In this document: positions 1 to 42,890 of the stretch, in pieces
Layout: every line of letters starts with the position of its first letter
Numbering within the stretch: position 1 is the first letter of the stretch
Virus record (IMG/VR): IMGVR_UViG_3300047317_000874
Location: 1-42,890 of that record
Length of the DNA stretch: 42,890 nucleotides
DNA from: a virus
Strand: one strand, 5' to 3'
Position numbers and translations under genes: made by a program
Notes under the pieces: generated by a model
Database searches by the model: none
What the model saw: the letters and a program-made list of their open reading frames with translations, nothing else
Told to the model about the DNA's origin: nothing

Positions 1-263
1 CCGCCATTGCCGAAGCGCGAGCCGCCCTGCCCACCGTTGGGTGCGGCATTGGCCAGGTTGCTGGAGCCGTTCCAGACGCCTCCCAGGGCGAGGCCTATGC
101 CACGCGCCCTGGACATCTGCCCGACGCCGCCTGTGACCCCCTGCAGTCCCCTGTTGAGGTCGTTGATGGTACGCGTCAGGGCAGAGATCGCGTCCTGGGC
201 CTGATTGAACCCAAGAAGCGAACCCTGCCCTGCTACGGTGCTCTCGCCGGTCTGGCTAGTCAT
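1..263 (-). CDS. N-terminus of probable tail tape measure protein (partial)
   Basis: The reading frame starts at ATG 263 on the minus strand and runs off the left edge, leaving about 87 residues. The visible part begins MTSQTGESTVAG and continues with an Ala/Gly/Asn-rich helical stretch. Its start overlaps the end of the frame-shifted chaperone extension (stop 258-256), and in tailed phages the tape measure gene normally follows the tail chaperones directly. The call therefore rests on position; the sequence seen is too short to show repeats or membrane helices. It could instead be another tail protein. Confidence 0.55.
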   Translation of the reverse strand, partial: MTSQTGESTVAGQGSLLGFNQAQDAISALTRTINDLNRGLQGVTGGVGQMSRARGIGLALGGVWNGSSNLANAAPNGGQGGSRFGNG

Positions 264-417
264 TCCCTGCCTCAGCAAATCGTCTGTGTCGCTGCGCCTT
301 AAACCACGTCATCCAGTGAATGCGTTCGCGCACGGTCAACCGGCGAATTTCGCTGAGGCTCCAGGCCGGACTTAGTTCGACTAGTTGCTCGTATTCGAAG
401 TACGTGTCGTGATAGTT
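256..417 (-). CDS. Frame-shifted extension of the tail assembly chaperone
   Basis: This frame is open from 447 to the stop at 258-256 and has no ATG, GTG or TTG before codon ~27 after the upstream stop. It encodes a charged, aromatic peptide including LSEIRRLTVRERIHWMTWF, which looks like a genuine small phage protein. It lies in the +1 (equivalently -2) frame relative to the upstream gp26-like gene, which stops at 418-416, and it ends by overlapping the next start codon. Tail chaperone pairs made by programmed frameshift are established in many tailed phages, so production as a fusion to the upstream protein is the likely explanation. The slip site is not identified. Separate translation from an internal GTG (333) is the alternative. 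Confidence 0.5.
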   Translation of the reverse strand, partial: NYHDTYFEYEQLVELSPAWSLSEIRRLTVRERIHWMTWFKAQRHRRFAEAGND

Positions 418-1279
418 ACAAGCCCTGAAACAGGTCCCCCGCTGAGATCATCAGGGGGACCTCCTTACCGCACGAATCGTGCAGGAACTTGACATCATTG
501 TACTGAGGGCCCGGCTGCTTTTCCTCAATGGCATCGAGGATGGACTTGCGGTCCACGATGCCCAGCGAACGCGCGAATTCCGGGTTACCGGTCACGGCAT
601 TCTCCGAACCGTCGGCCTCGACGACGGAGATCAGGCAGCGCGAGAGCAGGAGGGTGTTCTGCTCCGATTCCGTCGCCCGGTCAACGACCGCGAGGATCGC
701 CTTCTGGTCCGAGCCGACGGGAAGCCGCACGAACGCCTTGCGGCCTCGGCGCAGTTCCACCTCGAAGATCCGCTGGGAGGGATCCTCCAGGTTGCGGATC
801 GGGATCTCGTCGAGGGTGACGGCCAGCCGGAACTCCTCGCCGCACCACGGGCAGGAGTAGCGCTCCCAGACGATCTCCTCGCCGTAGGTGGCGCGGCGGA
901 TCTCCAGCAGCAGCATGTCGCGGTCGCCCAGCAGCAGGTTGTCCAGGACGGTGGGGCCGGAGGCCTCGTCACCGACCGAGACGGTCCCGCAGGCCAGCAG
1001 CGTGGTGATGAACGTGCCCACGCCGCCGGAGCGCGCCTTGGTGATGGCTTCCTCGTCGGCCCCGGTCAGTTCCCGGACCTCGGCGTCGTATCGCACGTTG
1101 GCGAAGTCGTTGCCCAAGGCGTAACCCCCCGGCAGGCGGAAATTCCCACCTGCCGGGAGCGCGATCTCGGGCTTCTTGACCTCTTCGCCCTGCGCAAGCA
1201 TGGCCGCGATGGCGGCATTGGCGGCGCCGGGGTTGTTGAGGGGGTTGACGTACCCCTCGGTATGAAGGTCGTTAGCCAC
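416..1279 (-). CDS. T4 gp26-like tail/baseplate assembly protein (tail chaperone position)
   Basis: The protein has 287 residues and starts at GTG 1279 behind an AGGAG ribosome-binding site. The centre has the pattern of the T4 baseplate (gp26-like) family: LPGGYALGND near 49-58, a VRELTGADEEAI helix near 68-79, a GDRDMLLLEIRRATYG segment near 118-133, then a Cys pair C143/C146 (SCPWCGEEF) and a late Cys near 271 that could bind zinc. In myoviruses this protein sits between tube and tape measure and acts in tail assembly, not in the virion shaft. It is followed by an overlapping frame-shifted extension. Codons 5-7 carry the recurrent CTTCATACC motif. Confidence 0.75.
   Translation of the reverse strand: MANDLHTEGYVNPLNNPGAANAAIAAMLAQGEEVKKPEIALPAGGNFRLPGGYALGNDFANVRYDAEVRELTGADEEAITKARSGGVGTFITTLLACGTVSVGDEASGPTVLDNLLLGDRDMLLLEIRRATYGEEIVWERYSCPWCGEEFRLAVTLDEIPIRNLEDPSQRIFEVELRRGRKAFVRLPVGSDQKAILAVVDRATESEQNTLLLSRCLISVVEADGSENAVTGNPEFARSLGIVDRKSILDAIEEKQPGPQYNDVKFLHDSCGKEVPLMISAGDLFQGL
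1259..1267 (-). repeat. CTTCATACC motif copy 1
   Basis: Exact copy on the minus (coding) strand, read as Leu-His-Thr at codons 5-7 of the gp26-like gene. Confidence 0.8.
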
Positions 1280-1318
1280 AGGTATTGCTCCTAGTCGAGT
1301 CGGTTGCGTCGGCCGCTA

Positions 1319-1870
1319 TTAGAAACTAACGGAAGACGTTCCGACGCTGTTAGCCAACTTCATCTCGAAACCCTCGTGGGCGAGGGTCATCTGCTGGACG
1401 ATGATCGCGTTGGCGCCCGCGTCCAGGTCGGAGAAGGCGACAGCCGTCGGCCAGGCGTTGTAGATGCGGAATGCGGCCTTGGCGGGAGTCGTGCCGGTGG
1501 TGACCGGGTGGTCGAGGACCTTGACGTCCACCGTGTGCCGGAATTCCGCACCGGCCTTGCCGTTGCCGGTGCCCTGGATGACGGTGAACAACTGCCGCAT
1601 CCAGTCCATCATCTGCGAGTCGCCGACGGCCAGGCCCTTGGACAGGGTGATCGGGGCGAAGTCGGACTGACCGGGCATCTTCTGGGTCGTTGTGTTCATA
1701 CCGCCCTCGCGGTACGGAATCACCTCGGTCGTGACGTTCAGCCCCGAAAGGGACATGAAGCCCATGCGGGCGAAGCCCTTGATGTCCGGGTGCTGGATCT
1801 GCACCTGGAACTTGAAGTTCCGCAAGGGATCCGAAGCGATGTGTCCGATGCTGGACGTGGTCGTAGCCAT
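1319..1870 (-). CDS. Tail tube protein
   Basis: The protein has 183 residues and starts at ATG 1870 behind a GAGGAAA ribosome-binding site. It has the features of the phage T4-like gp19 tail tube family: an N-terminal DPLRNFKFQVQI strand, 'MGFMSLSGLNVTTEV' near 37-51, 'YREGG' and 'PGQSDFAPITLSKGL' further on, and a C-terminal strand ending in 'HEGFEMKLANS'. It would polymerise into the inner tube of the contractile tail. It lies 14 bases downstream of the sheath gene, the usual sheath-tube order. Confidence 0.92.
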   Translation of the reverse strand: MATTTSSIGHIASDPLRNFKFQVQIQHPDIKGFARMGFMSLSGLNVTTEVIPYREGGMNTTTQKMPGQSDFAPITLSKGLAVGDSQMMDWMRQLFTVIQGTGNGKAGAEFRHTVDVKVLDHPVTTGTTPAKAAFRIYNAWPTAVAFSDLDAGANAIIVQQMTLAHEGFEMKLANSVGTSSVSF

Positions 1871-1884
1871 CAGGGGGTTTCCTC

Positions 1885-3429
1885 TCAGGAAGTGGTCGTG
1901 CTGTCGGTGGCGGAGGAGCCCCCGCTGTACTGGCCGATCTCGATGACGATGAACTCGGCAGGGGTCTGCATGGCGACGCCGACCTGGATGTTGACCACGC
2001 CCGCCTGAACGGAGGCCGGGGTGTTGTTGGTCGAGTCGCAGACCACGAAGAAGGCCGCGTCCGGAGTGGTCCCGGCCAGCACACCCGTCTGCATCAGCGT
2101 CAGCAGGTAGGCGGAGACGACGGCGCTGATCTGGTCCCACAGGATCTGGTCGTTGTCGTCGAAGACCGCGAAACGGGTGGCGTCGAGGATCCCCTTCTTG
2201 ATCAGCATCAGGGACCGGCGGACCGAGACGTATCGGTCGGGCGTGCCCTGCGCGAGGGTGCGCGCGCCGTAGATGACGAAGCCGGTGCCCGGCAGGGCCT
2301 TCAGCACGTTGATGCCCGCCACGTTCAGCGCGTCCTGGTCGGCGTTGGAGAACCGGAACTGCACGTCCAGGACGCCCTTGAGGACGGTGTCGATACCGGC
2401 CGGTGGCTTCTGCACCCCACGCGAGGCGTCGGTGCGGCTGAACTGCCCCAGCACCGCGCCGCCAGGCGGCAGCACGCGGGCCGAGCCGGAGGTGGCGGTC
2501 GCCGGGTCGTTGACGATCAGCCACGGGCCGTAGACGGCCGCGTACGACGAGGAGGTGACCGCCGATCCGCCGGTGGACATGCCCTGCAGCGACAGCGCGT
2601 AGGAGTGGGCGTTGTCGACCGAGGAAGCCTTCACACCGTCCACGACCACGAAGACGGTGCCCTGCGACTCCGCCCACGCGATGATCGGGTTGAGCACGGT
2701 GGCGTCCGTCAGGCCGGGGACGTTGAGGACGATGTTGTCCTCGATGACCTCCAGGCGCTGGGCCGCTGTCGACAGGTCGACGGCCGCGACGCCGTCCGAA
2801 CCGCCCGCCAGCGCAGTGCCGGTCTGGACCGCCGGGGCGTGCGTGTCGTCCCACGCGGAGGTCAGCAGCGAGGTGACCTGTATGAACTTCGAACCGGTGA
2901 CGGGGCTGTTGATCAGCGCCTGCGCGTTGCGGGAATCGGCCGGGTTCAAGGAGACGTCGGCGAAACGCTCCTTGAGGTAGGCGGCCGTGGAGCCACCGAC
3001 GTAGACGTACAGGTCGAAGCGACCGGACCCGGTGCTGGAGGCAACGACATCGACGTACACCGTGTTGCCCCACGTGCCCGGCGAGATCGCCGTGATCTTC
3101 AGCGTCGGCTCGGGGGTGGCCTCGGTGTCCTCCAGGCTGACGGAAGCCGCGACGGCATCGGAGGCCGCAGCGCGCACGATGTAGGCGCTGTTGCCCCCGT
3201 TGTTGAAGAACTGGTAGACGGCGAACGGCAGCAGATCGGAGGTGTCACCGAAGCCGCCGTAGGTGGCGACGTACTGGGCGAAGGACGACACCAGGGTCGG
3301 CGCCAGCGGGCCCCCCTGCTTGCACGTGCCGACGAACGCCGCGACGGACTCGCCGGGCGTCGTCGCCGTCTGCGCCAACGGCGTCAGGGACTCGTCGATG
3401 TACACGCCGGGACGCTTGTAGACAGTCAT
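1885..3429 (-). CDS. Tail sheath protein
   Basis: The protein has 514 residues. The N-terminus 'YKRPGVYIDESL' is the hallmark opening of contractile tail sheath proteins, which donate an N-terminal strand to neighbouring subunits. The C-terminal third ('LLMLIKKGILDATRFAVF' and the strand-rich segment ending 'AEFIVIEIGQYS') fits the conserved sheath C-terminal domain. Its role is to form the contracting outer tube. It proves the contractile morphology of this phage. The gene starts at ATG 3429 and is tightly coupled to the tube gene. Confidence 0.95.
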   Translation of the reverse strand: MTVYKRPGVYIDESLTPLAQTATTPGESVAAFVGTCKQGGPLAPTLVSSFAQYVATYGGFGDTSDLLPFAVYQFFNNGGNSAYIVRAAASDAVAASVSLEDTEATPEPTLKITAISPGTWGNTVYVDVVASSTGSGRFDLYVYVGGSTAAYLKERFADVSLNPADSRNAQALINSPVTGSKFIQVTSLLTSAWDDTHAPAVQTGTALAGGSDGVAAVDLSTAAQRLEVIEDNIVLNVPGLTDATVLNPIIAWAESQGTVFVVVDGVKASSVDNAHSYALSLQGMSTGGSAVTSSSYAAVYGPWLIVNDPATATSGSARVLPPGGAVLGQFSRTDASRGVQKPPAGIDTVLKGVLDVQFRFSNADQDALNVAGINVLKALPGTGFVIYGARTLAQGTPDRYVSVRRSLMLIKKGILDATRFAVFDDNDQILWDQISAVVSAYLLTLMQTGVLAGTTPDAAFFVVCDSTNNTPASVQAGVVNIQVGVAMQTPAEFIVIEIGQYSGGSSATDSTTTS

Positions 3430-3462
3430 GTTGTGTCCTCTGTTGAAGATGAATTCCTGGGG

Positions 3463-4119
3463 TTACGGATTACTGCTCCAAGGAGTGCCGTCGGCTATGT
3501 CGTCCGTGTAGTATTCGAGGTCCAGTGCGACGCTCTGCGCCTTTACGTAGGTCTGGGCTGCAGCGCTCGTCATTTCGCTGGACACGGAAATCAGATACTC
3601 GCGGCGGAACAGACGCTTTCCGTTCTCGTCGCGGGTGTCGACCAGGGCAGGACCACCCAGAAGATCCAGTCGGCGAACGGTGCCGTCCTCGGGAATCTCC
3701 AAGAAGCCGAACCGCGAAGGAATCCGGGCCGTCTGCGCGAGGGATGCGGCCAGCGCCATGTCGTGGCTCTGGAGGCGAGTGAATACCAAAACCCGGTAGC
3801 GCAAGTCGTAAGGGATCGGGTACTCCACCAGATAGGGCGACTCGGTCACGTCGTAGGACGTGGCGTCGTCCGCCCACCATTTGGGAGACCCCTCCGGCGC
3901 ATACGGAAGACGCACCCACCCCCGGTGCTCCCGGTCGTCCGCCTTCTCCATCCCGCTGTGCTCGATCACGATCAGCGGAAAGGTCTGACTCGCCAGCTCG
4001 CTCTCAGGAACCCGGTAGCGCACCGGGACGGCTCGACCGGTAGGAGCGTTCGCGTCAGTAACAGTGAGGCCCTGAAGTTTCGCCTTGACGGCGCGGTCCT
4101 CGTTTATGAGCCAAGGCAT
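3463..4119 (-). CDS. Probable tail terminator / tail completion protein
   Basis: The protein has 218 residues and starts at ATG 4119; no in-frame start exists upstream before a stop. No strong motif is recognised. The protein is mixed alpha/beta with 'PYLVEYPIPYDLRYRVLVFTR' in the middle. Its place between connector/fibre genes and the sheath gene is where myoviruses encode the protein that caps the tail tube and sheath at the neck, so the function is inferred from gene order only. The ribosome-binding site is weak (AAGAAGG well upstream), which may indicate coupled translation. Confidence 0.5.
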   Translation of the reverse strand: MPWLINEDRAVKAKLQGLTVTDANAPTGRAVPVRYRVPESELASQTFPLIVIEHSGMEKADDREHRGWVRLPYAPEGSPKWWADDATSYDVTESPYLVEYPIPYDLRYRVLVFTRLQSHDMALAASLAQTARIPSRFGFLEIPEDGTVRRLDLLGGPALVDTRDENGKRLFRREYLISVSSEMTSAAAQTYVKAQSVALDLEYYTDDIADGTPWSSNP

Positions 4120-4202
4120 GCGTTCGCGAACCTTCTTGAGTAGAACTGCGGATAGTGCATCCCGTTCAGGATCTCAAGAAGGCTCGCGAAGTTTGTAAAA
4201 GG

Positions 4203-5216
4203 CTATGCGGGAGCGATCGTCGTCACCGTACCGCTGGACCCCCGGTATTTCAGGGCGCCTGCATCGACGTAAAGAATTCCGCCGCCCGAAGGGTTGGTCG
4301 TGGGAGGCGTGGTGACGTTCTTCATCGAAATCACGGCGCCGGAGGACCCACCCAGATCGGCAGACGTGGCGCCCAACTGCAGGGCGCTGGTGAAGAACGA
4401 CGTGGCGCGGTGCACTGCCGAGCCACTGGCGCCCACCTCGAACCGAAGGCTTCCGCCGGAGTCCTTCAAAGCGATCAGGTCCTGCGTGCTTCCGGCCGTG
4501 GCGGTCATCGCCAAGCCGACCGTGGAGGTGTCCCCCTGGGAGATTTCCAGGGCACCGGCCGGAGCGTGCGCGGAGGCTACGCGAATGCCCACGGTGCCGT
4601 TGCTGTGCACCGCGAAGTCGTCCCGGCCGTTCAGCACCACGCGGATGGGGTCGCCTATCGCCGTGGCCCCGGTGTCCGTCGTCGAAGTGATGAAGAGGCC
4701 CTGTGCGGCGGTACCGGTTGCGCCACCATGGGTCGTCTGCAAGTCGATGCTGATGGCCGCCGCAGAACTGTCGCTGCCGTCGGAGTAGCCCGCGTGCGCG
4801 ACCTTGATCGAGCCCCGGTTCTTCTCCGTTCCGGTGACTTCCAGTGCGGAGAAGTTGGGGTTGTCGCTGACGACGTTGGCGGCAGCGTTCGTGGTGCCGG
4901 TGGTGTTCGCCTGGTATGCCGTCAGCGCATGGGTGTTGGGGCTCAGCGACTTAGTGAACACCACCTGGCCGCTTGCATCACCGCTTGCTCCGGTGGCCGA
5001 GACGTGGCCGTTGACCGTGACGTCACCGGTGACGGTTCCACCGCCGGAAATATGAAGGTACTTGCTGGCCGCGTCCGCCTCGGCGGTAGCGACCCCGGCG
5101 GCGATGTCCGCCGTCTCCTGGGTGGCGTCGACCTTGTCGGTGTCGAGTTGTGTCAGGGCCGCGTTCAAAGGAACGTTCCAGTTGGCGCTGCCGGGTGTCG
5201 GGAGGCTAATCGTCAT
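4203..5216 (-). CDS. Fibre-like structural protein (head, neck or tail fibre)
   Basis: The protein has 337 residues and starts at ATG 5216, just past the stop of the upstream gene. The N-terminus 'LPTPGSANWNVPLNAALTQLDTDKVD' resembles the shaft entry of phage fibres. The body is rich in Gly, Thr, Ser and Ala with short strands ('GTVTGDVTVNGHVSATG') typical of beta-helical or collagen-like trimeric fibres. It ends 'GILYVDAGALKYRGSSGTVTTI'. It likely binds a receptor or decorates the capsid or collar. Its position inside the neck cluster rather than after the baseplate is unusual. The same frame continues for 32 codons beyond the TAG stop. Confidence 0.65.
   Translation of the reverse strand: MTISLPTPGSANWNVPLNAALTQLDTDKVDATQETADIAAGVATAEADAASKYLHISGGGTVTGDVTVNGHVSATGASGDASGQVVFTKSLSPNTHALTAYQANTTGTTNAAANVVSDNPNFSALEVTGTEKNRGSIKVAHAGYSDGSDSSAAAISIDLQTTHGGATGTAAQGLFITSTTDTGATAIGDPIRVVLNGRDDFAVHSNGTVGIRVASAHAPAGALEISQGDTSTVGLAMTATAGSTQDLIALKDSGGSLRFEVGASGSAVHRATSFFTSALQLGATSADLGGSSGAVISMKNVTTPPTTNPSGGGILYVDAGALKYRGSSGTVTTIAPA
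5049..5057 (-). repeat. CTTCATA motif, near copy (CTTCATATT)
   Basis: Near copy on the coding strand of the fibre gene, read in frame as Leu-His-Ile. Confidence 0.5.
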
Positions 5217-5218
5217 GG

Positions 5219-5740
5219 TCACTGACTTTCTTGCGAGTACCGGGAGAACTGGGCGTCGTTGACGAGTTCGTCGGGCTTCACCTGCACGCACTCCATGCCG
5301 ACGATGATGTCCCGGCTCTGGATCTGCCCGAGCACGGAAATGGACGTGACGCGAAATACCGAGTTGTCGTAGACGATCCGGTCGGTCAGGTACTTACCGT
5401 GGTCGATGTCCTGGTCGGTGAATCCCATCCTGCGAAGGCTGTCGAACGACGCGGTGACGTGCAGGTTGTCGACGGTGTACAGACCCTGCGTCGTGTCGTC
5501 GGCGGGACCCTGGTTGTGGATCACGTGCAGAGCGGGCACACGAAAAGGGCCGGTGAAGATCTTCCCCAGGCCCGCGCCCTCGTCGTACAGGTCGTCCCCG
5601 GCCGGGTCGGTGTGGGAGAAGCGGTAGTACTCCACCCGCTCGCCGACCTCGTTCTGCCGCCCGCGCAGGACCCCCATGATGTCGGTGGTCTCGTAATTGG
5701 CGTTGAAGCGGCCGTGGGTCTTCCAGTCCAGACGGCTCAC
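5219..5740 (-). CDS. Probable neck / head-tail connector protein
   Basis: The protein has about 173 residues, starting at GTG 5740 (or 5743) in a GTGA overlap with the stop of the upstream gene. No family is recognised with certainty. It begins SRLDWKTHGRFNANYETTD and contains an aromatic strand segment (VEYYRFSHTD). Position between the connector gene and the fibre gene suggests a head-completion or neck protein. It ends three bases before the next start, so translation is coupled. Confidence 0.5.
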   Translation of the reverse strand: MSRLDWKTHGRFNANYETTDIMGVLRGRQNEVGERVEYYRFSHTDPAGDDLYDEGAGLGKIFTGPFRVPALHVIHNQGPADDTTQGLYTVDNLHVTASFDSLRRMGFTDQDIDHGKYLTDRIVYDNSVFRVTSISVLGQIQSRDIIVGMECVQVKPDELVNDAQFSRYSQESQ

Positions 5741-6549
5741 CACCAACCACCCCACGTCTGCGAGGGCAGTCCGGACTCGTCGTCGTTCTGGTGGCCCGGC
5801 CCGATCGGCGGCAGGATCCGCTGAGGCAGCGAGTAGTCGTCGTACTCCCGCTCGCGGTACAGAGGCACCAGGCGGTTGGTCGTGCGGCTCACCCGGCGCA
5901 GGTTGGTGACCTCGATGGAGTACAGGCCGACGCCCAACTTCTCGCACAGCGTCTGGTAGCGGTCGGTCGCGGCAGCGATCTGCGTCTGGATCTGGGAGAA
6001 GCGCTGACCCCTGTCGACGTGGGTGCCGTCGGAGGTCTCGACGTTGATGTCCGTGGACGCGTCGGTGGCCAGCTTCCACAGGCACTCGATCGACGCGAGC
6101 ATGGCCACCAGGGACTCCTCCACATCCGGCAGGGTGCTCAGGTCCACCGGCACCTCGTCGTAGCGGATGAAGCCGTTGGCGTCCATGTACCGGGTGGCGA
6201 CGGTGCGGCCCTGGGTGTGGTGCAGCAGCGCGTCGTTGATGTAGGTGTCCAGTTCGTCGTCGGCGAACAGGCCGTAGGAGGAGCCGGAGACCAGCAGCAG
6301 GGAGTCCAGAGGCAGCGCGGTGGCCAGGTCGAGGATGCCGTCCACGGAGTCCACGGTGTAGTCGGCGGGGGTGCTCAGCGGGGTCTGGGTGGTTCCGGTG
6401 ATCTGGATGACTTCCAGGCCGGTGACGTTGTTGGCGCTCAGTTCGTACTGGGAGACGTCTCCCACGCCCCGGATGGTGTCGCGGAACGGCTGGAGCCGGT
6501 CGCCCAGCTCGTTGCGCACACGCGTACGCAGATCTGCAGTGGTTGCCAT
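5737..6549 (-). CDS. Head-tail connector (adaptor) protein
   Basis: The protein has 270 residues and starts at ATG 6549. The N-terminal 'TADLRTRVRNELGDRLQPF' helix and the central helical region ('DELDTYINDALLHHTQGR' near 99-116; 'VEESLVAMLASIECLWKLA' near 144-162) match the helical head-tail adaptor proteins that bind the portal ring. The C-terminal tail is Pro/Trp-rich. Gene order (after capsid, before neck) supports this role; the exact family is not certain. Confidence 0.6.
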   Translation of the reverse strand: MATTADLRTRVRNELGDRLQPFRDTIRGVGDVSQYELSANNVTGLEVIQITGTTQTPLSTPADYTVDSVDGILDLATALPLDSLLLVSGSSYGLFADDELDTYINDALLHHTQGRTVATRYMDANGFIRYDEVPVDLSTLPDVEESLVAMLASIECLWKLATDASTDINVETSDGTHVDRGQRFSQIQTQIAAATDRYQTLCEKLGVGLYSIEVTNLRRVSRTTNRLVPLYREREYDDYSLPQRILPPIGPGHQNDDESGLPSQTWGGWW

Positions 6550-6563
6550 TCCGCGACCCCCTG

Positions 6564-6983
6564 TCAGGCGTTGAGCGTCAGTGCGCCAGCGGCGATCTGA
6601 AGCGATTCGTTGGTGACCGCCAGCAGCGGCGAGTCGATGGGCCAGGTGTAGATGACGTCACCGGAGGTGCCGGAAGCCGTGGTGACCAGTGCGGCGAAGA
6701 CCGCTGCGTCGGTCATGTCGGCGGTGAAGGGGCCGTAGAACAGCAGCGCGTTGTTGGCCGTGGCCACAGGACTACCTGTCGGGGCTGTCCATACGACCTG
6801 CTGGCGTGCGTAGCCGGGCGTGGAGACTTCCGGCAGCGTGGACATGCTGACGCTGCCGTCCTCCCCCGTGGGGTCGGCGATCAGCAGCGCGAGGTAGGTC
6901 GAGCGCGGCGCGGTGTACGCGACGGCGCGGCCGGTGAGGAAGTCGAGCGCGTAACCGGAGTAGGTCGGGGTGGATCCGGCCAT
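6564..6983 (-). CDS. Small beta-rich virion protein
   Basis: The protein has 139 residues and starts at ATG 6983, overlapping the upstream stop (TGATG). It has a pattern seen in a common family of phage structural proteins: 'YLALLIADPTG', then 'GYARQQVVWTAPT', then 'NNALLFYGPF' and a closing 'ESLQIAAGALTL'. This resembles small head or tail fibre-associated proteins of actinophages. It probably decorates the capsid or neck. The family link is from memory of the pattern and would need a profile search. Confidence 0.5.
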   Translation of the reverse strand: MAGSTPTYSGYALDFLTGRAVAYTAPRSTYLALLIADPTGEDGSVSMSTLPEVSTPGYARQQVVWTAPTGSPVATANNALLFYGPFTADMTDAAVFAALVTTASGTSGDVIYTWPIDSPLLAVTNESLQIAAGALTLNA

Positions 6984-7282
6984 CAGGCATCAACCTTCTT
7001 GAACAGGCGCTGGAAGTCCGACAGGTGCACGGTGAAACGGCGCGTTGCAGTACCGGGCGTGTGCTGTCCGCTGTCGTTGATCACGTGGGTGTCGTGCTCG
7101 TACTCGACGAGCACCGAGTGCTCGGCAGCGTGACCGACCCCGGCAGTGCCAGCCGGGAAGACGTCAACCACAGCGACCGGGGAGCCGGACGGGATGTGTC
7201 CCAGCCCGGCTCCGTGCCCCTCGGCGTTCTCCAGCACGTACGTCTCGTCCGGGGAGGGGACGAGCGGGGCGGGAGTAGTCAT
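6983..7282 (-). CDS. Small virion-region protein, function unknown
   Basis: The protein has 99 residues and starts at ATG 7282. It is not recognised. It opens with a Pro-rich segment, has a strand-rich middle ('SPVAVVDVFPAG', 'EHSVLVEYEHDTHVI') and closes with 'RRFTVHLSDFQRLFKKVDA'. It overlaps the next gene by TGATG and sits in the head gene cluster, so it is probably a minor head protein. Confidence 0.6.
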   Translation of the reverse strand: MTTPAPLVPSPDETYVLENAEGHGAGLGHIPSGSPVAVVDVFPAGTAGVGHAAEHSVLVEYEHDTHVINDSGQHTPGTATRRFTVHLSDFQRLFKKVDA

Positions 7283-7303
7283 GGGATAGGTCTCCTTGGA
7301 CCG

Positions 7304-7684
7304 TCAGTGCCAGATGTAGCCGAGGCCGTCGAGGTGGTCGTACAGGGCCTTCGGCGCCTTGTAGCGCACGCCCTCCTCGAAGTCGAAGTGGTTGCCGTGG
7401 CCGTAGGTCATGTTCTCCAGCGAGGTGTTCACGCGGAACTCGCGCATCGGGGTCTCGACCTCGACAGCGTCGGACACCTCGACGGCCTCCGGCGCAGGGG
7501 CAGGGCGCATGTCCTTCGGGAGGACCTCGTGGACGGTGTCGTCGCGCTCGGCAGCGGCAGCGGCGTTGATCATGGCGATCTCGTTCGCGCGCGCCTGCAG
7601 TTCCTCGGCATGCTCCTTGGCGAGAGCGGCCTTGTTCCGGCCGGTCAGATCACCGGGACGGGCGACATTGCGTGCAGTAGGCAT
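7304..7684 (-). CDS. Hypothetical head-cluster protein
   Basis: The protein has 126 residues and starts at ATG 7684 behind GGAGAA. The first half is an Ala/Glu/Arg-rich helix, probably a coiled coil ('NKAALAKEHAEELQARANEIAMI'-type, near 17-40). The second half ends with 'EEGVRYKAPKALYDHLDGLGYIWH'. A protein of this layout often follows the capsid gene in actinophages; its function is unknown. A hairpin lies between it and the capsid gene, so it is probably made at lower levels than capsid. Confidence 0.65.
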   Translation of the reverse strand: MPTARNVARPGDLTGRNKAALAKEHAEELQARANEIAMINAAAAAERDDTVHEVLPKDMRPAPAPEAVEVSDAVEVETPMREFRVNTSLENMTYGHGNHFDFEEGVRYKAPKALYDHLDGLGYIWH

Positions 7685-7736
7685 TTCATTCTCCGGGTTC
7701 GGGACTCGTTTATGGTGAAGCGGTACTACTCTAACG

Positions 7737-7779
7737 ACGAAGGGGAGCAGTCCTGGTAATCCAGAACCACTCCCCTCAA
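7737..7779 (-). terminator. Hairpin downstream of the capsid gene
   Basis: GGGGAG and CTCCCC arms enclose a second stem (TTCTGG/CCAGGA) on the minus strand. There is no clear U run, so it may be a partial terminator or an RNA-stability element that sets the capsid:downstream ratio. Confidence 0.45.
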
Positions 7780-7821
7780 GCCGCGACTACCAACTCATCG
7801 CAGGGACCGTGGCCCCTACAA

Positions 7822-8808
7822 TCAGTTGGTCTCCGCGATCAGGACAGCCTGGTCGGTGATGAGGCCGAGACCCCAGATCGCGTACCACGCCAGGGCGTGC
7901 TCACGCCCGAAGTCGAGAATGCCGCCGTCGCGCAGTTCGACCGGCAGCGAGATCGCGTGACCGAATGCGTTGTCGCCCAGGAAGATGCTCTGGTAGACCG
8001 TCTTCCCGCCGGAGTTCTGGATCTGCTTGACCTGCGTGGTCTCGATGAAGACGACGTCGTTGAGGCGGCCGATCTCACCCAAAAGGAAGTTCCCCGGGGC
8101 CGCGTACTTGGTCACCTCGATGAACTCAGGGTCGTCGCGCAGTCGACGCGACTGGTGCGGGTGGACGAACGACACGTAGGTGTCGCCGAGACGCGGGACG
8201 TTCTTGGTTGCGAGGGTCTCCACCGCGTCCTTGACGAGCGCGGCGGTGAAGTCGAACGTGCCGTCCAGGGCGTCGGTGCCGGTCGCGGCGGTGCCCTTGG
8301 AGTACTGCGCCATGACGCCGAACGGCGTGGACTGCGCGTACTTGTTGTAGCCCCAGATCTTGCTGGACGCCTGCAGCAGGGTGTCGCGAGCGGACTGGTC
8401 CAGGTACAGGGCCATGTTGCGGCCGAGCAGGCGGGACGCGGACGCCATGACGTCGTCGAAGGAGGCGTTCAGGAGCAACTCGGAGACGGCCACGGCGTAG
8501 CCGTGCTCCGCGACGGTGATGGAGAACTGGGAGGCGGACAGAGCGTTGGTCTGCATCCGCACGCCTTCGACCAACTGGCTGGCCGAACCGAGGTTGTTGT
8601 ACCGCATGAAGTTGATCGTCAGACCGGGCTGAACGCCCAACTCGGTCTTCTTCACAGCGAACTGTTCGAAGCGAAGGATCGGCATCGACTGGAACAAGAT
8701 TTCCTTGCTCCAGATGGTCTGGATGGCAGCACCAAGGGTGCTGTTGGCGCCCGAGTAGTTCGTCGGGGAAGCCGACAGGTTCGGGGTACCAGTGATCGCG
8801 CTTGGCAT
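7822..8808 (-). CDS. Major capsid protein (N4-gp56 type HK97 fold)
   Basis: The protein has 328 residues. The sequence fits the N4-gp56 branch of HK97-fold capsid proteins: 'IQTIWSKEILFQSMPILRFEQFAV' near 28-51, 'PGLTINFMRYNNLG', 'AEHGYAVAVSELLLNAS', and the C-terminal 'HALAWYAIWGLGLITDQAVLI'. It forms the icosahedral shell. It directly follows the scaffold gene and is followed by a hairpin. The start at ATG 8808 gives the full family length. Confidence 0.9.
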   Translation of the reverse strand: MPSAITGTPNLSASPTNYSGANSTLGAAIQTIWSKEILFQSMPILRFEQFAVKKTELGVQPGLTINFMRYNNLGSASQLVEGVRMQTNALSASQFSITVAEHGYAVAVSELLLNASFDDVMASASRLLGRNMALYLDQSARDTLLQASSKIWGYNKYAQSTPFGVMAQYSKGTAATGTDALDGTFDFTAALVKDAVETLATKNVPRLGDTYVSFVHPHQSRRLRDDPEFIEVTKYAAPGNFLLGEIGRLNDVVFIETTQVKQIQNSGGKTVYQSIFLGDNAFGHAISLPVELRDGGILDFGREHALAWYAIWGLGLITDQAVLIAETN

Positions 8809-8843
8809 ACTTGGATTTCCTTAGTTACGGGTACTCGACCGAA

Positions 8844-9707
8844 TTACGAGTACAGTCCACGCTGGTTCTGGGCAGCCTGTCCGACGCCCAACTGGCCCCG
8901 AATCTTGGCGTACTCGGACATAGGCATCGCCTGGAGGTCCTGGAGGGAGTACGACTTGTGTCCCGGATCGGTGTCCATCGGTCCCGTGGTGGAATAGCCC
9001 GTGGGGCTCACACCGCGCATGGAGGCCCGCTGCTGAATAGCGGCCTGCTGAACCGATTCCAGGATAGCCTGGGTCTTTTCCTTGACGGTACTGATGCTCG
9101 CCTCGACCTCGTCCGGCGAATTACCCGTGACGAAATCGAGAAGTTCCGGAGCGATGTTCTCCGTCTCCTCGCCGACGCGCCGCTGGATGTAGGTCTGGAG
9201 AGCGTTGAACTCCTGCTCCTTGGCGAACAGGGCTCGCTCCTGCGCGCGCTCCTGCTCGAACTGGGTGAACCGCTGGGTCCACTCCTGCTCCTTCTGGGCC
9301 AGGAGGTCCTTGGCGGACATGTCGGCCTCGGCCTGCGCCTTGACCTGCGCGGCGGCTTCCTGCTGCTTGCGTGCCTCGTCGGCCTGGGCTTCCTCGCGTG
9401 CCTTGCGCTGGGCCTCGATCTCGTCCAGGAACTTCTTGTTCTGGGACTCGACGGACTCCAGCCGCTTGTACAACTTGTCCTTCTCCTCCTGGCGCGCCCG
9501 CTGGATGTCCTCGGCGGTGAACCGGGGCTCGGCGGGGGTCACAGGGGCGGGCGTCTCGACGACAGCGGCCGGGATGGTGATGACGGGGTCGCCACCCTCA
9601 CCGGGCTGCGGAGCGCCACCGGCGATGTTGTAGATCGGTGAGCCGTTCTTGCGGCGGCCCAGCAGGGTCATGGCGGGCAGCGAGATGCCCCGAGTATGAA
9701 GCGACAT
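8844..9707 (-). CDS. Capsid scaffolding protein
   Basis: The protein has 287 residues and starts at ATG 9707. It has a short Gly/Pro-rich head ('MTLLGRRKNGSPIYNIAGG' near 13-31) followed by a long charged coiled coil rich in Glu, Gln, Lys and Ala (about 60-190), and a Gly/Gln-rich tail ending 'GVGQAAQNQRGLYS'. This layout and its place between portal and capsid are typical of scaffold proteins that shape the procapsid and then leave. No protease domain is seen. Codons 3-5 carry a near copy of the CTTCATACC motif. Confidence 0.8.
   Translation of the reverse strand: MSLHTRGISLPAMTLLGRRKNGSPIYNIAGGAPQPGEGGDPVITIPAAVVETPAPVTPAEPRFTAEDIQRARQEEKDKLYKRLESVESQNKKFLDEIEAQRKAREEAQADEARKQQEAAAQVKAQAEADMSAKDLLAQKEQEWTQRFTQFEQERAQERALFAKEQEFNALQTYIQRRVGEETENIAPELLDFVTGNSPDEVEASISTVKEKTQAILESVQQAAIQQRASMRGVSPTGYSTTGPMDTDPGHKSYSLQDLQAMPMSEYAKIRGQLGVGQAAQNQRGLYS
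9693..9701 (-). repeat. CTTCATA motif, near copy (CTTCATACT)
   Basis: One-base variant on the coding strand, read as Leu-His-Thr at codons 3-5 of the scaffold gene. Confidence 0.65.
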
Positions 9708-9720
9708 GCGCTCTCGACTC

Positions 9721-11442
9721 CTAGTCGGTGTTGGTGTCCGGGTCTCGGCGTAGTCCGGCCCGTGGGCCGTACGCCTGTGTCACGATTTCGTTAGTCATCT
9801 TCTGAATCTCAGGCGCTGTGATGTTGCCGAGTTCGACACCACCAGGAAGCGTCACTGGATTCGGACCACCAGGCTGCGGGCCGATGGGCTTCCCATCTGC
9901 GTCAGTCTGGGGTGCAGGCGCCTCCGCCCCTTCAGGCGGCATTCCCGTCAGTTGCAGGATAGTAGAATCTATCTGCGCCTTTAGCATTCGCAGAGCGCCC
10001 TGCTGCTTGGCGTCCTCGATCTGCTCCTCGAAGATCTCCCGGACCTTCTCGTCGGGGAACTCCTCACCGAGATCGTGGAGGGCTCCGCGCATGGATTCCA
10101 AGCCCATCGACATCTTTGCCTGGATTTCGTTCAACTTGATGAGCGTGTCGACGGGGAGAGGCGCGGGCCATTCGCACTCGGTGAAGTACGCCATGGGGTC
10201 GAGAACGTCCACCATCGGGGGCTGGTCGTCCTTCATGATTCCCTCGGTGGAGGGGTCGTACAGCCGGGTCTCCGGCTCGAAAGTAAACAGCGTCTTGAGG
10301 ATCAGTTCGTTGATGCCCTGCAGGCCGACCGAGTACTGCATCTTCTTCTGGTCGTACCGAGACATCATCGGCCGGTACATGATGGCCAGGGCCACGCCGG
10401 AGGTGTTGCTCGCAGGCTGCATCTGACCGAGCGCCGTTTCCGGAACGCCGGTGATCTCGTGCATGGCGCGCTTGATCATTTCGAGGTACTGCAGCGGTCC
10501 GGCTAGGTCGACGCCGTTCTCCAGGTTGAAGACCTGCGCGTCCTTGGGTAGTCCACCCCACACCTTGCGAGGGCCCTTTTCGAGGTTGCTCGCTTTCGCG
10601 CCGGTGATGATGGTCACGGGCGCTGCGTGGTAATTGATGATGTCGCTGATGTCGGTGGCCTTCTCGTTGTACTCACGATTCAGGCTGACGATGTCTGCGA
10701 TGTCGGACAGGCCCCAGGGAGAGCCGCTGACCTGGCTGTTTGCGATGTGCTTGACGGGGATCACGCCCAGCGGATTCGGCCGGGAGTCGATCAACTCGTC
10801 GTTCAGGTACTCCTCGATCGTGGAATCCGTGAGGACCTCCACGTATGTGTAGACGCTTCGGGTTCCGTCTTCGCCGGTGGCCCAAAAGCGGTACTTGAGT
10901 TTGAACCGGATCAAGCGGTCGCGGTCGTGCGGGTGCCATTCCGGAAAGCAGAAGGCACTGTTGAGCGGAAGAATGCGTACGCGGCCTGGCTGCTCTTGTC
11001 CCAAGTCATCTACGAATGCCGGTGCGTATGCGACCTTCACGAAGCAGTCACCGGAGACGCCGCCTTGCTGGCCCATCTCCCAGAGCAACTGCTCCTTGCG
11101 GTTGTCCACCTCCCAGGCACGCTTCAAAAGCGCCGGGATGATGTGCTCGTACTGCTTCACGCTCTTGAAGTGGACGCCGCGTCCGAACGTGAAGTTGTTG
11201 ATGTAGTCGGCGAACGCTTTCACGTAGTTGAACGTGATCTGCGCTTCGCCTGCCTCGCGGCGGTATCCCCAGTGGTGACCCAGGTAGTATGCGAAGTTCT
11301 GGGAATAGCGGTTGAGGCGCGGGCCGTGTACTTCGAACTCCTCGTCGGCCAATTCGACCAGGCCGAGAGGCGAGATCGACACAGTGAGGTCGGATCCCGA
11401 AGCCCGCATGCTGGGGCTTGCGAACGAAATGGCACCGCTCAT
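9721..11442 (-). CDS. Portal protein
   Basis: The protein has 573 residues. It has the features of the SPP1/gp6-like portal group: 'YYLGHHWGYRREAGEAQITFNYVKAF' type N-terminal region near 52-76, 'IPVKHIANSQVSGSPWGLSDI' near 232-252, the 'EKATDISDIINY' helix, and 'EITGVPETALGQ' near 345-356 before the stem/crown helices. It forms the dodecameric DNA gate at one capsid vertex and docks the terminase. The C-terminus is Pro/Gly/Gln-rich. Gene order terminase-portal-scaffold-capsid is standard. Confidence 0.92.
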   Translation of the reverse strand: MSGAISFASPSMRASGSDLTVSISPLGLVELADEEFEVHGPRLNRYSQNFAYYLGHHWGYRREAGEAQITFNYVKAFADYINNFTFGRGVHFKSVKQYEHIIPALLKRAWEVDNRKEQLLWEMGQQGGVSGDCFVKVAYAPAFVDDLGQEQPGRVRILPLNSAFCFPEWHPHDRDRLIRFKLKYRFWATGEDGTRSVYTYVEVLTDSTIEEYLNDELIDSRPNPLGVIPVKHIANSQVSGSPWGLSDIADIVSLNREYNEKATDISDIINYHAAPVTIITGAKASNLEKGPRKVWGGLPKDAQVFNLENGVDLAGPLQYLEMIKRAMHEITGVPETALGQMQPASNTSGVALAIMYRPMMSRYDQKKMQYSVGLQGINELILKTLFTFEPETRLYDPSTEGIMKDDQPPMVDVLDPMAYFTECEWPAPLPVDTLIKLNEIQAKMSMGLESMRGALHDLGEEFPDEKVREIFEEQIEDAKQQGALRMLKAQIDSTILQLTGMPPEGAEAPAPQTDADGKPIGPQPGGPNPVTLPGGVELGNITAPEIQKMTNEIVTQAYGPRAGLRRDPDTNTD

Positions 11443-11459
11443 GGTTGAAGTACTCCGGC

Positions 11460-11750
11460 TCAGATCTCGATGACGTGAGTCGGCTTCATCTGCCGTGTCT
11501 CACGCTTGGCCTTGGCGCGGGTCTCGAAAGGCTCTCCGCGCTGGACGACGTTCCCGCTGGGCAGGACCTCGTGAAGGACGTACTGCCGCGTACGGTCGCC
11601 TTCCTCGTTCTCCACGGGAATTCCGCGTACGAGGTAACGGCCGTCGATGAGGGCCTTCCCTACCGTGTCGCCCTTTTCGAGGGGAAGGCGGGGAAGGACC
11701 TCATCGAGGGAGGCGCGCGGAGACCTGCGACGGTCGTTGAAGGCGACCAC
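11460..11750 (-). CDS. Small head-region protein, unknown
   Basis: The protein has 96 residues and starts at ATG 11750. It is basic at both ends and beta-rich between ('GKALIDGRYLVRGIPVENEEGDRTRQYVLHE' region). No domain is recognised. It lies between portal and another small unknown protein, so it is probably a minor virion or assembly factor. Confidence 0.65.
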   Translation of the reverse strand: MVAFNDRRRSPRASLDEVLPRLPLEKGDTVGKALIDGRYLVRGIPVENEEGDRTRQYVLHEVLPSGNVVQRGEPFETRAKAKRETRQMKPTHVIEI

Positions 11751-11755
11751 GGTGC

Positions 11756-12154
11756 TCAGTCCTCGACGACGGCCGGGGAGATGCGCTCGTACCGGCGGCC
11801 GTTGCGGTTGACCTGCTCGTAGGAGACCTCCGCGTAGTCGGCGAAGGAGCCCTGTGCGAACTCGCCCAGGTAGGTGGGCGCCTCGACCCAGGAGGCAGAG
11901 CCGACGTGAACGCGCTCGGCCATGGTCTCGGCCGGGCTCTTCTCGTAGACGTTCGCGTTGTGGTTGGGGCGGCCGGGCGCGGTGAGGTAGCCCTGCATGG
12001 CGCCCTTGGTGAACTCGTTGGGGACGTCCGTGTCGGTGGCGACACCCTCCTCGAACCGGAGAGGACCGCGCCGAACGGAGTTCTCGGCGAACTTGCGCTC
12101 GTAGACCGTGCCGACGCGCTCCTGTGTCTGCGGGTCGGGTGCGAGATTTGCCAT
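11756..12154 (-). CDS. Small head-region protein, unknown
   Basis: The protein has 132 residues and starts at ATG 12154 with AGAGGA upstream. It is rich in Asn, Glu and aromatic residues ('NHNANVYEKSPAETMAERVHVG'-type region). No domain is recognised. An operator-like repeat with two GGTAAC units lies just upstream, suggesting an extra promoter inside the late operon. Confidence 0.65.
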   Translation of the reverse strand: MANLAPDPQTQERVGTVYERKFAENSVRRGPLRFEEGVATDTDVPNEFTKGAMQGYLTAPGRPNHNANVYEKSPAETMAERVHVGSASWVEAPTYLGEFAQGSFADYAEVSYEQVNRNGRRYERISPAVVED

Positions 12155-12170
12155 TCTTGAATCCTCTTCC

Positions 12171-12190
12171 GGTAACCGGGTAACGGTATA
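12171..12190. promoter_or_regulatory. Tandem GGTAAC operator-like site
   Basis: CGGTAACC is followed directly by GGGTAACGGTAT, so two GGTAAC units lie head to tail. The second matches (in reverse) the ATACGGTAAC-type sites found at several other promoters. TTATAC, a possible -10 on the minus strand, overlaps the edge. It sits 17 bases upstream of the start codon at 12154. Confidence 0.45.
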
Positions 12191-12217
12191 AGCGTAGGAG
12201 GAAGCAAGAATTGATTG

Positions 12218-12646
12218 TTAACTAGGGATAGCCTCGGGCAGTGCGAATAGGCTCACCGGCGACACCGTGGCTGCGGGGACGGTGATGTCCCACTCCCGTC
12301 CGCCGGGGAAGCATTCCTTGACGTGCCAGGTGAACGCGGGACTGACTCCCGCCACATCGGTGGCCAGCAGGGAGACGGCCAGCAGGCCGTGGTCGATGCG
12401 CTCGTGGACCTCCTCCAGCCACACCACGGTGTCCCCGTCGACCACCCGGCGCGCGGAGGGGGTGAAGCGGACCATGGACCCGTTCAGGGTGCGGCTCTGG
12501 TCGTCCACGTACTTGGCGGTGATGTCCACCGAGGTGAATCCGGGCGGGAGGGTGATGGGCGGTGTCGTGGGCCCCGCCACGTTGGAGGGCTGCTGCGCGG
12601 TCCACCCGAGCGAGCCCCACTCGTCGCCGTACCAGTCGTTGGCCAT
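12218..12646 (-). CDS. Unknown protein between terminase and portal
   Basis: The protein has 142 residues and starts at ATG 12646, eight bases after the terminase stop. Aromatic-rich N-terminus ('DWYGDEWGSLGWTAQQ'), then a beta-rich body with 'FTSVDITAKYVDDQSRTLNG' and 'GDTVVWLEEVHERIDHG'. The fold looks like an immunoglobulin-like or carboxypeptidase-regulatory-like beta sandwich, as in some decoration proteins, but this is only an impression. Function unknown. Confidence 0.7.
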   Translation of the reverse strand: MANDWYGDEWGSLGWTAQQPSNVAGPTTPPITLPPGFTSVDITAKYVDDQSRTLNGSMVRFTPSARRVVDGDTVVWLEEVHERIDHGLLAVSLLATDVAGVSPAFTWHVKECFPGGREWDITVPAATVSPVSLFALPEAIPS

Positions 12647-12654
12647 GTCGTTCC

Positions 12655-14229
12655 TTACCGGTGGAATTGGGAGTTGCTGACTTCGACCTCGGGCATGGTG
12701 AACTCCTTGGTCAGCACGCACGCCAGCGCCAGGGAGTCGGCGTAGTCGTCGTGGGCGTCGGCCGCGCGGGGAGCCTGGGCCAGCACGTAGGGGCCCTCGA
12801 AGTTCTTCTCCAGGTCCTCCATCTGCTGACGGAAGCGCTTGTAGGACTTCAGGCGGCGTGTGTAGGCGTGCGCGGGCCAGGTCAGCAGGCCCCGGTCCAT
12901 CAGTTCCATCAAGTGTTTCCAGCGCCTGGACTGCTCGGGGCGCTGGGAGGACAGAGGCACGATGGTCAGGTCGGGCAGCAGGACCTTCAGGCGGGATATG
13001 ACGACGTCACCGACACCGCCCTCGTCGACCGCGATGGCCATCACGTTGTAGTTCCGCACGAACTCCACGATGCGGAAGTACTGGGCTTCCCAGTCCAGGC
13101 CACCGAGGTCCAGCCAGTTCAGGATGCGGTGCTCCATGAAGCCGTACTCATCCGGCCGGTCCCAGCGCACCCACACCGCCGTGACGATCGTGCTGTCCTG
13201 CTTGCGGGCGGGGTCGATGCCGATGACGACGGGCGTGGAGTGGTAGGCGTGGACGGCCTGCATGGACACATCGCCCAGCTCGTCCAGGCGCTCGGTGGTG
13301 GTGAACATGCCCTTGTCGAGCAGCCAGATCAACCTGTACGAGAGTTTGAACTCGTCGGAGTCCTCACCGATGCGCAGCAGTTCCTTCTTGACGAACTTGG
13401 CGTAGTTCTCGTTCCACTTCGAGACTTCCTTCCAGTCCGCGTCGAAGTGGTTCTGCCGTGCGCCGCGCCGGGTTGCCCCGCGCTTGTTGATCTGGATCTG
13501 GTTGTAGAAGACACCCTTTTCATAGGTCGGGGTGCCGGTGAAGACCATGGTCGCGTTGGTCGAGGCACCCATCGGGCCGATCGACTTGTTCACCATCTTC
13601 TCGTCGGCGCCCTGGCACTCGTCGATCAGGATCAGGTGGTAGGTGCGGCCTTCGATGGTGGCGCGGGGGTGACAGGTCTGCTTTCGCACCAGCGAGCCGG
13701 AGCGCTTGAGGGAGATGGAGCGGCCCTTGCCCTGCACGGTGTCGTCGATCTCGGGGTCGGCCATGATTTCCAGGGCGTGTTCACTGGTCAGGCGGGCCAC
13801 GATGCGGCCGTACAGGTTGTCGGCCTGCTCCTCGACGGGAGCGAAGGCGCCGACCCACAGGCCTTCCTTGAACTTGCCCAGCAGGTCGGGGAAGATCTTC
13901 GCCAGCCTGGGGAACATGATCATGCAGGCGGCGACGGTGTTGGCCACGGTCTCGGACTTGCCGGACTGTCGGGCGAACAGCGCGGTGAGCGTCGCGCCAT
14001 CGTTGATGATCAGCGACTCGATCAGGCGGGCCGCGAAGGGGCGCTGGTATCCGTAGAGCGGGTGGCCGGAGACCTCATCGACGATGAGGAGCATCTTCGC
14101 GACGATCTGGTCGACGAAGGCCTGGCTGGTCTGATCGAGCACCACTTCGGTGTCGAGCCGCGCCTGGCGCTCTTCTTCTGTCTCGTCGCTGACGTAATCG
14201 TCGTACTCGACGTCCTCCGCTGCAGACAC
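12655..14229 (-). CDS. terL: Terminase large subunit
   Basis: The protein has 524 residues and starts at GTG 14229. ATPase domain: Walker A ARQSGKSE (86-93), Walker B LILIDEC (199-205) and a coupling motif 'VFTGTPT' (229-235). Nuclease domain of the RNase H fold: acidic motifs GIDPARKQDS (337-346), AVDEGG (400-405) and 'HDDYADSLALA' (493-503). It cuts concatemeric DNA and pumps it into the capsid through the portal. A near-perfect hairpin lies three bases before the start and includes the likely ribosome-binding site. Confidence 0.96.
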   Translation of the reverse strand: MSAAEDVEYDDYVSDETEEERQARLDTEVVLDQTSQAFVDQIVAKMLLIVDEVSGHPLYGYQRPFAARLIESLIINDGATLTALFARQSGKSETVANTVAACMIMFPRLAKIFPDLLGKFKEGLWVGAFAPVEEQADNLYGRIVARLTSEHALEIMADPEIDDTVQGKGRSISLKRSGSLVRKQTCHPRATIEGRTYHLILIDECQGADEKMVNKSIGPMGASTNATMVFTGTPTYEKGVFYNQIQINKRGATRRGARQNHFDADWKEVSKWNENYAKFVKKELLRIGEDSDEFKLSYRLIWLLDKGMFTTTERLDELGDVSMQAVHAYHSTPVVIGIDPARKQDSTIVTAVWVRWDRPDEYGFMEHRILNWLDLGGLDWEAQYFRIVEFVRNYNVMAIAVDEGGVGDVVISRLKVLLPDLTIVPLSSQRPEQSRRWKHLMELMDRGLLTWPAHAYTRRLKSYKRFRQQMEDLEKNFEGPYVLAQAPRAADAHDDYADSLALACVLTKEFTMPEVEVSNSQFHR

Positions 14230-14231
14230 AA

Positions 14232-14272
14232 CTAACCCCGATCCCGGTTTTCTTCTCCGGAATCGAGGTTAG
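14232..14272. promoter_or_regulatory. Inverted repeat immediately before the terminase start
   Basis: The arms CTAACCCCGATCCCGG and CCGGAATCGAGGTTAG are separated by 9 bases. In the minus-strand RNA the hairpin contains the GGGG stretch that would be the ribosome-binding site of the terminase. It could be a translational switch or a packaging-initiation (pac/cos) site recognised by the neighbouring helix-turn-helix protein. Confidence 0.55.
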
Positions 14273-14296
14273 GTGTTTTCTGCTACGGGTTTATAA

Positions 14297-14572
14297 TTAC
14301 CGTTTCTTAGGCGTCTTCCTGATGTTTCGCAGCACAAGGATCTGCTGGACGCGCTGCCGGGTCATCCCGAACATCTCGCCCACCATCTCGTGGGTGTAGG
14401 CGCCCCTCTTGGACAGGTACACCGCTTCGATCAGCGCGTCGCGGGCCTCGGTGGAGGTCGCCGGGTAGTCCTGGGCGCAGTCGTCGTCGCAGTACACCTG
14501 TGTGTCCCGCTTGGCCACACCCAGGATCCTGCGGCAACCCCTGCAGCGGACGTCCACCAGTTCACGGAGCAT
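14297..14572 (-). CDS. Zinc-finger plus helix-turn-helix protein (small terminase candidate)
   Basis: The protein has 91 residues and starts at ATG 14572, inside the overlap AATG...TGA with the upstream gene. N-terminal zinc-ribbon-like Cys pairs C10/C13 and C28/C32. C-terminal helix-turn-helix of the sigma-70 region 4 type ('YTHEMVGEMFGMTRQRVQQIL', residues 59-79). A basic tail 'RKTPKKR' follows. Its place directly upstream of the large terminase makes a small terminase or pac-binding role plausible; a transcriptional regulator of the late operon is the alternative. Confidence 0.7.
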   Translation of the reverse strand: MLRELVDVRCRGCRRILGVAKRDTQVYCDDDCAQDYPATSTEARDALIEAVYLSKRGAYTHEMVGEMFGMTRQRVQQILVLRNIRKTPKKR

Positions 14573-14807
14573 TGCGTGCGCCTCCGCCGTTCTCGTGCCA
14601 GGCGCTCTCCAGCCCCTGCAGCACCTCGTCCAGCAGCCCGATCGGGAAGGTCATCCCCCTGCCGTACTCCTCCAGCGACGGCACGAACTCCCGCAGATCG
14701 GCGAACAGCCCGTCCTGCGGGCTCTGCACCGTCGAGACGTGGATCTCCTTGTCCGCCACGTACGCCACTCGCGCGTGGATCGTCCTCTGCTCGGCCAACA
14801 CGTCCAT
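14562..14807 (-). CDS. Small unknown protein at the head of the late operon
   Basis: The protein has 81 residues and starts at ATG 14807 behind a strong GGAGGAG site. It has an N-terminal beta strand segment ('RTIHARVAYVADKEIHV') and a helical C-terminal half ('GLLDEVLQGLESAWHENG'). No family is recognised. It is the first gene of the leftward late operon, just downstream of the divergent control region. Confidence 0.65.
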   Translation of the reverse strand: MDVLAEQRTIHARVAYVADKEIHVSTVQSPQDGLFADLREFVPSLEEYGRGMTFPIGLLDEVLQGLESAWHENGGGARNAP

Positions 14808-14854
14808 AACTCCTCCAATTTTCACTACTACGACCCTACTCCTACGCAAGCAAC

Positions 14855-14889
14855 TTGTCGAGAACGCTTGTCGAGCGTAGGGTGTCGAG
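14855..14889. promoter_or_regulatory. Three direct TGTCGAG repeats in the divergent control region
   Basis: TTGTCGAG occurs at 14855-14862 and 14868-14875, and GTGTCGAG at 14882-14889, spaced 13 and 14 bases. Flanking CTACGC (near 14842) and GCGTAG (14875-14880) form an inverted repeat around two of them. The array lies between the leftward late operon (start 14807) and the rightward gene at 15031, so it is a candidate operator for the late promoter. Confidence 0.5.
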
Positions 14890-15030
14890 TAGCCACAACG
14901 AAGAGCGTGGTCCCCATGTGCTGGGCACCGGAGCGGAGGTACCCTTCGCTTCATCCGGTCTGTGGGGGGCACGGGAAAAGGACCTCTCCGCTGCGGAGTA
15001 CCGACTGGCCTACGTGGACGGAGAAGACCG

Positions 15031-15261
15031 ATGGAAGACTGGAACCTGCAAAACGGCATACAGCGAGCGACCGGCTCCGAGGAGCTGGATGCCCTGCAGC
15101 AGCGCGAGCTGCGATCCGAGCAGATGCGGTTCTACCAGAACGCCAACGCCCCCGAGTGGCACGGCATCGGCGGCAGGCAAGGCATCAAGGAAGCCGCCAT
15201 CGGCATCGGGATCCTTCTCGTCATCGGACTGATCTTCAAGTACGTGCTCGGCATCGGCTAG
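15031..15261 (+). CDS. Small membrane-anchored protein
   Basis: The protein has 76 residues and starts at ATG 15031 with GGAGAAG upstream. The first two thirds are charged and helical ('ALQQRELRSEQMRFYQN'), and a single C-terminal transmembrane segment follows ('AAIGIGILLVIGLIFKYVLGI', about 54-74). It is monocistronic with a strong terminator 15 bases after the stop. It could be a tail-anchored lysis or exclusion protein; nothing specific is recognised. Confidence 0.65.
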   Translation: MEDWNLQNGIQRATGSEELDALQQRELRSEQMRFYQNANAPEWHGIGGRQGIKEAAIGIGILLVIGLIFKYVLGIG

Positions 15262-15276
15262 ACCCCCGAACGACAC

Positions 15277-15310
15277 AAGGCCCCACCGGCAGATGGACCG
15301 GTGGGGCCTT
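15277..15310. terminator. Bidirectional terminator
   Basis: A perfect 13-base stem AAGGCCCCACCGG/CCGGTGGGGCCTT with an 8-base loop, between the plus-strand membrane protein gene and the end of the tyrosine recombinase gene. Confidence 0.85.
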
Positions 15311-15353
15311 CGTCATGCAGAGACAGTTACACCCAGGCGTCACTATCTCTGCT

Positions 15354-16430
15354 TCACTGCGCGCGGCGGAGCTGCACGACGTTGTCCTGCGAGACCATCG
15401 CGGTCAAGAACGGCTTGCCCTTCATGGTCAGGTCCCTCCGCTTGCGCTCACTGGACAGCCCCAGGTACCTCTCGGTCGTGGCCATGTTCGAGTGGTGCAG
15501 CAACGCCGACACCGTCCTCAGCGCCGCGTCGTAGCCCAGCTCGGTGGACATCGAGTCGAAGTACGCGCGGGCGACCGCCCGGCGCAGAGTGTGCGTCCCC
15601 TCGTAGCGGGTCGGCAGCCCCAGCGCCTCCAGCGCTCCCTTGACGATCTTCTCCGTGCGCTGCACCGGCCGGTCGGAGTGCCACACGTACGGCGTGCGCT
15701 CCAGCACCCGGCGCCCTGTCGTCTCGTCCACGTAGTTGCGGGCGATCAGGTTCCCCGACCGCGCCGGAAACAGGTAGTCCTCATCGCGCAGCGGACGGCC
15801 CAGGAGCTGCTGGTACTCGATCATCCACGCGCGCAGCTCCCTCTCCAGGTCGGCCGTCAGCGGCATCTCGTCCTCCTCCCGCGTCTTGATCACCGTGACG
15901 AACAGCTCCGAGCGCGCGAAGTCGACGTCCCCGACCTTCATGCCGGTGATCTCACTCGCCCGGCAGGCGGTGTTGATGGCGGTCGCCAGGTACGCACGGT
16001 GCATGCGGCACTGCGCCTGATCCAGCAGCATCAGCAGGATCGACGGGGCGGGCTGCTGCCGCTTACGACGGGGCTCCGGCAGCGCCTCCACGCCGCTGAG
16101 GTAGTTGTCCAGGTGCGTGTACCCCTCGGCCTTGCAGAAGGCGAAGAACACCTTCAGCCGCTTGCGGTATGCGTTGTGCGTGCCCGGCCCGACCGGCTCG
16201 CGCACAGGCTGCCCCTTGATGCGGGTGGTGTGGGAGTCCATCAGGCCGCCGGGGCCGTAGAAGAAGTCCCGCACGTTGTGGGAGGTGAGCTGCTCGAAGC
16301 TGGGGTCCTGCAGGTGCGCGGTGAATCGCGGCAGCAGCGTGCGGTCCACCCGCATGGTGTTGTCGGCCTTGCCGGAGCGCTGCCGGATGGCCAGGTATTT
16401 CGCGACGGCGCTGCTCAGTGCGATGCTCAC
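15354..16430 (-). CDS. Tyrosine recombinase (integrase)
   Basis: The protein has 358 residues and starts at GTG 16430 behind AGGAGG. An N-terminal core-binding domain (about 1-120) is followed by the catalytic domain with the full set of residues: R157 (ACRASEITGMKVGDV), K182 in the beta hairpin (VIKTREED), H280-x-x-R283 (THTLRRA), H312/H313 (LLHHSN) and the nucleophile Y322 (ERYLGL). It catalyses site-specific strand exchange, probably phage integration and excision or dimer resolution. It is downstream of a small gene by 9 bases and diverges from the large serine recombinase. Confidence 0.92.
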   Translation of the reverse strand: MSIALSSAVAKYLAIRQRSGKADNTMRVDRTLLPRFTAHLQDPSFEQLTSHNVRDFFYGPGGLMDSHTTRIKGQPVREPVGPGTHNAYRKRLKVFFAFCKAEGYTHLDNYLSGVEALPEPRRKRQQPAPSILLMLLDQAQCRMHRAYLATAINTACRASEITGMKVGDVDFARSELFVTVIKTREEDEMPLTADLERELRAWMIEYQQLLGRPLRDEDYLFPARSGNLIARNYVDETTGRRVLERTPYVWHSDRPVQRTEKIVKGALEALGLPTRYEGTHTLRRAVARAYFDSMSTELGYDAALRTVSALLHHSNMATTERYLGLSSERKRRDLTMKGKPFLTAMVSQDNVVQLRRAQ

Positions 16431-16439
16431 GCGTCCTCC

Positions 16440-16775
16440 TCAGCGCCGGTGGTCAAACAGGATCTCGCCGTCAGAGAGCATTGATTCGATGTTCAGGTTC
16501 GCTGTCGCCAGACCTCCGAGACCTTGGCCACGCAGGGTGTCCGTGGCAACCACGAGATGCGGACGGAAGATGACCTCGCCGTGGACGAGCACGTGGCTGC
16601 GCTGGCTGCCGTAGCGGAACGGATGCTGCTGCACCCCGGGCAGCTTGGCCGCTCCCACGAAGCCGACCAGGCCCGGGTCAGCGGTGTCCTGGATGAACGC
16701 CCACCCTCCCGAGCGTCGGGCGTTCTCACCCAGCAGGAAGCGGATCTGCGCGTCGGTCTCGTCGTTGCTGAACAT
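16440..16775 (-). CDS. Small unknown protein upstream of the tyrosine recombinase
   Basis: The protein has 111 residues and starts at ATG 16775 behind AGGAGGACGAC. A beta-rich protein with 'WAFIQDTADPGLVGFVGAAKLPG' type segments and 'RSHVLVHGEVIFRPHLVVAT'. It is co-transcribed with the recombinase, so a regulatory or excision role is possible, but it has no recognisable helix-turn-helix. Function unknown. Confidence 0.6.
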   Translation of the reverse strand: MFSNDETDAQIRFLLGENARRSGGWAFIQDTADPGLVGFVGAAKLPGVQQHPFRYGSQRSHVLVHGEVIFRPHLVVATDTLRGQGLGGLATANLNIESMLSDGEILFDHRR

Positions 16776-16882
16776 GTCGTCCTCCTGGAGTGGGGCTGGT
16801 GCGCCCACAGTACTCAGGACAAGTTATCTCCGCAACTAGCTTGCATGAACAGATGTAGCGGTATCTCTGAATCGGTACTACG

Positions 16883-17071
16883 ATGCCGGTCATGACGAAC
16901 CTCATCACAGCGCCACTCAGGACCCTGCCCCACAACCCAACGACCACCTGGGAACTGAAGCCCGGCCCGGTCAACCCCACCAACTACCGCAGGCTGCTGG
17001 AAATCCTCTTCGCCCCCGACACCGAGACCGAGGCCATCGACCCCGACCGGCTTCATACCCAGGCCGCCTGA
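16883..17071 (+). CDS. Small unknown protein upstream of the serine recombinase
   Basis: The protein has 62 residues if ATG 16883 is used, 59 from ATG 16892. It contains 'PTNYRRLLEILFAPDTETEA'. No family is recognised. It ends with a CTTCATACC motif read as Leu-His-Thr four codons before the stop. A strong hairpin separates it from the serine recombinase. No clear ribosome-binding site is seen, so leaderless translation is possible. Confidence 0.45.
   Translation: MPVMTNLITAPLRTLPHNPTTTWELKPGPVNPTNYRRLLEILFAPDTETEAIDPDRLHTQAA
17051..17059 (+). repeat. CTTCATACC motif copy on the plus strand
   Basis: Exact copy, and the only one found on the plus strand. It lies in a plus-strand gene and so keeps the rule that the motif follows the coding strand. 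Read as Leu-His-Thr. Confidence 0.75.
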
Positions 17072-17107
17072 CGGCCGGGTCCCCAGAAGTTAAGATCGGG
17101 CAACGAA

Positions 17108-17145
17108 ACGACCCCGCCAGAGTTTTGCGGCCATGGCGGGGTCGT
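17108..17145. terminator. Hairpin before the serine recombinase
   Basis: The 11-base arms ACGACCCCGCC and GGCGGGGTCGT are separated by 16 bases, 25 bases upstream of the recombinase start. It may terminate the small upstream gene or act on the recombinase leader. Confidence 0.6.
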
Positions 17146-17170
17146 CCTGGCCGATCACGAAGGGATCGAC

Positions 17171-19225
17171 ATGACGCAGCTTACTGCCCCACCCTCCTTC
17201 CAGATGCCACGCATCGAATCCTTGGTCAAGCGAGTCGCCCTGTACTGCCGCGTCTCCACCAAGGAGCAGGCCCTCGGCTACAGCATGGACGGCCAGGAAG
17301 CCGAAGGACTCGCGCACATCGACCGCGACCCCTACCTGCGCCTGTTCAAGGTCTACCGCGACCCCGGAGTCTCCGGCACCAAGGTCAGCCGCCCCGACCT
17401 CGACGAACTGCGCGAGGACATCCGCCGGGGCTTCATCGACGTCGTCCTAATCAAGGCCATTGACCGCATCGGCCGCTCCGAGCGCGTCCTGATGCCCTGG
17501 TTCTGGATGCTGGAAGAGGCCGGTGTCCACACCATCTCCCTCACCCAGCAGATCGACACCACCTCGGGCAACGGCAAGTTCACCCTGAGCATCTTCATCG
17601 CCATGGCCCAGGCCGAGTGGAACGCCATCCGCCAGCGCACCGTCGATGGACTCAACGCCAAGGCAGCGCAAGGCGGATGGGTCTGCGGCGTCCCGCCCTA
17701 CGGATACACCCTCGAAGGACGCGGCCAGCGCGGCGGATCCCGCGTCGTGCCCTACCAGCCGGAAATCAAGATCCTGCTCAAGGCCGCCGACTACCTTCTC
17801 GTCAAGGGCTACTCCCCCGAACGCGCCGCAGCCGCCCTCAACGCTGACGGCTACCTCACCCGCAGCGGAGTCCCCTGGACCGGCGCCAACCTCAAGCTCC
17901 GCATCATGGCCATCCTCGACCAGTACGTCACCTTCCGGAACATCGAGGTGCGCAAGGGCACCCCCGTTCAGGTCGGCCCCGACGGAACGCCGAAGTTCGG
18001 CCCCGCCCAGAAGATCTCGCTGCCGCCGATCCTTCCGCAGACCACCCGCGACGGCCTCAAAGCCTACTTCTCCACCCGCACCCGCCCGCGCGGAAACCGC
18101 GAGCACCTGTACTACCTTTCCGGGCGCATCATCGGAACCTGCACCGGCCGCCTGGTCGGAAAGCGCCGCACCACCACCGAGACGTGGATGTACGGCTGCG
18201 AAGGCCACGGAGAGGGGCGCCGAAAGAGCACCAAGGGGTGCAAGGCCTACCGCGCCGAGCTGCTCGAAGCGCACGTCTGGAAAGGCGTCGTCTCGATCCT
18301 CAGCAACAGGGCCATGCTCGAAAAGGCGGCCGACGACTGGATCGGCACCCTACCCGTCAACGGCGACGACTACCGCGACCGAATCAACGAACTCGACCGC
18401 AAGCTCGCCGACAATGAGCGCATTCGCACCCAGACGCTCGTGCAGTACGCAACCGCCGGAGTCGACCCCGTCGTCGTGAAAGCCGCACAGGACAAGTTCG
18501 AGGACGACGCCAGGGAACTCCAGTCCCAGCGCGCCATTGCGCAAACGCTGCTGTCGGAACTGGAAACAGCCCTCGACCGCCGCGCCCAGATCGTGGCTCT
18601 CGCGGAGCTTTCCCCCGACCGGCTGCTGCGCCTGGCGCCCCACGTCCGCGCACAGGTCGTCGAAATGCTCGACCTGCAAATCGAGATCACGGCCGATGCC
18701 AAGCACATGCGGCTGGCCCACCCCTGCAAGATCGAGGCGTACTTCCGCGAGCACGGAAAGCTGGTGCCCGACACGCTCACCAACGAGCAGTGGGACAAGC
18801 TGGTGGCCGCTGTCCCCGCACTGTCTCCGCACAACCGCAAGATCTCTCTGCGCAAGGTGCTGGAGGCGGGCTTCCACAAGGTCCGCGAGAACCTGCGCTG
18901 GAAGCAGCTCCCGGCCGCCTACGGCTCGGAGGTGTCCCTGCGGGCGGTCTGGCTGGAGTGGCTGAACGGCGGCGTCCTGGACAGCGTTGTGGAGGCGCTG
19001 GGGCAGTACCCGGGCACACCGGTGGAGGACCGCGAGCTGCCGGAGATGAGGGTCACGGGCGTGCTGGAGGGGACGCTGGCCACGATGATGGGTCAGACGG
19101 CAGTCAACAACCTGCTTGCACCTACTGCGACAGTCTCCTCGGAGGCAATTCAGGAACGTGCAAGCACATCGGTAACGCGCTCTGTCCCGCGATTCTCTTT
19201 GGTTCTGGACCGCCTGGCGGCCTAG
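17171..19225 (+). CDS. Large serine recombinase (phage integrase type)
   Basis: The protein has 684 residues and starts at ATG 17171 behind AAGGGATCG. The N-terminal resolvase domain has the catalytic serine S29 in 'VALYCRVSTKEQ', 'YRDPGVSGTKVSRPDLDEL', and 'AIDRIGRSERVLM'. This is followed by the recombinase domain ('GGWVCGVPPYGYTLEG') and a Cys-containing ribbon ('GTCTGRL', 'YGCEGHGEG', 'KGCKAYRAE'). One cysteine of the usual first CxxC pair is missing. A coiled-coil segment lies near 410-460. Large serine integrases of this size join attP and attB in actinophages. Having it next to a tyrosine recombinase is unusual. Confidence 0.92.
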   Translation: MTQLTAPPSFQMPRIESLVKRVALYCRVSTKEQALGYSMDGQEAEGLAHIDRDPYLRLFKVYRDPGVSGTKVSRPDLDELREDIRRGFIDVVLIKAIDRIGRSERVLMPWFWMLEEAGVHTISLTQQIDTTSGNGKFTLSIFIAMAQAEWNAIRQRTVDGLNAKAAQGGWVCGVPPYGYTLEGRGQRGGSRVVPYQPEIKILLKAADYLLVKGYSPERAAAALNADGYLTRSGVPWTGANLKLRIMAILDQYVTFRNIEVRKGTPVQVGPDGTPKFGPAQKISLPPILPQTTRDGLKAYFSTRTRPRGNREHLYYLSGRIIGTCTGRLVGKRRTTTETWMYGCEGHGEGRRKSTKGCKAYRAELLEAHVWKGVVSILSNRAMLEKAADDWIGTLPVNGDDYRDRINELDRKLADNERIRTQTLVQYATAGVDPVVVKAAQDKFEDDARELQSQRAIAQTLLSELETALDRRAQIVALAELSPDRLLRLAPHVRAQVVEMLDLQIEITADAKHMRLAHPCKIEAYFREHGKLVPDTLTNEQWDKLVAAVPALSPHNRKISLRKVLEAGFHKVRENLRWKQLPAAYGSEVSLRAVWLEWLNGGVLDSVVEALGQYPGTPVEDRELPEMRVTGVLEGTLATMMGQTAVNNLLAPTATVSSEAIQERASTSVTRSVPRFSLVLDRLAA

Positions 19226-19250
19226 TATCGCAGTCCGGTCGGCGCCGGGT

Positions 19251-19286
19251 GGTGCCTTCTCTCCTGACTCCAGGAGGGGAGGCACC
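19251..19286. terminator. Terminator between convergent genes
   Basis: A 15-base stem (GGTGCCT...AGGCACC outer arms, two G-U pairs inside) with a 6-base loop sits between the serine recombinase and the leftward gene ending at 19294. Confidence 0.85.
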
Positions 19287-19293
19287 TCGTCGT

Positions 19294-19563
19294 TCAGCCC
19301 TCGCGGCGAATGAGGACGTCGAGCACGCCCAGCAGGCCCTGTGCGCCGCTGCGGGCCTCCAGCAGGCTCTCCGGGGTTGCCTGCTTGCGGTAGTCGTCCA
19401 GGGCCTTGGCCAGGCCGCTGCCGACGCTGTCGGCCCAGTCGAGGACGTCGACCGTGGGCAGCCGGTCCAGCCGCTTGGCCGCCTTGGCTCGGGTGGGGTC
19501 GGTCGGAGTGGCCGCGCCGTCAGCGCCCTGCCACAGTCCCTTCAGAAAAGCCCAAGCGCGCAC
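19294..19563 (-). CDS. Small helical protein, unknown
   Basis: The protein has 89 residues and starts at ATG 19563. All-helical prediction: 'RAKAAKRLDRLPTVDVLDWADSVGSGLAKAL' region then 'LLEARSGAQGLLGVLDVLIRREG'. It overlaps the end of the small upstream gene by 22 bases. No family is recognised. Confidence 0.6.
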   Translation of the reverse strand: MRAWAFLKGLWQGADGAATPTDPTRAKAAKRLDRLPTVDVLDWADSVGSGLAKALDDYRKQATPESLLEARSGAQGLLGVLDVLIRREG

Positions 19564-19658
19564 AGGACCTCGTACTCCTCGTCTACGTCGTTCGTGTTGT
19601 CGGCCACGACCCGGCGGGTCGCTTCCTTCTCTTCCTCGGTGTTCTCAGAGGTAGGCAC
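19542..19658 (-). CDS. Very small acidic protein
   Basis: The protein has 38 residues and starts at GTG 19658 behind GAGGAAA, overlapping the upstream gene's stop. It is very acidic (SENTEEEKE, NDVDEEYEVL). The start is chosen because it has the ribosome-binding site and the usual phage-style overlap. Function unknown. Confidence 0.5.
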   Translation of the reverse strand: MPTSENTEEEKEATRRVVADNTNDVDEEYEVLCALGLF

Positions 19659-19953
19659 TGAGGGTTTCCTCCGATACCTCGTCGAAACGCTTGGTGTCCC
19701 GGATGACCTCGGTGGAGAGGGCATTGCCGTATCCCTGGAGCGCGACGTAGAGTGCGTCGCTTTCCGTCCGGCCGGTTAGGCGCCAGCGGCCGAAGACGAG
19801 ACCCTTCCCGGGCCATATCTTGATGATGAGGGAGCGGGCGTGCCGATAGGGCGGCTCGATCTCGTCGGTTGGCGCTTGATGGATGAGCGGGGATCCGGGT
19901 GCGAGGTTTATGGGGTGTACGAAAAAGACCCCGATGTCATGAGTATTGGGCAT
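19645..19953 (-). CDS. Small unknown protein
   Basis: The protein has 102 residues from ATG 19953, though the ribosome-binding site is weak and the true start may be internal. Contains 'RHARSLIIKIWPGKGLVFGRW' and 'DALYVALQGYGNALSTEV'. No domain is recognised. It is the first of three overlapping leftward genes. Confidence 0.55.
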   Translation of the reverse strand: MPNTHDIGVFFVHPINLAPGSPLIHQAPTDEIEPPYRHARSLIIKIWPGKGLVFGRWRLTGRTESDALYVALQGYGNALSTEVIRDTKRFDEVSEETLSAYL

Positions 19954-19992
19954 GACATGGAGCCTATTCGCCTGGCCGCGCGCTTTGGTAAA

Positions 19993-20475
19993 TCAGGAGA
20001 CGCCGGTGGGTTCGTCGAGGTCGTGTTCTGGTGCATAGGCGAAGTTGTTGAGGGTGCGGTTGATGGCCCGGCCTGGGCTCTTTACTCGCTTGAAGTTCCG
20101 CCAGACGTTCGGCGGGACGTTGTAGTAGCCGTAGACCTGTCCGTTGCGGAATCGCACCCGTAGCGTCTGAGAATCCCTGTCGTAGCCTGCGGCAAGGGTT
20201 CTCGGGCGCGGCGGATTGATCGAGGGGGTCGGCTGGTAGGGGAGCAGGTCGAAGTCGTCGCCGTCCCGGGCCAGTTGAATGGCGGCGGCGAGTTCCTGGG
20301 ACATGACGCGGCGGGAGCCTGCTCGGGCTGGGGTGTTGGGGGCGCTGGCGGGGGGCTGTGGGGGCGGTGTGGAGCCTCCGAGCATGATGCGGTCGTAGGC
20401 GTTGCCTGCGCGTCCGTTGGTGCCTGCTGTGTTGACCCTGGGGATCTCAGGGCCGCCTCGTCGGCGTGTTGCCAC
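19993..20475 (-). CDS. KTSC-domain protein
   Basis: The protein has 160 residues and starts at ATG 20475 behind AAGGAGACC. The N-terminal 90 residues are Pro/Ala-rich and probably disordered. The C-terminal part (about 93-150) matches the KTSC domain: 'AAGYDRDSQTLRVRFRNG', 'VYGYYNVPPNVW', 'SPGRAINRTLNNF'. KTSC domains are associated with nucleic-acid-related proteins, but their function is not defined. An intrinsic terminator lies between its start and the upstream gene, so it has its own promoter or depends on read-through. Confidence 0.8.
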   Translation of the reverse strand: MATRRRGGPEIPRVNTAGTNGRAGNAYDRIMLGGSTPPPQPPASAPNTPARAGSRRVMSQELAAAIQLARDGDDFDLLPYQPTPSINPPRPRTLAAGYDRDSQTLRVRFRNGQVYGYYNVPPNVWRNFKRVKSPGRAINRTLNNFAYAPEHDLDEPTGVS

Positions 20476-20489
20476 TTGGGTCTCCTTAC

Positions 20490-20521
20490 AAAAACGGCCC
20501 CGTCCGGGTGGAGGGGGCCGT
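20490..20521 (-). terminator. Intrinsic terminator
   Basis: On the minus strand the stem ACGGCCCC/GGGGCCGT is followed by five T residues, a classic intrinsic terminator for the gene at 20550-20960. Confidence 0.88.
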
Positions 20522-20549
20522 CGGTCCGGGTGATCAGTCCCGGGGTGGA

Positions 20550-20960
20550 TCAGGCGGGGACGTTGGCCACGGTGGAAGCGGTCGCCGGGGCGTTGGTGGC
20601 GCCGGGGGCGGTCGCGGTGCCCGCGTTGCGGGTGCCTTCGTAGGTGGCGGTGCCGGTCAGGCGGTCGTCGGCCTCGGGGCCACCGGGGTGCGCGGCTGCC
20701 TCCTCCGGGGTCAGGACGACCAGTCCGGCGTTGGAGGTCGCCGGGTCGATGCCGATGGCGCGCTGGGCGGCGGGGTCGGGCAACTGGGCGTGGACGAAGA
20801 CCTGGCCGGGGATGGCGTCCACGTTCTCGTACTTGGTCTCGTGCTGTACGGTCCAGCCGAGGTTGGGGTGGTCCCAGTCGGACGAGCGGCCGGGGACGAC
20901 GTCGGGCAGGGCGGCCGGGGTCTCGCCGACCGGGGCCTCGGTGTTCTTTGCAGCAGCCAC
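20550..20960 (-). CDS. Unknown protein, own transcription unit
   Basis: The protein has 136 residues and starts at GTG 20960 behind AGAAGAGG. The first 60 residues include 'DWDHPNLGWTVQHETKYENV' and 'GQVFVHAQLPD'. The last 45 are Ala/Thr/Gly-rich and probably disordered. With a palindrome in the promoter and a strong terminator it looks like an independently expressed gene, possibly a virion protein. No family is recognised. Confidence 0.65.
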   Translation of the reverse strand: MAAAKNTEAPVGETPAALPDVVPGRSSDWDHPNLGWTVQHETKYENVDAIPGQVFVHAQLPDPAAQRAIGIDPATSNAGLVVLTPEEAAAHPGGPEADDRLTGTATYEGTRNAGTATAPGATNAPATASTVANVPA

Positions 20961-20992
20961 TGTGGTTCCTCTTCTTGTGGGTTACCGGTTTT

Positions 20993-21007
20993 GCTGGACT
21001 GTCCAGC
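20993..21007. promoter_or_regulatory. 15-base palindrome in promoter region
   Basis: GCTGGACTGTCCAGC is a perfect palindrome around a central T. It lies 33 bases upstream of the start at 20960, next to a GTTACCGG motif (20981-20988). TGGACA inside it could be a -35 for leftward transcription. It is a likely operator. The rest of 20961-21123 shows no convincing gene. Confidence 0.45.
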
Positions 21008-21123
21008 CCGGCTCTTGTACCGGACCCTCTTCGTCCTCTTCACGATTATGAGGGCAGTCAGGTCCGGAATAGACATGCTGACCCTCTTGGAAGATGCAAC
21101 TCGACACGTACATGGGTGTTCTC

Positions 21124-21312
21124 CTACAGGGAACTGCCTGCCTCGGTATTCGAGCCTAGCGGCATTCCTCCGGGGGTTTCCCATGGCTGGCTTCCGGCGA
21201 ATTGGTCGGCGGAGAGCACGGAGTCGCGGAGTGGGGCGCCTGCGATGGTGAAGGCGTAGCCTCCGGCGTAGGCGTCGCCGGTGGCGGGGATGGGTTCAGG
21301 CGTCTTGTTCAC
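21124..21312 (-). CDS. Small unknown protein
   Basis: The protein has 62 residues and starts at GTG 21312 behind GAGAAGG, overlapping the upstream gene by 17 bases. It is rich in Gly, Pro, Ala and Ser, with no domain seen. The overlap and ribosome-binding site support translation. Confidence 0.5.
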   Translation of the reverse strand: MNKTPEPIPATGDAYAGGYAFTIAGAPLRDSVLSADQFAGSQPWETPGGMPLGSNTEAGSSL

Positions 21313-21502
21313 GGTTGCCTTCTCGGGCGGCGTCGAACCCGGAGCGCAGGCGGGTGAGGCGGGTCTTGTAGGTGCGCAGGACGGCCATGTGCTCGCAGGC
21401 CGTTTCGACGAGTTCGCCGACTTCGGCGACGCAGCGGTCGAGGAGGTCTTCGATGTCGGCGATGTCGTCGTGGTCGCGTGTCTGGGGAAGCAGTGGCATC
21501 AC
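21296..21502 (-). CDS. Small coiled-coil protein
   Basis: The protein has 68 residues and starts at GTG 21502 or the next codon ATG, behind GGAGGAG. The middle is a charged helix ('DIADIEDLLDRCVAEVGELVETACEHMAVL'-type) that probably forms a coiled coil. It overlaps the stop of the upstream membrane protein, so it may work with it. Function unknown. Confidence 0.6.
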   Translation of the reverse strand: MMPLLPQTRDHDDIADIEDLLDRCVAEVGELVETACEHMAVLRTYKTRLTRLRSGFDAAREGNREQDA

Positions 21503-21843
21503 GAACTCCTCCGTCTGCGCGGCCGTGGGGTTCCGTCGCTCTGGAAGAGGTCCAGGACGTCTTCGAGGACGTCGGTGACGGTTGCCTGGACGGCGATGCT
21601 GTCGCGGGTGGCCTGGACGAGGTCACGGGCTGTGGTGACCATCTGTTCGGCGAGGGGTACGACGCGTTCGGTCAGTGCTCGCAGGCGTCTGTTCTCGGCG
21701 ACTTCTCGCCGGTAGGCCTTGCCGGAGACGACGACTTCGGTGACGAAGACGGCGAAGATGAACGCAGCGATCGGCCCCAGGACGAGTGGACTGTCTACGG
21801 ACAGGCCGCCCGACCCGGAGGCCGATGCGAGGAAAACAAACAT
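21499..21843 (-). CDS. Membrane protein with coiled coil (holin candidate)
   Basis: The protein has 114 residues and starts at ATG 21843. One transmembrane segment near 18-40 ('SPLVLGPIAAFIFAVFVTEVVVSG') is followed by a long coiled coil (about 45-100) and a basic tail (PRPRRRRSS). Class III-like holins and spanin-like proteins can look like this, but nothing proves lysis. The start codon lies inside a 12-base inverted repeat, so expression is probably tightly controlled. Confidence 0.6.
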   Translation of the reverse strand: MFVFLASASGSGGLSVDSPLVLGPIAAFIFAVFVTEVVVSGKAYRREVAENRRLRALTERVVPLAEQMVTTARDLVQATRDSIAVQATVTDVLEDVLDLFQSDGTPRPRRRRSS

Positions 21844-21896
21844 CCCGGGTACCGCCCGTCGCTAATTTATGCTTGCGACTTAATGGTACCCGGGAT
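21842..21896. promoter_or_regulatory. 12-base inverted repeat flanking a promoter and start codon
   Basis: The perfect arms ATCCCGGGTACC (21842-21853) and GGTACCCGGGAT (21885-21896) are 31 bases apart. The left arm contains the start codon of the gene at 21843. The AT-rich middle has CATAAAT on the minus strand, a possible -10. The layout suggests an operator pair covering the -35 and the translation start. RNA pairing of the arms is the alternative. Confidence 0.6.
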
Positions 21897-21909
21897 GCGG
21901 TATTCAGTT

Positions 21910-22119
21910 TTAGATATGAAGGCCAGCCTTCTTGAGCTGATTCTTGGCCTTGATCCATCCGGGCGTTGACCCGGTCAGACCGCTGACCGAAGCGACCTTG
22001 CCATCAGGAGTTATCCACTTGATGTGGTTGCCGCCAGTGATCTCCACCTTCCACTTCTGCTTCCGGGCGGCCTTGGCCACCTTCTCGATCTCCTTGTCCG
22101 CGCCCAGTCTCTGGGACAT
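21910..22119 (-). CDS. HicA-like small RNA-binding protein
   Basis: The protein has 69 residues and starts at ATG 22119 behind GGAAGG. It fits the HicA/YcfA double-stranded-RNA-binding-like fold: 'KVAKAARKQKWKVEITGGNH' with the key H32 in 'GGNHIKW', then 'TPDGKVASVSGLTGS' and a final helix 'GWIKAKNQLKKAG'. HicA proteins are mRNA-cutting toxins paired with HicB. No HicB partner is seen next to it, so it may be an orphan, an RNA-binding phage protein or a hijacked toxin. Its promoter is visible. Confidence 0.72.
   Translation of the reverse strand: MSQRLGADKEIEKVAKAARKQKWKVEITGGNHIKWITPDGKVASVSGLTGSTPGWIKAKNQLKKAGLHI
21913..21921 (-). repeat. CTTCATA motif, near copy (CTTCATATC)
   Basis: Near copy on the coding strand, read as Leu-His-Ile, the last residues of the HicA-like protein directly before its stop. 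Confidence 0.5.
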
Positions 22120-22165
22120 CGGGGGGTCGCCTTCCTGTGGGGAGGTAGCAACTCGTTGTGGTTAC

Positions 22166-22195
22166 AGAATAGGTTGACGCACAATCAGTTCGCAA
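22166..22195 (-). promoter_or_regulatory. Promoter of the HicA-like gene
   Basis: TTGCGA (-35, minus strand) and TATTCT (-10) are separated by 18 bases, about 45 bases before the start codon. The rest of the gap 22120-22378 holds GTGACCCACGTCAC (22219-22232, inverted repeat), a rightward TTGACA at 22250-22255 without a good -10, and a terminator; no gene is seen. Confidence 0.5.
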
Positions 22196-22338
22196 GCACT
22201 TTGGCTACATCGCTTGCTGTGACCCACGTCACATACCGCAGGTAGCCTCTTGACAGGATCCCTGCACCACGTCGCGTAGGGAACACGCGTTCGACCTAGG
22301 GGGCGTCTACAACCACCATAGGTCACAGGACACGACGA

Positions 22339-22368
22339 AGCCCCGACTACCTGGGGGCAGCCGGGGCT
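22339..22368 (-). terminator. Terminator after the gene at 22379
   Basis: A hairpin with AGCCCCG/CGGGGCT arms lies 11 bases past the stop of the leftward gene. Confidence 0.7.
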
Positions 22369-22378
22369 CGGTTATCGC

Positions 22379-23509
22379 TTAATTGGGCAGGTCGCGCCTG
22401 CGCAGAGGGTCATGGCGCTGGGGGTTGACAGGGACGATGACCGTCACAGGGTCCTTGCCAGGCTCCAGCATCTCCCGCTTGGTCCAGTAGGGCTCCACCC
22501 ACACCGTGCGTCGCTGATGGCGCTGGCCCATCTTCCCGGGGCCGACCCACACGCTGCGGAAGTGACCGGCGCGGTGCTGCGGGCCGTACTCCACGCCGGA
22601 GGGGCCATACAGGCCGTCCTGGCTGCTGTTCGCCCGCCGCCGCGCCTCGTGGAGAGCCGGACCGACGTACCAGCCCACACGGACCCAGAAAGGGTCTCGG
22701 TTGGTGGGCTTTCGGTTCTTCCCGGTCTTCTGTCGGCGCCGCTCGTTGACGACAGGCTCCTGTACGTCGCGGTTGTCACAGCACAGGTAGGTGATCACCG
22801 AGAAGACCGAGCGGAGCAGCGGGGCGAAGGTCTTGAGGGAGTCCTTCTGCGCCGCCTTCGCCTCGGGGACCCCGTGCCAGTTCTCGACGAACTTGATCGC
22901 TTCTGCGGCGGTGAAGCTGTCACGGCCGGTGGGCAGGGGGATGAGGTCCCGCGCGGAACCGGGGACCATCTCGCCGGTCTCCTCGTCGACCACGTCGTAC
23001 AGGAACAGGACACCCAGTCCTTCCCGCTGCGGGTCGTTGGTGTCGCAGAGCGCGGATCCGACCCAGCCGAAGATGAAGAATCCCCGCACGTAGCCTTCAG
23101 CCGTTCCTCCGCGTCCGAGCCCGGCAGGCCAGGGGTCGGGGAGCATCACCAGCGGGTTGATGTGCGGCAGCCTGTCGAAGATGGCTCCGGGGACCTTGTC
23201 CATCTTGCTGCGGTAAAGCGCGGAAGCCAGCTCCTCGTTCAGGTCGTAGGTGACCCTGCCGTTGCGCTTCCACATGTCGCAGACGGCGATCTCGCCCATG
23301 AGGTCGCCGACCTGGATCAAGGTGGCGGTGTCGAACTGGACGCGGTCCTCGTGGTCCCATTCGAAGGAGATCCCTCGCGAGAGCGACCGCAGCTTCCGTG
23401 CGATCTTGGGGATGCTCCGCAGCTCGTTGCCCGCCTCCGTCAGCATGTCGACGTGGCGCATGGTCGCGCGGTGCGCGGCGATTCCTCGGCGCAAGGTCTG
23501 TGAGGCCAT
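22379..23509 (-). CDS. Unknown 376-residue protein of mobile elements
   Basis: The gene starts at ATG 23509 behind GGGAGGG. It is helical at the N-terminus ('MRHVDMLTEAGNELRSIPKIARKL'-type), has 'GYVRGFFIFGWVGSALC' and a C-terminal basic region with 'HRAGHFRSVWVGPGKMGQRH' and 'RRTVWVEPYW'. The RAGHFR...W.EPYW pattern recalls a C-terminal module found in many phage and plasmid proteins of unknown role. It stands alone with its own promoter and terminator, so it may be an early or accessory (moron) gene. Confidence 0.75.
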   Translation of the reverse strand: MASQTLRRGIAAHRATMRHVDMLTEAGNELRSIPKIARKLRSLSRGISFEWDHEDRVQFDTATLIQVGDLMGEIAVCDMWKRNGRVTYDLNEELASALYRSKMDKVPGAIFDRLPHINPLVMLPDPWPAGLGRGGTAEGYVRGFFIFGWVGSALCDTNDPQREGLGVLFLYDVVDEETGEMVPGSARDLIPLPTGRDSFTAAEAIKFVENWHGVPEAKAAQKDSLKTFAPLLRSVFSVITYLCCDNRDVQEPVVNERRRQKTGKNRKPTNRDPFWVRVGWYVGPALHEARRRANSSQDGLYGPSGVEYGPQHRAGHFRSVWVGPGKMGQRHQRRTVWVEPYWTKREMLEPGKDPVTVIVPVNPQRHDPLRRRDLPN

Positions 23510-23544
23510 CGGTCCCTCCCGGATGGGTAGATCGTACCTCCGGA

Positions 23545-23574
23545 AGACTAGGCCCCCGGACTACCATCAAGCAA
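23545..23574 (-). promoter_or_regulatory. Promoter of the 376-residue protein gene
   Basis: TTGCTT (-35) and TAGTCT (-10) on the minus strand with an 18-base spacer, about 35 bases upstream of the start codon at 23509. Confidence 0.55.
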
Positions 23575-23723
23575 GCGATTTCCCAAGATGCCTTGCTCTC
23601 CTTTTCCGGGAAATGCGGAGCCCCGCCTGTACGTCACGGGGAGACGCGTAGACGGGGCCCCAGGAGGTCGCCCTCCTCCTCCCCTAAAGCGAGCGCCCAA
23701 TGGCCGCGAGAGGGGGTGGTGCA

Positions 23724-23772
23724 CCCATTCCGTCCGCCTCCACCTGTCCAGGGTGGGGACGGCGGGAATGGG
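23724..23772. terminator. Long imperfect hairpin in the 23510-23807 gap
   Basis: The arms CCCATTCC (23724-23731) and GGAATGGG (23765-23772) enclose further pairing (GTCC/GGAC, CCACC/GGGTGG). It lies between the divergent genes at 23509 and 23808. It may insulate them. The remainder of the gap shows no gene. Confidence 0.45.
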
Positions 23773-23807
23773 CGTTTTCGCCTGCCCTTGCGGGCTAGGC
23801 TTGCTTC

Positions 23808-24215
23808 ATGGCGGAGGCTTTCGTTCGGGGCGACGACGTGCATCACCTTGCCTGCGGCGTCTGCCCCTCGCGTTCGTATCCAGTCGGCGAGTTCGATGTC
23901 TTCGAGCGGCCGACGAAGGACTGTCCGTTCAACCCTGCCGACGGTCACCGGTACTCCGCCGATGGCACGCCGGTGTGTGTGCACCCGGACAAGGTCGGAC
24001 TCCCCGCCAAGCGGTACAAGAGCGAGGGCCTACCGCTGGCGGCCGAGGTGGTTCTCCCCTCCGAGGAGCCCGACCTTGTCCCCTACCTACACGACTTGCT
24101 GTACGGCGCAGCTCCGGTTCTGCTCGAAGACCTCATTGCCAAGGCTTCCGTCGAAATCCGGCGGGAGTTCCCCCACCTGGACCCGGTTGTGGTGCTGCGC
24201 CGAGCCTTCGGTTAG
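23808..24215 (+). CDS. Unknown plus-strand protein with Cys pairs
   Basis: The protein has 135 residues and starts at ATG 23808. The N-terminal half has CGVCPSRSYP and later DCPF and VCVHPDK, a possible metal site. The C-terminal half is helical ('LVPYLHDLLYGAAPVLLEDLIAK'). TAGGCT lies only a few bases upstream, so the mRNA may be leaderless. It converges on the leftward gene ending at 24219. No family is recognised. Confidence 0.6.
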   Translation: MAEAFVRGDDVHHLACGVCPSRSYPVGEFDVFERPTKDCPFNPADGHRYSADGTPVCVHPDKVGLPAKRYKSEGLPLAAEVVLPSEEPDLVPYLHDLLYGAAPVLLEDLIAKASVEIRREFPHLDPVVVLRRAFG

Positions 24216-24218
24216 CTG

Positions 24219-24797
24219 CTACGCAGCGGCGAAGTCGATGACGTGGGAGAGCCCCATGTTGAGGAACCCCGCCGCCTTGTACTTCTCGTTGAGGATCCCC
24301 TGGCGCCGCAGCGCCTCCTCGTGGTCGACCCAGTAGCGCTCCGGCGGCTCGCCCCACGCCGCCTGGTAGACCTGGTGGGTGTAGTCGCCGGTGCGCCAGT
24401 CGGTGTGCTCCTGGTCGGTCTGGTGGATCACCTGGACGCCGATCCGCTCGGTGATCCGCGCCAGGAGCTGCGGCTGCGCGATCATCGCGTGCGTCATCTC
24501 GTCCACCGGGATGGCGATCGGCACTTCGGCCAGGTTCTCGTCGGCGGTCATCTCGTAGACGGCCGCCTTGATGGCCAGCGCCCGCAGGCCCTCCTGCAGC
24601 AGAGGGGTCTTGTCGGTGTCCTGGTTGTACAGGCTGATGATCGGCGTGCCGGAGAAGCAGGTCCAGTCCTTGTCGTACTGGAGCGTGGCCGCCACGAAGT
24701 CGGGGAATTCCTCGTCGGCCTTGAGGTCATCCAGGATGTCGGCGGCCCGGGTCGCCACGTCCTCGACGGCGGGAAGAGCTGGTGTCGTTGGGTTCAC
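24219..24797 (-). CDS. Unknown 192-residue protein
   Basis: The gene starts at GTG 24797 behind AGGAG. A soluble mixed protein with 'CFSGTPIISLYNQDTD', 'HAMIAQPQLLARITERIGVQVI' and 'WGEPPERYWVDHEEALRRQGI'. No domain is recognised. It may be co-transcribed with genes 24881-25664. Confidence 0.7.
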   Translation of the reverse strand: MNPTTPALPAVEDVATRAADILDDLKADEEFPDFVAATLQYDKDWTCFSGTPIISLYNQDTDKTPLLQEGLRALAIKAAVYEMTADENLAEVPIAIPVDEMTHAMIAQPQLLARITERIGVQVIHQTDQEHTDWRTGDYTHQVYQAAWGEPPERYWVDHEEALRRQGILNEKYKAAGFLNMGLSHVIDFAAA

Positions 24798-24880
24798 TGC
24801 TGCACTCTCCTAGTCGGTTGTGTCCACCTGCAGCCCCGCCCGGCCGCCGCTGTCCTTCTGTCACGGCCGAGCGGGGAGTC

Positions 24881-25186
24881 TCATATTCGGCGGCGATGCC
24901 TGCCCCGAGGGCGCTCGAAGGGCGGGGGTGGCTGGTCCAGGTCGCCGGAGATCACCGTCTCCAGCACCTGGTTGCCGAGGTCGCGCATGCAGGCCTCGCA
25001 CGAGTACATCGGGACCGAGTGCCCTGCCACTGTCACCGGGCCTATCCAGGCCACCCGGGTGCGCGTCCGCCCGCACCACAGCCAGCACCGGCCGGTCTGC
25101 CAGTGGTTCGCGTCGTTGTTCCTGGCCGTGGTGGGCGGGTAGGTGAGGGCGTCCTGGACTAAGCCAGGTGGGGCGCCGGTCAGCAT
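24881..25186 (-). CDS. Small Cys/Trp-rich protein
   Basis: The protein has 101 residues and starts at ATG 25186 with GAAGGCAC upstream. Contains 'GRCWLWCGRTRTRVAWIGPV' and 'YSCEACMRDL', so four Cys residues could bind zinc. The basic tail is RPRGRHRRR. This type is common in Streptomyces and its phages, with no known role. It overlaps the next gene slightly. Confidence 0.65.
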   Translation of the reverse strand: MLTGAPPGLVQDALTYPPTTARNNDANHWQTGRCWLWCGRTRTRVAWIGPVTVAGHSVPMYSCEACMRDLGNQVLETVISGDLDQPPPPFERPRGRHRRRI

Positions 25187-25413
25187 GTGCCTTCACGCGA
25201 GCGCTTGTTGGCCAGGGACACGCGAAGCCGCAGTTCCCGTTTCGCACTGACCGGTTCCACGTTGCTCACGGCCGTCTCCCACGGCTTGCGGGACATCAGG
25301 CCCACCACGTGCAGGATCTCGCCCTCCACGCGCACCACCTCCGCGAAGCGGGCGTTCACCTTGTCTTCGACGATGTGCCCGATCAAGCCTGCTGCTCCGT
25401 CTGCGTCGAACAC
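25180..25413 (-). CDS. Small unknown protein
   Basis: The protein has 77 residues and starts at GTG 25413 inside the end of the upstream gene. Strand-rich N-terminal half ('ARFAEVVRVEGEILHVVGLM') and a basic end. The start is chosen by position; longer in-frame starts overlap the upstream gene too far. Confidence 0.5.
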   Translation of the reverse strand: MFDADGAAGLIGHIVEDKVNARFAEVVRVEGEILHVVGLMSRKPWETAVSNVEPVSAKRELRLRVSLANKRSREGTC

Positions 25414-25664
25414 TGCGGAGCCTCCTCCCGGCGGTTGGCCAGCTCGTCGAGGCACGCCGCCAGGTTGACGGCGACGTCCGGACGGCAACGGCCCAGCGAA
25501 ACCAGGGGATTCTGCACGGATGCGAAGTCAGGCCCGACGGAGGGGAGCACGAGACCCACCCGTGCAAGTGCGTCCTTCAGGGTGCTGGCCGCAGCATCCG
25601 CGTCGGCGACCGACCACGTGCTGGGATCGGGGGAAGTATCCGACAACGTTCTCTTACCCGCCAT
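25383..25664 (-). CDS. Small helical protein
   Basis: The protein has 93 residues and starts at ATG 25664 behind GAAGGAGAG. It is helical with 'WSVADADAAASTLKDALARVGL' and 'RPDVAVNLAACLDELANR'. This type is often found beside DUF397/helix-turn-helix genes in Streptomyces-like genomes, but that link is an impression. It diverges from the regulator at 25889. Confidence 0.6.
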   Translation of the reverse strand: MAGKRTLSDTSPDPSTWSVADADAAASTLKDALARVGLVLPSVGPDFASVQNPLVSLGRCRPDVAVNLAACLDELANRREEAPQCSTQTEQQA

Positions 25665-25733
25665 GGTCTCTCCTTCGCCCAGCTCGCGACCGGAGTCCAA
25701 CGGCCGCGCAACGAACAGCGGTTGAGAGAGCGA

Positions 25734-25762
25734 GTGACAGCATCACCACTCTCTGCTAGGTA
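25734..25762 (+). promoter_or_regulatory. Promoter for the helix-turn-helix/DUF397 operon
   Basis: GTGACA and TAGGTA are separated by exactly 17 bases. The leader to the TTG start is about 120 bases and holds the palindrome ATGCAAGTGCAT (25785-25796), a possible autoregulatory site. Confidence 0.5.
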
Positions 25763-25888
25763 GGATGCCCCCTAACGACGCGTCATGCAAGTGCATGGAC
25801 TCGGCAAGTGCGCGAAAGAGTGAAGGCTGTCCCGGACCATGAGGTGGTGGCAGACTGTGGGGAAGCACTCGCAACCAGGGAGGTCACG

Positions 25889-26752
25889 TTGGCAGACAGC
25901 CCAACGGTGCTGAAGCGACGGCTCGGCGCCGAGCTGCGCAAGATGCGCCGTGCTCGGAACCTGACCACCGCGCAGGTAGCGAAGGATCTGGGCTGGTCCG
26001 AGTCCAAGGTCAGCCGTATCGAGACGGGCAAGTCTCCGCTGGCTGACCAGGATGCCAAACTTCTGCTGGCGCAGTACGGAGTTGACGATTCCGAGGAGGT
26101 TCGGCAGTTCATCGGCCTCACGCGGAAGAGCCGACAGAACGGCTGGTGGCACTCCTTCGGCGACACGCTTCCGGAGTGGTTCAAGCCCTATCTCGGATTC
26201 GAAGCGGACGCGGCGTCCATCCTGACCTACCAGACCGAGCTGGTCCCCGGACTTCTCCAGACCGAGGGCTACGCAGAAGCTGTGATCCGGTCCATGAACC
26301 CTGGGATGTCCAGCGACGAAATCGACGCCCGAGCAAGTGCGCGAGTCCAACGCCAGGACATCCTAAGTTCCGACGCCCCGCCGAGACTCTGGGCGATCAT
26401 CAACGAGGCGGTCGTCCGTAGGGTCGTCGGTTCGCCACGGATCATGCATGAGCAGTTGAAGGCCTTGGCAGACTTCGCGGAGACGCTCCCGAACGTCACT
26501 GTCCAGGTGCTTCCCTTCGACGCCGGGGCCCATGCGGCGCTGGGATACAGCTTTTCCTACCTGACCTTCTCGGACGTACCCGGCTCCATCGCCTACTCGG
26601 AAGGACCCACCAGCGCGACCTACTTGGACAAAGATTCAGACCTGAGCCGCCACGAGGACATCTTCCAGCGGCTGGTGGCCGCCGCAGAGCGGCCCGAGAA
26701 ATCCGTAGACATGATCAGAAACATCGCAGAGGAATACAACCATGCAGGGTAA
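25889..26752 (+). CDS. Helix-turn-helix (XRE) regulator with DUF5753 domain
   Basis: The protein has 287 residues with TTG 25889 as start, chosen for the GGGAGG six bases upstream and because the family normally starts just before 'RRRLGAELR'. The XRE helix-turn-helix lies near 15-65 ('TTAQVAKDLGWSESKVSRIETGKS'). DUF5753 follows: 'ILTYQTELVPGLLQTEGYAEAVIR', 'INEAVVRRVVGSPRIMHEQL', 'TVQVLPFDAGAH', and a closing 'HEDIFQRLVAAA'. Members form pairs with DUF397 proteins and control development and other traits in Streptomyces. Here it overlaps the DUF397 gene by 11 bases. Confidence 0.92.
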   Translation: MADSPTVLKRRLGAELRKMRRARNLTTAQVAKDLGWSESKVSRIETGKSPLADQDAKLLLAQYGVDDSEEVRQFIGLTRKSRQNGWWHSFGDTLPEWFKPYLGFEADAASILTYQTELVPGLLQTEGYAEAVIRSMNPGMSSDEIDARASARVQRQDILSSDAPPRLWAIINEAVVRRVVGSPRIMHEQLKALADFAETLPNVTVQVLPFDAGAHAALGYSFSYLTFSDVPGSIAYSEGPTSATYLDKDSDLSRHEDIFQRLVAAAERPEKSVDMIRNIAEEYNHAG

Positions 26753-26939
26753 CAACCTCGTCTTCGTCAAGAGCAGCTTCAGCAACGGGTCTGGGGACTG
26801 CGTCGAGGTCGCCAAGAAGACCGACGGCGGCCGTGTCGTTCGCGACTCCAAGAACCCCCAGGGCCCTACGCTCGACTTCACGCCGAGCGAGTGGTCCGCG
26901 TTCGTCAAGGGCGCGAAGGCCGGAGAGTTCGACAACTGA
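26742..26939 (+). CDS. DUF397 protein
   Basis: The protein has 65 residues and is a typical DUF397: 'FVKSSFSNGSGDCVEVAKK', 'VRDSKNPQGPTLDFTPSEWSAFV' and a closing 'KGAKAGEFD'. DUF397 proteins pair with the preceding XRE/DUF5753 regulator and modulate it. It overlaps that gene (ATG within the last codons) and is followed by a strong terminator, so the two form one operon. Confidence 0.93.
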   Translation: MQGNNLVFVKSSFSNGSGDCVEVAKKTDGGRVVRDSKNPQGPTLDFTPSEWSAFVKGAKAGEFDN

Positions 26940-26948
26940 GCTAGCGCA

Positions 26949-26990
26949 CAGGGAAGCCCCCGGCCTCACGTTGAGGTCGGGGGCTTCCTG
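26949..26990. terminator. Terminator after the DUF397 gene
   Basis: An 18-base-class stem CAGGGAAGCCCCCGGCCTC/GAGGTCGGGGGCTTCCTG between convergent genes; it can serve both strands. Confidence 0.88.
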
Positions 26991-26998
26991 TCGTTCTT

Positions 26999-27100
26999 CT
27001 AGTGGCCCATCACCGCTCGACAGAGCAGCACGGCGGCCACGAGGCCGCTGATGAACGCCATGACCATCAGCACTGCGATCTTGCGCTCGTCACTGCTCAC
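26999..27100 (-). CDS. 33-residue membrane peptide
   Basis: It starts at GTG 27100 in a GTGA overlap with the upstream stop. After a short charged head (SSDERK) nearly the whole chain is one transmembrane helix (IAVLMVMAFISGLVAAVLL). Function unknown. Confidence 0.5.
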   Translation of the reverse strand: MSSDERKIAVLMVMAFISGLVAAVLLCRAVMGH

Positions 27101-27564
27101 AGCCACTCCCCCGTCATCGCGCCGTGGACGTCGGCCTGGCGGTAGTTGTCGGGCTTGAGGACCTTGCCGTCCTCGCGCCGCAGCACCTCTCCGTTCGGGC
27201 CGACCTTGCTCATGTTCGAGCGGTGCACCTCCGCGAAGACGGCCTCCAGCGGGATGTCCAGGAGGTCGGCGGTGCCGTAGACGACGTACAGCAGGTCGGC
27301 CAGTTCTTTGGCCAGGGCCTCCAGGTCGGAGGACTTCCCGCCCGTCAGCGACTCCTCGACGATGTTGCCGATCCCGTAGTTGAGGAGTTCGGCCGCGACC
27401 TCGTTCCACTCCTCCTGGATCAGGCCCGCCCGCAGAGCGATGAGGTTGTCGCGGTCCTTGCCGGTCCGCTCGATGAAGGGCTTCTCCCCCACCGCCCGGT
27501 GCCACTCGCGCAGCGCCTTCATGGGTCGGTGGGTCTGGGTATGAAGCAGGGTGCGGATCGTCAC
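27097..27564 (-). CDS. MazG-like NTP pyrophosphohydrolase
   Basis: The protein has 155 residues and starts at GTG 27564 in a GTGA overlap. It has the all-alpha NTP pyrophosphohydrolase pattern: 'LRAGLIQEEWNEVAAELL' (EExxE) and 'LEALAKELADLLYVVYGTADLL' (ExxD), followed by 'FAEVHRSNMSKVGPNGEVL'. These enzymes cleave nucleoside triphosphates or related nucleotides to the monophosphate and pyrophosphate, and phages use them to adjust nucleotide pools or alarmones. Codons 7-9 carry the CTTCATACC motif. Confidence 0.85.
   Translation of the reverse strand: MTIRTLLHTQTHRPMKALREWHRAVGEKPFIERTGKDRDNLIALRAGLIQEEWNEVAAELLNYGIGNIVEESLTGGKSSDLEALAKELADLLYVVYGTADLLDIPLEAVFAEVHRSNMSKVGPNGEVLRREDGKVLKPDNYRQADVHGAMTGEWL
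27538..27546 (-). repeat. CTTCATACC motif copy
   Basis: Exact copy on the coding strand near the start of the MazG-like gene, read as Leu-His-Thr. Confidence 0.8.
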
Positions 27565-28247
27565 ATGCTCTCCTTGGGGGTGATGGCAGTGCGCACGTGC
27601 GCGGGCAGTTGGCTGACGATCTGCTCGGCGTGGGCCTTGTAGGGGGTCGTGGGGCTGTCGCTCTCGGTGTAGTTCAGGAACCACAGGAAGGGGCGCTTCT
27701 TCCACTGAGGCAGGAATGCCCCTGCCTCTCGAAGGCGACCGATCTTGTGGCGCAGGCCTTCGCGGGCGTCGTGGTCTCCGACCCAGATGTGGTGCCCCGC
27801 GTCGTAGGAGGGGCCGTGGAAGCCCCCGCTGCTGGTGACCTGCCAGTGCTTGAAGTCGCGGGGGAACTCGGTGTTGTAGAAGATCTTGCTGGTGTTGACG
27901 GTGCGCCCCCGGTAGGACTCCAGGGTGGCGAGGATCCCGTCGGAATGCCACAGGAGCAGGTACTGCTCGGTGACCGAGCGCTCACCCTCGTAGGCGCGGG
28001 AGGGGAACTCCCGGCGGTGCACGACCTGGAATCCCAGGTCGTTGTAGACCGCCACTGCCTCCTGGAAGTCGCTGCCGTGGTGGGTGTCCCCGGCCGTCTT
28101 CAGGGCCTCTGTCTTGGCCTGGTTGCCCATCATGGCCAGGGCGAAGCCGAACTCGGCGGTCGCGGGGTCGTCCTTGTAGGACTTGCCGGTCCTCCGTTCG
28201 GCGTCGGCCAGGGCGTCGTAGGCGAGCAGGGTCTCTATGTCGGTCAC
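27561..28247 (-). CDS. Unknown 228-residue protein
   Basis: The gene starts at ATG 28247. Contains 'KIFYNTEFPRDFKHWQVTSSGG', 'HHIWVGDHDAREGLRHKIG' and 'RPFLWFLNYTESD'. A soluble alpha/beta protein with many His and aromatic residues; a nuclease or transferase cannot be claimed. It is translationally coupled to the MazG-like gene. Confidence 0.7.
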   Translation of the reverse strand: MTDIETLLAYDALADAERRTGKSYKDDPATAEFGFALAMMGNQAKTEALKTAGDTHHGSDFQEAVAVYNDLGFQVVHRREFPSRAYEGERSVTEQYLLLWHSDGILATLESYRGRTVNTSKIFYNTEFPRDFKHWQVTSSGGFHGPSYDAGHHIWVGDHDAREGLRHKIGRLREAGAFLPQWKKRPFLWFLNYTESDSPTTPYKAHAEQIVSQLPAHVRTAITPKESM

Positions 28248-28287
28248 TGTCTCTCCGTCTTCGGGTGGGTTCCGGGGTGAGCGCGGA

Positions 28288-28785
28288 CTAGTCGGGGAGG
28301 ATGTCGCCGAGGTCGCCGGGGTCGACAGCCAGGGGCAGGCGGCCGTCGTCGAAGAGGGTCACGCCTGCCAGCGCGTACGCCTGATCGACCAGTTGTGCGC
28401 ACTGCAGACGGTCCGGCCGGATGATCCGGCGGTTGATGGCGGGGATCCACAGGCCGAAGAAGCGCAGGCCCAGCGCGGCGTCGTCGACCCAGTTGTAGGG
28501 CACACCCTTGCCACCGTTGGCGTGGGTGAAGCCGAGCGCGATGTCCCAGATCTTCTCCCGCGTGGCCTGCGGGAGGACGGTATGAAGGTTGTACTTCGCG
28601 TTCGGGTAACGCGAGACGTGGGAGAAGCGGGCGCCACCGGGCTGGGCCTCCACGATGATCCCTCGCGGGCCGACGATGAAGGCGTGGTTGTAGCGGCTGA
28701 AGGTCAGCAGCCGGATCATCCAGGCGACGAAGCCCTTGGTGGCGGTGACGCCGAAGGAGCCGATCGGGGGGTAGTCAGCAGCCAT
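28288..28785 (-). CDS. Permuted NlpC/P60-like (papain-fold) protein
   Basis: The protein has 165 residues and starts at ATG 28785. The N-terminal 'TATKGFVAWMIRLLTFSRYNHAFIV' has the His of a circularly permuted NlpC/P60 (YiiX/YaeF-like) fold, and the Cys comes later in 'RLQCAQLVDQAYALAG'. Such enzymes cut peptide or amide bonds, sometimes in lipids or cell wall. As a phage enzyme it could act on cell wall or host protein targets. Residues around 69 read Leu-His-Thr from the CTTCATACC motif. Confidence 0.72.
   Translation of the reverse strand: MAADYPPIGSFGVTATKGFVAWMIRLLTFSRYNHAFIVGPRGIIVEAQPGGARFSHVSRYPNAKYNLHTVLPQATREKIWDIALGFTHANGGKGVPYNWVDDAALGLRFFGLWIPAINRRIIRPDRLQCAQLVDQAYALAGVTLFDDGRLPLAVDPGDLGDILPD
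28579..28587 (-). repeat. CTTCATACC motif copy
   Basis: Exact copy inside the permuted NlpC/P60-like gene, in frame as Leu-His-Thr. Confidence 0.8.
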
Positions 28786-29083
28786 CGTTCTCGGTCTCCT
28801 TCGGCTCCGGCTGCGGCGTGTCCTGGGCGGCCGGGGCAGCCCCCATGGAGCCGTAGAAGTCGTACCAGTTGACGTAGTTGCCGATCCGGCCGCTGAAGAG
28901 GTCTCCGTACCGTTTCTTGCCGTAGGGACGCGGGGTCCAGACGGGGTAGGAAACCGGGCCGTAGGGGTAGCCCTCGTCGTCCCGCTCGACGACGGTGGTG
29001 ACGGTCTTGCTCTGCTCGTTCCAGGAGCCGTCGGACGTCTTCTCGCTGTAGACCACCGTGGTGGTCGTCGTCTTACGCGCCAC
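28775..29083 (-). CDS. Small unknown protein
   Basis: The protein has 102 residues. The N-terminal half is a Thr-rich beta stretch (MARKTTTTTVVYSEK), the middle is aromatic ('YPYGPVSYPVWTPRPYG', 'GNYVNWYDFYG') and the tail is acidic. It overlaps both neighbours. No family is recognised. Confidence 0.65.
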   Translation of the reverse strand: MARKTTTTTVVYSEKTSDGSWNEQSKTVTTVVERDDEGYPYGPVSYPVWTPRPYGKKRYGDLFSGRIGNYVNWYDFYGSMGAAPAAQDTPQPEPKETENDGC

Positions 29084-29273
29084 TGTTCTCCTCCAGGGTG
29101 TACTTGCCGTAGAAGTCGATGTGCAGGTTGTCGTTGTTCTCCGCGCGAGCGCGCCACTTCTTGGCGAAGACCTCCCGGGAGTAGAAGAAGGTCTTGGCGG
29201 TCCAGGTGCCGTCCTTGTTGAGCAGCACCCGGACCTTCCACAGGTGGCTGTCCCTAGCGGTCTGCACCGGCAC
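29073..29273 (-). CDS. Small unknown protein
   Basis: The protein has 66 residues and starts at GTG 29273. Contains 'LWKVRVLLNKDGTWTAKTFF' and 'KKWRARAENND'. It is beta-rich in the first half, and it overlaps the genes on both sides. Function unknown. Confidence 0.6.
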   Translation of the reverse strand: MPVQTARDSHLWKVRVLLNKDGTWTAKTFFYSREVFAKKWRARAENNDNLHIDFYGKYTLEENSGA

Positions 29274-29484
29274 CGCCGGGCTCGGTATGAAGTCCGCCGG
29301 GGACGAACCCCTCCATCTCCATGAAGGGCGTCGACAGGGCGACCGCGATCTCGTCGTAGATGCTGGGCCTGCCCTCTGCGGTCACCTGGTCGTGCTTGGC
29401 GACGAACAGAGCGGTCAGGTCGCGGATGTTGACGTAGTACTCTCCGTCGTCGTTCTGGACGAAGCGAAGGGCAGCACTGGGCAT
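29254..29484 (-). CDS. Small unknown protein
   Basis: The protein has 76 residues and starts at ATG 29484 behind CGAGGAG. Contains 'RFVQNDDGEYYVNIRDLTALFV' and 'EGRPSIYDEIAVALSTPFM'. The CTTCATACC motif lies ten codons before the stop and also just upstream of the next gene's start. No family is recognised. Confidence 0.65.
   Translation of the reverse strand: MPSAALRFVQNDDGEYYVNIRDLTALFVAKHDQVTAEGRPSIYDEIAVALSTPFMEMEGFVPGGLHTEPGGAGADR
29284..29292 (-). repeat. CTTCATACC motif copy
   Basis: Exact copy on the coding strand near the end of the 76-residue gene, read as Leu-His-Thr. Confidence 0.8.
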
Positions 29485-29498
29485 GGGAACTCCTCGGG

Positions 29499-30731
29499 TT
29501 ACAGCCACACCCGGTACTCGGACGTGACGCGCCCCTTCTCCGGGTTGATGAAGTGCAGGCGCTGGGACGGGTCGCCGGTGGCGGCCACGAACTCGTGGGC
29601 GTAGATGTTGTCGCTCTCCGGGCTGCCGGTCATGAAGACGGAGCCGCCGTTGGCCAACTGCAGTTGCATGGCCTGGTGGTAGTGCCCGATGTACAGATCG
29701 CGGAACTCCGGGAGTACGCCGGACGCCCACTGGTTGGCCTTGCGCAGGATCCCGTACGCGGGGATGTTGCCGCCGAAGGACTTGATCTCGTCGCCGTGGA
29801 TCGCCATCGCCTTGTAGTTGCCGATGGTGAAGTGCTGGTACCAGTCGCCGGAGGTCTGGAACTTCGACAGCCGGGGCTCTTCGGCCAGGCGCTCGCGGAC
29901 GATGTTGTAGACCATGCGGTCGACGTTGTCGGAGGCCTTGATGCCGTCGCCCTTGCGGCCGAGGCGTCCGTGGTTGCCGTACTCGGCGACGACCTGGACC
30001 TCCTCGTACATCGAGAGGGCCCGCCGGATGGTGTACAGCATCAGGTCGGCGACGTCGAACATCTGCTCGTAGAGCGTGCCGTCGAGTTCCCAGACCTGGC
30101 CGGGGAAGATGGACACGCCCTCGACCATGTCGCCGGTGAACAGCAGGACGGCCTTGTCGACGGGGTGGTCGGCGCGCTGGATCTCGGTGATCGCGTGCGC
30201 CTTGTCGATGTACTTCTCCACCCGGCGCCGCATGATCTGCCGGTCGTAGGTCTCGGTCTGCTTGCCGCCCTGCCAGTCCGTCAGGTGCCACAGGGCGACC
30301 TCGGGGACCCCGATCCGAGTGCGGTAGACGTCGGGACCGGTGTAGGGCGTCTCGCCGACGTAGCGGGCCGCGTCGGTGGCCGCACGGTAGACGGCGTCGA
30401 TGTACTCGTCGCCCCGGGCCTTGGCCTTCTTGTAGGCGGCGAACAGCCGACGGTTGTCGGCCTCCAGGGTCGCGATGCGCTCCTGCGGATCTGCGGCCTC
30501 GCCGTCGGCCACTGCCTCGTTCTCGCCCTCTTCGGGCTGGGTATGAAGCGGCTGCACGTTCGGCCTCTCCCAGTTGTTGGCGCCGCGCCAGCGCCGGACG
30601 GAGGTCTCGGTGGTGCTCACGCCGAGGCGGACCAGTTCGGAGGCCGCCAGGGAGTGGGCTGCGGATCCCTGCAGGATCGCGCGCACCCATTCGTGCTGCT
30701 TGGCAGCCTCGGGGAGCGGGAGTGTGCTCAA
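29499..30731 (-). CDS. Metallophosphoesterase (calcineurin-like)
   Basis: The protein has 410 residues and starts at ATG 30731. The N-terminal 55 residues look like a helix-turn-helix ('SLAASELVRLGVSTTETSVRRW'). The phosphoesterase domain has D152 (LTDWQGGK), G200-D201 (FTGDMVEG), N253-H254 (GNHGR), H312 (IHGDEI) and the GHYH motif 349-352, which together form the two-metal site. The substrate is unknown; phage members often act on nucleic acids or cyclic nucleotides. The CTTCATACC motif falls at residues 62-64, between the two parts. Confidence 0.88.
   Translation of the reverse strand: MSTLPLPEAAKQHEWVRAILQGSAAHSLAASELVRLGVSTTETSVRRWRGANNWERPNVQPLHTQPEEGENEAVADGEAADPQERIATLEADNRRLFAAYKKAKARGDEYIDAVYRAATDAARYVGETPYTGPDVYRTRIGVPEVALWHLTDWQGGKQTETYDRQIMRRRVEKYIDKAHAITEIQRADHPVDKAVLLFTGDMVEGVSIFPGQVWELDGTLYEQMFDVADLMLYTIRRALSMYEEVQVVAEYGNHGRLGRKGDGIKASDNVDRMVYNIVRERLAEEPRLSKFQTSGDWYQHFTIGNYKAMAIHGDEIKSFGGNIPAYGILRKANQWASGVLPEFRDLYIGHYHQAMQLQLANGGSVFMTGSPESDNIYAHEFVAATGDPSQRLHFINPEKGRVTSEYRVWL
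30540..30548 (-). repeat. CTTCATACC motif copy
   Basis: Exact copy inside the metallophosphoesterase gene, in frame as Leu-His-Thr. Confidence 0.8.
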
Positions 30732-30790
30732 GGGGTGTTCCTCTCGGGTGGGGCTGTCTGCCGGACCGTTCCCGGCCCGACCTCGGGTAC

Positions 30791-30818
30791 GTTATCAGGG
30801 TTACCGTATCCCGCGCAA
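30791..30818 (-). promoter_or_regulatory. Leftward promoter with GATACGGTAAC operator
   Basis: TTGCGC (-35) and GATAAC (-10) on the minus strand with a 16-base spacer. The spacer holds GATACGGTAAC (30800-30810 read on the minus strand). A second GGTAAC lies at 30837-30842. It would drive the operon from 30731 leftward. Confidence 0.55.
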
Positions 30819-30935
30819 CCCTCACTTCCGGAGTGAGTTACCGCCACTCCCGCAGTGAACACGGACAATACGGCTACAGCATCATGGATAGCTACACTTG
30901 TTACTGGTTCAGAACCAATACCAAGGAGTCATCTC

Positions 30936-31358
30936 ATGAGTGGTCTCGGTGGCAACACCTTCATCCTGACCGGCGCGGACCTGGCGGTCGCCCTCCCCGT
31001 CCCGGTCGCTGCGGAACTCGCGGCGGTCTACGTCAACCTGGGCACGGCGGGCTCGACCAACTCGGTCTTCACCGTCAACAAGAACGGTGCGGCCACCTCC
31101 GGCGTCGTCACCATCGCGGGCGGCGCGGCGAAGACCGGCAACAAGGTCATCACCAACCCGTACACCGGCGTCAACGCGGCGGCCGGTGTGTGGACCGACC
31201 AGCAGGCGGGCAACCCGCCGTACCCGAACTCCACCGGTGGCGTGAACAACGTCGCCCCGCTGGCCACCTTCGCGGCCGGTGACACGGTCTCCCTGACCAC
31301 GGCGCTCGGCACCTCGGCGGCCAACCCCGGCGTCACCCTGGTCTTCAACACCCTCTGA
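30936..31358 (+). CDS. Isolated Ala/Thr/Val-rich beta protein (moron or decoration protein)
   Basis: The protein has 140 residues and starts at ATG 30936 behind AAGGAG. It is almost without charged residues and is rich in Ala, Thr, Val, Gly and Asn ('GADLAVALPVPVAAELAAVYVN', 'SGVVTIAGGAAKTGNKVI', 'GDTVSLTTALGTSAANPGVTLVF'). It looks like a compact beta-sandwich virion or surface protein. It stands alone on the plus strand with its own leader and a strong terminator, so it is probably well expressed. The family is not recognised. Confidence 0.72.
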   Translation: MSGLGGNTFILTGADLAVALPVPVAAELAAVYVNLGTAGSTNSVFTVNKNGAATSGVVTIAGGAAKTGNKVITNPYTGVNAAAGVWTDQQAGNPPYPNSTGGVNNVAPLATFAAGDTVSLTTALGTSAANPGVTLVFNTL

Positions 31359-31370
31359 CCGCAACCGCAG

Positions 31371-31405
31371 CGCCCCCGGATCACCTTCTCGGTGGTTCGG
31401 GGGCG
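31371..31405 (+). terminator. Terminator after the beta-rich protein gene
   Basis: CGCCCCCG/CGGGGGCG arms with inner CACC/GGTG pairing, 12 bases after the stop. Confidence 0.85.
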
Positions 31406-31430
31406 TTGTGCTATCTACGGAGCGCACGAG

Positions 31431-31739
31431 ATGTACTGGTCCTGCGACCATTGCAACCGCTGGGGAACCGGCGAGACCGACGTGGAGGCGGCCGTGGAGC
31501 GACTCAACCACATGGCCACGCACCGCGAGTCCCCTCCGGACATGACAGAGCCCCAGCACGAGTCCGTGGATTCCGAGGACACTGTCCTGGACGCCAAATA
31601 CCTGGCTTGGGGTATCACGGCTGTGCTGGGGCTACTGTCTGCTCACTGGCCGCTGCTATCGGGGGTAGTCCCCTTCGCGGCCCTTTTCTCCTGGATCCTC
31701 ACCCACAAGAGTTCGGGAGAGGACGACGAGTACGAATAG
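31431..31739 (+). CDS. Small zinc-ribbon membrane protein
   Basis: The protein has about 102 residues from ATG 31431. The N-terminus has CDHCNRWG and a helical segment with His residues. Two transmembrane segments follow (about 53-70 and 72-90: 'YLAWGITAVLGLLSAHWPLL', 'SGVVPFAALFSWILT'), then an acidic tail. It lies between two terminators. Function unknown; a role in lysis or exclusion is possible. Confidence 0.6.
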   Translation: MYWSCDHCNRWGTGETDVEAAVERLNHMATHRESPPDMTEPQHESVDSEDTVLDAKYLAWGITAVLGLLSAHWPLLSGVVPFAALFSWILTHKSSGEDDEYE

Positions 31740-31762
31740 CCGGTTGTTCACGCAACACCGGC
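31739..31762 (+). terminator. Terminator after the zinc-ribbon membrane protein gene
   Basis: GCCGGTTGTT/AACACCGGC hairpin beginning at the stop codon, with one bulged base. Confidence 0.65.
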
Positions 31763-31788
31763 AAATGCGGGCGGGATGAGTTTAGACG

Positions 31789-31815
31789 AAGGTCTAGAAC
31801 CGCCATTTAGACCTT
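31789..31815 (-). terminator. Hairpin after tRNA-Asn
   Basis: AAGGTCT/AGACCTT arms directly downstream of the tRNA-Asn 3' end on the minus strand; probably the end of the tRNA transcript. Confidence 0.55.
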
Positions 31816-31816
31816 G

Positions 31817-31889
31817 CTCCCCGACCTGGATTCGAACCAGGAACCAACGGATTAACAGTCCGCTACTCTGCCGGTTGAGCTATCGGGGA
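31817..31889 (-). tRNA. tRNA-Asn (anticodon GTT)
   Basis: A full cloverleaf can be drawn: acceptor TCCCCGA/TCGGGGA, D arm, anticodon stem GCGGA/TCCGT with loop CTGTTAA, T arm CCTGG-TTCGAAT-CCAGG, discriminator G. CCA is not encoded. Confidence 0.95.
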
Positions 31890-31894
31890 TTGCG

Positions 31895-31975
31895 TACCCA
31901 AGGTGGGGATCGAACCCACACGCCTTTCGGCGCCGCTTTTGAGGCGGCTGACTGTGCCAATTCGTCTACTCGGGC
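31895..31975 (-). tRNA. tRNA-Leu (anticodon CAA)
   Basis: Class II cloverleaf: acceptor GCCCGAG/CTTGGGT (two G-U pairs), anticodon stem GCCGC/GCGGC with loop CTCAAAA, variable arm GCC-GAAA-GGC, T arm GTGGG-TTCGATC-CCCAC, discriminator A. It reads UUG, a rare codon in a high-GC host. It lies five bases from tRNA-Asn. Confidence 0.93.
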
Positions 31976-31979
31976 ATGT

Positions 31980-32021
31980 GCCGCGCAAACCCCTCGGTCG
32001 AGTCGGGTCGATTCGCGCGGC
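31980..32021 (-). terminator. Hairpin between the cell-wall hydrolase and the tRNAs
   Basis: GCCGCGC/GCGCGGC arms with a 28-base loop, between the stop of the hydrolase (32034) and tRNA-Leu. Confidence 0.45.
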
Positions 32022-32033
32022 CTCGGATGAAGC

Positions 32034-32690
32034 CTACTTCACGGTGTAGCGTCCGTAGTAAACGGAGTGGGTCCAGGGCTTGTAGAGGTTGACTCCCTTG
32101 CCCGGCTTCTCGGCCTCAAGCCAGGTGTGGGAATTGACGTAGATGGCGACGTGGTAGACGTACCCCGACCTGTAGTGGACGAAGACGAAGTCTCCCGCCT
32201 GCGGCGTCCGCACGTGCTTGCTGTGCCTGTACTGGGCGTCGGCCTGGCGGGAGATGGACTTCCCCAGGTGCTTCAGCGTGTACTGGGTGAATCCCGAGCA
32301 GTCGAAGCCGTGGGACGGTGAGGTGCCTCCCCACACGTAGCGCACGCCCCTGTAGGTCTCCCCCTTGGCCACGATCTTCTGGCCGGAGGTCGTGTGGGGC
32401 TTCGGCTTGGCGGGGTGATGCTGCTTGGCGGGAGCGTGTGGCTTGGCCGGGGCGGCGTGGGATATGTAGATCCGCTCGCCGGGGTAGATGTGGTTGGGGT
32501 TGGACAGGTGGTTGAGGACAGCCAGGTGCTGCCAGGAGGTGTGGTGCCGGTGGGCGATTCCGCCGAGGGTGTCCCCGGCGTGGACGGTGACGTAGGAAGC
32601 CACTGGGGTCTGGGCATGCGCGCTGTTCATTGCCAGCGGGGAGAACGTGAGGGTTGCTGCGATCAGAAGGCCGGAAATCGTCTTCTTCAT
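32034..32690 (-). CDS. Secreted LysM-NlpC/P60 cell-wall hydrolase (endolysin candidate)
   Basis: The protein has 218 residues and starts at ATG 32690. A Sec signal peptide (1-26, 'MKKTISGLLIAATLTF...AHA') is followed by a LysM domain (about 32-77, 'SYVTVHAGDTLGGIAHRHHTS'), a His/Pro/Lys linker, and an NlpC/P60 domain with the catalytic C131 ('HGFDCSGFTQY') and H180 ('YVYHVAIYV'). NlpC/P60 enzymes cut peptide links in peptidoglycan. The signal peptide means export by the host Sec system, so it could be a holin-independent endolysin or a wall-remodelling enzyme. It lies between tRNA genes. Confidence 0.88.
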   Translation of the reverse strand: MKKTISGLLIAATLTFSPLAMNSAHAQTPVASYVTVHAGDTLGGIAHRHHTSWQHLAVLNHLSNPNHIYPGERIYISHAAPAKPHAPAKQHHPAKPKPHTTSGQKIVAKGETYRGVRYVWGGTSPSHGFDCSGFTQYTLKHLGKSISRQADAQYRHSKHVRTPQAGDFVFVHYRSGYVYHVAIYVNSHTWLEAEKPGKGVNLYKPWTHSVYYGRYTVK

Positions 32691-32818
32691 TGTGCACTCC
32701 GCACGCCTGCGAGATTAGGTGACGGGCTCGGATAGTGCTTTCCTACCGCGCCTGCTGGCTCGGATTCGCCCCGTGTTGCGTTTCGGTCTCCCGCCCCTGT
32801 TCAGGGTTGATTGCAGTG

Positions 32819-32852
32819 TTTGTCCAGGAACAGGGTTGAGCGTCTGGACAAA
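32819..32852. terminator. Hairpin directly after tRNA-Phe
   Basis: Perfect 9-base arms TTTGTCCAG/CTGGACAAA with a 16-base loop, adjoining the tRNA-Phe 3' end. It could end transcription or guide tRNA processing. A direct repeat of CAGGGTTGA (32803-32811 and 32831-32839) overlaps it. Confidence 0.6.
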
Positions 32853-32853
32853 G

Positions 32854-32926
32854 TGGCCCCCTCTGGAATCGCACCAGAATCTCCCGCTTTTCAGGCGGGC
32901 GCATTGACTGCCTCTGCTAAAGGGCC
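32854..32926 (-). tRNA. tRNA-Phe (anticodon GAA)
   Basis: Acceptor GGCCCTT/GGGGGCC (two G-U pairs), D stem GCA/TGC, anticodon stem CCCGC/GCGGG with loop CTGAAAA, T stem TCTGG/CCAGA, discriminator A. The T loop reads TGCGATT, so the conserved T at position 55 is G, which is unusual. CCA is not encoded. Confidence 0.85.
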
Positions 32927-32988
32927 ATTGTGCGAGAAGACCCTCCACGGGCCGGGGAGTATATGCCCCGCTTACGCTTCTCGCTTCG

Positions 32989-33061
32989 TCTGGAGGGCCG
33001 GGCTCGAACCGACGACCTCTGGTTTCCAAAACCAGCGCGCTACCTACTGCGCTACCTCCAG
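32989..33061 (-). tRNA. tRNA-Pro (anticodon TGG)
   Basis: Acceptor CTGGAGG/CCTCCAG (perfect), D arm GCGC/GCGC, anticodon stem CTGGT/ACCAG with loop TTTGGAA, T arm GTCGG-TTCGAGC-CCGGC, discriminator A. Anticodon TGG reads CCA and other Pro codons by wobble. It is first in the tRNA transcript. Confidence 0.92.
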
Positions 33062-33118
33062 ATGTGCTTTCGAACTGCTGCCAAGGAGCGATCCGTCCGG
33101 AGCGAACCCCGTCGGCGT

Positions 33119-33156
33119 GGTAACGACGTTACCGTATCCCTGGGTACCTTTGTCAA
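33119..33156 (-). promoter_or_regulatory. tRNA-cluster promoter with palindromic operator
   Basis: TTGACA (-35, minus strand, 33151-33156) lies upstream of GATACGGTAAC (33128-33138) and of the 15-base palindrome GGTAACGACGTTACC (33119-33133), which covers the expected -10. Transcription would run into the tRNA genes. The arrangement fits a repressible promoter. Confidence 0.6.
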
Positions 33157-33182
33157 GCAAATCTCGCGACAGCTTGCAAGGA

Positions 33183-33472
33183 AGTGATGGGGGGCGTCCC
33201 CCGCCGGGTCTTACGCGACGACGCACTCAGATGGCGTCGGCAGCCCTGTCAGGCGGCGGGGAACGCGAAGCGGCCGAGGCGAGGCGCCTTCGAGACCGGA
33301 TTGACGGGCGCGGGCATGCTGGCGGCCGGGGTGGACCCGGTGCCCTGCCGTCGCTCGCTCGTCGTCTTCATAGATCTTTTGTACCGTATCGGGACTACGG
33401 CTTTGTAATGCCAGGCCACTGCCTGGGCCGCTCGGGCGTGCGGCGGGGTAGGACACTGTCCCAGGGCAGCAC
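33183..33472. other. Gap without a convincing gene
   Basis: Short frames on both strands lack ribosome-binding sites. A possible 40-residue leftward peptide starting at ATG 33370 follows CCCGATACGGTAC (33381-33393), another match to the operator-like motif, but has no ribosome-binding site. Nothing else is seen. Confidence 0.4.
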
Positions 33473-33473
33473 A

Positions 33474-33506
33474 AAGGGGCTGGGGGATGATCTCCCGCAG
33501 CCCCTT
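33474..33506 (-). terminator. Terminator after the Lsr2-like gene
   Basis: AAGGGGCTG/CAGCCCCTT arms with inner GGG/CCC pairing, followed on the minus strand by TTTG. Confidence 0.8.
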
Positions 33507-33527
33507 GAGTGGGTACGTCACCAAGCT

Positions 33528-33893
33528 CTAGCTGTGCGCCTGCTCATACTCGCGCAGGATGTCCTCCGGCAGGCGCCCGCGTGCGGGAACCTCTCGGCCT
33601 TCGCTGGCCAGCCACTCGCGTACGTCCTTGGTGGTGAAGGGCTTGCCTCCACGCCCCTGAATCGCCTTCCGGACGTGGGTGCCTGTGCGCATCTGGGCGT
33701 CGTTGGCGACGTTCAGGTAGGGCTGCAGAGAGCTGGTCAGACTCTCCTGATGCTCCGCGCACAGGTCAATGGAGTAACGGGTGGTGCCGACAGTGATGTG
33801 CGTGGGCACGTCGTCAGGAACAGGCTGGCCGCAAGCTACCTCCGCGCGCCTGCGTGTCACCTTCAGGTCGCAGAACTTGCTTACCTTGTCCAT
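33528..33893 (-). CDS. lsr2-like: Lsr2-like nucleoid-associated protein
   Basis: The protein has 121 residues and starts at ATG 33893 behind AGGAGG. The N-terminal half ('DKVSKFCDLKVTRRRAEVAC', 'ITVGTTRYSIDLCAEHQESL') is the dimerisation-type domain and carries Cys residues. The C-terminal half ('TTKDVREWLASEGREVPARGRLPEDIL') is the Lsr2 DNA-binding domain with the RGR motif that enters the minor groove of AT-rich DNA. Lsr2 silences foreign genes in actinobacteria. A phage copy could silence host or prophage genes or counter host Lsr2. It has its own promoter and terminator. Confidence 0.88.
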   Translation of the reverse strand: MDKVSKFCDLKVTRRRAEVACGQPVPDDVPTHITVGTTRYSIDLCAEHQESLTSSLQPYLNVANDAQMRTGTHVRKAIQGRGGKPFTTKDVREWLASEGREVPARGRLPEDILREYEQAHS

Positions 33894-33952
33894 GATCCTC
33901 CTTAGCGTCCGGCGCTGTGGGGGCAACCGGGCGTGTTTTCAACGACGCCCTC

Positions 33953-33982
33953 ATACTGCAAGCACGTTACCGTTTGTGTCAA
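33953..33982 (-). promoter_or_regulatory. Promoter of the Lsr2-like gene with operator-like site
   Basis: TTGACA (-35) and CAGTAT (-10) are separated by 18 bases on the minus strand. The spacer contains AAACGGTAACG, a member of the recurrent operator-like family. Confidence 0.65.
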
Positions 33983-34019
33983 GCAATTCCGAGGTTTCGG
34001 TTACGTCACGTGAGGGGGA

Positions 34020-34502
34020 TCACCCTGCGTGAGGGGCGGGTCTGCCGGTGCTCCACACCGCCTGCTTGGGCTGGTCGATGTCACCGAATGACGGCGATCC
34101 GCCGTGTGCGGCGGGCTCCGGAAGGTGGTAAGCGGTGGAGTGGTGCTCCATCGCTTCGGAGGTGACCACGCCAGCGGAGAAGAGCGTCGCCACGGTCGCT
34201 GCAATGCCGAGCAGGTTCCGCTGGATGGCCGACGGCCGCTTGCGGCGGTGGCGCACAGGGGAAACCGGGGGCGCCACGGGCTCCTCGGGGAACCAGAATC
34301 CGAACTCCTGCCGCTCCTCGATCCAGCCGAAGATCAGCTCCCCGGCCTCGACCATGGACATCAGTTCGCTCTCGATCTCGGCCTCGGCTACCTCGTTCGG
34401 GTCTTCGCGCAGGATCTGCATCGCTCCGAACCGGGCCCGCAGTTCGCGGACCTCCGTCTCCCCCGTGTCTTCCGCGTCATCGCGAAACAGCCTGCTGACC
34501 AT
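34020..34502 (-). CDS. Single-pass membrane protein, unknown
   Basis: The protein has 160 residues and starts at ATG 34502 behind GGGAGGGG. The N-terminal 80 residues are acidic and helical ('DPNEVAEAEIESELMSMVEAG', 'FGWIEERQEFGFWFPEE'). A basic RHRRKRPS precedes one transmembrane segment (about 95-116). The C-terminal part is His/Pro/Ser-rich and would be outside. Function unknown. Confidence 0.65.
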   Translation of the reverse strand: MVSRLFRDDAEDTGETEVRELRARFGAMQILREDPNEVAEAEIESELMSMVEAGELIFGWIEERQEFGFWFPEEPVAPPVSPVRHRRKRPSAIQRNLLGIAATVATLFSAGVVTSEAMEHHSTAYHLPEPAAHGGSPSFGDIDQPKQAVWSTGRPAPHAG

Positions 34503-34625
34503 GTAGGTGGTACCCCTCCCTCGTCCGGTCCGTTGACCTGTCGGACCGAGTTGTCTATGTCACAGCCCGGCGGCGTTTACGCATTGCTACCGCCGGGCCG
34601 GTGGTGCCTCGTGGAGCGCTGGTGG

Positions 34626-34811
34626 CTACCAGGTGGAGTCCATCGGAACGACCTGGACTGGCTCCTGCACGAGCCAGGTGGAGTCGGCCTCCGTGGAGAT
34701 GTTGCTGGTGGGACGGTTGCTGTCCGCGTGGACGGCCGAGGCTCCGAGGGTCAGAGCGACCGACGCGGCGATGGTGGCGAGTGTTACGACGACGCGGCGA
34801 GTGATCTTCAC
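34626..34811 (-). CDS. Small secreted protein
   Basis: The protein has 61 residues and starts at GTG 34811 behind GAAGGAAG. A signal peptide (1-30: 'KITRRVVVTLATIAASVALTLG...VHA') is followed by about 30 polar residues (DSNRPTSNISTEADSTW). It would be exported as a short peptide. Possible roles are signalling, host-surface change or lysis control; none is shown. Confidence 0.6.
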   Translation of the reverse strand: MKITRRVVVTLATIAASVALTLGASAVHADSNRPTSNISTEADSTWLVQEPVQVVPMDSTW

Positions 34812-34984
34812 GGGTCTTCCTTCATCGGGAGATGCGGTCGAGAAACTGTTGACAAGTGGTTTCCCTGGGGAACTGGCGTTGTCTCTGGGTGTCCAGTGGT
34901 TGATACATTGACGGCCGCCGTTCCCCAACTGCAAGCGGGTAGGCCTTCAGGATCACGCACCTTCGGGAATACGCAGGCCCACAC

Positions 34985-35980
34985 ATGACCTTCACAGATC
35001 CGCTACCTAACGGTAACCAAGACCTTCCGCCGCAGGTCAAAGAGCTTTACCGGCAGGCACTCCTGCACCAGGAGGTGGCTGCCGGAGCACCCGGGCTCCC
35101 CGAAGCAGTCGAGCTGGGAGTGCTGGCCCCTGGTACCCACGTTGGGGGGTACCGGGCCACCGAGCCCGATCTCGTCATCTCGCGGCTGGTGGACGACGCC
35201 ACTCATCGGATAGCGGAGATTAGCGCCTTTATCGCCGGTCTGCCCTCCTTGCGACAGACGCTCACGCAGATCTACCGGGAGACCCTCAGCTCCGATCGTT
35301 CGGGGCAGGTGGAGCACCTGCATGGCAACTCGTTGATCAACGAGCGGATCGAGGAGGCCATAAGCTGCGCCGCAGGGGAACTGATTACGGCTCAGCCGGG
35401 CGGTCCGAGGACCCGGGAGCTTCTGGACCGGTCGATCCCCCGCGACACCGAGGCGTTGGAGCGCGGGGTGAAGATGCGCACCCTCTATCACGCCACGGCT
35501 CGCCACAGCCCCCTCACGCAGGAGTGGGCGAAGGTGATGGCGGACAAGGGAGGAGAGATCCGCACGCTGGATGCTCCCTTCCTGCGGATGGTCATCATCG
35601 ACCGCAAGTCGGCGTTCATCCAGGACTTCCTGTACCGCGACGCGGACGAGCCCGGCAACGCGTGGGCTCACCTGATCAAGGATCCTGCTGTCTGCGCCTT
35701 CATCGCGGAAATCTTCGAGCGGGACTGGAACCACGCTGACTACTGGCACGGCTCGGAGGAAGGGGCGGTGATCAGCGGCGTCACCACCCGCATGCAGCGG
35801 GCCATCCTGCGCCAGCTCTCCTCCGGCCGCACCCAGGAGCAGACAGCGCGCGATCTGGGCCTGAGCACGCGCACCCTGCAAAAGCACCTCACCTCGCTGC
35901 GTACTCGTGTCCCCCACCTGCAGTCGGTTCCGCAGATGACGTACTGGTGGGCCACCTGCCCCGACCGGGTGCTGGACTGA
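34985..35980 (+). CDS. LuxR-type regulator of the actinobacterial kind
   Basis: The protein has 331 residues and starts at ATG 34985. A C-terminal LuxR helix-turn-helix is near 265-320 ('MQRAILRQLSSGRTQEQTARDLGLSTRTLQKHL'-type). The N-terminal and middle part contains 'YHATARHSPLTQEWAKVM' and 'LDAPFLRMVIIDRKSAFI', which resembles the sensor region of Streptomyces LuxR/TrmB-like regulators with a phospholipase-D-like fold. It probably controls transcription of phage or host genes. It is alone on the plus strand, with an operator-like CTAACGGTAAC just inside the gene. Confidence 0.82.
   Translation: MTFTDPLPNGNQDLPPQVKELYRQALLHQEVAAGAPGLPEAVELGVLAPGTHVGGYRATEPDLVISRLVDDATHRIAEISAFIAGLPSLRQTLTQIYRETLSSDRSGQVEHLHGNSLINERIEEAISCAAGELITAQPGGPRTRELLDRSIPRDTEALERGVKMRTLYHATARHSPLTQEWAKVMADKGGEIRTLDAPFLRMVIIDRKSAFIQDFLYRDADEPGNAWAHLIKDPAVCAFIAEIFERDWNHADYWHGSEEGAVISGVTTRMQRAILRQLSSGRTQEQTARDLGLSTRTLQKHLTSLRTRVPHLQSVPQMTYWWATCPDRVLD
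35007..35017. promoter_or_regulatory. Operator-like CTAACGGTAAC
   Basis: Matches the recurrent (GATA)ACGGTAAC family 23 bases inside the LuxR-type regulator gene, where a bound protein could block elongation. Confidence 0.4.
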
Positions 35981-35988
35981 AACAGCGA

Positions 35989-36025
35989 AAAGCCCCCACC
36001 ACGGAAGTCTCGTGGTGGGGGCTTT
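35989..36025. terminator. Bidirectional terminator
   Basis: A perfect 15-base stem AAAGCCCCCACCACG/CGTGGTGGGGGCTTT with a 7-base loop between the LuxR-type gene and the convergent kinase-phosphatase gene. Confidence 0.92.
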
Positions 36026-36036
36026 CGGTCAGGGGT

Positions 36037-36972
36037 CTAGAAGTTGCCGGGCGCCACCTGAAGGCACCGCAGGCCGAGCAGGCGCCACATCTCGACGACC
36101 TGGTCGCGGTCGTCGAGGACCATCCAGACGTTGTACTTGCCGAGGATGTCCCGCCGGTAGATCTCCTCCTTGACGACCGAGTCCTTTCGCATGTCCCCGG
36201 CAGTGCGCATCAGCAGGGGCGCGTCCACGGTCCAGTCGCCGAGGTACTGCCGCAGCCACATCGCGGTCTGGGAGCGCGACTTCCCGTCACGGCCGGAGAC
36301 GAAGATGATCTCCGCTCCGCCCTTCTGGCGCAGCGTGAGCACCAGGTCGACGATGTCGCTGTGCGCGGAGTCCTCGCCGACGCGGTCCCACTCGAACGGG
36401 CTGCGGTCAGCCATCTTGGCCAGCGTGCCGTCGATGTCCACCAGCACGGAGTCCGGCAGATCCACGTCGTACTGCGGCGCCTGCAACGGCTTGGGCGCCA
36501 GGTACTGGTCGTACATCTTGCGGATGACGGCCTCGCCGACGGAGCGCGACCGCTTCAGGTCGCGGTTGATGCAGGTATGAAGCGGGACGTCCGTGAAGTC
36601 CTTCACCACGAACTGCGCGCCGTGCTCGGAGGCAAGCGCCCGCAGTCGCTGCTCGTGGTTCGGGTTGAAGTTGGTGTCGTCCACGATCACCGACACGCCC
36701 TTGCCCAGGTACCCGGCCGCCAGGAAGTCGCGGGCCTGGACGGTGCGCCGCTCGTTGGGCCCCTTGAAGACGCCATCGTTCAGCATCATCCGCAGGTCGT
36801 CCTTGTTGACGCGCACCACGGTGCCCGGCTGGGCCTTGCGGACGGTCTCCTTGGCCCAGGTGGACTTCCCCGAGCCGGGCAGGCCCTTGGTCATCGTGAG
36901 CGTCAGCACGTTCTTCTCCTTGGGAGGGGTGGGCTTGGGTCGGCAGCAGATGCACTTGACGGTCGAGGTCAC
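36037..36972 (-). CDS. pnkp-like: Polynucleotide kinase-phosphatase
   Basis: The protein has 311 residues and starts at GTG 36972 behind GAGAGG, in a GTGA overlap. The 5'-kinase domain has the P-loop GLPGSGKST (30-38) and 'VIVDDTNFNPNH' (96-107). The 3'-phosphatase (HAD) domain has DIDGT (179-183), 'FVSGRDGKSRS' (224-234) and 'MVLDDRDQVV' (284-293). As in T4, it turns 2',3'-cyclic phosphate/5'-OH ends into 3'-OH/5'-phosphate ends for ligation. With the RNA ligase at 37435 it forms an RNA-repair pair. The CTTCATACC motif lies at residues 131-133. Confidence 0.93.
   Translation of the reverse strand: MTSTVKCICCRPKPTPPKEKNVLTLTMTKGLPGSGKSTWAKETVRKAQPGTVVRVNKDDLRMMLNDGVFKGPNERRTVQARDFLAAGYLGKGVSVIVDDTNFNPNHEQRLRALASEHGAQFVVKDFTDVPLHTCINRDLKRSRSVGEAVIRKMYDQYLAPKPLQAPQYDVDLPDSVLVDIDGTLAKMADRSPFEWDRVGEDSAHSDIVDLVLTLRQKGGAEIIFVSGRDGKSRSQTAMWLRQYLGDWTVDAPLLMRTAGDMRKDSVVKEEIYRRDILGKYNVWMVLDDRDQVVEMWRLLGLRCLQVAPGNF
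36574..36582 (-). repeat. CTTCATACC motif copy
   Basis: Exact copy inside the kinase-phosphatase gene, in frame as Leu-His-Thr. Confidence 0.8.
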
Positions 36973-37133
36973 TTGTTGCCTCTCAGGTAAGTGTCGTGGA
37001 CGCGCTTGGTGTACCGGGGCATGATGAACGGGGCGTGGTAGTCCGGCTGCAGACGCCACCGCCCACCCCCGCGAAACCACAGGTAGGGCTTGCCGAACAG
37101 CACGCATTCGTGCACTTGAAAGGCGGGCTTCAT
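36969..37133 (-). CDS. Small basic protein upstream of the kinase-phosphatase
   Basis: The protein has 54 residues and starts at ATG 37133 behind GGGAGA. Aromatic and basic ('FGKPYLWFRGGGRWRLQPDY', 'PRYTKRVHDTYLRGNK'). It is coupled to both neighbours by overlaps. Function unknown. Confidence 0.6.
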   Translation of the reverse strand: MKPAFQVHECVLFGKPYLWFRGGGRWRLQPDYHAPFIMPRYTKRVHDTYLRGNK

Positions 37134-37435
37134 GGGGTCTCCCTGCAGCAGCCGTCGCAGCCGTGCACGCCGCGAGCCTCCGCTTCGGACTCGGGGAGCA
37201 TCAGTTGCGAGAACGTCAGGTCGTCGGGGTCGGGGTGGCCGATGCCATGAGGACAGGTGCGCTCCATCAGCCCCCGGTCGAGCCGGAAGTGCTGGGGGAA
37301 GCCGCTCATCCCATGCTCGGAGGGGTTGTGCACGGAGCAGTTGCGGCCGATGCAGTCCTTGCGGGGGTGGGCGAGGATCTTCTCCCCGCCCACCAGTTCC
37401 GCTACCTCGAACCAGCCGCCGAGGTCGAGGTCCAC
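37130..37435 (-). CDS. Small Cys-rich protein between RNA-repair genes
   Basis: The protein has 101 residues and starts at GTG 37435, sharing a base with the stop of the RNA ligase. Cys-containing motifs are DCIGRNCSVH, RTCPHGIGH and CDGCCRE, so it probably binds zinc. It begins DLDLGGWFEVAELVGGEKIL. It lies in the middle of the RNA-repair operon and may be an accessory factor, but no family is known to me. Confidence 0.65.
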   Translation of the reverse strand: MDLDLGGWFEVAELVGGEKILAHPRKDCIGRNCSVHNPSEHGMSGFPQHFRLDRGLMERTCPHGIGHPDPDDLTFSQLMLPESEAEARGVHGCDGCCRETP

Positions 37436-38562
37436 TAGGCGACGTCCTCGTTGGTGTTGTGGAACGGCTTCTCGTAGTCCGGCCGGACCCGCTTCCACAG
37501 CCGCTCGGAGACGTCCTTGCCGTCGTACAGGCCGAACAGCACGTCCTTGTACGGGGAGGTCTGCGCCAGCAGCGCGAACTCCTTACGGCGCTTGGAGGCG
37601 TCCTCCTCCGGCCGCTTGACGTGCCGCATGATCCACTCGAACTCGGTCTGCGCGTCGTCCTTCTCGTCCTCGAAGGCGCGCTCCAGGCGCTGCGCGACCT
37701 TGTGCACCCACTCGTAGAACTCGTCCGGCACGTGGTCGATGAACGCCTCGATGCCCTGCCCGTGAGCCATCGCGTCCCACACGGAGAGGCTGCTGACGTT
37801 GGTCAGGATGCGGTGCAGCCGCACGTACTCGTCGAACTTGAACTTCACCCGCATGTCGGTGCCGGGGAAGCGAACGACGAACCCCTCCTCGTTGGCCTGC
37901 TGCGGGGCCGCCAGCACGTCAGCGAGGGTCTCGAAGCGCCGGATGTGCGTGTTGACCGGGCCGGGGAAGTCGTAGTTGTTGAAGGTGCCTTCGAAGTCGT
38001 CCGCGAAGGGCAGCGTCCGGCCGGTCTCGGTATCGAGGACGGCGATCAGGATCAGGTCGTCCATGTCCTTGTAGTCGACGACGATGCGGTTGCCCGGGTA
38101 GACGATCTCGAACAGGTAGGTCAGGCCGAGGATGGGCTCGAACTCCGGGTAGCGGGTCCGCAGCACTTCCGTGGCGTGCAGGGCCTGCGGGGAGGTGAAG
38201 GAGCCACGCGTGGCTATCGCGTGCTCCCCGGTATGAAGCCCGTAGAGGACGCCGAGAGAGCCGTCCCACTTCACCGAGGCTTCCACCGGCTCGATCATCA
38301 GCCGCGCCTGCTCGTGGGCGGGGATCTGCGACCAGTTGAAGAACTTCTCGAACGGCCGCGAGACGATCTCGTCGGTGATCACGTTGACGATCAGTCCCCG
38401 GGTCTTCTTGGTGACCTCGTTCCACGCGTTGTCGTACTGCGCCTTGTTGGTGTAGTTGAGGACCACCAGCGGCTCGGTGGGGTGGTTCTGGGTACGCACG
38501 TACCCGGCCCAGACGGCGACGCCCAGTTCATGCTTGTCGATGACGTCATACAGGTTGGTCAT
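37435..38562 (-). CDS. rnlA-like: T4 Rnl1-like RNA ligase
   Basis: The protein has 375 residues and starts at ATG 38562. Nucleotidyltransferase motifs: KWDG with the adenylated lysine K98 (98-101), 'TKKTRGLIVN' before it (51-60), 'FEIVYPGNRIVV' (151-162), 'EEGFVVR' (225-231) and 'VKFKFDEYVRLH' (239-250). It seals 3'-OH and 5'-phosphate RNA ends using ATP. Phages use such ligases with polynucleotide kinase to repair tRNAs cut by host anticodon nucleases. Residues 109-111 read Leu-His-Thr from the CTTCATACC motif. Confidence 0.92.
   Translation of the reverse strand: MTNLYDVIDKHELGVAVWAGYVRTQNHPTEPLVVLNYTNKAQYDNAWNEVTKKTRGLIVNVITDEIVSRPFEKFFNWSQIPAHEQARLMIEPVEASVKWDGSLGVLYGLHTGEHAIATRGSFTSPQALHATEVLRTRYPEFEPILGLTYLFEIVYPGNRIVVDYKDMDDLILIAVLDTETGRTLPFADDFEGTFNNYDFPGPVNTHIRRFETLADVLAAPQQANEEGFVVRFPGTDMRVKFKFDEYVRLHRILTNVSSLSVWDAMAHGQGIEAFIDHVPDEFYEWVHKVAQRLERAFEDEKDDAQTEFEWIMRHVKRPEEDASKRRKEFALLAQTSPYKDVLFGLYDGKDVSERLWKRVRPDYEKPFHNTNEDVA
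38230..38238 (-). repeat. CTTCATACC motif copy
   Basis: Exact copy inside the RNA ligase gene, in frame as Leu-His-Thr. Confidence 0.8.
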
Positions 38563-38583
38563 GCAGTGCTCCTCGGTGGTGGG

Positions 38584-38826
38584 TTACAGGCGCTGGTCGA
38601 GGGCCGTGACGACCCGGTCGGCGAACGCGTCGAAGAAGACGTCGCCGAGGCGGGTGTATTCGTTGTCCAGGAACTCGCGGGCTACCGCCTCGACGATCTT
38701 CCGAGCCTTCTCGCGGTCGTTGGTCTGCTGTGTCAGCCAGGCGGCGCCGATGCTGGACTGAGGGATGGTCATGTGGCCGAGGTTCAGGTCGCGGACCGGC
38801 TCCTGCGGGCGGGCGTGCTTGGGCAT
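38584..38826 (-). CDS. Small unknown protein
   Basis: The protein has 80 residues and starts at ATG 38826. Helical second half ('DREKARKIVEAVAREFLDNEY', 'LGDVFFDAFADRVVTALDQRL'). It lies between the RNA ligase and a basic-tailed protein in one operon. No family is recognised. Confidence 0.6.
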   Translation of the reverse strand: MPKHARPQEPVRDLNLGHMTIPQSSIGAAWLTQQTNDREKARKIVEAVAREFLDNEYTRLGDVFFDAFADRVVTALDQRL

Positions 38827-38828
38827 GA

Positions 38829-39260
38829 TCAGCCTTCCTGCTGCGTCTTCTTGGCGGCCTTGGCGGCCTTCTTCTTGGCCTTGGCGGCCTTCTTCGCGCG
38901 GGCCTGGTGGTCGCGGATGTTCAGTTCGCCCTCGACGTCGTCCAGCGCGTCTTCCAGCAGCTCGACGAAGCGGTACACCGCGCCCTTGAGGACGTCTGCC
39001 TTGTGGCGGGAGTTCTGCACCACGGCGCGCAGAGCGTCCCGGTCCTTCTGGCTGACAGTGTTGCCGTAGACGCCGAAGTCGAGCGTCACGCTGCGGGTGC
39101 AGTCCTGGATCTGGAGACTGGCGCCGAAGTCGAGGTACTCCTCGCTCTCGTCACCGTCGCTGATCTCCGCGAGGACGGCGCCCAGGGAGTGCTGCCCCGG
39201 GTTGTTCAGGAACTCGCGGATGTACAGGCGGCGGTCGTCGATGGCGGGCTGGTTGCTCAT
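38829..39260 (-). CDS. Protein with histone-H1-like basic tail
   Basis: The protein has 143 residues and starts at ATG 39260. The first 115 residues are a folded acidic part ('REFLNNPGQHSLGAVLAEISDG', 'RSVTLDFGVYGNTVSQKDR', 'VYRFVELLEDALDDVEG'). The tail is Lys/Ala-rich (ARAKKAAKAKKKAAKAAKK), like bacterial histone-like tails that bind nucleic acid. It is first in the RNA-repair operon, behind a clear promoter. Its function is unknown. Confidence 0.65.
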   Translation of the reverse strand: MSNQPAIDDRRLYIREFLNNPGQHSLGAVLAEISDGDESEEYLDFGASLQIQDCTRSVTLDFGVYGNTVSQKDRDALRAVVQNSRHKADVLKGAVYRFVELLEDALDDVEGELNIRDHQARAKKAAKAKKKAAKAAKKTQQEG

Positions 39261-39322
39261 ATGTGCTGTTCTCCTAGCGAGACTCTTCGGAGACCGACTG
39301 TCCGGCCCTCCCGACAGGCATG

Positions 39323-39351
39323 AATCTATAACCTCGATACGGTAATCGCAA
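39323..39351 (-). promoter_or_regulatory. Promoter of the RNA-repair operon
   Basis: TTGCGA (-35) and TAGATT (-10) with a 17-base spacer on the minus strand; the spacer holds the operator-like sequence TTACCGTATC (GATACGGTAA on the plus strand, 39336-39345). It drives 39260 leftward to 36037. Confidence 0.65.
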
Positions 39352-39404
39352 GTGGATACGAAGGACTTCTTGCGATTGGCATGTGACTCAGGACACACAA
39401 CGAG

Positions 39405-39440
39405 GAAGGCCCCCGCCGGGTGATCCCAGCGAGGGCCTTC
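39405..39440. terminator. Terminator after the gene at 39444
   Basis: GAAGGCCC/GGGCCTTC arms with inner Gly-rich pairing, just past the stop of the leftward small Cys protein gene. Together with the promoter it separates two operons; 39261-39443 holds no gene. Confidence 0.75.
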
Positions 39441-39443
39441 TTG

Positions 39444-39695
39444 TCACCTACGCCACCAGCGGCGTCTCTTGGGCTCTGGACGGGCGTTCAGCAACAACGC
39501 CAGCTCGTAGCAGTACAGGCACCGCCTGAACCCCCACAGCGGTTCCACGTGACTGTCCTCGGCGAGCATCGAGCGTCCGCAGTCCTCACACGTCACGATC
39601 GGTTCTGGTGCGAAGAGGTGTGTACGTAGCGCCATGTACTCACGCATCGACATCTGACGGATGTCGTCGACCGTGATCACGCGGCGCTCGGTCAC
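39444..39695 (-). CDS. Small zinc-ribbon protein
   Basis: The protein has 83 residues and starts at GTG 39695 in a GTGA overlap with the nucleotidyltransferase stop. Contains TCEDCGRSM and RRCLYCYEL, a zinc ribbon, with 'VDDIRQMSMREYMALRTHLF' before it. It ends RPEPKRRRWWRR. It is the last gene of its operon. Function unknown, possibly nucleic-acid binding. Confidence 0.65.
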   Translation of the reverse strand: MTERRVITVDDIRQMSMREYMALRTHLFAPEPIVTCEDCGRSMLAEDSHVEPLWGFRRCLYCYELALLLNARPEPKRRRWWRR

Positions 39696-40345
39696 CTCAG
39701 GCCGCGAACGTAGTAGATGAAGTCCTGCAGCCGGTCGGTGCGCGGGAGCGGCGGCAGGATGGTCTCCTGCGCCTCGAAGACGTCGAACTCCCGGCGGAAC
39801 TCCTTCTCGATCTGCTCGGCGGACATCTCGTCGAAGGACCAGTAGAACTCCGGGTCCGGGACCTTGACCGTCAGCGTCCCGTACTCCAGCAGTTGCTTGC
39901 CCTGCCGCAGCAGCCGGAAGCAGTGGCGGGCGTGCTTGGCCACGCGGCGCTGCCTGGCCTCGTTGGCCATCTCCTGCTTGATGCGCTTGATCTGACCGAT
40001 CGCGTAGCCGCCGTAGGCCGAGCGCACGTAGGTCTCCGACAGGAAGTCCTCGCGGATGTCGACGAGCCACTCCCCCTCCCACGAGTCCCGCTCGTACTCC
40101 TCCAAATACATCAGGTCCATGATCGTCGGATTGCACTTCAGGGCCAGGGCAACGTACTTGCCGACCTCGTGCAGGGTGACGTCCGGCTCGTGGGTGACGA
40201 GGGAGTCCTTCCAGATCTTCCCGATCTCGAAGAAGTCCTCCACCGGCCGGACGAAAATCCCCAGCCGGTCTATGTCCGAGCCCGGCCGCGCGAGGCCGAA
40301 GGCGGTGCTGCCGACGACCCCGCGCAGAAGGATGTTTCCGCTCAT
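39692..40345 (-). CDS. RlaP-like nucleotidyltransferase
   Basis: The protein has 217 residues and starts at ATG 40345 (TGATG overlap). The N-terminal 'GVVGSTAFGLARPGSDIDRLGIF' has the GS (12-13) and DxD (24-26) of the DNA-polymerase-beta-type nucleotidyltransferase fold, followed by 'IMDLMYLEEYE' and a helical C-terminal part with many His/Arg residues. It resembles RlaP-type (RNA ligase-associated) nucleotidyltransferases seen with RNA-repair genes. Its substrate is unknown. The nearby kinase and ligase make an RNA-end role likely. Confidence 0.8.
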   Translation of the reverse strand: MSGNILLRGVVGSTAFGLARPGSDIDRLGIFVRPVEDFFEIGKIWKDSLVTHEPDVTLHEVGKYVALALKCNPTIMDLMYLEEYERDSWEGEWLVDIREDFLSETYVRSAYGGYAIGQIKRIKQEMANEARQRRVAKHARHCFRLLRQGKQLLEYGTLTVKVPDPEFYWSFDEMSAEQIEKEFRREFDVFEAQETILPPLPRTDRLQDFIYYVRGLR

Positions 40346-40809
40346 CAGAAGTTGTAGTCCTCGTCGCCGGAGGAGGAGTACGCCGAGGCGCACTCCACGG
40401 CGTCCTCGGCGGCGCCCTTGTACCCCTCCAGGGCCATCTTCAGCGCCCGGCCCCACGTGGCCCCATCGTCCTGGTAGGACTGCGCGAGGGTGAGCAGGTA
40501 CTCCGTCTCCAGGTCGACCTCGATGATCCTGGAGGCCACCAGGTCGTGCACGTCGGTGCTGTTGTTGGCTTCCGCCAGGTCCAGCGCCTCCAGCGTGACG
40601 CCCTTGTAGGCCAGCACGTGGCCGACCTTGCACGACGGGCAACCCGTGCTCGGGTCGAAGTAGAGGCAGTCACCGTCGATGGTGGAGTACGTGTAGTTCT
40701 CCCCCTTCTCCTGCACCGCGCGAGCCAGGAGTTCCTTGGCCTCCGGCAGCGTGATCTTGACGGGAAGGGAGGTCTCGGCCTCCGGGGTATGAAGCGTGCT
40801 GTCGGTCAT
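40345..40809 (-). CDS. Unknown protein with Cys pair
   Basis: The protein has 154 residues and starts at ATG 40809. Contains 'EAKELLARAVQEKGENYTYS', 'GCPSCKVGHVLAYKGVTLEALDL' with a CPSC pair, and an acidic end. Codons 6-8 carry the CTTCATACC motif. It is coupled to the nucleotidyltransferase. Function unknown. Confidence 0.7.
   Translation of the reverse strand: MTDSTLHTPEAETSLPVKITLPEAKELLARAVQEKGENYTYSTIDGDCLYFDPSTGCPSCKVGHVLAYKGVTLEALDLAEANNSTDVHDLVASRIIEVDLETEYLLTLAQSYQDDGATWGRALKMALEGYKGAAEDAVECASAYSSSGDEDYNF
40786..40794 (-). repeat. CTTCATACC motif copy
   Basis: Exact copy near the start of the 154-residue gene, in frame as Leu-His-Thr. Confidence 0.8.
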
Positions 40810-40821
40810 GAGGACTCCTGA

Positions 40822-40959
40822 TCAGAGGTGGTGGAGGAGGAGGGAGGCGATGGCGAATCCGGCGATCCAGCCCAGGATGCGCAAGAAGGTCTCCAGGACG
40901 ACCATCAGGTAAGCGCGGCGGGAGCGGCGCGCCTTGGACTCGTCAGTGGTCTTTCCCAT
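40822..40959 (-). CDS. 45-residue membrane peptide
   Basis: It starts at ATG 40959 behind AAGGAG. Basic head (KARRSRRAYL) followed by a single transmembrane segment ('LRILGWIAGFAIASLLL'). Arrangement suits a small inner-membrane effector; no family is recognised. Confidence 0.6.
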   Translation of the reverse strand: MGKTTDESKARRSRRAYLMVVLETFLRILGWIAGFAIASLLLHHL

Positions 40960-40978
40960 GGGACTCCTTGAGTGGCGA

Positions 40979-41113
40979 TCAGTTGAAGAGGGTGAAGAAG
41001 GCGTGCATGGCGATGAAGACGACGACGAAGACCACGGCGTTCGCCGCGACGATGCTCGCCGACTGCAGCATCTTGAGCCACAGCGGCGTCTCCTTCTCAG
41101 GCTGGTCCGGCAC
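40979..41113 (-). CDS. 44-residue membrane peptide
   Basis: It starts at GTG 41113 behind GAGGGAG. A short acidic head (PDQPEKETPLW) then one transmembrane segment ('IVAANAVVFVVVFIAMHAFF'). It lies next to another small membrane peptide; the pair may act together. Function unknown. Confidence 0.6.
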   Translation of the reverse strand: MPDQPEKETPLWLKMLQSASIVAANAVVFVVVFIAMHAFFTLFN

Positions 41114-41141
41114 GGTGTCTCCCTCGGTTGATGACGCAGTC

Positions 41142-41171
41142 AAGTTACCGTTTCCGAGTTACCTATGTCAA
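41142..41171 (-). promoter_or_regulatory. Promoter with operator-like repeats
   Basis: TTGACA (-35) and TAACTT (-10) with an 18-base spacer on the minus strand. GGTAAC occurs twice in 41144-41163, one in the spacer and one (GAAACGGTAAC) touching the -10. It drives the operon of small membrane proteins and the nucleotidyltransferase. Confidence 0.65.
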
Positions 41172-41190
41172 GGGATATTCGGGAGGTGGT

Positions 41191-41217
41191 GAGGGGCCCG
41201 GAGAGTCCGGGCCCCTC
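41191..41217. terminator. Terminator after the DUF2637-like gene
   Basis: A perfect 12-base stem GAGGGGCCCGGA/TCCGGGCCCCTC with a 3-base loop directly after the stop of the gene at 41220. Confidence 0.92.
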
Positions 41218-41219
41218 GT

Positions 41220-41948
41220 TTACAGCGAGTTGGGATCGAACAGGTTGCCCACCTTGGGATCCTTGATGAGCGGGGTGAGCTTCCCCCGGTCCACCCAGGT
41301 GCCCACCGTGCTCGGCGCGATCTCCAGCCGAGCAGCTACCTCTTTCGTGGTGAGCAGTGCGGCTCGGTCGACGTGCTCACCTGTCTCAGGGGGCAGCTCG
41401 GTCACCTCGACGGTGGGCCTGCGGTGAGACAGCACCCCAGACAGCCGCTGGAAGGTGAGCGCGGCCAGGTGGGTGCCCAACGCGATGCAGATGGTCGGGG
41501 CGGCCGACGCGAGGATCACGTGCCCCCACGTCGGGGCGTCCGACCTTCCCGTCACGCCCGCGTAGGCGGATCCGTGGGCGACGTTGAGCACCAGTGAGAC
41601 AGCGGTGAGACCGACCACCGTGCCGATCGCCCACCGGTATCCCGGAGAGCCGACCAGCGCCAGCGAGGCGACCACACCCAGGCCGTCCAGCCCGTCGATG
41701 ACCAGGGGGTAGAACTCCCTGACCTCGTGCAGGCCGATGCCATCGGCAGTGTCTCGCAGGGGAACCCAGCTCACCCGCATACCGACCAGCGCCACGAACG
41801 CCAGCGCCACCAGGATCAGGGTGAACCCAAGGACGAGACCGGTCGCGTGCAGGCCGTTGAGCGACTGAGACGGGGGTGAGACAGGCTCTGTCTCAGGGAT
41901 GCTCGCGCGTCTCGCGCGCCAGCTCTGGATAGGGTTGGGGAGTCCCAT
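41220..41948 (-). CDS. DUF2637-like membrane protein fused to helix-turn-helix
   Basis: The protein has 242 residues and starts at ATG 41948 behind AGGAG. Four transmembrane segments are visible (about 34-57, 85-103, 107-125 and 143-166). The layout matches actinobacterial DUF2637 membrane proteins of conjugative plasmids and integrated elements. A C-terminal excisionase/MerR-type helix-turn-helix follows at about 197-240 ('TTKEVAARLEIAPSTVGTWVDRGKLTPL'). The fusion suggests a membrane-tethered DNA-binding protein. The gene also carries a dense cluster of TGAGAC repeats. It is followed by a strong terminator. Confidence 0.72.
   Translation of the reverse strand: MGLPNPIQSWRARRASIPETEPVSPPSQSLNGLHATGLVLGFTLILVALAFVALVGMRVSWVPLRDTADGIGLHEVREFYPLVIDGLDGLGVVASLALVGSPGYRWAIGTVVGLTAVSLVLNVAHGSAYAGVTGRSDAPTWGHVILASAAPTICIALGTHLAALTFQRLSGVLSHRRPTVEVTELPPETGEHVDRAALLTTKEVAARLEIAPSTVGTWVDRGKLTPLIKDPKVGNLFDPNSL
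41382..41895. repeat. TGAGAC repeat cluster inside the DUF2637-like gene
   Basis: TGAGACA occurs at 41425-41431, 41595-41601 and 41877-41883, and its reverse complement at 41382-41388 and 41889-41895. TGAGAC with another last base occurs at 41606 and 41867. The last three form an inverted and direct repeat. The copies fall in different codon contexts (Val-Ser, Leu-Ser, Glu-Thr), so the DNA rather than the protein looks conserved. Confidence 0.55.
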
Positions 41949-42026
41949 GAGTGAGGCACACTCCTCGTTGGTGGGACAGGGGCCCGGTCGGTTCTGCGGA
42001 CCGGCCGGGCACCCGCATACCTGCTA

Positions 42027-42035
42027 GGTATGAAG
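42027..42035 (-). repeat. CTTCATACC motif copy, intergenic
   Basis: Exact copy on the minus strand, in the 95-base gap before the DUF2637-like gene; the only copy outside a coding sequence. Confidence 0.75.
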
Positions 42036-42043
42036 CGCAGCCG

Positions 42044-42259
42044 TCATCTCTTCCTCAATTCCGATACGCGGTTGAGCGTGTAGTCGACGGAGTTGCCCCC
42101 GATGCTGGCGTTGGCCAGCACCAGGCGGAGGACGGACAGTTCGAAGGCGTCGATCGCCTCGTCCACCTCGTCGCCACCTACGCCGAAGTCGGTGCTGCCG
42201 ACCTCGTGCAGGTGCGCACGGGCGTCGTCTCGCTCCTTCTGGCGGTCGATGCGAGCCAT
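42044..42259 (-). CDS. Small helical protein
   Basis: The protein has 71 residues and starts at ATG 42259, overlapping the lipoprotein stop (TAATG). A charged helical protein ('DEVDEAIDAFELSVLRLVLANAS', 'NRVSELRKR'). Function unknown; linked in operon to the lipoprotein. Confidence 0.6.
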   Translation of the reverse strand: MARIDRQKERDDARAHLHEVGSTDFGVGGDEVDEAIDAFELSVLRLVLANASIGGNSVDYTLNRVSELRKR

Positions 42260-42594
42260 TACCAGGTACCTCCGGTCTTGGCCTTCTCCCAGGCCGCCTT
42301 GGACACGCACACGCTGCCGGTCCTCCTGCCGTACCGCAGGTCCAGCCTCCAGCAGGCGTCGTGGTGGTCGGTGACCGGGATCCACGAGCCGATGACCTGG
42401 ATGCATATCGTCGAGGTACCCGAGCCGCTGCACTGCGAGGTGTAGATCGGCATCATGTACGAGTCGTCGTGGGCGGGGTCGTAGTGCTTGCTGGCAACCG
42501 TGCCGTGCGTCAGCGGCGGCTCGACGCTGCAGCCGGTGAGAGCGAGCGCCCCCGCGAGCGCGGCCGTAGCCACGTAGATATGAAGCCGCTTCAT
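42259..42594 (-). CDS. Phage-encoded lipoprotein
   Basis: The protein has 111 residues and starts at ATG 42594. A lipoprotein signal peptide (basic MKR, hydrophobic 'AALAGALALTGC') ends at the lipobox LTGC with C22 as the lipidated residue. The mature part has Cys residues (SQCSGSGTSTICIQVIG, DACWRL, VCVSK) likely to form disulfides. It would sit on the outer face of the host membrane. Phage lipoproteins often block superinfection, which is an inference here. Codons 4-6 carry a near copy of the CTTCATACC motif. Confidence 0.75.
   Translation of the reverse strand: MKRLHIYVATAALAGALALTGCSVEPPLTHGTVASKHYDPAHDDSYMMPIYTSQCSGSGTSTICIQVIGSWIPVTDHHDACWRLDLRYGRRTGSVCVSKAAWEKAKTGGTW
42577..42585 (-). 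repeat. CTTCATA motif, near copy (CTTCATATC)
   Basis: Near copy on the coding strand, Leu-His-Ile at codons 4-6 of the lipoprotein gene. Together with ATGAAG at codons 1-2 it forms a small hairpin-like inverted repeat. Confidence 0.5.
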
Positions 42595-42626
42595 GCGGCC
42601 CTCCTTCTGTAGGTCCTGGGAAGTGT

Positions 42627-42657
42627 CCGGCCCGCAGGCTGTTGACCCACGGGCCGG
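42627..42657 (-). terminator. Terminator after the right-edge gene
   Basis: CCGGCCCG/CGGGCCGG arms, nine bases past the stop of the gene at 42667. Confidence 0.75.
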
Positions 42658-42666
42658 GCAGTGCTA

Positions 42667-42890
42667 CTACTTCGGCGCCCAGCGGTAGGACGACAGGAGG
42701 TTCCCCTCGCTGACGCTCCAGTGGTCATCGTCCTCGTAGCCGGGCAGCTTGCTGATCGCCCGCTTCCGCAGCGACTGGCAGAAGTTGAACGCCTCGGACT
42801 TCTCCCACTCCGGGTGCTCGCACGCCTGGTACTCGAAGCCGTCGAGCGCCTTCAGCACCGAGACCGGGTTCGGGACGCCGGAAAGGCGCT
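42667..42890 (-). CDS. C-terminus of an unknown protein (partial)
   Basis: The frame is open from the right edge and ends at 42667. At least 74 residues are visible, with 'RLSGVPNPVSVLKALDGF', 'EHPEWEKSEAFNFCQSLRKRA' and a Trp/Tyr-rich end. The true start lies outside the window. No domain is recognised. Confidence 0.6.
   Translation of the reverse strand, partial: RLSGVPNPVSVLKALDGFEYQACEHPEWEKSEAFNFCQSLRKRAISKLPGYEDDDHWSVSEGNLLSSYRWAPK

Follow-up and report, generated by a model that had tools for sequence, protein, structure and literature searches.

The locus studied here lies in a 42,890-nucleotide stretch of viral DNA (the window) and contains a tyrosine recombinase gene and a large serine recombinase (LSR) gene, which diverge from a promoter region common to the phage family (Table 1). 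The window represents part of a temperate Streptomyces-type myovirus of ~105–110 kb, kin to the virulent Streptomyces phages BRock and Alone3. Its large terminase subunit (TerL) shares 61–64% amino acid identity with six Streptomyces phage records, placing the phage beside these two, and its TerL lineage is common to BRock, Alone3, LuckySocke, GiJojo, and pSt2308 (112–116 kb). BRock has been reported to be virulent and to lack lysogeny and recombination genes (PMC7453282). Inspection of the stretch adjoining TerL in Alone3 and BRock revealed no tyrosine or serine recombinase gene, whereas the family of the window carries both there. Because neither enzyme is found beside TerL in these virulent relatives, both can be linked to lysogeny, and we regard the region as the lysogeny module of the temperate phage.

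Table 1. Features of the recombinase locus and related genes in the window
Feature	Position	Strand	Evidence
Large terminase subunit (TerL)	12655..14229	-	phrog_2 E 1.7e-27
Tyrosine recombinase, Xer-like, 358 aa; constant partner	15354..16430	-	PF00589 E 7.2e-15 (above cut-off)
110-aa ORF separating the tyrosine recombinase gene from its promoter region	16440..16772	-	no Pfam or PHROG match
Divergent promoter region common to the family	16773..16891	.	21 aligned upstream regions
59-aa ORF, which appears to be leaderless	16892..17071	+	family matches none better than E 0.2
LSR of type A, 684 aa, in the swappable slot; integrase	17171..19225	+	PF00239 E 1.4e-31; phrog_95 integrase E 4.8e-72
DUF4096 (PF13340) domain codons, LSR residues 536-606	18776..18988	+	E 1.7e-9
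Predicted attP, 54-bp dyad inside the LSR 3' coding end	19113..19166	.	9-bp perfect arms, 17/27 pairs; analogy with type B
Last three LSR codons, Leu-Ala-Ala, ssrA-like tail	19214..19222	+	phage-form LSR tails; host tmRNA tags
Conserved gene beyond attP on the far side	19294..19563	-	homologue forms the other end of the provirus
HTH_31/DUF5753 regulator, candidate lysogeny regulator	25808..26752	+	PF19054 E 1.7e-57, PF13560 E 3.4e-15

The tyrosine recombinase is intact, as the original prediction held: R157, K182, H280, R283, H312, H313, and Y322 are invariant in 17/17 aligned family members, all of which have the R-K-H-R-H-Y active site. Of the two adjacent histidines, the H-to-Y distance of the motif points to H313. 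The best NCBIfam models are XerC, XerA, and XerD, every one below its cut-off; for XerC, the score of 48.3 bits against an equivalog cut-off of 335.15 leaves the enzyme outside XerC/XerD as defined by these models. The nearest solved sequence is that of XerD (E 6e-4). Pfam detected only core-binding signals (residues 17–57 and 82–108) and the catalytic domain, with no N-terminal arm-binding domain of the kind that precedes the core-binding domain in lambda-type integrases. We take the enzyme to be Xer/Cre-like, resembling Cre of phage P1 and the Xer-type recombinases of plasmid prophages in showing no arm-binding domain. The fold model was too poor to add anything (mean pLDDT 51.8).

The LSR was originally described as having S29 and all domains. 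S29 is invariant in 9/9 aligned LSRs and the resolvase domain PF00239 is clear, but PF07508 (15.2 bits, cut-off 21.1) and PF13408 (18.7 bits, cut-off 25.3), although matched in order, fall below their cut-offs. In an alignment read by eye, the first cysteine of the usual four is missing from the zinc ribbon. Among the other LSRs, PF13408 is above cut-off in L009, L019, and L008, and PF07508 in L019 and L008. The C-terminal DUF4096, a domain the original prediction did not mention, is above cut-off in 6/10 other LSRs scanned and sub-threshold in those of phages phiHau3 and Sentinel, so that here the domain is appended in comparison with these two; we found no report pairing an LSR with DUF4096 in the open-access literature. 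The best PHROG match is the integrase family phrog_95, a likeness shared, with the resolvase domain and a dyad attP, by the serine integrases of SV1, phiJoe, and phiHau3.

Two small genes had been placed in the shared region at 16776–17170. One of them, the 59-aa ORF on the plus strand, does lie there, whereas the 110-aa ORF on the minus strand sits between the region and the tyrosine recombinase gene. The latter was not seen in the aligned relatives, whose alignments reach 16440 and resume at 16778 (in L004). The start region of the 59-aa ORF is alike across all LSR types while its C-terminal part tracks the LSR class; its product is a candidate LSR partner or directionality factor.

Pairing of the two genes and variation of the serine partner

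Having two recombinases might seem a departure from the one-integrase norm, but the pair is the rule in this phage family. Relatives carry both: among 40 contigs with the tyrosine recombinase gene, an LSR gene adjoins it, 302–741 bases away, in 34/34 that were assessable, meaning that the sequence upstream of the tyrosine gene ran for 750 bases or more or included an LSR; the six left out have at most 164 bases there. Of the 30 contigs that only the tyrosine query recovered, 24/24 assessable ones have the LSR. Since the pairing recurs in all assessable contigs, it is more than chance. A tblastn search of 50,697 phage records with the tyrosine recombinase gave one 28% match and none in the virulent relatives, and the tyrosine alignment gave 54 pattern matches in reference genome contigs, none encoding a relative. 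One of 392 Streptomyces genomes searched for family prophages has a distant relative (35%), and a viral scan with the tyrosine enzyme of the provirus described below added just two contigs (L216 and L231), too short to show the LSR slot. A search of genome contigs for LSR relatives gave 28 loci, one a broken copy at 68% (L133) and the rest more distant.

The two partners differ greatly in their conservation. The tyrosine recombinase is 68–100% identical across related contigs, while the LSR beside it changes even between near-identical phages. In L019 and L016, the tyrosine enzymes are 99% identical and the flanks 94.5–95.6% identical in nucleotides, but the LSRs just 32%. L009 and L027 likewise share 99% in the tyrosine enzyme and 94.8–98.3% in the adjoining flanks, with LSRs that are 23% identical and on opposite strands. 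The same holds for L004 and the window (95% against 25%) and for L008 and L012 (97% against 25%), and the type A LSR of the window is 32–35% identical to type B. The LSR is an exchanged cassette beside a constant tyrosine enzyme. Related phages trade the slot wholesale, along with the 59-aa neighbour gene or at minimum its C-terminal part, in what appears to be homologous recombination that replaces the cassette through the flanks they share. The suggestion that one enzyme was acquired recently is right in so far as the serine enzyme comes from exchange between phages; the pair itself is family-wide.

Attachment sites and the C-terminal tail of the serine integrase

The comparison with integrated relatives that had been proposed for finding attachment sites succeeded for type B. 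One provirus record (L053/G001, 105,651 bp), which carries a type B LSR and provides the sole provirus junction, starts at the 3' end of the LSR gene and ends at the stop codon of the homologue of 19294–19563. The junction consists of attP-left, the common core CCAGG, and attB-right, with 18 bases of host DNA past the core; attR falls outside the record. Because the provirus breaks at the 3' end of its LSR gene and the junction joins phage DNA to host sequence, the LSR integrates and its attP lies inside its own coding end. A 22-mer across the junction was found with at most two mismatches in 214/392 Streptomyces genomes, compared to five matches for the reversed pattern used as a control (counted by hand). 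The host site has the same MTW coding context in 28/30 fetched loci, and the one host gene scanned is TAP-like (PF08386, E 4.1e-28). The attP of type B is a 62-bp dyad centred on the CCAGG crossover. These data show that the type B LSR is the integrase and define its attP/attL/attB geometry.

We infer by analogy that type A of the window shares this geometry, with the predicted attP centred near 19139/19140. Taken alone, the dyad is weak evidence: the 42.9 kb contain 10 dyads of this class, and we estimate a ~6% probability that one would fall within the final 250 bases of the LSR gene. In SV1 and phiJoe, attP is reported as a dyad of ~42–69 bp beside the integrase gene, downstream in SV1 and upstream in phiJoe (PMC4068962, PMC5311408). 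The type B dyad falls in this range, as does that of the window by prediction, but in contrast to SV1 and phiJoe, attP would lie inside the integrase 3' coding end in types A to C. A search of the open-access literature for an attP within a serine integrase gene gave one paper, on a synthetic counter.

With attP inside the coding end, integration trims the C-terminus of the LSR. Integration would cut the final residues (17 codons in type B, a predicted ~28 in the window) and put host-encoded ones in their place. Among closed phage-form LSRs of the A to C arrangement, 18/20 loci have the ending [LM]A[AV] and the other two (L063 and L066) end in AAS, while the LSR of the provirus ends in RSPRS. 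This ending is rare in the background, occurring in 1/38 window genes (the LSR itself) and 0/134 host ORFs. In three Streptomyces-group genomes, the tmRNA tags likewise terminate in LAA. Nearly all phage-borne LSRs end in LAA, LAV, or MAA and so resemble the host ssrA tag. If the tail acts as a degron, the simplest interpretation is that integrase made by the free phage would be short-lived and that made by the prophage longer-lived. Alternatively, the LAA ending could have come with the phage backbone DNA, as types B and C are also alike in the bases that follow the stop codon. A related principle is known from mycobacteriophage BPs, which has integration-dependent immunity and whose integrase also bears a C-terminal proteolysis signal (PMC4557955). 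In BPs the gene split by integration is that of the repressor, whereas here it is that of the serine integrase itself, in which the combination of an internal attP with an ssrA-like tail is read from sequence.

The role of the tyrosine recombinase

Taken as a whole, the data are best explained by a serine integrase in a swappable slot, with attP in its own 3' end, beside a fixed Xer-like tyrosine enzyme with a separate job in lysogeny (probability of about 0.8). That job is most likely to circularise or resolve the phage DNA before the LSR inserts it, a specific role that we favour by a modest degree. Host-match and palindrome searches found no recombination site for the tyrosine enzyme. A lox/dif-like site near its gene was sought among 58 imperfect palindromes in 6900–29000, but those kept in six relatives lie inside long reading frames such as TerL, and the alignment downstream of the gene shows terminators and no attachment-like site.

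It is unlikely that both enzymes are integrases with different targets, the tyrosine enzyme offering a fixed back-up or alternative route while the serine enzyme tracks the host. The sole provirus sits at the LSR site, and the tyrosine enzyme has no arm-binding domain visible to Pfam. Insertion by this enzyme into a tRNA or another host site through sequence close to its gene was rejected, as 14230–17180 gave only scattered matches in 121 Streptomyces genomes, with no recurrent match of attB quality (best E 1.9e-5), although the search would miss an att core that is short. A 33-base stretch does recur in hosts at 88%, but inside a coding region. Consistent with two integrases are the intactness and conservation of the tyrosine enzyme and the change of target that LSR exchange would bring. 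S. aureus TEM126 and Gordonia phages are likewise predicted to carry one integrase of each type, with roles called unclear (PMC6507118); in contrast to those cases, the pair here is family-wide, one partner is fixed and the other exchanged, and the type B junction shows which one integrates.

A role of the tyrosine enzyme in replication or packaging, as dimer or concatemer resolution regardless of lysogeny, is similarly improbable. The Xer-type matches described above agree with it, and P1 and other plasmid prophages carry Cre/Xer enzymes that are believed to resolve dimers (PMC8026635). However, the virulent relatives lack the enzyme, both in the tblastn search and in the TerL-side stretches of Alone3 and BRock. 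A plasmid-prophage lifestyle is disfavoured because no ParA-type gene (PF13614) was detected in 11 family records, several of them partial (control, 14/14); unlike P1, this family has an integrated member.

That the tyrosine enzyme itself catalyses the cassette exchange is very doubtful. Its gene stays in place at one edge of the exchanged segment, but the two borders share no repeat at consistent places in 9 sequences, and no conserved intergenic lox/dif-like palindrome was among the candidates above. Shared 10-mers are absent in five sequences, and the others (L027, L019, L012, the window, or L016) have isolated ones, direct or inverted, at inconsistent places, which we take as chance. These comparisons also speak against a distinct insertion bounded by repeats of its own. 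The original proposal that one enzyme integrates while the other inverts or resolves DNA was right to assign different jobs, but the version that makes the tyrosine enzyme the integrase and gives inversion or resolution to the serine one has scarcely any likelihood, having nothing in its favour beyond the intactness of both and being contradicted for type B by the junction at the LSR 3' end with its host half-site, as well as by the integrase PHROG match.

Returning to the serine integrase with a fixed tyrosine partner, a bolder and more tentative possibility is a self-editing integrase. A degron past attP would be swapped for host codons to give a stable prophage form, excision would restore the unstable form, and each state would be biased; the slot would trade integrases together with their target genes while the fixed tyrosine enzyme prepares the DNA, making lysogeny a two-step process with two recombinases. 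Both the tail swap of a serine integrase and this division of labour appear to be new with respect to the open-access literature. The family makes the roles of dual integrases testable: it includes pairs of near-identical phages that differ in their LSRs but share the adjoining tyrosine enzyme, it offers a provirus junction, and the host target gene occurs in many Streptomyces. The BPs principle, in which integration rewrites a C-terminus, would extend from the repressor to the integrase if exchange of the tail alters integrase stability. For Streptomyces genetics, the slot also supplies serine integrases whose attP sites can be read.

The recombinase pair and its phage family

As originally predicted, the window carries a tyrosine recombinase beside a large serine recombinase (LSR); the account of the LSR zinc ribbon and of the position of the small genes needed qualification, and a DUF4096 domain of the LSR had gone unmentioned. 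Among 40 contigs with the tyrosine gene (30 plus 10 from additional searches), the LSR lies 302–741 bases from it in all 34 with enough upstream DNA; the other six have at most 164 bases upstream of the tyrosine gene. Ten of the 40 are biased toward pairing because they were retrieved by LSR queries, and without them pairing holds in 24 of 24. The pair is a trait of the whole phage family.

Features of the window discussed in the text
Feature	Position	Strand	Remarks
Tyrosine recombinase	15354–16430	-	complete active site
110-aa ORF	16440–16772	-	
Promoter region	16773–16891		
Small gene	16892–17071	+	
LSR	17171–19225	+	type A
Predicted attP dyad	19113–19166		LSR 3' coding end; 54 bp, 9-bp arms, 17/27 pairs
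19294 gene	19294–19563		
tRNA genes	31816–33061	-	four
LysM/tail-like gene	32034–32690		
Polynucleotide kinase and RNA ligase/tail-fibre attachment genes	36037–38562	-	

The 42,890-base window, an IMG/VR virus record, has no end repeat and is a fragment, because IMG/VR contigs with its relatives reach 110 kb. It encodes a contractile-tailed phage gene set (tail sheath, baseplate hub, major head protein, portal and TerL) and an exonuclease. The tRNA genes (Asn, Leu, Phe and Pro) flank the LysM/tail-like gene, and the adjoining polynucleotide kinase and RNA ligase genes are possibly an RNA repair pair. TerL is 61–64% identical to that of six Streptomyces phage records (BRock, twice, Alone3, LuckySocke, pSt2308 and GiJojo) from phages of 112–116 kb. 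BRock is reported to be a virulent myovirus without lysogeny genes and with a 221-bp direct terminal repeat (PMC7453282). No recombinase was found beside TerL in the Alone3 or BRock stretches, and a tblastn search of 50,697 phage records with the tyrosine enzyme gave one 28% match, outside the BRock/Alone3 group.

A constant tyrosine gene beside an exchanged LSR cassette

Tyrosine enzymes of the family are 68–100% identical to that of the window, and the neighboring slot holds at least five LSR types, A (the window) to E. Identity is 28–35% among types A, B and C, about 50% between D and E, and 22–29% between D/E and A–C; type C subtypes are about 48% alike. LSRs of types D and E are encoded on the same strand as the tyrosine gene, those of A–C on the opposite one. 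Near-identical flanks enclose unrelated cassettes in the phage pairs L019 (C) and L016 (B), L009 (B) and L027 (D), L008 (C) and L012 (D), and L004 (E) and the window (A). The exchanged segment extends from just beyond the LSR to a point some 50 bases short of the tyrosine gene, and no consistent repeats flank the cassette. The tyrosine enzyme was missing from the compared LSR loci outside the phage family and so does not accompany the LSR when it moves. A 9,768-base contig (IMGVR_UViG_3300046462_000987; L002/L003) is 99.9% identical to window 11898–21665; the type A cassette is therefore present in two records, which may represent a single virus.

A short ORF divergent from the tyrosine promoter occurs in every LSR type examined and is probably leaderless, because it starts a few bases past the promoter-like TAGTACGG. 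Its start region is alike (LHT/LNT) and its C-terminal part tracks the LSR class, a pattern that fits a candidate LSR partner, e.g. a directionality factor. When 21 sequences of the promoter region preceding the tyrosine gene (16773–16891 in the window) are aligned, most share a conserved CTTGACG-N3/4-TA motif, whose hexamer-like parts are spaced too closely for an ordinary sigma-70 promoter. The 110-aa ORF, inserted in the window between the tyrosine gene and the promoter region, is absent in the close relative L004 and has no family match.

Evidence for integration by the serine enzyme

The provirus L053 (IMG/VR record 2799112265, 105,651 bases; presumably, from the style of its number, an isolate genome record) has a tyrosine gene (68.5% identity) together with an LSR of type B (84%). 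The record starts at the LSR 3' end and finishes at the stop codon of the 19294-gene homologue; because these are neighbors in free phages, the phage circle was opened between them. The L053 LSR tracks free-phage sequence up to CCAGG and diverges thereafter. With at most two mismatches allowed, a 22-mer spanning the junction is present in 214 of 392 Streptomyces genomes (five matches, by our count, for the reversed control pattern). Of 30 host loci with this site that were inspected, 28 place it in one shared MTW coding context. The single host target gene scanned encodes a TAP-like alpha/beta hydrolase (PF08386, E 4.1e-28). When six type B sequences from free phages are aligned with the host sites and the L053 junction, CCAGG alone is common to all at the changeover point, and in locus L056 it is the center of a 62-bp dyad (imperfect inverted repeat). 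Published serine integrase attP sites span 42–69 bp with inverted repeats (PMC4068962), and the type B arrangement is what such an enzyme should produce. The type B LSR is therefore the integrase. Type B attP lies within the LSR coding end, 56 bases ahead of the end of the stop codon. The case for the serine enzyme as the integrase is strong for type B, and the same role is likely in the window. The original prediction, that one enzyme may integrate while the other inverts or resolves DNA, or that one may have been recently acquired, was partly right: the two enzymes are read here as differing in role, and the serine one stems from exchange between phages.

The window contains 10 dyads of the same class, so the prediction of attP at the LSR end draws mainly on the parallel with type B and two C-type loci, L062 (9-bp arms) and L066 (12-bp arms), with a dyad at the LSR 3' coding end. 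At that place the scan detected no dyad in L054, L060 or L079, and the one it gave for L065 is unrelated. Type D L027 has a 56-bp dyad with 12-bp arms (8027–8082) before the likely start of the reversed LSR, at the end of the slot where attP is placed in A–C; L012 and L015 have no dyad with 8-bp arms exactly at the equivalent place. The slot order would then be constant: 19294 gene, attP, LSR, small gene, promoter, tyrosine gene.

The LSR C-termini of L067 (provirus record 2767802072) and L070 (phage Sentinel) diverge after a shared STKGI stretch, as if attP were inside the integrase gene there too, and this arrangement may belong to the entire DUF4096-bearing LSR clade. Host genomes also hold LSR relatives. 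L133 (Streptomyces sp. SID12488, 10001–11596) has a broken type-B-like LSR (68% over the main segment, with gaps), apparently a remnant, with neither the tyrosine gene nor another window-family gene adjoining; we take the preceding gene to be urease-like. L135 (Streptomyces sp. AcH 505) and L134 (Actinacidiphila rubida) have, around 10000–13400, DUF4096-bearing LSRs 35–37% identical to that of the window, the L134 frame extending to 758 aa. This clade may target whiG, because the gene next to the L135 LSR encodes sigma factor WhiG (NCBIfam equivalog).

The tyrosine enzyme and the LSR tail

The nearest curated relatives of the tyrosine enzyme are Xer models, with scores far below cut-off, and Pfam detected no arm-binding domain. 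Its absence from phages that lack lysogeny argues against a general packaging role. For a serine integrase to insert a linear genome that has short terminal repeats, as that of BRock does, the genome must first be circularized. We favor, at slightly better than even odds, a Cre-like join by which the tyrosine enzyme circularizes phage DNA; a search for its recombination site found none. That it is an accessory of lysogeny we hold with moderate confidence.

The LSR ends in LAA, LAV or MAA in 18 of 20 phage-form family LSRs (types A–C) and in AAS in two, counting closed 3' ends only, near-identical loci included and four open-ended family loci left out; the provirus L053 LSR ends in RSPRS. The tmRNA tags end in LAA in all three Streptomyces-group genomes tested. 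LAA-like endings are otherwise rare: after exclusion of one gene with a wrong coordinate, the LSR is the only one of 38 genes in the window to have such an ending, and none of 134 host ORFs has it. In mycobacteriophage BPs, the repressor gene contains attP and integration strips an ssrA-like tag, stabilizing the repressor; the BPs integrase likewise bears a C-terminal proteolysis signal (PMC4557955). By analogy, the integrase would be short-lived in the free phage and longer-lived in the prophage. The ending may instead be inherited backbone rather than selected, because the bases around the LSR stop are common to types B and C.

Temperate phage integrases are already known as a kind. What appears new here is the fixed tyrosine partner, the exchangeable serine integrase and attP within the integrase gene and, possibly, an integration-dependent change of integrase stability.
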